A DNA stretch of 64,000 nt from Vitis vinifera (lineage: Eukaryota > Streptophyta > Magnoliopsida > Vitales > Vitaceae). The notes under the pieces were generated by a model that did not search any database, was not told the origin of the DNA, and saw only the letters and a list, made by a program, of their open reading frames with translations. Position 1 is the stretch's first letter. The number at the start of each line of letters is the position of its first letter. Made by a program: the position numbers and the translations under genes. The DNA lies in assembly GCF_030704535.1 (NCBI RefSeq), contig NC_081810.1, forward strand, positions 7,636,501-7,700,500, given 5' to 3'. Below, piece after piece: positions 1-64,000 of the stretch.

Positions 1-339
1 CATTAGCATCCATGGCAACACCATAGAATCTGGGTGGGGTGGTGGGATAAATATTGGAGCCTTCTGCAATTGCATATTATATGTTGCAATTTTCACACTT
101 TCACTCTCTATCTGTGTTGCTATCCCTTGAAACGCCAGAAGATCATATTCTGTGTGCTTAAAGGGAAAAGGACTTAAAATTGAATGAATACTAAGAGTGC
201 ATTAATCATTATTCTTTGCATTCAACCCGTTTGGAGGGTGGAGTTTTGGCTTCTAAATTGATCTACCTTCAGAAAAGTTCTGTTTTCTATGTAAGAGTTC
301 ATGAATTCTCTTAAGAGGCTTGCATGATTTCCTTTTCAG

Positions 340-2579
340 TTCTTTCAGCAGTTTCGGGTGTTCAACTGAAAATCACAGAGCTCCATGAGAGTAAGTCTAG
401 CTACATTCAATACTTTTAACTTTCTCAACACTAAGTTCTATCATTCTCCGATGCATTTCTAACTGTTTATTTTCCTTTCAGATCATGTTGTTCTAATCTC
501 GTGTGTCATATTAGTGGTGCTTTTCTCTCTTCAGCACTATGGAACACATAGAGTTGCCTTCATGTTTGCTCCAATTGTCACAGCATGGCTTCTGTGCATT
601 AGTGGCATTGGGATATATAACATCTTGAGGTGGAATCCACATATATTTTGTGCCCTTTCTCCAACTTACATGTTGAAGTTCCTTAAAAGCACAGGCATTG
701 AAGGATGGATATCATTAGGAGGAGTGGTTCTCTCAATCACAGGTACCTCTCTCACATTTCTGATATGGTCATAGCGGTATACTGGCTGTTAAACCAAGCT
801 ACTGGAAACTTGTTTCCCTCGGATACTCTCAGGTGTAGAGATGATGTTTGCTGATTTGGGCCATTTCTCTGCGCTCTCAATTAAGGTAACTCGAGACCCA
901 TTTGTACATACCTATATTAATGTGTTAAAGATACTGAAATCAAAGCTACTTTAATAGCTTTATCTATCTTGTTTACATTCTTGATGTTGTGAAACTTTGT
1001 ACCACTCCCAGATTGCATTCACGGTTCTAGTGTATCCCTCTTTGATTCTTGCATATATGGGCGAGGCTGCATATCTCTCCAGGCACCATGAAGATCTCCA
1101 AAGAAGCTTTTATAAAGCCATACCAGGCAAGAAAAGTGTGGAATTACCCGTACTGTTAATCTAGTCCTTTGTCCCCCTTGCTGTATTAATGGCCTCATCT
1201 GATTGTGCAGAAGCTGTGTTTTGGCCAGTGTTCATAGTTGCCACTTTTGCAGCTGTTGTAGCAAGTCAGGCTGCAATCTCAGCTACATTCTCCATTATAA
1301 GCCAGTGCTGTGCATTAAACTGTTTTCCTCGTGTGAAAATTGTTCATACGTCACAAAAAATATCTGGACAGATTTACATACCGGAGGTCAATTGGATGTT
1401 GATGTGCCTCTGTTTAGCTGTGACAATTGGATTAAGGGATACTAACATGATGGGTCATGCTTATGGTATAAATCTAAGCTATTGGCTAAGTGTCCTAATT
1501 TTTTGTTGTTTTTTAGGTAGGTCGGGTATTCATGACTGAACTTTGATTGTTTTCCTGGGTTTGTAGGGCTGGCAGTGACTACTGTTATGCTTGTGACAAC
1601 TTGCTTGATGGCAATGGTGATGATAATCGTGTGGAAGCTACAGATATTTACGGCTGTTGCATTTTTGGTGTTTTTTGGATCAATGGAACTCCTTTACATC
1701 TCTGCATCATTTTGCAAGGTCCCAGAAGGGGGTTGGATCCCACTTGCTCTGTCCTTGATCTTCCTGACTGTAATGTATGTTTGGAACTATGGAACTTTGC
1801 AGAAACACCAGTTTGATGCGGAGAACAAGGTTTCGATGAATAGAATATTGCGTTTAGGGCCAAGCCTTGGCATGGTCCGGGTACCTGGAATTGGGCTCAT
1901 CTACACTAATCTGGTGACAGGAGTTCCAGCTGTTTTTGGACATTTTGTGACGAACTTACCAGCTTTCCATCAGGTCCTTGTTTTTGTATGTGTGAAGTCT
2001 GTTCAAGTCCCCTATGTCTGTGAAAAGGAACGGTTTCTAATAAGTAGAGTGGGCCGAAAAGAGCATAGCATGTTCCGGTGCATTGTCAGGTATGGATACA
2101 AGAATCTTCAACAGGAAAACTACGATTTTGAGAATACACTGGTATCTGAACTCGTACAGTTTGTTGAAAAAGAAAAAGAAAGTGGTTTGGGACCAATAAC
2201 TGAAGAATCATCTAGAGAGTTTGGAAACTTAGATATTGAAGCCCTTGGTGCTTCAGAGCAGACTTTCAATGACCCTAGTCATGAAGAAAACTCAGTGCAG
2301 TCTTCACATGATATCCAAGTAATGAAATCTGGCGATGAGCAGTTGGAAAACTCTCTTCCCAATGAAGAGTCTCTGCAGATACTGAAAGCTAGGGAATCTG
2401 GGCTTGCATACATTCTTGGGCATTCCCATGCAAAGGCGAAGAAATCCTCTTCCATTGTTAAGCAAGTTGCTATCGATTTTGTGTATGCTTTTCTAAGCAG
2501 GAACTGCAGAGGCCCTGATGTTGTTCTGAACGTGCCTCATACTTCTTTGCTAGAAGTCGGTATGATTTATTATGTCTAA
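340..2579 (+). CDS. KUP1: KUP/HAK/KT potassium transporter, 3' part (KUP1-like)
   Basis: Membrane K+ uptake transporter, truncated by the window's left edge. Coding exons read as 340-390, 482-742, 833-885, 1012-1126, 1211-1465 and 1567-2579, and all phases agree. About 582 codons are present; the family is usually a little over 700, so the N-terminal helices lie outside. The sequence shows hydrophobic helices, the family block [18 protein letters not shown], the stretch [17 protein letters not shown], then a cytoplasmic tail with [10 protein letters not shown] and the family-typical ending [10 protein letters not shown]. The intron after 1126 starts with GC instead of GT (AG|GCAAGA) and is needed to keep the protein in frame. 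The tail resembles Arabidopsis KUP1 more than HAK5 from memory, so the member assignment is less sure than the family. Bases 1-339 look intronic. Confidence 0.93.
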
Positions 2580-3377
2580 CTTGAACAAACTGCGCGAGCA
2601 GAATCGCTTGCTAGCCTAACTGTAACAAAGACGCACCAAAGAAGATGACACAGGGAAACTGGGAAGGAAGCTCCTAGCAGTTCCATCAAGACCAAAGGAT
2701 TTTTTTTTCCCATCTTTTTTTATCATAGATCCCCAGCTTTGAATGTTAAGAGTTTGAATTCATGGATATCATTCAACTAAACCCACATAGCAAAATTGTC
2801 ATTTTTCTAGAGATGTATATTCTGATTTTCCAAGCTCCAACCACATGGTAGCGAACACAAGTCATATGACTGAACTAGAAAAAATTCAAAGTTCCCAGAA
2901 GTCCAACAGGGATCATCTCTGACGCTATTTCTAATGGTTTGTTCCCTTTATATAAATAAGATCCTACGGTATTAAAAAATTATCGATGTGCCAATTAAGA
3001 GGAACTTACTGTATATATAGTTTTCAACACTCGAGCATAGCTATTTAAATCATACCAAAAATTGATGTAACGATGTGCATTTTACATGTACAAACGAAAT
3101 TCTTGTAGTGATAGCAAAATGAGAAGTGGAGCAAAGGAAAAGGCAGGAGTTACAAGTGCAATGCAAAGAAGGAAGGTGAGGCGGATTTGTAGTGAGGTTC
3201 AGTCGAATGAGTCTCTTCCTTCGGACCACAACCTCCCTCATTTCACGAATCTATAACATACCCACCTTTATATACTTCTCTCCCATTCTCCATTCTTCAT
3301 ATTCGACCTCCTCCTCCTCCTTCTTCTTCTCCATTTTTTTCTCTCTCTTTTGTGGTCTGGTCACATTTATGTAAGAA

Positions 3378-5726
3378 ATGGACAATAAGATTGGATCACA
3401 ACTGGATTCATGCAAACCCGCCAATAACGACGTGGGTTCCGCTCCTCAAAACGGCACCGTTTCCACCATTCAGGACTCTCCCTCTCCGGCCCACCCCACC
3501 GGCTCCCGCGCCACCCTCGGCAGCCACATCGCTCACCGTCTTGTTCAGATTGGCGTCAACGACGTCTTCTCCGTTCCCGGAGACTTCAACCTCACTCTTC
3601 TCGATTGCATCATTGCCGAGCCGGGTCTCAACAACATTGGCTGCTGTAACGAGCTCAACGCCGGCTACGCCGCCGACGGCTATGCCAGGGCCCGCGGCGT
3701 CGGTGCGTGTGTTGTCACCTTCACTGTCGGCGGGCTCAGCATTCTCAACGCCATCGCCGGCGCTTACAGTGAGAACCTTCCGGTCATTTGTATCGTCGGA
3801 GGTCCCAACACCAACGACTACGGTACTAATAGAATTCTCCACCACACTATTGGGTTGCCGGACTTCAGCCAAGAAGTCCGATGCTTCCAGCCTGTTACCT
3901 GCTATCAGGTACATCCCATTTCTTGATTTTCCAAAATTAAACAAAAAAAAAAAGCAACAAAAAAAATCCACAGATTGGGTGATGACCCTATCATTCTTTT
4001 CTTTTCTTTGAATGTTTACTGGGTTTTGGGCAAATGTGATGATCAGATTATGATTTGTACCATTGTTGTATAGGCTATTATAAATCATTTGGATGAAGCC
4101 CATGAGCTCATTGATAAGGCCATTTCTACAGCTCTGAAAGAAAGCAAACCTGTGTACATTAGTGTCAGTTGTAACTTGCCAACAATATTTCATCCAACCT
4201 TCAGTCGAGAGCCTATTCCTTTCGCCCTTTCTCCCAAGTAATCCCTTTGTTTTTTTTGGTTCGGTTTCAACTTATTGGGTTCTTGTCGTTGATCAGAAAT
4301 TTTAATACTAATGCCCGTTGTTTTGTTGTGGTTTCCGGGCACAGAATGAGCAATTGCAAGGGGTTAGACGCAGCAGTGGAGGCTGCGGCAGCCTTCTTGA
4401 ACAAGGCGGTGAAGCCTGTGATAGTGGGAGGGCCGAAACTACGGGTGGCGAAGGCGACAAAAGCCTTTGTCGAATTGGCAGACGCCTGTGGTTACGCCCT
4501 TGCTGTGATGCCATCGGCCAAGGGGCTGGTTCCTGAGCACCACCCTCATTTTATAGGGACGTACTGGGGAGCCGTCGGCACTGCCTTCTGCGGCGAGATT
4601 GTGGAATCAGCTGACGCATACGTGTTTGTAGGGCCGATTTTCAACGACTACAGCTCCGTTGGGTACTCCCTTCTGCTCAAGAGGGAGAAGGCCATCATCG
4701 TGCAACCAGAACGCGTTGTCATCGCCAACGGGCCAGCTTTCGGGTGTGTTCTGATGAAGGACTTTCTCCCAGCTCTGGCCAAGAGGCTTAACAACAATAC
4801 CACCGCCTATGAGAACTACCGACGTATCCACATTCCGGATGGTGTTCCTCTAAAATGCGAACCCACTGAGCCTTTGAGAGTTAACATTCTCTTCCAGCAC
4901 ATACAGAAGCTGCTTTCACACGACACTGCCGTGATCGCAGAGACCGGGGACTCCTGGTTTAACTGCCAGAAACTCAAATTACCAGAAGGATGTGGGTAAG
5001 CAGCAAAGAAACTAGCCCTTCATCTTGTACCAATTGAATTTACGAACATCAGAGAACAAAAGTTGGTGTTGCAGGTACGAGTTTCAAATGCAGTATGGTT
5101 CCATTGGGTGGTCTGTTGGCGCGATGCTGGGGTATGCGCAGTCGGTTCCAGACAAGCGGGTGATTGCTTGCATTGGCGATGGGAGCTTCCAGGTGAAGTA
5201 AAGAGTTTGAATTCTGGGATTGTTTTGATGATGAATTTTCTGATTCGGGAACATTTTGGTGGGCAGGTGACTGCACAGGATGTGTCAACGATGATTCGGT
5301 GCGAGCAGAAGAGCATCATCTTCCTGATAAACAATGGGGGATACACCATAGAAGTTGAAATCCATGATGGCCCCTACAATGTGATTAAGAACTGGAACTA
5401 CACTGGCCTAGTGGATGCAATCCATAATGGTGAAGGCAACTGCTGGACAAAGAAGGTCAGTGGTTTCAATTTCAGATACTAGAAATAAGAGCTGTGTTGC
5501 TTTTAACTATGAAATGGGAAAATGGATGATAAAAAAATTGAATATTTTCTTGCAGGTCAATAATGAACAGGAGCTCATAGAGGCCATTGAAATAGCAACA
5601 GGGGAGAAGAAGGATTGTTTGTGTTTCATTGAAGTGGTAGTTCACAAGGATGACACCAGCAAAGAGCTTCTTGAATGGGGATCCAGGGTCAGCTCTGCCA
5701 ATAGCCGTGCGCCAAATCCTCAGTAG
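3378..5726 (+). CDS. PDC: Pyruvate decarboxylase (thiamine diphosphate enzyme), complete
   Basis: Cytosolic enzyme that decarboxylates pyruvate to acetaldehyde, the first committed step of ethanol fermentation; in plants it is typical of hypoxia, ripening and pollen. Coding exons 3378-3908, 4074-4237, 4345-4995, 5075-5192, 5267-5455 and 5556-5726 join in phase to 607 residues, the usual plant length. The catalytic glutamate lies in [14 protein letters not shown] (about residue 92), the paired histidines in RILHHTIG (155-156), and the ThDP/Mg motif runs from GDGS (483) to INNGGYTIE (509-517), followed by EIHDGPYN. The ATG at 3378 follows a CT-rich leader and begins the plant-type N-terminal extension. 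The gene looks intact. Exon 1 is clearly GC-richer than its introns. Which grape PDC paralogue it is cannot be settled here. Confidence 0.96.
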
Positions 5727-8361
5727 ATCACTTTCCTGCTGCTGATCTGCTTGAGTTTGTTTTCCTGGCCAGTTCTGGATTGGTGTTCTTCTTGTTCTTT
5801 CTTCTTTCCTTTTATTTATTTATTTTGCGGGATTTCTTGAATATATGAGGAAGTTTCTGCTTAATTCCTGCATTTTGGACTGTTTGAGTATTCAGTCCAG
5901 TGAACTGAGCTTTCTATACTCACCTAGGAATTGAAAACTTTATACTTGAACTTAATCAACAAGACAGGCATCGACTTGGGCAATAATATTCAAAATGAAT
6001 TACTACCTTTCAAAGCTAAGTAATCCAATATAAAAAAGGAGACAGCTATGAAATGTGGGCAAGTTTATTAATGGATCAAGTTGGGATTTTATTCCCATTC
6101 AAAAGAAATCAGAAAATTTGTATGAAGACCTGCATCTATCTTCTAGAGCAGCAGAGATCAAGCATCAGATACATTAATCATCTACATCTTTCCAAGAAAA
6201 AACTCCATATGTTTATCCATGTATCAGTCTAACCCATATCAAGCAACAATTTCATATGCTTATCAACAATTTCATGGAAGTTTTGTGTCTTAACCAAATA
6301 TATGAATCCTGCACATTGGCTGAATCGGCAGGGCCCTCTTCAGCCTGTCTTGCTGTGCATACAAGGAGCCCAGTTTCTGTACTCGATCATATACACAGCC
6401 TGGTCCATGAATCTAAACATGGCCTTCTTTGCTTCTTGAAATATAGATCCCTAAATGTTCACATCCCTCATATCATCCACATCTCATCTTAGCAGTTGTA
6501 TAAGACGAGTACAGAATCATAGGATAGTTGGTGAGGGTGACATATTTCACAATAAATTACTGCTTGCGTTACCCTAATCCATAAGGCATAGTTCAAGTAC
6601 AAGAAACCTAGAGACATCTGCATCTCGTTTCAGTATTCGGTCTTGGGCGGCAACTGCCTCAATAAATGTCACAGCTATGAACTTAGGAAGCTTCAGGACA
6701 AGTAGCATTCAAAGACAGGATGAGCAACAATATTTTTTGACCAATTTTGAGATGCTCTCAACTTCCCTTCGTCTTGGGGCACAGTTCAATAATGAAATCC
6801 CCCCAGAACCGATTTTCTCAGTTCGTCCATGTCTTACCCTACCAAAATAAATGATCCCCAATACAAAATCCTATTCTTTGGGTCATCAGCGAGTGGCTGA
6901 TGCTTGGCCTATGAAATTCCCTTGCCAATAGGCAACTAAGATTAAGAGCCAAAGATGGCCATGGACCCCAGAAAAGAGAAAGGCGGGATCTAATGGACCC
7001 CAAAAGGCAGCAAAGACCACATGTGCCAGCACTACTGTAATTTATGGCACTTTTCCTTTTTGTCTTGACAATGAGGTTAAGAATATGACTTTTAAGGTTT
7101 CAAAGAGATGTAGTTCTCTGACCCCTAGTAATATAGGTTTCTTTCCAATTCTTGACAAGATTTGAGGTGCATGGAAGAGCCTCTCAGAATAACTTGCTGA
7201 TATTCTTCACCAAAATCAGTTGGTTCAACCACCATAAAAAACAAAACTCCACCATCTAGCCTTTCCTCTCTTATTTTCTTTTTTCCTTTTTCATTTTTAC
7301 AATTTTTTTTGATTGGATAAAAACATTGAAAAAAATTGTAGCAAGTAGCAATTAAAATTGATCTACTAGAAGCATCGATGTAATACTCACATCTATATCG
7401 AGCCCGGCCTATGTGAACCCTTAAACATACCATCTCTTTTGATGCAAAAAAGAGAAGGGGAAAAGAAAGTAAAAAAAAAATAAAAAATGAGGATCATATT
7501 CTGGTGGGCTGTAAAATCAAGGCTTTTTCTTTTTCTTTAATTTTCCACTGTTTCATTTCCCCTCTTTTTCACCTTTTATTTCAATTGCTTCACAAGCAAA
7601 GAATAGCAAATGCATTTCAATACCATAAAGAACCCTAAGAGTCTTCACTAGTTTCAACTAGAGGGGCCTCGTATATGAGACCAGATTGACCTAATGAATC
7701 CACCATCCCATTCCAGGGCTACCACTTGGAAATCAGAGATTGATCAAAGGTTCCGCACATGGACAGTTGGGAGCTTGCAATCAGTCAAATTTCATTTGCT
7801 GTTTGGGCCAAAGATCACTAGACTACATGTAAAAATATATGGTAGAATCAAGACACTGTATAAGGCTGATAAGGACCATAAGCTGTAGCATGTCAATCAG
7901 GATTTCAAGAATAAGGAGACTGAAATGTCTCTTATAATTGGAAATAAAAAAATGAGAGCCCTAAGGGAAATTTGACCAAAGAATTTAATGGTACCTAACG
8001 TGAGTTCCTTTGAACAGCTACCAAACACCAAAAAGAGTTTGTGCAATTATGGTCACAAGAAATCTCTCACCTACACTGCAAATTAAGAAGGGGGGCAAAA
8101 TTGAATATGGCCAAGAACACTAGCAAATGTCAAAAACATCCCTGTTGATAAAACTTCACTCAGTATATACAAACAGCCATTACCGACATCTTCAGGGGCA
8201 TTCTCTTGAGCATCACTCCTCCAGTTTTGGTGAGCATACCTTACTTCAGAAGTAAGACCATGCATAAAAGGTGACAGATCCAAAGTTCTATTTAAACCCC
8301 TTTTTCTATTGTATCCTTCCCACTGAAAATAGTTCTACAGAGGGCAGAAGAAGACAGGAGA
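5727..8361. other. Intergenic region
   Basis: Gap of 2.6 kb between PDC and the CHUP1-like gene. The first few hundred bases should be the PDC 3' UTR, and the last 60 or so the leader of the next gene. I see only short open frames without family features, several A- and T-runs (for example near 7290 and 7470) and no RNA gene or recognisable transposon. Confidence 0.6.
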
Positions 8362-10496
8362 ATGCCAAGAGACGATGATGACTCAGGCATCACCTTCCTC
8401 AATAAAGAACTGGAATCATCACTGGCAAGAAATAATGCACTGGAGAAAGAGAATCAGGAACTGAAACAAGAAGTAGCGCGTCTTAAAGCACAGATAAGTT
8501 CTCTCAAAGCACACGATAATGAGAGGAAATCCATGCTTTGGAAGAAGTTACAGAGTTCATTTGACAACAGCAATGCAGATGCCAAACAACAAAAACCAAC
8601 AAATACAGTTAGAACACCAGAACCAAAACTAGCAGTGGAAAATTTGTGTCCAAGGTCAGATTCCCCAGAATCTGCACCCAGAAAGGAAAGACCAGCAAGG
8701 ATACCAAAACCTCCACCAAGGCCTACCACTGCCACTCCACCTTCTCTCAAGGAAGTAAATGGCAACAAAGTGCCATTAGCACCACCACCGCCACGGCCAC
8801 CACCACTTCCATCAAAACTGCTGGCTGGATCAAAGGCAGTGCGTCGTGTGCCAGAGGTGATGGAGTTCTACCGATCTCTTACAAGGAGAGATCCCCAGGT
8901 TGAAAGAGCCAATCCAGTAGGAATCCCAACAGTTGGAAATTCTAGGAACATGATTGGAGAAATTGAGAACCGCTCAAGTCATCTTATGGCTGTAAGTATG
9001 GTGGCAATTAATTCTTCATTTTTTAGCTATTTAATGAAAAAATTCTTTAGCTAACCCCATACATATTAATCGGCAGATAAAATCTGATGTGGAAACACAA
9101 GGGGAATTCATCAATTCATTAACAAGAGAGGTGGAGGCTGCAGCTTATACTGAGATTTCTGATGTGGAGGCATTTGTGAAATGGCTGGATGAGGAACTAT
9201 CCTACCTGGTTGATGAACGGGCAGTGCTCAAGCATTTTCCAAAGTGGCCAGAGAGGAAGGCAGATGCATTGCGGGAAGCTGCTTTTAGCTACCGTGACCT
9301 GAAGAACCTTGAAGCTGAAGTTTCATCATTTGAGGATAACACAAAACAGCCTTTGACCCAATCACTCAGAAGGATCCAAGCATTGCAAGACAGGCGAGCA
9401 AGTATAAAATAGGGTATAATAACTCAATGCTATCTTTAAGTAAAATAATTAATTACATGATCAAATCCCATATTTGCAGAGTGGAAAGAAGTGTTGCTAA
9501 CATGGAAAAGATGAGAGATGGAGCAAGCAAGAGGTACAAGGAATTCCAGATCCCTTGGGAATGGATGCTGAACACAGGACTGATTGGTCAGGTAGGTAGC
9601 ACAGTGCTGAGCTTTACCATAAAGCATGTAGGTTTCAACTGAAAACAATGGCTTACCAATAAGTGAATGCTTAAAACTACAAATAGAATTATTAACCCAT
9701 TGGGGCCTTTTTTACTAAATCAAAATTTTGCACATGCTGTAGAAAGGAAGCCATATTTTCCCAATTTTCATTGCACACTCAAAGGGTCCACCTATCAATG
9801 ATCCTAACCACTGAGATCTCCAAATCCAAGGAAACATAATGGTCATTCACAATCAACTGTGCCATTCTAATATAAGAAAAAATGAACCATATAGGTCAAA
9901 ATAAAGCCTGCAGGTCAAACTTGTTAAGCAAAAACTAAAAGTAAGAAATAAAGCCTAATAGTCAAGTAATGGAGTTCATATAACGACATAATGTGCTAGC
10001 TAGCTAGATCATCAAAACTCAATTTGTGTAGCACCACATGTTGTCCCCCCAACCCCTTGCACAGACACACAACCATTATTGCAGTGAATCCTATAACCAT
10101 CTATCCTTGAAAACCATTCAACTCTAAAGTGCCACCAAAAGTATTGGGAATATGAGTACAAGTGCTAACCCTGTTCCTATCTTCAGATCAAAATAAGCTC
10201 CACAAAGCTGGCCAAGAAATACATGAAAAGGATAATTAAAGAAATGCAGTCTATTGAATGTTCACAGGAAGACAATCTCATGCTTCAAGGTGTTCGATTT
10301 GCTTTTCGAGTTCACCAGGTAAATTTGAGATCCCTAGATTATACCATCCCTTCCAGCTTCTTTACTAACCATCAAAGCTTTTCAGTTTGCAGGTGGTTTT
10401 GATGTGGATACAATGCATGCATTTGAAGAACTAAAGAGGGTTGGAACAGGCAGTAACAAACAACAGCATGCAGTTAACACAATTCAGGAGTGCTAG
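8362..10496 (+). CDS. CHUP1-like coiled-coil protein
   Basis: Short member of the CHUP1 family, whose best-known member links chloroplasts to actin; shorter relatives are implicated in the cytoskeleton and growth anisotropy. Exons read as 8362-8991, 9077-9393, 9480-9591, 10187-10318 and 10386-10496, about 433 residues. Residues ~10-55 form a coiled coil (NKELESSLARNNALEKENQE). A proline-rich segment follows, including APPPPRPPPLP, then the conserved C-terminal domain with VPEVMEFYRSLTRRD, FVKWLDEELSYLVDERAVL and RYKEFQIPWEWMLNTGLIGQ. It lacks the long N-terminal targeting region of CHUP1 itself. The exon 2/3 boundary is uncertain: a GC donor after 9393 gives the expected DRVERSV, while a GT donor after 9401 paired with an acceptor ending at 9481 also stays in frame. 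From memory, the Arabidopsis homologue At1g07120 also neighbours F2KP. Confidence 0.88.
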
Positions 10497-11262
10497 AATG
10501 CTACTTTGGTGCAAAGAACTTTTGTGAACTAGCGTATCAGAAGTTTTCTGTGTTTGAATGTATTGGTGGAGATCCCACATAAGTTTCTTATATTATAAAT
10601 TTGATTTTCCAGGCATATATCAAGTAGCATAAACCCCAACACCCTTAATTCTCAAAGATGCTTCTCGTATAATCTTAGAGCATCAATCACAAATGCACAT
10701 CGCTAATCTTAGAAGAGTAACTCTATCCGCTGAGCAATTCCCATATAATCATATTTAAAAAAATAAAAGAAATTTTACAGTAAATTAATATTTAAAGAAA
10801 TTTGGTTATCTGGAACTGTCTTGAAACAGATACTTATACGTTTCAGTTAAAAGCAACACCGCCAACAAGGCTCAAGAAATACAAATTGGCACACAAGCAA
10901 TTTCATGACAGTAAACGTGTTTTCAAACTATATTCGTAGGCATTAATCAGGTGGGACTAATGCATACGGGTGATAGCATAGAACCCAAGAGACAAAAACA
11001 GATCAATATCAGTAACATTGCCGAATCCTGAAATGCATGGCTGCGACGCACAGATGGTGCTCGATAAAAATCAAAATTTCCAACTAAAGATTCAGATAAA
11101 ATAAATCTCACAAATGTATCAAACATCCAGAAGACAGCACCATTACGAATTGCTGCCTTCAGTAAACCTAACAACAGAAACCAAAAGGAACAAAGAAAAA
11201 GAAAAAAAAAAAAAGAAGAAGAAGAAGAAATCAAAGGAGACGGAATAGCCAATGAGAAGATA

Positions 11263-11426
11263 CTACTTGGATCTCTGCCTCATCTTTCGGCGCTTTCGCT
11301 TCAACCTCCTCATCCGCTTCTTCTTCCACTGTAAAATGTATAAATCACTCTACTCAGTTTCGAATCAAATTGAAATCAAAATGTAGTATGGGAGTGAAGA
11401 ATTGAGCTTAGCACCTTAGCTCTCAT
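11263..11426 (-). CDS. RPL41: Large ribosomal subunit protein eL41 (RPL41)
   Basis: A 25-residue, almost wholly basic protein of the cytosolic 60S subunit. Exon 1 is 11415-11426 on the minus strand (start codon at 11424-11426, coding M-R-A-K). Exon 2 is 11263-11328 and starts WKKKRMRRLKRKRRK, ending M-R-Q-R-S-K then TAG at 11263-11265. The intron has GT-AG ends. The deduced peptide is, from memory, identical to the near-invariant eukaryotic eL41. The gene is convergent with the CHUP1-like gene and divergent from F2KP, sharing about 800 bp with the latter. A telo-box and TATA-like element lie just upstream, as in many plant ribosomal protein genes. Confidence 0.95.
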
Positions 11427-11514
11427 GGTGGATTTACTGGCAAGCAGTCGCTCCGGGAATGGGTGGATGTGGCTTCTCGTCGATGATGAGGCTTTTCTCC
11501 CTCTATTTATGGGC

Positions 11515-11523
11515 AAACCCTAG
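11515..11523 (-). promoter_or_regulatory. Telo-box upstream of RPL41
   Basis: AAACCCTAG on the plus strand (CTAGGGTTT on the coding strand), about 90 bp upstream of the RPL41 start codon. This telo-box is a known common element of plant ribosomal-protein promoters. A TATA-like ATAAATAGAG lies between it and the start (11501-11510, minus). Confidence 0.6.
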
Positions 11524-12229
11524 TAATAATTATAAAAAAAAAAGAATAAAATCTTTTGTCTACGAAAACCATCTAGATTTTAGATTTTATTTTTTATTTA
11601 TAAGATTATCCTTTTTTAAACTTGCGGGCATTGCCTGACAGTTGATTCATGGTTGATATATTACAATTTTCAAACACGTCAAAACGATGCCGTTTTGGTG
11701 GCTTATTTGGAAAAGGCGTATAATCGATGAACTCGAACCACGTCATTTTGCGAAAAACTTCACGCTACAATCCCCCTCCCTCTGACGTGGCAACAACGGC
11801 CGTTGCCATTCCACCACTCTGTGCCTGAGATCGCGACTCGGGAGGTGACGCGCCGATTCGCCCGAACCAGTGTACAGTGGCCGTGACACCACCCTATCGA
11901 ATCTTTACCCTCCCACCAACCAGCCAAAGCGCCACCCCACGCGTTTCACCAAGACCCAACATCTCTCCACACAACCCTAGCGAGTCCCTGCCACCACCCA
12001 CGCCAGCGCGTGGGGAAGCCAACGGCATCTCCCACTAAACGATCCGAATCCTCGAATACCCGACCCGGACCAACGAGCGAGGAACCATTCGTTCTTCACG
12101 TCGTCTTCCACAAGCAAATATCGAAATCTCATTCTAAAGTCTCCTTATTCTCTCTCATCTATCCATAACAATCACTGTATCATTAGTCTCCGAAGAGAGA
12201 GAGGGAGTGAAGCTCTAGAGAGAGAAACA

Positions 12230-24242
<12,013 letters not shown>

Positions 24243-25525
24243 CTTCGCTTCACAGAATCTTTTGTTTATGACATGGTAACTCATAATGCCGAGGCCATTT
24301 CAATTTATCTAATTTTCATTCATTTACAAGATGTAACATTATTGGAAATACATCACTGTATTTACAATGATTCATAATTGAATGAGTCAGTTCTTCATCT
24401 GCCCAAGTGGTGACAGCTCTTAAGTAGCCTACTTTTGCAAATGATTAGATTGTTCAAACAGATACCCTCAGTACAGGACCCGGCTTCACTATGGATGTGA
24501 GGTGGATCCTGATCTAATGTTATCCGACTTGGACACATTTCACTAACCCCATTTCAATTATTTGTCTTCTCTGCAATGGATTCTTCTTGATCACCAAGAA
24601 TATTCTTTATTAGCTGTTCTGCAAAGGCCTTTTACCTCTCCAGTCGTTCTTAGATTTTCAGCTATTGATTTGGTATGACATGATGTGGCTTTTTGTGGGT
24701 TTGTTATAACGAGGGTATTGGAATCCAAATCTTTATTCTTTGGTCAAATAGTCCATGACCAATCTAGGAGAAGGAAAGGAAGCTCTCTATGCCTGACCCA
24801 TGTTTGGTACATTACCCCTGAGAAGGGTCAGAGGTCACGTGGGCACCCACACTAAAGATGATGATTTGCATAAAACATGCAGGGAAAAAGGAAGAAGCTA
24901 CCCAAGCAGTGGTAGCAGCGGTAGTACCTTAGGCTTGGACCGGTGGGTGTCTAGTCAAAAAGGCCATCTCTCTGGTTCCATTCACATGGGACCCCGGAAG
25001 AATAAAATGACCTTTGAACCCAAGCGAGGGACCTCCACGACAAGGGTTCCCTTAAGATATGGCTTCAAACACCCTTTTCGGAATTGGGATCCTCCCTTAT
25101 TATTTTTCCTACTAAATAATCTCACATGAATACAATAACCCACCCACCCAACTCCTGCCGTCGCCTTCACGAGTCCTTCGTTAAAGATTCATGAGTCTCA
25201 TTAGCCTCCTTGGATGAAGGGATACTCTTTTTGACTTCACACACTCACACACACGCAATGTGGAAACAAAGCCCACAGCCCCCGTAATTTAATCCGTTAA
25301 CGACGACTTTACTTTCACGTAAACGTTTTCTCCCCATTGCAGGAGATTCCATTTCTGTGCTCTGGATTCTGGGCTTCTGCCCTCCGCCCCATCAATCATC
25401 CTTCTTTTATCCTCCTCTCCCACCCCCACCCCCACCCCCACCTTCTTTGCAAACAAAATCTACCCATCACCTCCCACTTTCTCTCCTCTATCCATTGCTT
25501 TCCGCAATCATCCATCTTCAACAAT
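24243..25525. other. F2KP 3' end and ATL promoter region
   Basis: Presumed F2KP 3' UTR followed by the upstream region of the RING-H2 gene. A G-box core CACGTG lies at 24836-24841, and a C-rich CCCACC run at about 25420-25440 sits in the likely leader. The open frame at 24800-25129 has no family feature and I do not call it a gene. Confidence 0.5.
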
Positions 25526-26329
25526 ATGCTGAGCCCACCTGATGAATCCTCCATCTCCAGCCCATTCACTGATTTCATGAAGAGTGTGTTCTCATACAAT
25601 GGCAATGTGATGCTGGCCGCCATTGTATCTTTGCTTCTTGTAATTCTCTTTGTCTTGGTGCTCCACATCTATGCCAAGTGGTTCTTAGCTCATGCCCGTC
25701 ACAGGAGGAGAAGTTCCGTCTCTGTATCGCATGTTCTTCGTCCTACTCGTTTCCACCATTTCCATACATTCACATTTGAGACCACTCTCTCTGGTTCTCC
25801 AACCAAGGGTCTTGATTCATCAGCCATTTCTTCCATCCCTCTCTTTGTTTACAAAGCTGAGGAGCATAAGCATGGATTGGAATGTGTGATTTGTCTGAGT
25901 GTCTTCGAGGATGATGATGTTGGGAGGAACCTACCAAAATGCGGTCATGCATTTCATGTTCAGTGTATTGATATGTGGCTGCATTCTCACTCCAATTGTC
26001 CTATCTGCCGTGCTCCTGCGGCCTGTGAGAAGAAGGCTGTGAGTCAACCAGACGAGGCCATTTTGCAGGAGGGGAGCATTGAATTATCGGAAGCTTTCAT
26101 CGGTGACTTGGGGTTGATTGATGAGGACTCTCCAATGGAGCTTGTGGTTGAGATTCCTGACTCTGAGAATGGGAATGCGGTTACTGATATTCATGATTCA
26201 TTGTCAGCATCTTCTTCCTTGTCATCTCAGTCATCGTCATTGGGTTCTTCCTTGAAGAGAATGCTGAGCAGAAACAGATCAGAACACAAGGTCCATCCAT
26301 CATCCATTTCCAATGACTCAGAAGCTTGA
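25526..26329 (+). CDS. ATL-type RING-H2 finger E3 ubiquitin ligase
   Basis: Single-exon gene for a 267-residue membrane E3 ligase of the ATL family, which transfers ubiquitin from an E2 to undefined targets. It has one transmembrane helix near residues 27-49 (NVMLAAIVSLLLVILFVLVL), a basic stretch, the ATL hallmark GLD (95-97) and then the RING-H2 domain at 120-162: ECVICLSVFE, the C-x-H-x2-H core KCGHAFHVQC, then WLHSHSNCPICR. The C-terminal tail is acidic and serine-rich. The frame is open upstream to 25337, but that extension is proline- and histidine-rich like a translated leader, and ATL proteins start shortly before the helix, so the ATG at 25526 is preferred. It is convergent with a second ATL gene. 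Confidence 0.92.
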   Translation: MLSPPDESSISSPFTDFMKSVFSYNGNVMLAAIVSLLLVILFVLVLHIYAKWFLAHARHRRRSSVSVSHVLRPTRFHHFHTFTFETTLSGSPTKGLDSSAISSIPLFVYKAEEHKHGLECVICLSVFEDDDVGRNLPKCGHAFHVQCIDMWLHSHSNCPICRAPAACEKKAVSQPDEAILQEGSIELSEAFIGDLGLIDEDSPMELVVEIPDSENGNAVTDIHDSLSASSSLSSQSSSLGSSLKRMLSRNRSEHKVHPSSISNDSEA

Positions 26330-28263
26330 TACAGAGAGTCAGAGAGCTACATCTCCGTCCATTTTCTTGTTCATACTCGGCTAGCTAGCTCTGGTAAACC
26401 AAATTGTATAGATCTTGTTTAAGTTGTAATAGTTTCTCTCTGAATCCCCATTCATCTTAATGCTGCTAGCTGTTTCCTCATTCTTTTTCAGTGGCTCTCA
26501 ACTTCATTGCAAATGGGTTCCTTTTAGTAGATCAAAATTAGCAACTATCAGTCCACTAAGAATCAGATTTTGGTGGTATGCCCACATGTGAAGTGGGTGC
26601 CATTGTTGTATAGAAAAATCCCTGGATTTAGGGAGAGAGCTAACCACAGCAGATACCATAAATTGGTTGTTCTAAATTTGATATTCAGAAAGGGTGGGGC
26701 TCATGCCTGGCGAGAAGGACAAAATTCTTGAACAGCCTTCCTTGTTTCTCTGGTCAATGCTGGAGACTTGCATTAAAAATTTTAAGCAGTTGTAATGGCA
26801 ATGACACTGACTGACAAACAACTCCTGCAATTGTAGATATGCTCTCCACTGAATCGAGCTTCAGCCTTAAATGGGACTTATTTACATTTATATACTGTCC
26901 ACACCATGAACACTTTCTAAGAGGACCACCTCACTACCGGTATAGGGTTCGTTTTGGTCATTGTATCTAGTCTCCGAAGTTCAGTCTAAAGTTTTGGCTC
27001 TACAATTAGAGAAATTTGCAATGGTGGAGGCTGGGAGCCATAAAAATATGATACCTTGGCACTAATTTTTCTTAGGACTAAATAATCTTATTCAATGCCC
27101 CTCATTGATGGGATGAGAGGAATTGGAGAGGACGCAGTAATTACAAGATTCTTGGATCGATCCAAATGGCTTAAGTGCCCCAACAATTCCTCCCCCAACA
27201 GGGGGCTCCCATGGCTTGAACCAATTCTTGGATAGGGTTTTGACCATTTTATCTGAAAATCAATTAGTGTACCGTGAATATAGGCTAAGCCATTTATGGC
27301 ATTTGACCACCATCTTTTGAGTGACCCATCTATCAGGCTTAAAGGCACATTGTTGGACTCCAACAAAGATCAACAAGGAATACGGTAACTAGACGGATTT
27401 TGCCTGTCAAAACATTGATGAAACAGGAGAAATTCTTGGCAGTCAGAGTTCAATTTTCACTATCATTTCAGGATTCCAGTTGTTGAATATTCCAGCAGTT
27501 TGATGATATATATAAACTGAATTAGCATGCTCAAGAGTAGATATGTGGATGTTTGAAGTTCCTGGAATCAATATGCATTCACAAGCTCTCTTCACTGCTG
27601 GCCATGGACCTGAAAAACTAACTGCTGTGAGAGTACCATCTCCCATTTGGGAAATTGAAGGGGTATGGAGGAGTTCAACTCCTTTGAATCTATGAATGAA
27701 ATAAAAGATTCGTCCAAGAGAAATGATGGGGTATATATTAATTGCATGATTTGGAGCATTGGGATTTATCCTAACCAAACCACATGCACGGGAAACAAAT
27801 GAAACAGTAAGCATGTTGACTATTTTGTTTCTGCCAACCTGGCTCTACTATCAAACAAAGTACATTAATAATTTGATAAGTTCAACAAAAAAAAAAAGAA
27901 GAAGAAGAAGGAATAGCTTCATATGTGGAGAAGGCAGTTGTACCAAACAAGACTTTGACATGAACTTGATTATTGAAAATGAGCCATTGACAATTCATAT
28001 ATGTTCTTGAACATCTAAATCAAAATTTCCATATCCACCATTGGCTGAATTCTACAGTGAAAGTCACTGATAGCCAGAATTAAGCATCTTCCACTATCAA
28101 CACTCACAAGTGAGTCATATACAAATACATAAAACTGTTTGTTCTGTGAAAATAAACTACCCATCAACCCCCACAAAAACAGGGTAATATGTAAGTCCCT
28201 AGGTTCTTTAATTTCTTCCTACTCTAGCTCTTCGAGTGGTATTGCACATTGTCATCTGTAAAT
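26330..28263. other. Intergenic region between convergent ATL genes
   Basis: Holds the 3' ends of both RING-H2 genes. There are two modest minus-strand open frames (27088-27366 and 27443-27814) without any motif I recognise. No RNA gene or clear transposon seen. Confidence 0.55.
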
Positions 28264-28770
28264 TCAAGGAATGGCCGATTCATCAAGAGGGTCATTTCGG
28301 AGAGAGGCTCTACAAAGAGGGCAACTAGACTGAGCTCTCAGCCACTTGTCTACACATTCAGCATGATAAGCGTGGTGACATCTAGGCAACATCTTAATTT
28401 TTTCCTTCTTTTGGAATACTCCAAGACAGATAGAGCACTCAGATTCTTTCACAACATGTTTGAATGCATTGGAATCGCCCAATGAACCGTAGAAGAAGAT
28501 CGGGAAGCTGTCTATGATGGCAGCTTCAAGACCATGACAATCAGCAGGCTGCAGTGTTCTTGCTGCATAGGACAGAGATCTGGAGACAAGATCAGAATGG
28601 GCGGCGGAGCGCCGGCGACACAGCCACTGCCCATACAGGAATAAGCAGTTGACGAGGAGGATGAAAATGAAGAAAATGATTGAAAGGAGGAGGACCCGGC
28701 TGTGGAAACGGAAGCCTTTGTGGTCGTCGGTGAAGTACCAGTGAAAGGCTTTGGGGTCTTGGGAGGCCAT
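28264..28770 (-). CDS. Short ATL-type RING-H2 finger protein
   Basis: Intronless gene for a 168-residue ATL-family E3 ubiquitin ligase. A transmembrane helix spans about 26-47 (VLLLSIIFFIFILLVNCLFL), followed by a basic anchor CRRR. The GLD motif appears as GLE (80-82). The RING-H2 spans 112-153: ECSICLGVFQ, RCHHAYHAEC, WLRAQSSCPLCR. The ATG at 28770 (MASQDPKAF) is chosen because the longer open frame, up to 28917, adds a stretch that does not look like an ATL N terminus. It shares fold but little sequence outside the RING with the neighbouring convergent ATL gene, so a recent tandem duplication is not obvious. Confidence 0.9.
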   Translation of the reverse strand: MASQDPKAFHWYFTDDHKGFRFHSRVLLLSIIFFIFILLVNCLFLYGQWLCRRRSAAHSDLVSRSLSYAARTLQPADCHGLEAAIIDSFPIFFYGSLGDSNAFKHVVKESECSICLGVFQKKEKIKMLPRCHHAYHAECVDKWLRAQSSCPLCRASLRNDPLDESAIP

Positions 28771-30097
28771 GAAGATAGCTTTGATGGAAAATTTGTTTGG
28801 ATTAATTGGTGGTAGAGAAGAGAAATAGAGATGATGGGAGAAGAAGCAGCATATATGGGCATCCTGATGCTTGTCACTGCTCCCAAAAGCACTTGTCTTC
28901 AAGATAGGCGGCCGCAACTTTTGCTTGGTACCAGTGTTCCATGACTGGTAGGTGCGTTTCTTATCAAACTGTACACATCACTTCATTGATTTGAGTGTAT
29001 CAAAATCTATCTTTAAATGAAATGATCATGAATCTCAATAATTAAGCTGACCTTAATACATATTTACAAAGTCAATTAAAGCATGGGATTTAGTTACCTT
29101 TAAAAAGTCCTTTCAACTAAAAGGAGTTAGGAAAAAATATTAATGTCTCCAGGTAATTCAAAGAATCATGGATGGTTATTGACTCACTGTTTCCATTGTG
29201 TGACAAATAATATACAAGTTGTACAGGCCTTATTATCACTATTGGCAAGGTTCTCTCACCTCGCCACTCTTTATATGTATATTTGTCTAACCAAAATAAT
29301 ACAAGGCTTATTGGGGATGACTCTGACTATTTCCCATAGGCCGGCTTGATGTAGTTTTGTTTCCTTTCTCTTTTTCCTTTTTCTCTTTTTGCTGTGGTTC
29401 ATGCACATGAAATTTTCTAGTCCTACACCCCTGCTGCTTGTAGAAGGCCATGGATGAGTGGTGTTGTGCGTGTGGTGTTGTCTAACATACTGTGTGGACG
29501 ACAGGGTTGGCCACTACAGCGACAGTTTGGAGTTGTTTGAATCCGAGAAGTTACAAGGGAGATGCACTAGTTCCTTGCATTTGGCGTGGATTTGATAGTG
29601 TGGATGTATGATGTGGTTTTAATGGAAGTATTTTTTAAATGTTTTAAAATAAATAAAATATCTTTTTAGAAAAAAAAAACATTATAAGTGTTTTTTTTAA
29701 CTTTTTAAAAGTGTTTTCTAATTTCTAGCCAACATTCAATTTTTTGTAAAAAAAACTAGTTTTTGATTAGAAGTGTTTTTTAAAAATGTTGTCAATTGCA
29801 TGATTGAGTCTGATTACCTACACTCTTAAAAATCGCTTTTAAAGACACTTTGAATCTAGAATTCTTAATTTAGAAAAAATATATATATGCTTTGATACAT
29901 ATTTAAAAAAAGAAAAATGAGAAACTCGCATTTGTAAAAATCAAAACTTAATATATTTAATAAAAAAATAATTAGAATTTCATGTACTTTTAGGTTAAAA
30001 ATAATATAAAAACACTTTTTAATGATATAAATATTATCTATAATTTAAATAAGTACTAATTTTAATCAAATATACACTAAAATAGTTAATGCTAGAG

Positions 30098-30099
<2 letters not shown>
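28771..30099. other. AT-rich intergenic region
   Basis: Promoter of the minus-strand ATL gene, then increasingly AT-rich DNA with A/T runs from about 29620 on. The repeated AAGTGTTTT-like pieces near 29690-29790 may be remains of a small element. Nothing coding seen. Confidence 0.5.

Positions 30100-30141
<42 letters not shown>
30100..30141. repeat. (TA)n microsatellite
   Basis: About 21 uninterrupted TA units immediately beside the left edge of the LTR-element region. Confidence 0.95.
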
Positions 30142-30145
<4 letters not shown>

Positions 30146-30889
30146 AATTCTACTTATGATATGGAAGAATTTTTTGAGTTATTGGATGTGCAAGATTAGA
30201 TCTTCATAGGTGTGGACCTCGTATTTCTGTTCATATGCTTCCACTCGATGACAAACTCATTTTTTATTAAAAAAAATATATATTTTTTTAGAAAATGACT
30301 TGGAGTCGCCACTTTTTTTTGTTTTATTTTTAAAGAGTAAACAAAATAAGAAAAAAAAAACTCTAAATGTGACTCCTTATTTAAAAAAGATGGTTTACAA
30401 AAAATCGAATCTGGGCTCAGGGATCAGGTTACTTATCGGGAAGGTGCGGTAGAAACCGTAACACCCCTCTAAACCCTTAAAATGAGTCTTTACTAAATAA
30501 AATGAAATACATGTGACAATTGATTAGTAGACCAAGAGATACCAAAATGATATTACACATATGAGAGTCACAACAATACATAGAGAATGGTCAAAGTGAG
30601 AGTATATGTGTACCTTAACAACAAGCACTAATGCACTATCATGGAACAAGGTTAGTTCAAGTATAAAATTATCACATGCATATCGAAGAGTAAGACAAAT
30701 ATCAAATGATATTCATTAAACATAACAGTTGACAATCAGAATGTAGAGCCCCCACCAAAGCCCAATTGATTTTGCATGAAATGATTCCACAAATTCCATT
30801 ATTTTGGAATTATGAAAATTGTCTTCTTGCTTATTTAAAATCAAGAGAAACAAAAAATTATTTGAAAATCGAAGAAAATTTGTGAATTA

Positions 30890-31525
30890 AAAATATTTGA
30901 AAAATGGAGTGGAATTAAAACTATTTGAAAGAAAATTGGAGTTTTGAAAATTAAAATCTTTAAAAATTACATTTAAAAAATGGAATTAAAAAAAATATTT
31001 GAAAATTAGAGTTTGGAAAATTTAATTTGAAAATTGGAACTTTGAAAAATTATTTGAAAATGAGAGTTCTGAAAATTAAATTTGAAGAATTGAAGTTTTG
31101 AAAATTAAATTTAGAAATTGAAGTTTTGAAAATTATTTGAAAATTGAAGTTTTGAAGATTAAATTTGAAAATTAAAGTTTGGAAAATTAAACTTAAAAAT
31201 TAGAGTTTTGAAAATTAAATTGAAAATTGGAGTTTGGAAAATTATTTGAAAATTGGAGTTTTGAAAATTAAATTTAAGAATTTGAGTTTTAGAAATTAAA
31301 TTTGAAAGAAATAGGAGTTTTGGAAATTAATTGAGAATTGGAGTTTTGAAAATTAGTTTTGAAAATTATTTGAGAAATGGAATTTTGAAAATTAAATTTA
31401 AGAATTGAAGTTTTGAAAATTATTTGAAAAAATTTTGGAATTTTGAAAAATTATTTGAGAATTGGGATTTTGGGAAATTAGATTTAAAAACCTAAGTTTT
31501 GAAAATTAATATTTGAAAACGTGAA
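30890..31525. repeat. Degenerate tandem repeat of GAAAATT/GGAGTTTT units
   Basis: Some 30 imperfect repeats of short units such as TTGAAAATTAAATTTG and TTGAAAATTGGAGTTTT, spaced about 20-25 bp, inside the presumed long LTR. Low complexity, not coding. Confidence 0.75.
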
Positions 31526-31661
31526 TTGGGAATTAAGAAAGAGATGAGGGCATTTAAAGAAAAAAATAAAATGAGCCCACCAAATGTTAATGGTGTATGC
31601 AGAGACTTCATATATTTTATAATAGGTTGTGTACAATCAAATTGTACTTTGTTGACTTTTT

Positions 31662-31859
31662 TTTTTCTTTTGCTTCATCTGATCCAACCTTGTCTCTTAT
31701 TATATTACCACGAATTCGTGTAAGCCGAATGATGCACTGGCCCACAATGCTCGTAGCCCCATTTTGCACAATAGCATTACTTGGACTTAGATTGGCAAAG
31801 TCTTCAAGCATTCTTAGTGAAATCAAAGGATTAATAATAACAGTGGTTGCATATTCCAC
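31662..31859 (-). pseudogene. Fragment of mitochondrial enoyl-ACP/CoA reductase (MECR-like)
   Basis: About 66 codons matching the central part of plant mitochondrial trans-2-enoyl reductase, an enzyme of mitochondrial fatty-acid synthesis. Recognisable pieces are EYATTVIINPLISLRMLEDF, the very conserved VQNGATSIVGQC of the NADPH-binding fold, and IIRDKVGSDEAKEK. No start, N-terminal domain or C-terminal domain is present, so it cannot be functional. It joins directly to a PP2A fragment on the same strand. Both lie inside the LTR-element region and run in the element's orientation. The match is from memory of the family; the exact parent gene is unknown. Confidence 0.8.
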
Positions 31860-31973
31860 TCCTCCAAGAGAACTGCTCTCACCTGCTCACAACGTTTTCA
31901 CCTCCGCCTTCGGTAAAGGCTTACAATCCATCAGGTGTTTGATTTGACGGTCCAGATCCGCTTGAGAAGGCAT
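31845..31973 (-). pseudogene. Fragment of PP2A catalytic subunit (N terminus)
   Basis: About 43 codons matching the start of plant protein phosphatase 2A catalytic subunits: [20 protein letters not shown], then the AEVKTL region and, after a small frame disruption, a stretch like VLLEEWNMQP. It stops well before the metal-binding GDIHGQ motif, so there is no catalytic capacity. The piece begins at what looks like the native start codon (31971-31973). The few dozen bases upstream may be PP2A leader. It runs into the enoyl-reductase fragment, and bases 31845-31858 fit both parents. Confidence 0.78.
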
Positions 31974-32448
31974 CGTTTCTGCTACCAATTGGCGATGCAG
32001 ACAAATTCGTCGACGAACAAGGAATCTTGCCAAAAAACAAATCAATTAGATAGAATCGTCATCAATTAGACGTTGACTTTTGCCTTTTTGTAAAACTCAT
32101 AGCCCGCAATCTTACTCCGCCCAACTCACTTTAAACCACTGAACGAATGCCTGTCCTCCATTGAAAGCCAGAAACAGAGGAAAATAAAATGAAGGGAAAA
32201 CAGAGACAAAACGAGAATAAATATAACTAAAAGGAAAAAAAAAAACCATTAGTCAAAGCTTCATCTCATGAGCAATCGGTAAGCTTGAAAATTGAGTGGG
32301 GTGGACAAAAAGGGTTTCAAACATGAACCAAAAACACAACTGAAAATATCTAAAAAAAACACAAAGCCAAAACAACCCCAACAACGCCAAATAAAAGGAA
32401 ATGACCACACTATAGTGCAATCAAATCAACTTAGAGATCATTCGGAAC

Positions 32449-32904
32449 AAACATGTGACTCTCAATGTCCACTCTCAATCAACAGGATAATGTTAAAACA
32501 TCAATAGAGAATGGAGCAAAGTGGTGAAAAGAATGAAAGACAAGAAAATTGCAGTGGCCATACCTGGTATGTTTCCTCTTGAGCACAATGCACCCTGCTT
32601 CCACCTTCCGTCCTCCTCTCCTTCTAGCAATCTTCATTTTCTTTGTAAAACTTACTCCTCAAGCAGCCGATGCTCCTCCAGTAATCAACACCGCCCTCTG
32701 TCTCCAACAATTTGCAGCCTCCCCTAAATCTTCAAAACCGTTTTCAAGAATATTCTCCCCAACATGTGTCATTCTCTCATTCCCCTTTCGACCCACTAAT
32801 GTGATTTCCTAATGACTAATCTAAGAGCAACATGTGGCCATCAAAATCTCAACATGTAGCAAAAATGAATAACTGCAAATATAACCCAAAATTAGGGGTC
32901 TACA
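32449..32904 (-). repeat. Direct repeat, left copy (LTR start segment)
   Basis: Matches 39066-39521 base for base over the whole length with scattered substitutions, mostly C/T and G/A. In element orientation it starts TGTAGACCCCTAATTTTGGG. Short open frames here are by-products of the repeat. Confidence 0.85.
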
Positions 32905-33399
32905 AATATGCCCCTCTTCGGTAGAGCTCATGAGTGCAAGGAATGTGAACACTTAAGTGAAAAGAAAGTGTAAATAGTGAGTGGAATGAAGTGAACTCTA
33001 CCAAAAAACAAAAGAGACTCCCAAAGGGACATTTGTAAAATATCAACTCGCTAAGGCCAATAGATGAACAAAAGGGTTCTAATCCTAAGAGAAAAACATC
33101 TCACAAAGCACCTCTAAAGTTGCACCAAGGACTCAAACTCTCTAAGAATTCTCCAAAAGTGACTTGAAGGTCAATGTCAGACTCTAAAAGTAACAGTTGA
33201 ACCACCCTAGAGTACAGAAAAGAATGCGTCCAAAGGGAACGACTATATGTGTACTACATGAGAACGATAAGCATAGGGCGCCTGACAACATAACCGAAAT
33301 ATGTGCCATGAACTCAAAGGGAGGATAAAGTGGGGCTCAAGGCCGAACATACTTAACTAGGTAGGCGTGGCTCGAAGCCGAACAAAACTCAACTCAATT

Positions 33400-34870
33400 G
33401 ATAAGATAATGATCGATCGATATAGGTGTGGTCCCAACTCGCACTGAACATAAACTAACAAGAAGATGTCCGATCGATATAAGTGCGATCCAAAAAACTC
33501 AAACTTACAAGACGATGACCGATCGATATTGGTGCGATCCCAACTCGAATTGAATACAAACTGATAGGAAGATGATCGATCGACATAGAAGTAGTCCCAA
33601 AAACTCAAACTCAAACTGACAAGACGATGACCGATGAATATAGGAGTGGGTCCCAAAAACTCAAACTGATAGAAAGATGGTCGATCGATATAGGTACGGT
33701 CCCAAGAAAATCAACTGAACTGACAAAAAAATGACCGATCAATATAGGTGTGGTCTCGAAAAACTCAAACTGATAGGAAGATGACTGATCGATATAGGTG
33801 AGGTCCTAAAAACTTAAACTAACACGAAAAATGATCGATCAATATAGGTGTGGTCCCAAAAACTCAAATTGAACTCAAACTGATAGAAAAATGGCCGATC
33901 GATATAGGTGCGACCTAAAAAACGCAAACTCAAGGTAGGCGAGGCTCGAAGCCGAACAATACTCAACTCGACTGACAAAATGAATGACCGATCGATATAG
34001 GTGCGGTCACAACTCAAACTGAACACAAACTGATGGTTGATCGATATAGGTGCGACCCCAAAAACTCAGACTCAAACTAATAAGATAATGATCGATCGAT
34101 ATAGGTGCGGTCCCAACCTAAACTGAACACAAACTGATAGGAAGATGGTCAATTGATATAGGGGCGATCCCGAAAAACTCAACTGAACTAACAAAAAGAT
34201 GACAGATCGATATAGATACAATCCCAACTCGAAAACTCAAACTCAAACTGACTGAAAAAATGACTGATTGATATAGGTGTGGTCCCAAAAAACTCAAATT
34301 AATAGGAAGATGACCGATTGATATATGTGCAATCCTGAAAACTAAAACTAACACGAAAGATGACTGATCGATATAGATGCGGTCCCGAAAACTCAAACTA
34401 AGCTCAAACTAATAGGAAGATGGTTGATCGATATAGGTGCGGTCCTAACTTGAAAACTCAAACTCAAACTGATAGGAAGAATGACCGATATATATAGGTG
34501 CAGTCCTGAAAAACTCAAACTGATAGGAAGATGACCGATCGATATAGGTGTGATCCAAAAAATGCAAACTCAATGTAGGCGCGGCTTAAGAAATGACTGA
34601 TTGATATAAGTCCAGTCCCGAAAACTCAAACTAAATTCGAACTAATAGGAAGATGGTCAATCAATATAGGTGCGACCCCAAAAACTTAGACTCAAACTGA
34701 CAAGACAATGACCGATCAGTATAGGTGCGGTCCTAGAAACTCAAGTTGAATTGACAAGACGGTGATCGGTTGATATAGATGCGGTCTCAACTAAAAAACT
34801 CAAACTCAAACTAACATGACAATGATCGATCGATATAGGTGCGGTCCCAACTCAAACTGAATTGACATGA
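33400..34870. repeat. Minisatellite with GATCGATATAGGTGCGGTCC core
   Basis: More than twenty diverged tandem units of about 55-75 bp. Each carries a core like GATCGATATAGGTGCGGTCC followed by CAAACTCAAACTGA-type spacer and AGGAAGATG. Minus-strand open frames across it (for example 33357-33656) encode repeated DRSS/LYRS peptides and are by-products of the repeat. It lies between the gag piece and the left LTR copy of the retroelement. Confidence 0.9.
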
Positions 34871-34939
34871 CAATGAATGATGATGATCTGATCAAGTGGC
34901 TCAAAGCTAAAAGATAACCAGGATAACGATGCAAGCAAA

Positions 34940-36600
34940 CTCGATAGGAGGTGATATGCCCCAATATGAAACTTATGAAAGATCCAATGATCCCAAGAAA
35001 GGAGGGCATGCCCCAGTATGCAACTCGCAGGAGTCAACAACTAGATCAAAAGGTGAATGAAATTTTGCTGAAAGGTATGGTGCTCTCTCGAATGGGGTAT
35101 GCCCCAGTATGTGACGGTGAACAAACTGAGCTATGAAATGCCACAAAACTACTGTACTTTGAAATATGTTCATCCATCATGTAATGAAAATGTCCTACTT
35201 CGAATAGGTAATGCCAAACAAGACCATGTATCATGATACCATGCTAACAAAACAAAACTAACCGATGGATAAAAACAATGATGACCAATGCTCAAGATGC
35301 AAAGAGCAAGGAAATCAACACTCAACATGTCAATTGTCAAAATGAAAGCATCATCACTAATAAATCAACAATCTATCAGACCTTGCCATCATGGAAGATG
35401 TTAAATCTAAAGTCCAAAAGATGTTGAAAGCACAACCAAAGAAATCGATGACTGATCTACATCTGCTCCTGATCAAGAGAGGGGTGTGAGGTCATGTATT
35501 ATGGTGAGATGTGTGGGATAAAAAGAAAGTAATGATCAAGCTCTGATAATATAGAAAGCATGAAAATATCAAGGGTGAAATGTTTGAGTATAAAATGAAA
35601 GTAGGTAGGTATCCGAGATCATCCAAGTATGCCGAGAAGTCTAAACCCAATGTATCAATAGCTCTATAATCTATCGAAAACAACAATCATAAACAAAAAG
35701 TCAAGTCTCAATGTCAAAATGTCCAACTAGGCGGCTATGCCCTAGTATGCAATGAGGACAACATGAAACAATCCAATGATCTTTATATCACTCGTCAGAT
35801 GCTCCAACGTAAAGAATCAATATGATCTCCCTCCAAAAGATAGATATGCCCTAGTGTAAAGGATCCAATAGGGTGGCTGTGATCCAATGAAAAATACTCT
35901 CCATCCCGGCTATGCCCCAGTATAAATTAGTATATCCGAGTCAACAACTGCTGAGGAGGATCATGCCTAGTGCACATCAACAAATTAATCAATCTTTACT
36001 CCTAGTGCCAAAAATGGAAACATCTCAACATAACCCATATGAATCAGAACCCCCGTGCTATATGAATGTGAATGAAGTGACTATGCCCCAATATAAACCA
36101 TCTACAATGACTATGCTCTAAGATAAATCAAAGTTTGTCGCCAATGAGAGGGCTATGTCTCAATATGTGTTCTCATAACAAGTTCAATCTCATCCATCAA
36201 TGCTGAAAATGAAAATTCCAATATAATCTCAACAAACCTTAATCAGTTTATGCTCCACAAGAAATGATAGAGTGGCTATGTCTACCATGCACAATCTTTG
36301 AAGCAACCGTGTCTCAAAACAAACCATCATCTCAAAAATCAACCATTAATGAGTGAAGTGTGTCTCAATGTAGAATATCGAGTAGAATGACTGTATCTCC
36401 AATAAAAGTGCTCTCTGAAATGACTATACCCCAGTGTAGAGGATCCAATAGGGTGGCTATGCCCCAATGAAAGGTATCATCCTGAAAGAAACTGTCATCA
36501 ATGAGTGGGGTATGCCCCAGTGTAGATCACATCACCTCCGAAAATCCATCACTGATAAGAGGGGTATGCCCTAGTGTAAGTCATATCATAGTTCCTCATC
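34940..36600. repeat. Dispersed TATGCCCCAGTATG motif cluster
   Basis: A short motif, GGCTATGCCCCAGTATG and variants, recurs at about fifteen irregularly spaced places, for example near 34956, 35005, 35096, 35732, 35845, 35904, 36080, 36425, 36458, 36506 and 36563. It is often followed by AAGGATCCAATAGGGTGG-like sequence. Non-coding, internal to the retroelement region. Confidence 0.8.
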
Positions 36601-38204
36601 CATCATGCTCCAAGAAATAATCTCCAGCCAATCTCAAGTATTGTCCATGTGTGAGCCGTTAAGCACAATATGTGAAGTCATGGCCTTAGGATGGTCTTAA
36701 GACTCAGGACATAACGTAAACTAGGGTAATAAGGTGAAGAAATGAATGGAAACTAGGCTCAATAATTCTAATGATATAATCCTCATACCCCTCATGCATG
36801 AGATGCAATGTCTAGAAAACATCATGATTCATGGACCGAAGGATTCTCTCACAAAAAGTGATGATAAAGGAATGAACATATCGAATAAGTAAGAATAAAG
36901 TGTGGATGCTGAACCCAAGTCAAATATCAAGTAGGATGAGAAAAGAAAGAAATCAGATGAAGTGGAGTAAAATGGAATAATAAAATAAAAATAAAAGAAA
37001 GCAAAGAGATAGAAAAGTGAGTGATAGTCAACCTACATCAAAGCATGGAGATAAGTCACATAAAAATGGATATAATGACGAATAGGGAAATGATCTAGAA
37101 ATCCTAAAGAAAGATCACTCGCAGCTCTCACAAAAATTGAATCGGCGACTCATACTCTCACCCAAAATATATACCAAGATAGAATCTAAAAAAAAAAGCT
37201 CTCATACGAACTCTCTCTAACACATAGACTCAATGAAGCAAATTGGTGTGTCCATACATATGTCCAATGGAGAATGATACAATGAAGAATGCGCAATCGT
37301 ATTTTTTTTTTTTTTTTGTGCATACTCTAATCAATAATGAATGACCTCAAATGAAAATACATACCCAAATGATCAAACCCTCTCCACATATGAAGAACGA
37401 ATCCTCACTAATAAGACAACCTCTCAAACTAAGATCTCTGAACCATTGCCCATGGGGTGAACGGGGGGAAAAATGTGACAATCCCCCATGTAGTAACGTG
37501 TGAAAAACCACCACTCAAGGTGAAACAAGGATAATGTCGAGTAAGTAGTGATGAGAGAAAAGACGAAAAACGAATATCACAAGTGGTGATATGTGATGCC
37601 GGAAAAAAAAGTGATGAGATAATGTCAAATTGGAAAATATCACAATGAAAAGTGAGAGATGATGTCTGAATATGTATGTCAAGTCTATAACTCATGACGT
37701 ATCTAATCAAAGCATGTAAATACTATAGGGTCCCCAACCCGGTGTAATAGGTAAATGAGGTGATGAAAGAAAAGGCTATGGTGCTCATGTGAATATCAAA
37801 GGGCTAGCAACGAGTAACTCTATATGCGAGGGTGATATAGTAAATGGGCTCATGAAATGATGGCCAATCATCCTTTGACCACAACCTCAAACATCGTGCT
37901 TTTAAGATCTCACATGGTCAATACTAAAGACTGACATCCATCCAACATAGTCATATCAACCTCTTTGAAATCATGTGAAAGCTTTCACTGATGCTCTGTG
38001 ATAATCATCAATGTCCTTTGACAATCACCCCACTCTATCATTACATGCCACTCACCATCGTCTCATAAAATTAGTCTCTCTGATCATACCAAAAGTCATG
38101 TGCAATGACTCAAATCTGGATGCTCCATGACGATCCATCTGCCTCAACAACATCATCAAGCAATCAAACCACTCTCTCATTGTGATCCATCTATCATACT
38201 GATA
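36600..38204. other. Non-coding internal part of the retroelement region
   Basis: No pol-type motif on either strand. AT-moderate sequence with a T-run near 37300. Taken as degenerate retroelement interior because it lies between the motif cluster and gag. Confidence 0.5.
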
Positions 38205-39060
38205 CTATGGATGAGATAAATGAGCTCTAACTATAGGAGGCCTGTAAGGTGAATAATGTGCGGGCCTCTGATGCTGATAGCTAATAGTGCCAACCTCTCC
38301 AAATCTACTAGATGATCCAATCGGCTTCTTCCCCTTACTGTTAAGGGAATGAGCAGTATATGTCCATAATCCTTGAGCAATGACCTCCTCAACACTGAAA
38401 ACTGCATGAACTAGACTCTTAAGATCTTGAAATGGAATGCCCACGAGGCACTTAGCAAACCTCGCCTGTAGGTTTCGAAGAACTGTATCAATCTGATCTT
38501 GCTCCTTAGGCTGATCTATCATACCAGCCACTTTTGCCCTTCAACAACTAACAAATGAAAAAATAGACTCATCTGGCCTCTGTCCGATGGCCTCCAATTC
38601 TCGCCTAGATACATCAATGTCAGCGCTAAAAGTGAACTGGGTCAAGAACTCGTGAGCTACATCATCCCATGTACGGAATCTCAAAATCTCGAAGGCTCAA
38701 CTGAAGCAAACCATCTTTGAGCTACCCCACTAAGTGACATGGGGAAAAGGGCCACCAATTGTGTATCATCTATCCCGTGTGCTCTAATGACTATGCTGTA
38801 TAGTCTGAAGTGGATCTTGGGACAACCAATCTCACTATAATGCTCAATGTTTGGCATGCGAAACTTGGCGGGCAAGCTAGCCGCTGATATGTCATTCCAA
38901 TCATCTTAAGTCAAACCTTCGTCCTGCAATCTGATCTATCTCATCATGGACTCAAGCCTATCAACTTTGGCCTCCTGATCGGCCAATCTAGTATCATCAA
39001 TAGTAGTGACAATGGGAGGTGGCATTGTGACAATAGGTGGTGGAATGACCTCATAATGAT
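38205..39060 (-). pseudogene. gag-like remnant of a Ty3/gypsy element
   Basis: Minus-strand reading shows hallmarks of the plant retrotransposon gag family: FRMPNIEHY, LVALFPMSLSGVAQRWF and, further on, DTVLRNLQARFAKCLVGIPF. It is broken. No protease or zinc-knuckle segment is recognisable after it. Its upstream side nearly abuts the right repeat copy. Confidence 0.82.
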
Positions 39061-39065
39061 ATGCT

Positions 39066-39521
39066 AAACATGTGATTCTCAATGCCCACTCCCAATCAAT
39101 AAGATAATGCTAAAAAATCAACAGAGAATGGAGCAAAGTGGTGAAAGAATGAAAGACAAGAAAATCGCAGTGGTCATACCTGGTATGTTTTCTCTCGAGC
39201 GCAATGCACCCTGTTTCCACCTTCCGTCCTCCTCTCCTTCCAACAATCTTCCTTTTCTTTGTAAAACTTGCCCCTCAAGCGACCGATGCTCCTCCAGCAA
39301 CCAACACCGCCCTCTGTCTCCAACAACTTGCAGACTTCCCCAAATCTTCAAAACCGTTTTCAAGAATATTCTCCCCTACACATGTCATTCTCTCATTCCC
39401 CCTTTAGCCTACTAATGTGACTTCCTAGTGACTAATCTAGGGGCAACACGTGGCCATTCAAAATCTCAACATGTGGCAAAAATGAATAGCTGCAAATATA
39501 ACCCAAAATTGGGGGTCTACA
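39066..39521 (-). repeat. Direct repeat, right copy (LTR start segment)
   Basis: Partner of 32449-32904. The outer edge at 39521 ends GGGGGTCTACA on the plus strand (TGTAGACCCC in element orientation), and ordinary AT-rich flank begins immediately after it. Confidence 0.85.
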
Positions 39522-41355
39522 ATAGGTTATTTTAAGTTTGAAAAAAAAAATTAAGGTACCCAATTAAGAGAGTAACGGTTATTGTTGCTTTTCATCATCT
39601 CTCTTCTTCTTTTGCCTCTTCTTCCTCCATTTTTTTTCTTCCTTAATAATTTTGGGTTTATATGAAATAAATTAGACATAAATATTGAGATAAAAAAAAT
39701 GGAATTGGATAAAAATAGAAACGAAAATGATATAAAACATATTTATTTATAAAAATAAAATTTTCATCAAATACCTTAGCCACATTGTTTTATTTTTAAC
39801 AAATTATTAAACATTTAAATTCGACATAAAAATGAATATGGTAATGTTTTAATATGGAATGAGTATTTGTATTGATATTCAACATTTTGATCATAGGTTA
39901 AGCAAAGATATCAAGTAGTTGGACCATGATCATTTTAAAAAATTAAGCTAATTATATGAAATTAAAATTACACCATAGTTAAATTCCACCATATTTTATA
40001 TAACATTAACTATAATATATTTGAATATAATTATAAAAACTATATAAACTTAATTTAGTTGTTTTTAGCATGACTTATTGAACAATACTATTGCTCTTAT
40101 CTCGCGTGTATAAGATTAAATCATAAAAGGACAATATCACCGATATGGTTGTAAAGGTATGTTTGGTCATGTTTTGTGATGTTTGTTTTTAAAAATTGTT
40201 TTCAAGTTAGGATGTGTTTGGTACGTGGGAAAAAGAAATGAGAATAAATATTTTGTTTTCATTCTTATTCTCTCTTGAATATGAATGAATTTGACCGTTT
40301 TGATTATTCTGTTTGGATGCATATATGAATATAAAGTTGGAATGATAATTTGTTTCCATTTTAATATTTAGTAAAGATAAGAATGAAAAAAAAAAATCAT
40401 AATATCTATACATATGGTTTAAAATATATATATTTTTTCTTTTTATTTAAAAAATTCTCACATTGTGCATAGTTTGAAATAAAATTTATTTTTATTTTTA
40501 AAAAAAATTTAAGAGTTTTTTTCGCTAAATAATAATAATTTAAAAACAAATTTGTTTTTAAAAAATTTATACCATTATTCAATTGTTGTTCTTTAGAAAC
40601 AACTTTAGAAAACAAAATAAAATAGAAAATTATTCTTTTTCACACTGTGCTCACATTTTTCGTTCCTAAAATATTTACTTTCTTTTTAAATTTTAAGATT
40701 AATTTTTTTTAACAATAAAATAGTTGAATAATAATATTTTGAGATACATTATAGACGTTTTGAAGATAAGTTTTAAAATTTAAAAAACTTAAAAATTAAA
40801 TTAGACTACAAAAATGTGAAGAAGGTACCCACAATTTTCGTACATTATTTCAAATTTTTATTTTTAAATTATAATTTATTTTTCAAAAATTTCAAAATAG
40901 AATTTATAAAACTATTTCAATGTCATATCAAGTGAAAATAATGCATTCCCTAATTTCATCATTATTTTTATTTTATTAAAATAATTTAAAGAAATATAAT
41001 CAAAATTTTTAGTTTTTCATCCATTTAATGAAAAATTAGTTTTTATAAAATATGATTTATTTTGAATTCTAATTTTATTTTATTAAATAATTAAAATTAA
41101 AGAAATTTATTCTCAAAGAAATTCAATCTCAACATAAATAAAATAAAAATAGGTTTGTTATTTTTATTTAAATGAAAACAAATTTTATCATAAAATTATT
41201 TAATAATAAAAATTATAATTTTATAAAAAGTAATTATGAAATTAAAAAGATTTTTTTTAAAGAGAGATTCATGTTTTAATTTGAAAGAAGTTGAACTAAA
41301 TGAAATATGAAGAAAATGAAAGGCGGAAGGAAATAAAATAATGTTAAATCTTATT
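39522..41355. other. AT-rich intergenic region
   Basis: Very AT-rich flank of the retroelement. The stretches GTATGTTTGGTCATG near 40156 and GTGTTTGGTACGTGG near 40212 resemble ends of small DNA transposons, but I could not find matching opposite ends. No gene seen. Confidence 0.5.
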
Positions 41356-41429
41356 TGGTCCCGGCGGGGCTCGAACCCGCGACCTTCGGCTCATAAGACC
41401 AACGCTCTAACCAACTGAGCTACGGGACC
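41356..41429 (-). tRNA. tRNA, probably Ile (anticodon UAU)
   Basis: 74 nt cloverleaf on the minus strand. The acceptor arm GGTCCCG pairs with CGGGACC; the D arm is GCTCAGTTGGTTAGAGC; the T arm is GCGGGTTCGAGCCCCGC. A-box TAGCTCAGTTGG and B-box GGTTCGAGCCC are both good. The anticodon arm TTGGT-CTTATGA-GCCGA has two G-U pairs and places UAU at 34-36, with G rather than A at 37, which is unusual for an ANN-codon reader. No intron. Confidence 0.8.
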
Positions 41430-43117
41430 TTGCTGCTTCAAACTACTAATGTTAGTATAAATTCCAAATAATTGTAGATTTAAACCTTAAAAAATCTAAT
41501 CTTAGTCTACCCATGTCTTCCACTATTGCAATCCCTATTGGTGCCACTACAACATGATATGGGCAGTTCTGACTTCCACAACAGTAAGTTCCCTCCTAAG
41601 CTAACAACACCCAGGAAAAATGAAAAAGTCCCTTTCATTGAGCTCTTGATTATCATTTAAGCCACTCCTAGGGGATGTATGATCCTAAAGATGACACGAA
41701 GTTAATTTCTTGACGCTAGAATTTGCTCTTAATTAAATTAACAAATCAAAATTGTACATTTATTAAAAAACCAATTTTGCTGTAGTGAGTGTATAGTGGG
41801 CTGTGTTACACATCCACTTCAACAAAGTTCAAGCGCACAATACCCAGTAAAGACGAAACAAAAGGTTGAAGAAAGCTAAAATATTAGCAAGCAGTAACAC
41901 AAGACAGCCTTTCCACGGCATTCTCCACTAAGCCTTCAAACACAATGAGGACATATCTACCTACCCTACCCTCTTTGCATGGCACATAAGAAAGAAGAAA
42001 CTATTTGGGAGTTTCTTTTCCTATCGAGTCCAAATACATAGGAGACACATTCATTTCACTTGTGAATCCATCAAGTTTCACCAACATTGTTTTAGAAAAA
42101 ATCTATACAATCCATTTAACATATTATATCAAAATTTTAATTTGGACAGTTCAAATGTATGATGAAATATGAATATTTTAACAAAGATACAAACATATAA
42201 AACTAAATAGAATTACAACTTGAATGAATTGGATAGGTTAACCTATGATACATCCACTATCGATATATGGACAAGTTCCCATGAATTATTATAAGTTCTT
42301 ATAAGTAACTAAAAAAAATAAGTATTTCAAATTTGTCATATAAATCATATTAAAATCAAAATATTTCAAAGCCCTAAAATGTGATGGATGGTAATTGATT
42401 TAGACATAAAAGACAATCCTAAAACTCAAATTTCAATATTCTAAAATGCTTTAATAATTAAATAAAAAAGATATTTAAATAAAATACTAGATAACATAAT
42501 TTAAAAGTTAATGAATAATTATTAATATGTATGTTTGAATGTCAATGGGTCACTCAAATCTTCAATTTTAATATCTTTAAATTGATATTTTTCTAGTTCA
42601 AACCTAACCTCAACCTCATGAGATTAGGCAATGGAAGGTTTGGATCCGCCTAAGTTGCAGCCCCAGAATCCGGATCAAGAAAACAAAATGAAAAACATGG
42701 TAAAAAACAGTAAAACTGAGATAACAAGAAGACCAAACATGGGACAACCCCAATTAATGATGTTCATGTGGTACCAAAATCGTACCATTTGTACCCTACT
42801 TTAAAACCTCTCTACCTAATTCTACGGCTTTTAATGAATTAGTTAGAAATTTATGAATATGTTTAATGAAATGCATGAAGTGGGTAATCAAGCCACGGAC
42901 TCGGGTTTCTTCCATGAAGTTCATTAATATGCCACAGAAGTATTTGGATTCAAAGGGCAGTTTTTGAACAGAAAATTAGGAAGACTATTGGGATTCATGA
43001 ACGTGATGTTATATACAAATGAACCTAAAACTCTTTATAGAGTTATACGCCATACAATCTCACATGGACTCGTCATCATGGGCATTGGTCTCAACTCTCA
43101 ACAAGCAAAACTAAAAT
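41430..43117. other. Intergenic region
   Basis: Between the tRNA and the 3' end of the ZIP6-like gene. AT-rich, with no recognisable gene; a few short frames only. The last ~100 bases are probably ZIP6-like 3' UTR. Confidence 0.5.
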
Positions 43118-44361
43118 TCAGGCCCAAAGGGCCAGAACAGACATGGAGACGGAGCCAAGGGTCAAGGCAATGAAAGAAGCCTTCTTCAACAATGGAGCTG
43201 AAGCCATCATCTTGTTGTGGAAGAAATCTACTGCAATGAGATCAACAAGGGCCATGTATATGAGTATACCCGATGATAAGGACCCCAGCAGCCCCTCCAT
43301 GATCAAAGCATTCGCACTACTGTCATCGTAACCTGTCGCAGAAAATATGATCATTCCCAGTACAATTCCCATTGGAGTCGTCACTGCAAACATAAAGCAC
43401 ATATACGCTGTTGTTCCAAAGTTGAAACCCGCCTGCAAATCATGTCAACAAAATTTTATTATCATTGATTTTCTGTAACCTGTTGAAATCTGAGTTCATC
43501 TTATTCTCTGTCCATATCAATTGATAAAATCTATGCCCACTCCATCCTCAGTCTATAGAAAATGTCGGGTCAAACAAGTAACTAATGGTCTCCACAAAAA
43601 ACTGCGAAGTCGTCTCAGTGACAGTGACTTTGAATTTTCTTCTCAAGATCTAAAGATGAGGGTTTTACCTGAGCAATGCAGCCTCCGAGGCCCAAACCCT
43701 CAAAAATCTGGTGGAAGGCGAGGGCAGCGACGAGAGGTCTGATGGTGCATTGATTTTGAGACATACCCATGGTAACGCCTATGATGACCGAGTGGAATAT
43801 GATTCCAATCTCCAATACTTGAGACACCAGTCTCTGCTTCAGCTTCACCAGCTCTTCACCTTGTTTGTCAGGGCAACTCACCGACAGTACCGCCGTTTCA
43901 ACCCGGAACTCGGTCAATTTCTTGGCGTGAGTGGGCAATTCTTCTTGGGTCCCAATTGGGGTGTAGTGACTGGGCTTGTGGCTGTCGACATGGGCGGAGG
44001 CGGTGAGGTCGACGAGGAGGGCGAGGATGGCGCCGATCATGGTGACGAGGCCGGAGAAAGGGAAGTCCTTCCAGGGGTGGTGGGAGGCGACGTGGCAGTC
44101 GGAGAGGGCGGCGAAGGCGTCAGGGAGGACGTGGACGAGGGAGGTGGAGAGAATCACGCCGGCGGCGAAGCACTTGATGATGAGAATCGCCTTGTCGTAC
44201 ATGGGTTTGCCTTGGAAAACCCGGGCAAGCATCACCGGGGAGGAGATGCCCACCACACTGGTGATGAAGATTACGAAGATTGATACCAGCTTCAGGTGCG
44301 CCGCTGCTCTTCCGTCCCGGCAGGCCAGTGCCCGAGCCGTATCGCCTACGCACGAGGCCAT
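43118..44361 (-). CDS. ZIP6: ZIP-family metal transporter (ZIP6-like)
   Basis: Eight-helix ZIP transporter importing Zn2+/Fe2+-type divalent metals across a membrane. Two exons: 43669-44361 and 43118-43432 (minus), 335 residues, close to the ~340 of Arabidopsis ZIP6. It starts MASCVGDT, as ZIP6 does; an ATG 9 bp upstream (44370) is possible but less likely. The metal-path signature is in helix 4, [18 protein letters not shown] (His ~190), and helix 5, [12 protein letters not shown] (~216-227). TM3 and its edge include [19 protein letters not shown]. The cytoplasmic loop between TM3 and TM4 (~122-180) has few histidines, also like ZIP6. It ends SMSVLALWA. The leader has a GA microsatellite. 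From memory, KUP1 and ZIP6 adjoin in Arabidopsis; here about 40 kb separates them. Confidence 0.94.
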
Positions 44362-44383
44362 TGGCTCCAAAAATTCAATACTC

Positions 44384-44429
44384 TGAGAGAGACAGAGAGA
44401 GAAAGAGAGAGGGCCAGAGAGAGAAGAAA
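44384..44429. repeat. GA-rich microsatellite in ZIP6-like leader
   Basis: Interrupted GAGAGA tract just upstream of the ZIP6-like start codon, probably transcribed as 5' UTR (CT-rich on the coding strand). Confidence 0.8.
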
Positions 44430-44639
44430 GCGTTGGCGATTGTGGACTTGGTGGCGAGCTGTGGGTGTCTGTATGTGTAACCTCTTGGGTGTAGGGTGGG
44501 GGAGTGACGAGGGAGGTGCGTGGATGTATGGTGTGGAGTCCACTATGCTGATGATGGATGGGGTTTTCAACACGGTGGCCCCTTCTCCGTCCCTTCAGTC
44601 TTGTGTGTTGTGTGAGGTGTGATGTGAGTGAATTCCACC

Positions 44640-47600
44640 ATTATTTTTTGAGGAATTATAGCAGGTCTTTTTGAAATGGTCTTTGAGCATTTAATCACCT
44701 AAAAAAAAAAATTCAACTTCATTTGCTAACTAATTCAACAAGTGTCACTATAGAAAAAGTGGAGATTTATTTTGTACACGTAAGATTTTATTCTTAGATA
44801 AAAAGTTTTCGTATGCACGCGAATCAGGCTTTTTAATTAGACATTCGTAATTCATATCAATTATTTGTTGATGCAATAATTTAAAAAAAATAAAATAAAA
44901 TAAAATCTTGCAATTTCATAACAGTTCATGTGGGACAATATTGTTAATTAGATAGGGACCCATAACCCATGAAGCCGATAATGACCAGAACCCACCATCA
45001 ATGATAAGAAAGTTCTCAAATTTTCCTGCAAACTCCGAAGAAATTTTACCATTTGGTCCATGGATTTTGTAACATCATGTCTCTGAAAAGGCCTGTAAAT
45101 TCAGTGGTCTAAATTGCTTAAAAATAGAATGGTTCAAATAAGGACAACAATACACACTGAAATGGCCCAAAAATCTTACAGTCTTGCTGACATAGTCTGA
45201 TTTCATCCCTGGATTACCAAGAAAAGAAAAAAGAAAAAATGAAGTGGGGTTTTGGTTTGATTTAATTTTTACCCAAATTTAAAATGATTTAGAGAATAAA
45301 TAAAAAAATCTAAAATAAGATTGAGTTAAAAGTTGGGAGATAGTGGTGGGAATGAAATTAATAGAGTAAATAGATAAATTATAGAAAAAAAATTGAAAGA
45401 AAGAAGTTGGCACTTGGGATAGATTGTGATTTGAATCTAACTTTTTGTGGAAGGTGGGTTTGAGTGCAGGAAACTCTCGCGTTTGTGCAATTTTTTTGAC
45501 GTTTCTCACACGTATTTGTTTGAGTAAAGCTTTAAAATTGGTCATTAATTGTTGTTGTTGATAAGTATGAATTTTGTGCTATGAGCGTTTGAAAGGAGGC
45601 TATTAATATGAAATAGTTATGTTGGATTTGTGACTCCTTAATTGTTACATTGAATTTTTATCTTTTTATTTGAAAATTAATTAATATTAAATGAGAATAA
45701 ATCAAAATTTTAATTTAAGAGTCCTTATTTGAGTGACTAGACTAAAAGTAATATAAGTGTATCTCAAGATAATTGTTAGCTAATGATTACGATAAGAACA
45801 GGAAAAATTCAAAGGTGGTATTTGTTTTTTGACTTTTTCTATTTAATTAGAAGTATATTAATTAAATTAAATTAAATTTATTGAATATGATATTTTTATT
45901 TGAATAAAAAAATTAAATATTTTGACTTTTTCTATTTACTTAAAAAATAAACACGATTTAAAAATATTTATCCAAATATGATTAATATGTATGCAGTATA
46001 CTTTCTTTAATTTGATTTAAATGTCATTTGAGAATATTTTATATCATATCTCATGTTTTGAAGTTTTGTGTCTCTATATAAAATATTCTTATAACTAACC
46101 AAATGAAATAAATAAATAAAAAAGCTTATTAAATTGTTCTAATATTTTTAGAATCATTTGTGATTATTTGAATGTATTTTTGTTGGAAAACTTATATGTC
46201 AAGGGTAATAATGAAAATATCAATAATTATGGGTATATCGATCATTGGATTTTATGGATATTCGACGTCTGTAAAAATAATATGGATTTTGTAAGTATAT
46301 ATTCATTAATAAGTTCTATTAAATATTAATATTATAACATTTAATAATAATAATATGTCCAATTTGACTATCTATTAATATTAAAATTATGATGTAAATA
46401 TAAAATAAAATGATGATATATGGATGTGTTTTTTATATTTATATTTTTCATATTTAATAATCATATAAATGATATAAAAAAAATTGTCATTAATTTTTAT
46501 ATTTTTGATAATCAATAAAATAAAATAATTAGATTTAATTAATTTATTAAAATATTCTTTGGATATTTTGTTATTATAATGGAATTAAATATATACATTT
46601 GTGGCTTTTTATTATTGAGTGTGAATTGGCCCTATTGGTTGCTAACATCTTCCCCGATATTAAGGGTTTGCCCAGCAAGAGGAGTAGGTGGATAAGGGCT
46701 AGGAGAACGAGAGGGAGCAGGGAGTGGCCGTTTGACCAACGGAAAAAATGGGGAAATTTTTTACGAATTTTTGACATAGCACCGATTCCTACGACTACAT
46801 CACGCGATTCAATTTTTGCCAAAATTTCCCTCGAAAATTCAATTTTTCCTTTGAAAATTTAATTTTTTTTTTTACATTTCAAACCTTGGTTAAAAAGGTA
46901 ATTTTATTTGAGAAAAAGCATGTTTCTACTATTTCTCATAGGTGATGTGCGGAAGCCTAATTTTATTCAATTAAAAATTTTAACTATGTCGAAATTATCT
47001 TTATTTTTAATAAAAATATATTTTAAAATATAAAGAATCAATAAAAACAATAAAAATACTAACTCGTGCTTCCACATTAGGCTGGCCCAGTAGCCTTGGT
47101 CAGATCAATGAAAGGCCCAGATCTGCAACATCATCGGGTCTTAACATAGGCCAAGTTCAGCTGCACGGCCCACACATCACCCCGAGTGGGACGTAATATA
47201 GGCCGTTATCAGTTAAAAGTCTAAGCAGCTCAGTCCTCGGGCCACATTGGACTGTCTGAAATAGAGGGAACCCAGACCGAGCCCGGTCCATGGGAGATCA
47301 AACTCACAGGCTATGCCATAGTAACTTAGTAAGTTGCGAAAGGTCCATAGAACGGCCAACTAAATCCGTGGGCCACAAATCTTTTATTCATCTATTTATA
47401 ATACAGTGTAGATACCATGTAATTTTTATAAAATAAAGGGGGCTAAAAAGGAAAAAAACACCCAGACATAAAAGCAGGAGTTCTCTTTCAGTTTCCTCTA
47501 AGAATCCAATGAGAGGGTCAAAATGCAGTAGCTGGTCAAGAGCATTGTAAAATGTGTGAAGGGGAGGGGGGTGGTGAAAAGCAGCGAGTAGAGGAAGGGT

Positions 47601-50186
47601 AAGAGAAATGGATTCAGAAAATGACAGGGCGAGGCAGTGAACCAAAGTCACTTTCATAATCTGCAAGGCCCAGGTCTTGTCCCAACATATCCCGGCCTTC
47701 CTCAACCATAGCCCACATTAAGATAAGCATGGTTGGACGCTTACTTACACTACTGCATAATGCATTCCCAGTTTTTCCATTTCAATATAATTTCAAAATA
47801 GGGTGTGGGGGGGATGTTTGAAAAGTTGGGAATCTATTGATGGGAAGAAATTATTGATTGGTTTTGGGGAAAGTAGTTTATCTTTTTATCCGTCGTTTCA
47901 TTCTACCCTCTTCTGTGTAAGTTTTAAAATTTGCGAGGAATTTTCAATTGACAAATGAAGAAGCGACATGTTCAAGTCATTTCACTCTCTCCTCTTCTCT
48001 GTGGCTTGTAAAATTTAAGTGCCACATAGAAAAATGACATCTAATAAAGAATGTCATGTGACTTGGTTTAATTTCTTCTTATTAGGGCTTTTGTTGGTGC
48101 TATTCACATTTCATTTTTTTCTATTTAGGTCTGGTTTATTTAGTCTAAAGTGAGCCATAATTATCAAGAACTAAGATTCAAAATTGGGAATGCTCTAGAA
48201 TTTTTGTCATACTAGAGTTAGGTTGAAAATTTGAGTTTGATTGACAAGCAGCGACATATTGAACTGGAATATGATGCTAATTCTAATTAAATCACCTCAT
48301 TATCAGGTAATGCCAAAAGCTTTGAAGTCACAGCTGTGGTTGAAAGGTCTTATGTTAATCTAATCTGATCATCAAGGTGTCAAAAAAGCAAAAGATACTT
48401 ATAGATGTGTATCTCTCTCTTTGGAGAGAACATAGCCGGGACCATCAGGCAAGCAACTCCATGAATAAGGCCTAAAGGAAGATCCTGTGTCTACCAACCA
48501 GTGAGCACAAGACCTAGCCACTTTCTTATCCTTGTATCCACTTTTGGATGTGTTCAAGCTCAGGGGGCTTGATTCTGTCTCATCAATCTCTTGGGATTAA
48601 AAGGCTTTTGGTATGTCAGCTCACAGCTGAGGTGGCTATGAAATCCACTACTTGACATGGGTCCAATTCTGGGCACATTCTAGGAATTGGTGATATGGGT
48701 CCAGTTCCGGGCTCATTCTAGGAACGAACATTAGCTGGAACTTAGATCACTTTTTTTTTTTTTTTAGATCTTTTAGTTTTTTAATTTCACCATACAGAAT
48801 CTGCACCTTCAGCAAATGAAGAGAGCGACTTTACTCTGAGTGAGTTTTATCTTTTCATTTTCTATTTCATTTCCTTTTTCAAAGTTTGGGCAGACAGTTG
48901 ATGCCCAAAAAGTGTGTGATAATGGCCTGAATGAGCATGGAGGAGTACACTAATAGATGTCCATGATAAGACTTAAAGCAGTCCACTGTAGAGACTAAAG
49001 GAGTTCAATCAAAAAGGGCCGCTTTCATTGAGGGAGGATGTGTTATAATGAAATGCCATGAAAAAAACAATCCTCTTGATTGAGGTAAATTGCTGATGCT
49101 CCAACAGTGGATAAAGATGCCCCAGAAAACAAATAAAGATAAAGATCGAAGGAAAATGCATGTATCAGCAAAACCATGATTAAGTCCATTAAATCGTATG
49201 TACCATTTGTTTGCATCTGATCCATGTCCATGCCCATGCCCCACTTCACAGTAAAATTTCCTATTGAGGACGGGAAACTCTTGGAAGATATAATGGCCCT
49301 CTTTGTGATTGGGATTTGCTAGCTTCCCCATCTCTTGTTTAGCCAATGCCAATCACAATCACAATCACAGTCGCAATCATCATGGGCGTCGTCACTGCGT
49401 ATTCGTCATTATCGTTGGACTAATCATCATTAGTGGCTGTTAAAAATCCTTATATATAATTCCCACACATGCATTTGAAAAAGAGGGCATGATGAACATG
49501 TATATATATGTATATGTAAGGTGGCCTGGTAGTTCCTTCTTGGGGAGGAGGGATACACGCCTAGCATATGCTGCTTTATCCAAAGTAGGTTTGGGGAGCG
49601 CGACAATTGACTTGAAATGCTAACCAACTTTGTTTTTTCTATATGAATACTGAGTAGGGAAAATGAAGGATTCCGGATTTGGGTATCAGACAGTGCTCGT
49701 GTAACATAAAACAATGAAGGGAAAGGCGCCGAAAATTTGTAGCACTAATGTTTGCCCAAAACATCCTTTGTCCTAATTCCCCCCTGAGAGCCACTTGTTT
49801 TCATTGGGGTTTGGATCCATATTTCAATTTCAATTTCAATTTTTCAATTCAATTGTGAATGGCATATGGGTAGGGGATGGGCGTGGGGGGACGCAACACG
49901 AGGGTGGGAATGAGGGGCCATTTGAAATTTTTCTTCTTCTTCCTTTTACCTGAGGAGATGAGACAAAGCTGGACCACTGACCTGCTTGATTAGTCGAAAT
50001 CACGAGGGCGCAAGAGCAAGTTACGAACAAAGACACCGAGGGTGGCACCTAATTAAGGAAATCTTTTGAGATTTTCTGTCATAGATGTGAAAGGAACAAG
50101 AGAAAAGCTCCCACCAAGAGAGATGGATGGACTTATCAAACAGTACATGAGGGTGAGGTGGGGTGATGAGGATATAATTTGTTTCT
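44640..50186. other. Gene-poor intergenic region
   Basis: 5.5 kb with no gene I can support. It is AT-rich to about 47050. A less AT-rich island at 47060-47350 may be an old element. A partial tandem duplication of about 37 bp with core ATGGGTCCA-TTC-GGG lies at about 48658-48726. Short minus-strand frames at 47388-47705 and 49005-49352 have no domain. The far right is the 3' flank of the HLS1-like gene. Confidence 0.5.
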
Positions 50187-51528
50187 TCATACCTCTCTTG
50201 GGTCTACAAAAAGAGCTCTTGATGGTGGGGTTATTGTCAATTCATGGAGGCCGTTCCTCTCTTCATTTTTCAAGGCTTTTATGCACCACAAATCCTCCGG
50301 GCACGACAGTAACTTCCAATGCGGGATGTGAAGTCTCAAGGTGTCGCAGCCTCCTACTTCTGTAACAATAACCTTACAGTCCTTTGTCTTTCTAGCCATG
50401 TTGTGCACATAATTGCATAGCGTTCTCACCATCTTCCCCGATAATGGCCCCTCCCTGTGTACTCCGTACATGAAGTAGAACCCAAATGGATTGAAGAAAT
50501 CTGGTATTGTCGGCACTTTTATGCACGGCAACAACCTATCAACCACCCTCGACCCCTTTGCGTATACCAAGCATGACAGCGGCGCTTTCCCTAACCTCAG
50601 CTTGAACAGCTCCCCACTGTTCCACACGCTCAGCATCGCCCAATTACTATTCTCTACTCTCCCATCCGCCCCAACCTCTCCCCATCTCTCCCCTCGCGGA
50701 TAAGCTACCCATGTCCCCAAGCTCAGCTTGTTTCTCAGTATCCTGTCTATGTCTTGCGAGAAGAACTCCGTCGACGCCATGAATTTCCGGTACAGGAGCT
50801 CTGCTTCTTCTACCTTCAGCTTCGCTATCTCAATGTTGGACGATAAATGCACACGTCGTCTCACCGGGTTCACCAGTATGGCTGGAGTCCTGAACTTCAC
50901 GTACCCGAGCTTGTCCACGAACAGCTTTACCGAAGCTTCATTGTCCTTCTCAGTGGCCATGTAGGCGTAATCCACCTGGTTGTCCACGAACCATTCTTCT
51001 AGCCGACGCACCAGCTTCAAACCAATCCCTCTTCGCCGGTACAGACTTAAGACCCTTAACCCCAGGACGTACCCCACTTTGGCTAGATCCTTTGGAGGCT
51101 TTCGAACCGTTACGACCTTTATGGAGCCTCGGATGACACCAACCAGCTGGTTGTCCACCTCCGCTACCTATACACCGGACTGACTTCATTAGTTAATCAT
51201 TCAGATGATGGTAAAGGGTATGCATATGTACCATGAGAAAGCAGATGAGGGATGAAAATGCATGCTGAGACTGAGAAAATTAACGTGGTATAAGAGAAGA
51301 GGGAACTGGAGGGTCAAAAAAAAAAAGAAAAAAAAGAAAGGAAAATAGTGGTACCAGCATCTTGTACATCGGACTGTTGCGGATCCTACAGATGGCGTCA
51401 CCCATCGTGTCCGTGAAGAGAAACACACGCTCAGCTGGGCCTACCTCGCATCTCCGCTCAAGATCTTCTACTTGAGCTCTATCTCTCCGCTCTTCATAGT
51501 TTCTTATCTTAGTCTCCCCAAATGCCAT
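50187..51528 (-). CDS. HOOKLESS1-like GNAT N-acetyltransferase
   Basis: GCN5-related acetyltransferase of the plant HLS1 group; HLS1 itself controls apical-hook asymmetry and is linked to histone acetylation. Two exons, 51355-51528 and 50187-51167 (minus), give 384 residues, close to the ~400 of HLS1. It starts MAFGETKIRNYEERRDRAQV, followed by VEDLERRCEVG. The acetyl-CoA loop is visible in LRVLSLYRRRGIGLKLVRRL (RRRGIG ~102-107), then YAYMATEKDNEASVKLF, typical of GNAT motif B. The C-terminal half (FNPFGFYFMYG, MARKTKDCKVIVTEVGG) is HLS1-group specific. From memory it best fits At2g30090, a neighbour of ZIP6, rather than HLS1 proper. Confidence 0.92.
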
Positions 51529-52695
51529 TTTCTAACTACCTCGACAAAGGAAAAAAAAAAAAAAGGGAAAAATAGCTAGCCACCACCCTACACACACTAA
51601 CAAAGCTAAAGAATCGGCTTCCTCTAGCTCTACTGCTTGAGATTGAAACGGAAAAAGACCAGGTTCGTTAATCAAGAGAGACACGTGAAAAGGAAAAAAA
51701 ATAAAAGGGAAAATGCAGCAAGGAACTACAAGGGGTTGTGTGCTAGATACTAGTAAAACATGGGTTTGAAATTCATATAGTTGCTAATTTATACCTAGAG
51801 GAGAATGTTCTCTACCATCTCAGCCGTCAACGTCAACCTAGGGTTCAATAATAATAATAATAATAGTAGACAAAAGGTGATTAATTATAGAATGTGTTTT
51901 TTGTCTCTAGCCCTTGCCATTGTTAACTTAATTAACCTATTGATCCACGTTAGGATCACCTCAGGCTCACGCCACGGCTCGAGCCTCTAACCATTATTAT
52001 GCCTTCTGATCCATGCCTAATTTATAGACTATATATGTATCACATATCTTACGTTTAATTTGTTTAATTTGTAAATACCCCACCACTTCCAAGTACATAA
52101 AATTCACAGGGGGGAAAAAAAAATCAGAGAATGTAATCATGGATAAGCTCATCTGATGAAGATTGGAACCAAGAAACCAATATCTTAGAGTCGAGCACTG
52201 AGGAAATGGTGGCTCTCTGGGAAGATGCGGTTCACCTACGTGTATGCATTATATGGATTGTACGGGGACAATGATTAAGGTGGTGGATTAAACTAAGGAT
52301 GAGTGTGGGTTTATTAATTTGAAGTTTTGTTAAGGGGGAGAGGTCGCTTTCTGTTCACACTGATCTTTTTCATTTGTACTATTTTATGATTCGTTTGTGA
52401 GTAGGCTGTGTGGCATTTGGTGGTCCCTTTGTTTTGGACACTTAGATTCGAAAGTGAAAGTGAAACCCCACTACAACCATGTCTCACTTTCTGCTAATGA
52501 AGAAACTTAAAATAATAATGGTACTGGTAGCCACAGATATGCCTGCCTCAAGCGCGTGTTTGCGACCAGTACTTGGAAGAATTCTTTCGCCCCCATCCAC
52601 TAATAATGTAAATCACAATCACTAGCTAGTGGATGCAACAAAATCATTGTTGAAAAATCAATGTTCTTAAACTTGGAAAAAGCCCATGATCCATC

Positions 52696-52734
52696 ATCAA
52701 CTCAACTCAACTCAACTCAACTCAGCTCAACTCA
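52696..52734. repeat. (CAACT)n pentanucleotide microsatellite
   Basis: Seven to eight CAACT/CAGCT units, nearly perfect. Confidence 0.9.
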
Positions 52735-53072
52735 AAGTTCGGGTAAGCCGGCCATGATAAGTTCATCAAGGGAGGGGGGAGGGGGGGAATAGCTAGCTCC
52801 TTGAGATCTTGAGCTGGGATGTTAATTAATATTATAAACAAGTTGTGGAAGAGGGGGTATATCATTGAGATGGGGTTTGATGATTAATTGGAATTGGAGG
52901 AAGATGGAACTCTTACTGATGGGGAAAGAAAGAAACGAGCGTAGTGTCAATCATAGAGTAAGAAAATGTTATGTCGTCAAAGTAGGGTTTCTGATCCGAA
53001 AATGTTGCAAATTGTTGGTAGATTCCTTTTAGTCCTTATATTCTTGATTGTTAGCTTGCAAGTTTGCTTGAG

Positions 53073-53385
53073 TTTCAAAGTTTACTCAATTGAGAATTCG
53101 CTTGCAATGAGTTTGATCACTGGCTAGCTTTCAGAGTTTGCAGGTACCCAAAATTGGCAATTGGCCGGCTTTTCAAAATCTACTCGATTCAGAAATCTGC
53201 AACGAGTTTGAATAGCGGCTAATTAGCCAAAATGGGGATTGGTTTTTCAAAATCTACTCAATAGACAATTTGGCAACGAGTTTGAAGGGTGGGTAAGTAC
53301 ACAAGATTTGCAATTAATTACACATGGGTTTTTAAAGTTGGCTCAATTGACAAGTTGGAAACGAGTTTGAATGGTGGCTAGCACC
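53073..53385. repeat. Four-unit diverged tandem repeat
   Basis: Units begin near 53073, 53169, 53243 and 53328. Each has TTTCAAAATCTACTCAAT, then AATTGCAACGAGTTTGAA and GGCTAATT-like sequence. Spacing is 74-96 bp, and the units are clearly diverged. It lies about 1.5 kb upstream of the HLS1-like start. Confidence 0.75.
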
Positions 53386-56300
53386 CTAAATTAGGCGTAA
53401 ATGTTACTATATTTCCATTTGTTTTCTTTATAATCTTGATGGTGGCCAACAATCCAAAAGGTTAGCTTACCCACTTTAAAAACTGAACTTGAATCCATCT
53501 GCTTTACTTGAAAGCTTAATCATAAGAACCCATGATGAAAAAAGATTAAAGAAAAGAAAACCCCAAATGCACACACCACTGATCCCACTTAAACGTACTA
53601 TATTCCTGCAAAAACTCACAAATGGCCTATAATAAAACCCTACAATCCATCACTCTCTTATCTCTCTTTTTTTTTTTACCACCTTTTTGGTCTTTTAACC
53701 TACTTAGTTCCAACAAAGTCACACTCTTCGATCATGGATATTATCACAAAGAAAAGACACGTGCAATGTACGCACCACAAACCCAACTGGAAGGAGTACA
53801 CGTGTGCCAATGGGTGGCCGGCGGTGAAGCGCCGGGGTCCACCACTAGCACCAATGGTGAGATCTTTGGTAGACATCTTTTACAAGACTGTGGGGCCCTG
53901 GATTCATGATTCAACCTCCACAAGTGCTCCAAGGAGTGTACAATCTGTCTCAGTGTTTTTTTCTTTGCATGCATTATGTTGTCTGCATGCTTTTTTGGAT
54001 GATACTTTGGAGCCATTTATAATGCGTCCATGAGTAGTGGGGACTCCTCAATTTTCTCTCCTTCTCTTTTTTCTTTTTTTCTTTTAATTTCTTCCATGGG
54101 GTTGAGGTGGGCCCCACCCAAAAACTCTTGGGGAGGGTTCGGAGTTGGTCCCTTCTCCTTTTTAGAATCGAACTTATCTTCTTCCTCACACATCTTGTTA
54201 CCTGCCACAATACACTGCTAGCTATCTGTTTTGCTAGCCATCTTAGTATGTTAATTCCAAAAGAGTCTCCCCTTTAATCATCTCTATCCATTTCTCTCCA
54301 TCATTTTCCCAATATTTCAGTCTTGGATCAAATGCCGACACATGGATAATAGGCAGAATATCAAGTCTCTGACCCCCCACATTACCATATATATTTAACA
54401 ATATTTTCTAGCTTATGAGTAATCTCTCATGTAACTAGTTCAAACGACTATTATTCTGCCACCCATGTAGTTAGCACAAGATGAATTTTCTATGGAAAAT
54501 ATGCCTATTACTCGATGGGAGTGGAGTTGGAGGCATCATTTCCAGGGCAACATCAACGTAACAAAATGAAAGGCCAAATGGAAACGCAACCACGCCATAG
54601 TTATTACTGCATCTAAGTGGCCACCTCCCAAGTAGCATTAGTTTTTGTTGAATGTTGCGTAATTGCCTTTTTCCCAATATATATTTTTTTTTCTAAGGTA
54701 TGGGCAGTTTAGGTATTTCCATATTCAACCCGTATTCGATGATACCTTGATCCTCCATGCTCCTTTCCGCGTTTTCGGTTAGAAGGGACGTTTTTGTGGA
54801 CCTCAAATATTTCTTATCTTGTCCTGTGGATCCTCACAAACAACAAAGAAATGAGGAACAAAATTTGTTGAAAAGAAGAGCAACCAAAGAAGAAAAGATC
54901 AACATCATATACGATAAAAACGTTATCTAGAAAGATCCAAAGTAGATGAAAAGAGAAGCCCAATCCGGGATTTTTATCAATGAGTGTGCCTCTCCTCCTA
55001 TACTTGGTTCTAAATTATTTCTTTTATTATTTTATAAAACTATTATATTCTTTTTAAAAAAAACATTCCCCAAGAAAGACAGTCCAAGGGATGGTGACAT
55101 CTTTTGTAGCTTACCCAGCCCGGCAGAAACAACTGGGCCCAAGTTGTAGATCTATTGGGGCTTGAGTTTAGGCGCAATTCTGGATCATGGGCTGGGCGTG
55201 TTGGCCCTGAGTTAGGTGGGGTTGGGTGAATTTTGTCTCACCCTTGATCTCTAGGCCCATGTTTTCTAATGGGCTCCGGGCCCAGGGGCTTTAAATGCCC
55301 CCATACATGTTCTTAACACCCTGCTTCAACTGATGGGCACACCCTTGGTGAGTTAAAAGCCCAAATTTTCATTTATATTTAGAAAATATTTGCACAGATC
55401 ACTCTATATAGACTTGGGACCTAATTATTACTGTTGCAATTGAATTTAAATCTGGGTGATGTATTTTAGAAGAGTTTTTATTAAAAATAAAGGTAATTTT
55501 GATATTTTTAAAAAAAATTTAATTAAACAAAAATCTACTATCCCGTCTCCTTTATTTTTTTAGAAGATAGATAATAAGACAGTGTTTGGGAAATATCATA
55601 AAGAACAATTTTATTTTATTTTTTTTGGTTTTTGATAATAAAAATTTGTTTTCAAAAACTATTTTTTGATAAATAGTTTTGAAAATTTTCCCTAATAGGC
55701 CTTAAATCATTTAGAAAAATACTACAAAGACTGATTCTAAAAGTTTCATTTAACATTTAAGACCTTGAAAAAGCTCTAATAAATAGGGTTTATTGTTTTT
55801 AGTCCAAAAATTTAGGCGGCATTTCATTATCTAGGTGGGAGAAGTACTGTGGAAAAAAGATTCAAACCTTCATTGCTTCCTATTGACCATAACATACAGT
55901 TTAAGTCATGCTAGATAAGTATAAATTGCATTCGGAATCCAGTTAATTTTTAAGCAAAAATATCTTCAATTTTACTAAGAATAAAAATAAGCTAAGTGCA
56001 CTCAAAGAATTCTTTAACAATTCATCTGGAGATGACAGGGTTGTCATTCAAGATATTTGCATGCCTTGCATTATTTTGATGATACAGTTAATAGCAGTTC
56101 AGACACTGGAAGGATCATATGAAAATGTACTGTTTGAAGAATTCCACCTTTAATCATACTCATCCCAACTTCCATAAATTTGATAAATGTCATTGTAGAT
56201 TGAGATGCTCTCTTCTTTTGTCACACTTTGGGACATTAGACAATTGAAATGGCAAATGATAGCCATGGAAAAGGGCCAATGAAGGGGAAGCTGGTGGCTT

Positions 56301-57228
56301 TGAAAGACCCTCCTCCCTCCAGGGCTTGTTTCTTTTTCAAGGGCGGACATACATGGGGCCACCTGCTCTTCCTATTCTTGTTCACTTGCAGCTTAGGCCA
56401 TGGCCCCCCGTTGTCCAAAAAGCAAAGTAAAGCAAGGCAAATAAACCAGTACCATATTCACTATAAATATCTCCCAGTAATTCTCTGAATTGCAAGGGAA
56501 ATTAACAGTAATCATAATGATTTTCAAATTTGATTACCCAGTTTTCTTCATTTCCTGTTCATGAATCTGAATGTGAGGATGGTGTTTAATGGAAGAGGGA
56601 GAACTGGGTTTTTTGTTCTTGACTTGTGGGTAGGCAATAATGGGAATTAATTGTGAGACTGGCTGGTCTTTGAGCCCCAAGGCTTGGACATGGGACATCT
56701 CATAATAGAGGGGCACATCCAATTGTGGGTGCCAAGTATCTCCCACAGTTGTCAACCAACAATAACACTCAGAAAAAGGCTGCAAATTATAATGGAAAAT
56801 GAAAGCAAGGGACCCTCGATCTCATCGAGAACAGGACATGGCTGACCACAGGACTGCTGTGGACCAGTACATCCTTCAAAATCCCATGCAGGTGAGGGGC
56901 TACATCTGTAATCTGTTAACATCTGGATTCTATGTTCCTAGAGAGTTTAATTCCAGTGTATCAAACACATACCATTTCCACCCACTTTTATGTTGCAACC
57001 GACCAACCGCTCCCTCTTATAGGCTGTTGAAAGGTCACTGTCCTTGTCAATAGTGGCCTCAAACCCTCTTGTTTACTTACTACTCAAACCTTCCTCTTCC
57101 ATTACAGAAACCTCTCACCTCTCTCTCTTTCTACCAACTTCACCCACTTTTTTTTTTTTTTTGAAAAAAATTTCTATTTTCCTATTTTCTTCTGAATCTA
57201 TTTTAGGAATTTTCATTTCATTTGGAGT

Positions 57229-60200
57229 ATGAGAAAATCAAGTTGTAAAGGGGTTGTGGGCAATGTGTGCAAAGAGGAGATTGATTGGGAACTCAGGCCT
57301 GGTGGTATGCTTGTCCAAAAGAGGAATGCTGGGGATGCTGCTTCTAGTCCTATGATCAAGATCAAGGTCTCCCATGGTTCTTATCATCACTATATCACCA
57401 TCCCTGCTCAGTCTACTTTTGGTAATCATCACATTTTATATGTATTTTTAATTTTATTTTGTTTTTTGTGTGTATTTACTTCATTTGGATTCTGTATCAG
57501 AAGGGGTGGTGTTGCCTAGTAACTAATCTGCTATGTCTATTTTCCCCCATTTGGGGTTTTTACTTGATGGTACAGTTGAATTGGGATATTGTCCTCCGGT
57601 GACTTTCCCCTTAATGTACAGCTTTTAAAAATTCCCTTTTGATGTGATTGTGAATTGGATTTTTTTTTTTGCCATTCCCTCTCCCATTGTTTTTTATCCT
57701 TTCTGTAATGGATTTAAACAGAGCTTTTAGAGGATTATTATTATTACCTTTTTTGCTTCCTTTTTGTTTCAACTCTAGATTCCTTTTCCCTCTTTGACAT
57801 TGGAGTTTACTTGCTTTAATCAATGGGCATTTGGTACTATGGCCAATGAAGATTTTCTGTCTTAATTTCCATAGGGTTTCAATGAACAATTTTTTTTTTT
57901 TTTCTTTAGAACGCTGTCAAAGTAGTGAATGATTAGGGGTCATCACCAAAAAATGATGATAAAACTTGTAAATGATACTTGACCAAGTGCTAGTAGAAAA
58001 GAAAATGTAGTCATTTTAAATGCTATATTTATTTTTCTTCTATTTGAGAGGGACTCTTTTAGGAAAGCAAGTTTTTTATTTACTTCTGAAGGGATTCTCT
58101 TATATGGGGTTCCTCATTTCCTTTGTAATTTCTCTGTAACTCTCTTCTTCTATCTAAAAAAGCTAAGAAACCATGATAATGAATTGTTCTGATGCCTTCC
58201 TCTTTTCTGGAAGAAAATTGAGTAAAGATTTACTATGTAGGCTGTGAAGTTTGATGAGGAATCATAACATCATTAAGTAGCTCCAGCATTAGGGACTGCC
58301 TTCAATTATAGGTGGTGGGGAGCTTGAAGAAACAGCATTGTGTTTTTCCCCTCTAGTTTGTTGGAATTTGTGTTTAGTTTGTTTTTTCTCTTAAAACAGT
58401 ACTTTGGAAGGTAATTCACCTCTGTTATTCACCTTGATTAGTGAATTTTTTGCTGTGCTTGCTTCTCTTTCTATATTATTATTTCTCTTTCTTACACACA
58501 TTACTTAATTTCCTGTGGGTTATCGGGATTTCGCTTCGTTGTTTGGTGTGTTGGACTGTGGCAACTGGGGTTTGTGTGGTGAGATAGGCTGCAACACTTA
58601 AATTTTTATAAATTCTAAAATTGATGCACAACTGCTCTATTTGGTCTAATGGAAGGGGATCTGAAAAGGGTTCTTGCCCATGAGACTGGTCTGGAGCCTA
58701 AGGAGCAGAGACTTTTGTTTAGAGGGAAAGAAAAGGAAAATGATGAATGCTTGCACATGGTGGGTGTAAAAGAAATGTCCAAGGTGATACTATTAGAGGA
58801 CCCAGCTAGCAAAGAGAAGAAGCTTGAGGAAATGAAGAAAGATCAGGGCATATTAAAAGCCTATGAAGCTGTCGCTCTAGTCAGAGTAGAGGTCGACAAG
58901 CTCTCAGAAAAGGTTTGAATCCCCAGAGTGAGATGGAAATTTTCTGTGTGATGCCATTGGAAACTTATTTATGTGTTAATAATTTTTATAGATTGTTGCC
59001 TTGGAGAGAGCTGTTCGTGGTGGCAATAAGGTTGTGGACAAGGAATTTGTTGTATTGACAGAGTTGCTTATGGTTCAGTTGCTTCAATTGGATACTATTG
59101 AGGCTGATGGAGAAGCAAAAGTACAGAGACGGATTGAGGTTAGTTGATTTTGCATCTATGCTTGCTCTTTTGATTTCCTTGGTACTATTTTTTCGGTGCC
59201 TATTATACATTGTCAATTGCCCTTATTGAATCTTGATAACCAAATCCACGTTCCTAACAAGTTGTGTTGCTTCTTGAGTCAGAGCCCGGCTTCTATTGAT
59301 GCTTCTTCCTTTGTGTAGTTTTTTTTTTTCTAATTATAAACACACTTCTACAAACAAGGTATAGTAAAACTGTGAACTGTCCATTTTCAATGACTGAAAA
59401 ACCTAACATGGGAGCATTTTGGATCCCATGTAGAATATAAGTATAAATTGATGCATCCTTGATTGCTTACCTCTTGTGGTTATTGACAATACATCTTTTC
59501 CTGATTCTTTACTCATTAAAAAATGTGAGTGAGAGGCCCTCTATATGCGTATCATCTTCTTGATAATGTCTATGGAAACTACTGAAGTCTTTTTCCCTGA
59601 AATGGAATGGTTGATCATTTTTCACCTTGTATGTGATAATAGACTAAACCCTGTGACTGAATCTGTTAAAGTAAAACAAAAGGAGGAAAAAGAAAGAGGA
59701 GGAAAATCCCTTAACATATTGAAGTGGCATACATGTGTTGGCTTAATATGGAACTACCATCTCATATTGCAATTATTGCATAATTGTTCATAAATAATCA
59801 AAGTTGAAGATAACATACCTGGTATTCAAGACAAATCACGCTAGATCAAATTCTGTTTCTTCTCTGGATTTTTGTACCTAACCTATATGGAAAGGCACTA
59901 TTCCAACTAAGCTGAGTACTCTCCAAATTTCTGTAGCTCAAATTCTCCAGTAAGTTTCTTATAAAAACCATGTGTTAGTTGCTCAGTTTAGGGGTAAAAT
60001 GTTGGTGTCTCTACTGAACTGTTTAGTAACTAAATTTGGCCTTCAACTTGGGAAAATATCCAGAGAATGGCAGTCAACTAGATACAAAACTGCAAATTTT
60101 TCCTGCCCATGTGAGTTGATAAACCATGACTGTTCCTCATGTCATCCCTCACCATGATTGACATAGTGAGTGAATCAAGTTTATTTGATGAGCAGGCATC

Positions 60201-60627
60201 ACCTTTCGGCATGGCTGGACTTTAGTTGATGGTTTCCCATACAATTGGTCCTTCATGTTAATTGAGTACCATAAACACTTGGGTGGTCCACCCTAAATTT
60301 GGAGTATTTGCAGGATACTGAAAAAGAAAAGCCACATAGAATATCATAAATCAGCTAATTTAACTAAACCTTTACCAAGAACAATGATGGAAACATCCAT
60401 TAACATCATATTTGTCAACTTCCATGCAGGTTTGTCGTATTCAGAGCTTTGTGGACACACTAGACAATCTAAAGGCAAGAAACTCCAATCCTTTTAACAA
60501 CAGTACCAATGCAGTGTCGGTGACTACCAAATGGGTGGCCTTTGAGTCAGGAATAGGAAGCTTGAGCGCTCCAACCCCATTGCAATCTTCTACGAAAATA
60601 ACTCAGGACTGGGAACTCTTTGACTAG
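57229..60627 (+). CDS. BAG-family co-chaperone (BAG1-4 group)
   Basis: Co-chaperone that binds Hsp70 nucleotide-binding domains and promotes nucleotide exchange. Coding exons 57229-57421, 58656-58912, 58992-59138 and 60430-60627 join in phase to 264 residues. The N terminus has the plant BAG signature IDWELRPGGMLVQKR. A ubiquitin-like domain (~41-110) follows: IKIKVSHGSYHHYITI, then LKRVLAHETGLEPKEQRLLF, the fold's typical LEPxEQRLLFRGKEK turn. The BAG domain (~125-215) contains LVRVEVDKLSEK, LTELLMVQLLQLDTIEADGE and RIQSFVDTLDNLKARN. It ends TQDWELFD, like Arabidopsis BAG1-3. Introns 1 and 3 are over 1.2 kb each. The exact family member is not determined. Confidence 0.93.
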
Positions 60628-61343
60628 CCCTCTTGTTGGGTTTGTGTAACTGACTTTGAGGTATATATGTATAAAGAGATATGTGATAGGACTTGGGAAC
60701 TCTTCTGAGACAGCAATCTCTGTTTGTTTTTCCCCCCCTTTTTTCTTCTATGGCTGAAATGCTATTTCCATAGAAATGGTAAGAGGTCTCAGTGAATGCC
60801 AAGGACACTGCAGCCATGTTTTAACTGGGTTGGCATTTGTATATATGGTTTTTATGTTATACTAATACTCAGAGCTGCTCGTCCCTTTTATAATTTTTTG
60901 ATCTGGGTAGAAGTGTGCATGAAATATGAATAATCCATGGCACCATCATAGCTATTGCAATGTGGTATTCTTTTGCGTGTTTGTTTTTTTTTTTTTTTTT
61001 GCATGCTTGTCTTAACTGTGGATTGAGGATGACCGACTGAAATGAAGAAGTAACTTCAGATCAAAACGGACTACCATGAATTGTAATTTTCAAAATCTAT
61101 TGATTATATGACCCCACCCATCACTAGTGCTTTTATGGCTCTTCTTGCAATGCCAGACCCCATGGAGAATAGTACATGGGCCATTTCATACTATATTGCG
61201 CTACTGCTTCAAAGCAGTTTTTTGTACGACTAGCTTGAGACACATGTAATACATAATAAGGTTTAATTTAATAAAAATGGTCAGGCTGTAGATGTTTCTA
61301 AAGGTATGTAACAAGTAATTGCATTTCCCTCCACAAGCATCAA

Positions 61344-61416
61344 TCCGTTGTAGTCTAGTTGGTTAGGATATTCGGCTCTCACCCGAAAGACCCGGGTTCA
61401 AGTCCCGGCAACGGAA
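61344..61416 (+). tRNA. tRNA-Glu (anticodon CUC)
   Basis: 73 nt including the discriminator A. The acceptor arm TCCGTTG pairs with CAACGGA; the D arm begins TAGTCTAGTTGGTTAGGATA; the anticodon arm is TTCGG-CTCTCAC-CCGAA with CUC; the T arm is CCGGGTTCAAGTCCCGG. A run of six T follows at 61418-61423, a Pol III stop. It matches the plant nuclear tRNA-Glu form as I know it. Confidence 0.95.
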
Positions 61417-61749
61417 ATTTTTTAACCCTATGAAATGACCCTTTTGAATTTATGAACATCTTAGCAATTAAATTACACTTTCAGTTTAGAGGAGTGGAAC
61501 ATGAAGAAACTGGTACTGGTATAACTATATTGTGGCAATCTTACTTCAAGAGTTAATTCTTCCTTACAATGGCTTCCAAACAAAGAAAAGAAGTGTGATT
61601 TGCAGTGTTTCAAGATATTATGCTGCAATGACACCAAAGCCCCTAAACCCCTCAGTGCCCATGTCAAATATCCCTCAGAAGAAACAGAAAAACCATAACT
61701 TGTAGTCTATCAACCAAGTGATGGTCTGTGACATTTCTTCAAGTTTGTT

Positions 61750-63372
61750 TCACGGCTCTTCCAATGTGCCATTGGAGTACTCCTCACCTCCAACACCAGG
61801 TGTTCCATTCGATAGCCGGCTTGTGCTGGTGGAATTTGAATAAGGGGAGTATGAGGAAACAGGACTGCCTCGTGAGTACCGGTTCTGTGCAGCTGTGCTA
61901 CTTCTTGTTGCTTTGAGACGAGCCTTCCTACCCTGTAGTCAGCATGGTAGTAGTAATTCAGAAATGGAACACACAGTCTACCAAAAGTTTTCCATGGTAG
62001 GAATCACAAAATGGGATTTTACCGACAATGGAAACAGATAAAATGTCTCTCACCATGAATTTAGTTTTATCAAATTGAAGAAGTGGGATACAGATTAAGG
62101 TATCAAGGTGAAGAGAATGACCTTTCCCATGCACTTTTCCAAATGAGGAGCAAACCTTCCAGCCATGATTGATCGTCCACAGTTCATGCATTCAAATATT
62201 TCACTCGCTATGGCAGGATGAGATTGTCCAAATATGTCAACCACATACTTGCTATTTGCTTCACCACTGTTACTAGGATCAGCTACCCTTACTCGGGCTT
62301 GTGCTGACAACCTCAATTCTTCTTCCTCTTCTTCCAGATTTCGATCAAGGCCCAGCCTTGCTATCCGATGACACTCAGATGCAACATCAACAATAATGGA
62401 ATCAAGAAGATCCCCAAAAAAATGGGATGAAAGCTGCAAACACAAGCAAATTTCAGGTGGAATATGCATCCATACACACTATCTTTTATTCAACACCAAA
62501 CAGATAATATAGAAAGTTAACCATCATTATTTCAGTGTCTATTTTAATGGAAGCCACTCCTCAGGATGGAATCAGGGCTACAAATAGCAATGATGTGTAT
62601 GCTCTTATTATCTACAAGACATATAAAATGACTGCAGTCTCCTGCTCTTTTCTTTTCCTCATTCAGAGGGAAGTTTGGTTAATTGTGAACAGAATATTGG
62701 CCAATTCAATTCTATGAGGAGGCTAGTGATTAGAAACAGAAATGTGAACAGAATATTGGAGCCCAGAGATTTTTTTAGAACCAACATCTCTTGCTACAGA
62801 ATAAAAAATGCTTTAGTAAGATTATACAAACTAAACAATATCTCTCTCTTTCAATCAGTTAAAATAAAAAACAAAGCCAAAGAATAAAAGTAGATTCTGA
62901 ACAACAGAAAATGAAAGAAAAAACAAGTAACAGATGGTTATTCATGTACCAAGAGGAAAATTTCTCTTTAAAAAAAATCCTTCATTGGACTTATAACAGT
63001 GAGTCTAAACCCCAAAAATCCCCCTATCCCCAAAACCCTGCATGATGGAAGTATTTTCTTCCCTCGTGCTGTATGCAGAATGGGGAAACTGATGTCTTCC
63101 CCAGCCTACTGCTGTAAGGAGAGCACCAGTAAGATCTGAAATCAAGACTTTGGAGATCATCATATTACTTAGTGTTGAACAAAAGGTGTCAGATAGATCT
63201 CAAGCTAAGATTCTAGAGGTCATCATTGCATTTCTTGCAGTAAAACTTCTAACCACAAATCATCCACAGCTAGTTGGACAGTTCTTTTTCCCTTTCTCTT
63301 TTAAATTTCTGTGTCACAGTAAATGGAAAGAAATACCTGACTGGACATAGTATCCTCGTTTGGTGCTGACAT
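61750..63372 (-). CDS. SGF11: SAGA-associated factor 11 homologue
   Basis: Subunit of the deubiquitination module of the SAGA co-activator complex (with Ubp22/ENY2 in plants), acting on ubiquitinated H2B in the nucleus. Three exons on the minus strand: 63337-63372 (12 codons, MSAPNEDTMSSQ), 62122-62433 and 61750-61932, giving 176 residues; the Arabidopsis protein is about 180. An N-terminal helix LSSHFFGDLLDSIIVDVASE docks in the module. An acidic LEEEEEELR stretch follows. The SGF11 zinc finger is C94-x2-C97-x11-H109-x3-C113 in ECMNCGRSIMAGRF and HLEKC. The tail, starting GRKARLK, is basic then serine-rich. The tiny first exon is chosen because it keeps frame and resembles the known N terminus. 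It is separated by a ~0.9 kb intron. Confidence 0.92.
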
Positions 63373-64000
63373 GAGTTTTAGAGCAAGGTTACTAGGTCCG
63401 GTACACCAAGAGCCTCAGTTGAAGCCAGAACAGCTCAATAACCTTGCAAACAGGACACCATATCAAAATAGCAAATGAGCCATAAAAAATGAGTTAATCA
63501 GAGAACAATGTGGAGAATTTTAGATAAGCAAACAAAGATAAAATAAACCTACCCAAGTTGCATCTAAAATGAATTACTGATTAAAATGCATGAAGACAAG
63601 GATCTTGTAAAGGGGCAAAACAGAGACTAATAAGGATATAAATTCAATATTTCAACATAATGATTGATGGGAGGCATCAACAATCCAGGGGATGAAAATT
63701 TTAAACAATAAATACTTGATCTCACCAGGAAAAAAGCAACTCTTAGTCAAGCAAAGATACCATTAGAAGGGCAAAATGGATCCATTTGAGCACTACACAA
63801 TCTCATATGATGGTAAAATTGAGATTTTGACCAAAGAGACCACAAACAAGATATACAAATCTATCAATACTTTGTCATGTGAAGGTTCTTTTCTTGTTCC
63901 CATTTCCAAATACTAAAAGTTATTATGAGTTTATCTATTTTCTCTGGTTCTCATTCATATTTTCCATAATTATGGATCCAAATCATTAAAAAAAGAAAAG
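63373..64000. other. Upstream region of SGF11
   Basis: Presumed leader and promoter of the minus-strand SGF11 gene, up to the window edge. AT-rich; nothing else recognised. Confidence 0.5.

Follow-up and report, generated by a model that had tools for sequence, protein, structure and literature searches.

The window analysed here, a 64-kb stretch of Vitis vinifera DNA, carries on its minus strand a 411-bp insert (31661-32071) in which pieces of two unrelated housekeeping genes of the host are joined. In the sense direction the insert consists of a 98-nt leader, the start of a PP2A catalytic subunit and an internal fragment of the mitochondrial 2-enoyl thioester reductase MECR, and a repeat search found a perfect direct repeat of 10 nt, AAAAGTCAAC, on its two sides. 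The 5' copy of this putative target-site duplication lies at 32072-32081 and the 3' copy at 31651-31660, where it continues the A-run at the end of the MECR piece. The two gene pieces are directly joined, with no intergenic sequence between them, and both are sense on the minus strand, as the sequence-only reading had proposed. From its position, the stretch of 98 nt ahead of the PP2A ATG (31974-32071, minus strand) is probably the PP2A 5' UTR. This putative leader contains a 10-nt direct repeat of its own, TCTAATTGAT, at 32070-32061 and 32050-32041 (minus strand), with starts 20 nt apart.

The PP2A piece covers approximately 44 codons of the N terminus (31844-31973, minus strand). From an ATG at 31973 the catalytic subunit start can be read for 28 codons, after which an in-frame TGA appears because of a 2-nt deletion near 31890; beyond the deletion the PP2A reading resumes in the next frame for 16 residues, to 31844. 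Among solved structures the 28-residue part alone found no match, and the 44-residue two-frame query found 16 sequences at E up to 10. Its best alignment spans 38 residues at E 5.4e-05, a value that is somewhat flattering since the query was assembled after the frame change had been noticed. Thirteen of the 16 sequences are named as PP2A catalytic or C subunits, and a further one, 8uwb_C, aligns likewise but carries the label of the 65 kDa A subunit; E-values for the 14 PP2A-type matches range from 5.4e-05 to 1.5e-04, and the remaining two are unrelated (E 0.45 and 0.9). The piece resembles the plant form of the protein, which begins MPS..DLDRQI. These matches bear out the earlier proposal of a PP2A catalytic subunit start on the minus strand. 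The same reading had the PP2A sequence end at CKPL and run straight into LRMLEDF, and here it needs correction: PP2A reads on in another frame to 31844.

The MECR piece is an open stretch of 66 codons (31662-31859, minus strand) that stops mid-gene on its 3' side. When the open frame at 31886-31617 (minus strand) was compared with solved structures, the best match (E 2.7e-07) aligned query residues 11-78 with chain residues 130-201, and against the solved MECR chains the fragment has a gap of 4 residues. A total of 17 sequences matched at E up to 1. The top four are mitochondrial enoyl reductases (E 2.7e-07 to 3.9e-07), the next seven are enoyl or dienoyl reductases (E between 0.00047 and 0.0018), and six more distant or unrelated sequences close the list (E 0.029 to 0.99). 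We take the best-matching chains to be human MECR. A Pfam search of the same frame at E up to 1 returned no family. The suggested enoyl reductase piece is thus confirmed by the structure matches, and the match begins at VEYATT (31859), well ahead of LRMLEDF.

The two readings meet in a short stretch at 31844-31859 (minus strand) that is read by both pieces in different frames and is probably a microhomology. In the printed alignments, MECR (from the E at 31856) and PP2A (to the Q at 31847) overlap by 10 nt (31856-31847). The codon sets of the presumed plant PP2A and MECR sequences agree along 17 nt apart from a single mismatch, a degree of agreement found for 0.57% of 45,990 position pairs and on 13 of 428 diagonals, with 26 nt as the longest anywhere. 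If strict compatibility is required and PP2A is given its usual valine, the overlap shrinks to 8 nt, a length attained by 4.1% of the position pairs. A microhomology join of PP2A and MECR is likely on this evidence, part of which comes from the presumed plant protein sequences.

The insert lies within an LTR element, as had been noticed from the sequence, and the LTR pair and a flanking heptamer both support this placement while narrowing it to the probable 3' LTR. The 5' LTR (39066-39521, minus strand) is 90.4% identical to 32905-32449 over 459 columns. The probable 3' LTR, interrupted by the insert, is placed at 31629-32904 (minus strand), with its start at TGTAGACCCC and its end at about TTGTACAC or TTGTACACA; the portion of it that is matched by the other LTR is 32904-32449 only, and its end was set from the AACCTAT repeat. 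One copy of AACCTAT stands directly before the 5' LTR (39522-39528, minus strand) and the other, located by motif search, at 31622-31628 (minus strand), as a putative target-site duplication of the host element (5-7 bp). These are the only two occurrences on the minus strand between 39540 and 31580, out of seven on that strand in the whole window, and the chance of meeting this 7-mer within the 869 nt from 32448 to 31580 is 0.027. The copy at 31628-31622 puts the end of the element at approximately 31629, and therefore the chimera inside the 3' LTR, approximately 30 nt from its end. The insert falls between the two AACCTAT copies of the element, 39528-39522 and 31628-31622.

The host appears to be an old, degenerate LTR element spanning about 39521-31629, with LTRs that are about 90% identical. 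The divergence between the LTRs amounts to a K2P distance of 0.104; the 455 columns compared contain 39 transitions but 4 transversions, a bias such as would be expected of methylated, silenced plant retroelements. When the tail of the 3' LTR (32448-32072) was compared with 39700-37000, only weak matches were found (best E 0.096), and the tail is single copy in the window at up to 3 mismatches. The corresponding portion of the 5' LTR seems to have been deleted; the 5' LTR was probably cut short by a deletion that also took the primer-binding region. Since the 5' LTR has no part matching the tail, the insert may once have been present in one LTR or in both. Eight frames of the element interior matched no Pfam family at E up to 10; by resemblance, the element is presumably gag-bearing. 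Within it, at 33359-34884, lies an array of diverged units of about 50-60 bp around GATGACCGATCGATATAGGTGCGGTCCC, with 19 copies in one family.

Several other features were recorded in the window. Just past the end of the host element, at 30872-31514, is an AT-rich minisatellite whose units measure about 28 bp (TTTGAAAATTGGAGTTTTGAAAATTAAA), for which one Tandem Repeats Finder row gives 15.4 copies at 30943-31367; it may belong to an older, separate LTR remnant. Two open frames encoding RING-H2 fingers lie on opposite strands, at 28264-28977 (minus; zf-RING_2, E 8.1e-14) and 25301-26329 (plus; E 2.7e-13). A tRNA-Ile gene with a TAT anticodon is present at 41356-41429 (minus) and a tRNA-Glu gene (CTC) at 61344-61416 (plus).

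The 10-nt repeat around the insert was assessed by several measures. The upstream stretch of 207 nt was resampled 20,000 times under a Markov model; a match as long and anchored at the end of the A-run arose in 1.1% of these resamplings, and with an upstream stretch of 357 nt in 0.6%. Leaving aside its A's, the repeat is a 6-nt match, a length reached in 4.0% of the resamplings. When the minus strand of the window was divided into 309 blocks of 207 nt, 7 held a match of at least 10 nt to the same anchor: two are the repeat copies themselves, four consist mostly of A's (1-2 nt beyond the A-run) and one has five A's plus 5 nt. Both AAAAGTCAAC and its last 8 nt occur at the two flanking sites on the minus strand, with no third copy on either strand of the 64 kb, and AAGTCAAC and longer forms are likewise confined to these two sites when both strands are searched. 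The shorter GTCAAC is more frequent, with 6 copies on the minus strand and 15 on the plus strand. The evidence that the repeat is a target-site duplication is decent but not overwhelming, and the 411 bp look like one insertion with a target-site duplication of its own. Because the insert carries this putative duplication within the 3' LTR, the surrounding element was probably its landing site rather than its captor.

The 3' edge of the insert is A-rich, with a run of ten A's that is nearly all accounted for by MECR codons plus the repeat, so that no independent 3' poly(A) tail is present at the edge. Priming at a TTTT/ nick would be expected to give an A-rich 3' edge and a repeat that begins AAAA; the repeat does start with AAAA, but the bases before it are GC, versus the TT of TT/AAAA. 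By inspection alone, no LINE sequence was recognised within the 411 bp.

Both gene pieces, the repeat that flanks them, the overlap where they join and the A-run are observed; an mRNA origin of the pieces, a LINE as the source of the enzyme, the direction and order of copying, and the LTR as the target are inferred. On balance we favour, with modest confidence, a chimeric retropseudogene that arose in a single LINE-type insertion event, in which the MECR message was primed internally and the enzyme then jumped to the PP2A mRNA. Such an event would have begun with a nick in the 3' LTR that left a T-rich 3' end (the complement of AAAAGTCAAC), and this end would have primed at an internal A-run of the MECR mRNA (GCAAAAGAAAAA). 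Tailless retrocopies can be internally primed. Reverse transcriptase would next have copied approximately 198 nt of MECR in the upstream direction, and would then have jumped to the PP2A catalytic subunit mRNA at some 10-16 nt common to both messages, exactly or nearly. Approximately 230 nt would have been copied towards the PP2A 5' end and into the leader, and the product would have been integrated with a 10-bp target-site duplication.

The sequence-only reading had left the choice between transduplication and retroposition. Our analyses favour retroposition, in view of the direct repeat, the A-rich edge, the contiguous coding sequence and the probable microhomology join, and make capture by the LTR element less likely, in view of the putative target-site duplication that belongs to the insert itself. 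Under such a capture, much as for Bs1, the enzyme of the LTR element would have strayed, while reverse transcribing the element inside the particle, onto MECR and PP2A mRNAs packaged with it and then returned, so that the chimera came to be part of the LTR. The position of the chimera within the probable boundaries of the element, and in the same orientation, fits this account, and plant LTR elements are described in the available part of PMC13317346 as taking up several genes and as gaining foreign LTR sequence by template switching. Nevertheless, the account requires switches both out and back and predicts no target-site duplication, yet a 10-nt repeat brackets the insert. We therefore consider capture by the LTR element unlikely.

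Joining could also have taken place before reverse transcription, in a fusion RNA (a trans-spliced, ligated or readthrough PP2A-MECR transcript) that was then retroposed whole, with no jump by the enzyme. In recent human mRNA/LINE-1 chimeras the junction often falls at a splice site, which the portion of PMC13174262 available to us attributes to cis- or trans-splicing. The overlap at the PP2A-MECR join fits a homology-guided jump better than it fits a splice junction, and a prior fusion RNA seems quite improbable here.

An origin without any RNA step was considered as well, in which the two gene pieces would have been brought together as DNA by a Helitron, a Pack-type DNA transposon or a repair-linked insertion. 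DNA transposons that capture gene fragments are well known in plants, and the two pieces may not have lost any introns. The available text of PMC8525387 gives multiple exons and introns for rice PP2A genes, and that of PMC12124296 gives exon counts for the A and B subunits of tea PP2A; the PP2A piece may lie within a single exon. A patchwork of DNA pieces sits poorly with two pieces that are both sense, coding and contiguous, with no intergenic sequence at the join, and with a flanking repeat that adjoins the A-run; in addition, no inverted repeats were reported in 26000-46000 at a minimum length of 40. We regard this origin as very doubtful. It is hardly credible that the protein matches, or the repeat around the insert, are due to chance, given that adjacent stretches of one strand match two named proteins at E 2.7e-07 and 5.4e-05, even if the 28-residue PP2A piece alone has no match, the 44-residue query was built after the frame change had been seen and resampling gave the repeat only moderately low odds.

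A functional PP2A-MECR fusion gene was also considered and was rejected, since the frame has a stop and the two frames would have disagreed before the 2-nt deletion. In its present form the insert would never have encoded a fusion protein. It is non-coding and now inert, and a function is unlikely; if the promoter of the 3' LTR works, sense RNA from the insert might be made.

Chimeras of two mRNAs that contain no LINE sequence exist in human, and the single jump favoured here can be set beside other known systems. The available portion of PMC2104539 describes LINE template-switch chimeras (mammalian U6/LINE-1, Magnaporthe WEIRD-MGL and WEIRD-MgSINE) that have 10-20 bp repeats. As far as that portion goes, the grape insert resembles them in that two cellular RNAs (on the RNA origin favoured here) are fused directly in one orientation, the 3' partner is truncated at its 5' side and short direct repeats, 10 nt in our case, flank the whole. 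It differs from the chimeras described there in that both partners are protein-coding host mRNAs, neither a LINE nor a SINE, the 3' end of the 3' partner is missing as well, the join apparently uses shared sequence and the host is a plant. A LINE or SINE as 3' partner, which is usual though not universal in template-switch chimeras, is absent, and the 3' partner is MECR.

LINE-like retrocopies with target-site duplications occur in dicots (PMC4838847), and the insert shares with them the duplication, the A-rich 3' edge and the AAAA that opens the duplicated site; the retrocopies described in the results of that study each have a single parent, whereas the insert has two and has no real poly(A) tail. 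Tailless retrocopies with a target-site duplication have been found in therian genomes (PMC4838847) and are similar in these two respects, but in the grape insert a second RNA would have been copied after the first. Gene-capturing LTR elements provide a third comparison. The available part of PMC13317346 describes multi-gene capture by maize Bs1 and foreign sequence in an LTR (BARE-2). Like Bs1 and the other gene-capturing elements covered there, the grape element contains fragments of more than one host gene; unlike in those elements, as far as that part describes them, the fragments lie in the probable 3' LTR with a flanking repeat of their own, which suggests a later nested insertion.

Searches for relatives and precedents were made in several collections. 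In viral contigs, a collection that is not of plants and is silent on plant copies, the MECR frame gave 44 pattern matches, of which 0 were confirmed, and the LTR start pattern and a degenerate MECR pattern gave 0 each. A degenerate plant PP2A pattern gave 0 in bacterial and archaeal genome contigs and 0 in viral contigs, which are equally silent on plant copies. In the open-access literature, searched by titles and abstract openings, no PP2A-MECR chimera and no plant mRNA-mRNA template-jump chimera was found.

The kind of event is already known, and the insert is a neat example of it. We put forward more tentatively, at somewhat short of even confidence, the broader proposal that LINE machinery in a plant primed internally on one housekeeping message, made a homology-guided jump to another and so produced a pure mRNA-mRNA chimera in which no transposon is a partner. 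A chimera of two messages that combines a LINE-style footprint with a join at shared sequence would offer a small amount of evidence, open to checking, that the plant LINE machinery jumps between templates. Since the copy is dead and short, its value lies in marking a mechanism rather than in being a gene. Plant retrogenes have mostly been credited to LTR elements (PMC4838847), and chimeric retrocopies are one route to new genes. If the broader proposal is true, exons could be joined in plants by LINEs, without splicing and without LTR elements. According to the available text of PMC7935947, Vitis vinifera has the lowest ratio of non-processed to processed pseudogenes among five plants, about 2, and a 3' poly(A) failed to discriminate retroposed copies in the species studied there. 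In Vitis, with its relatively large share of processed pseudogenes, such events may then be countable.
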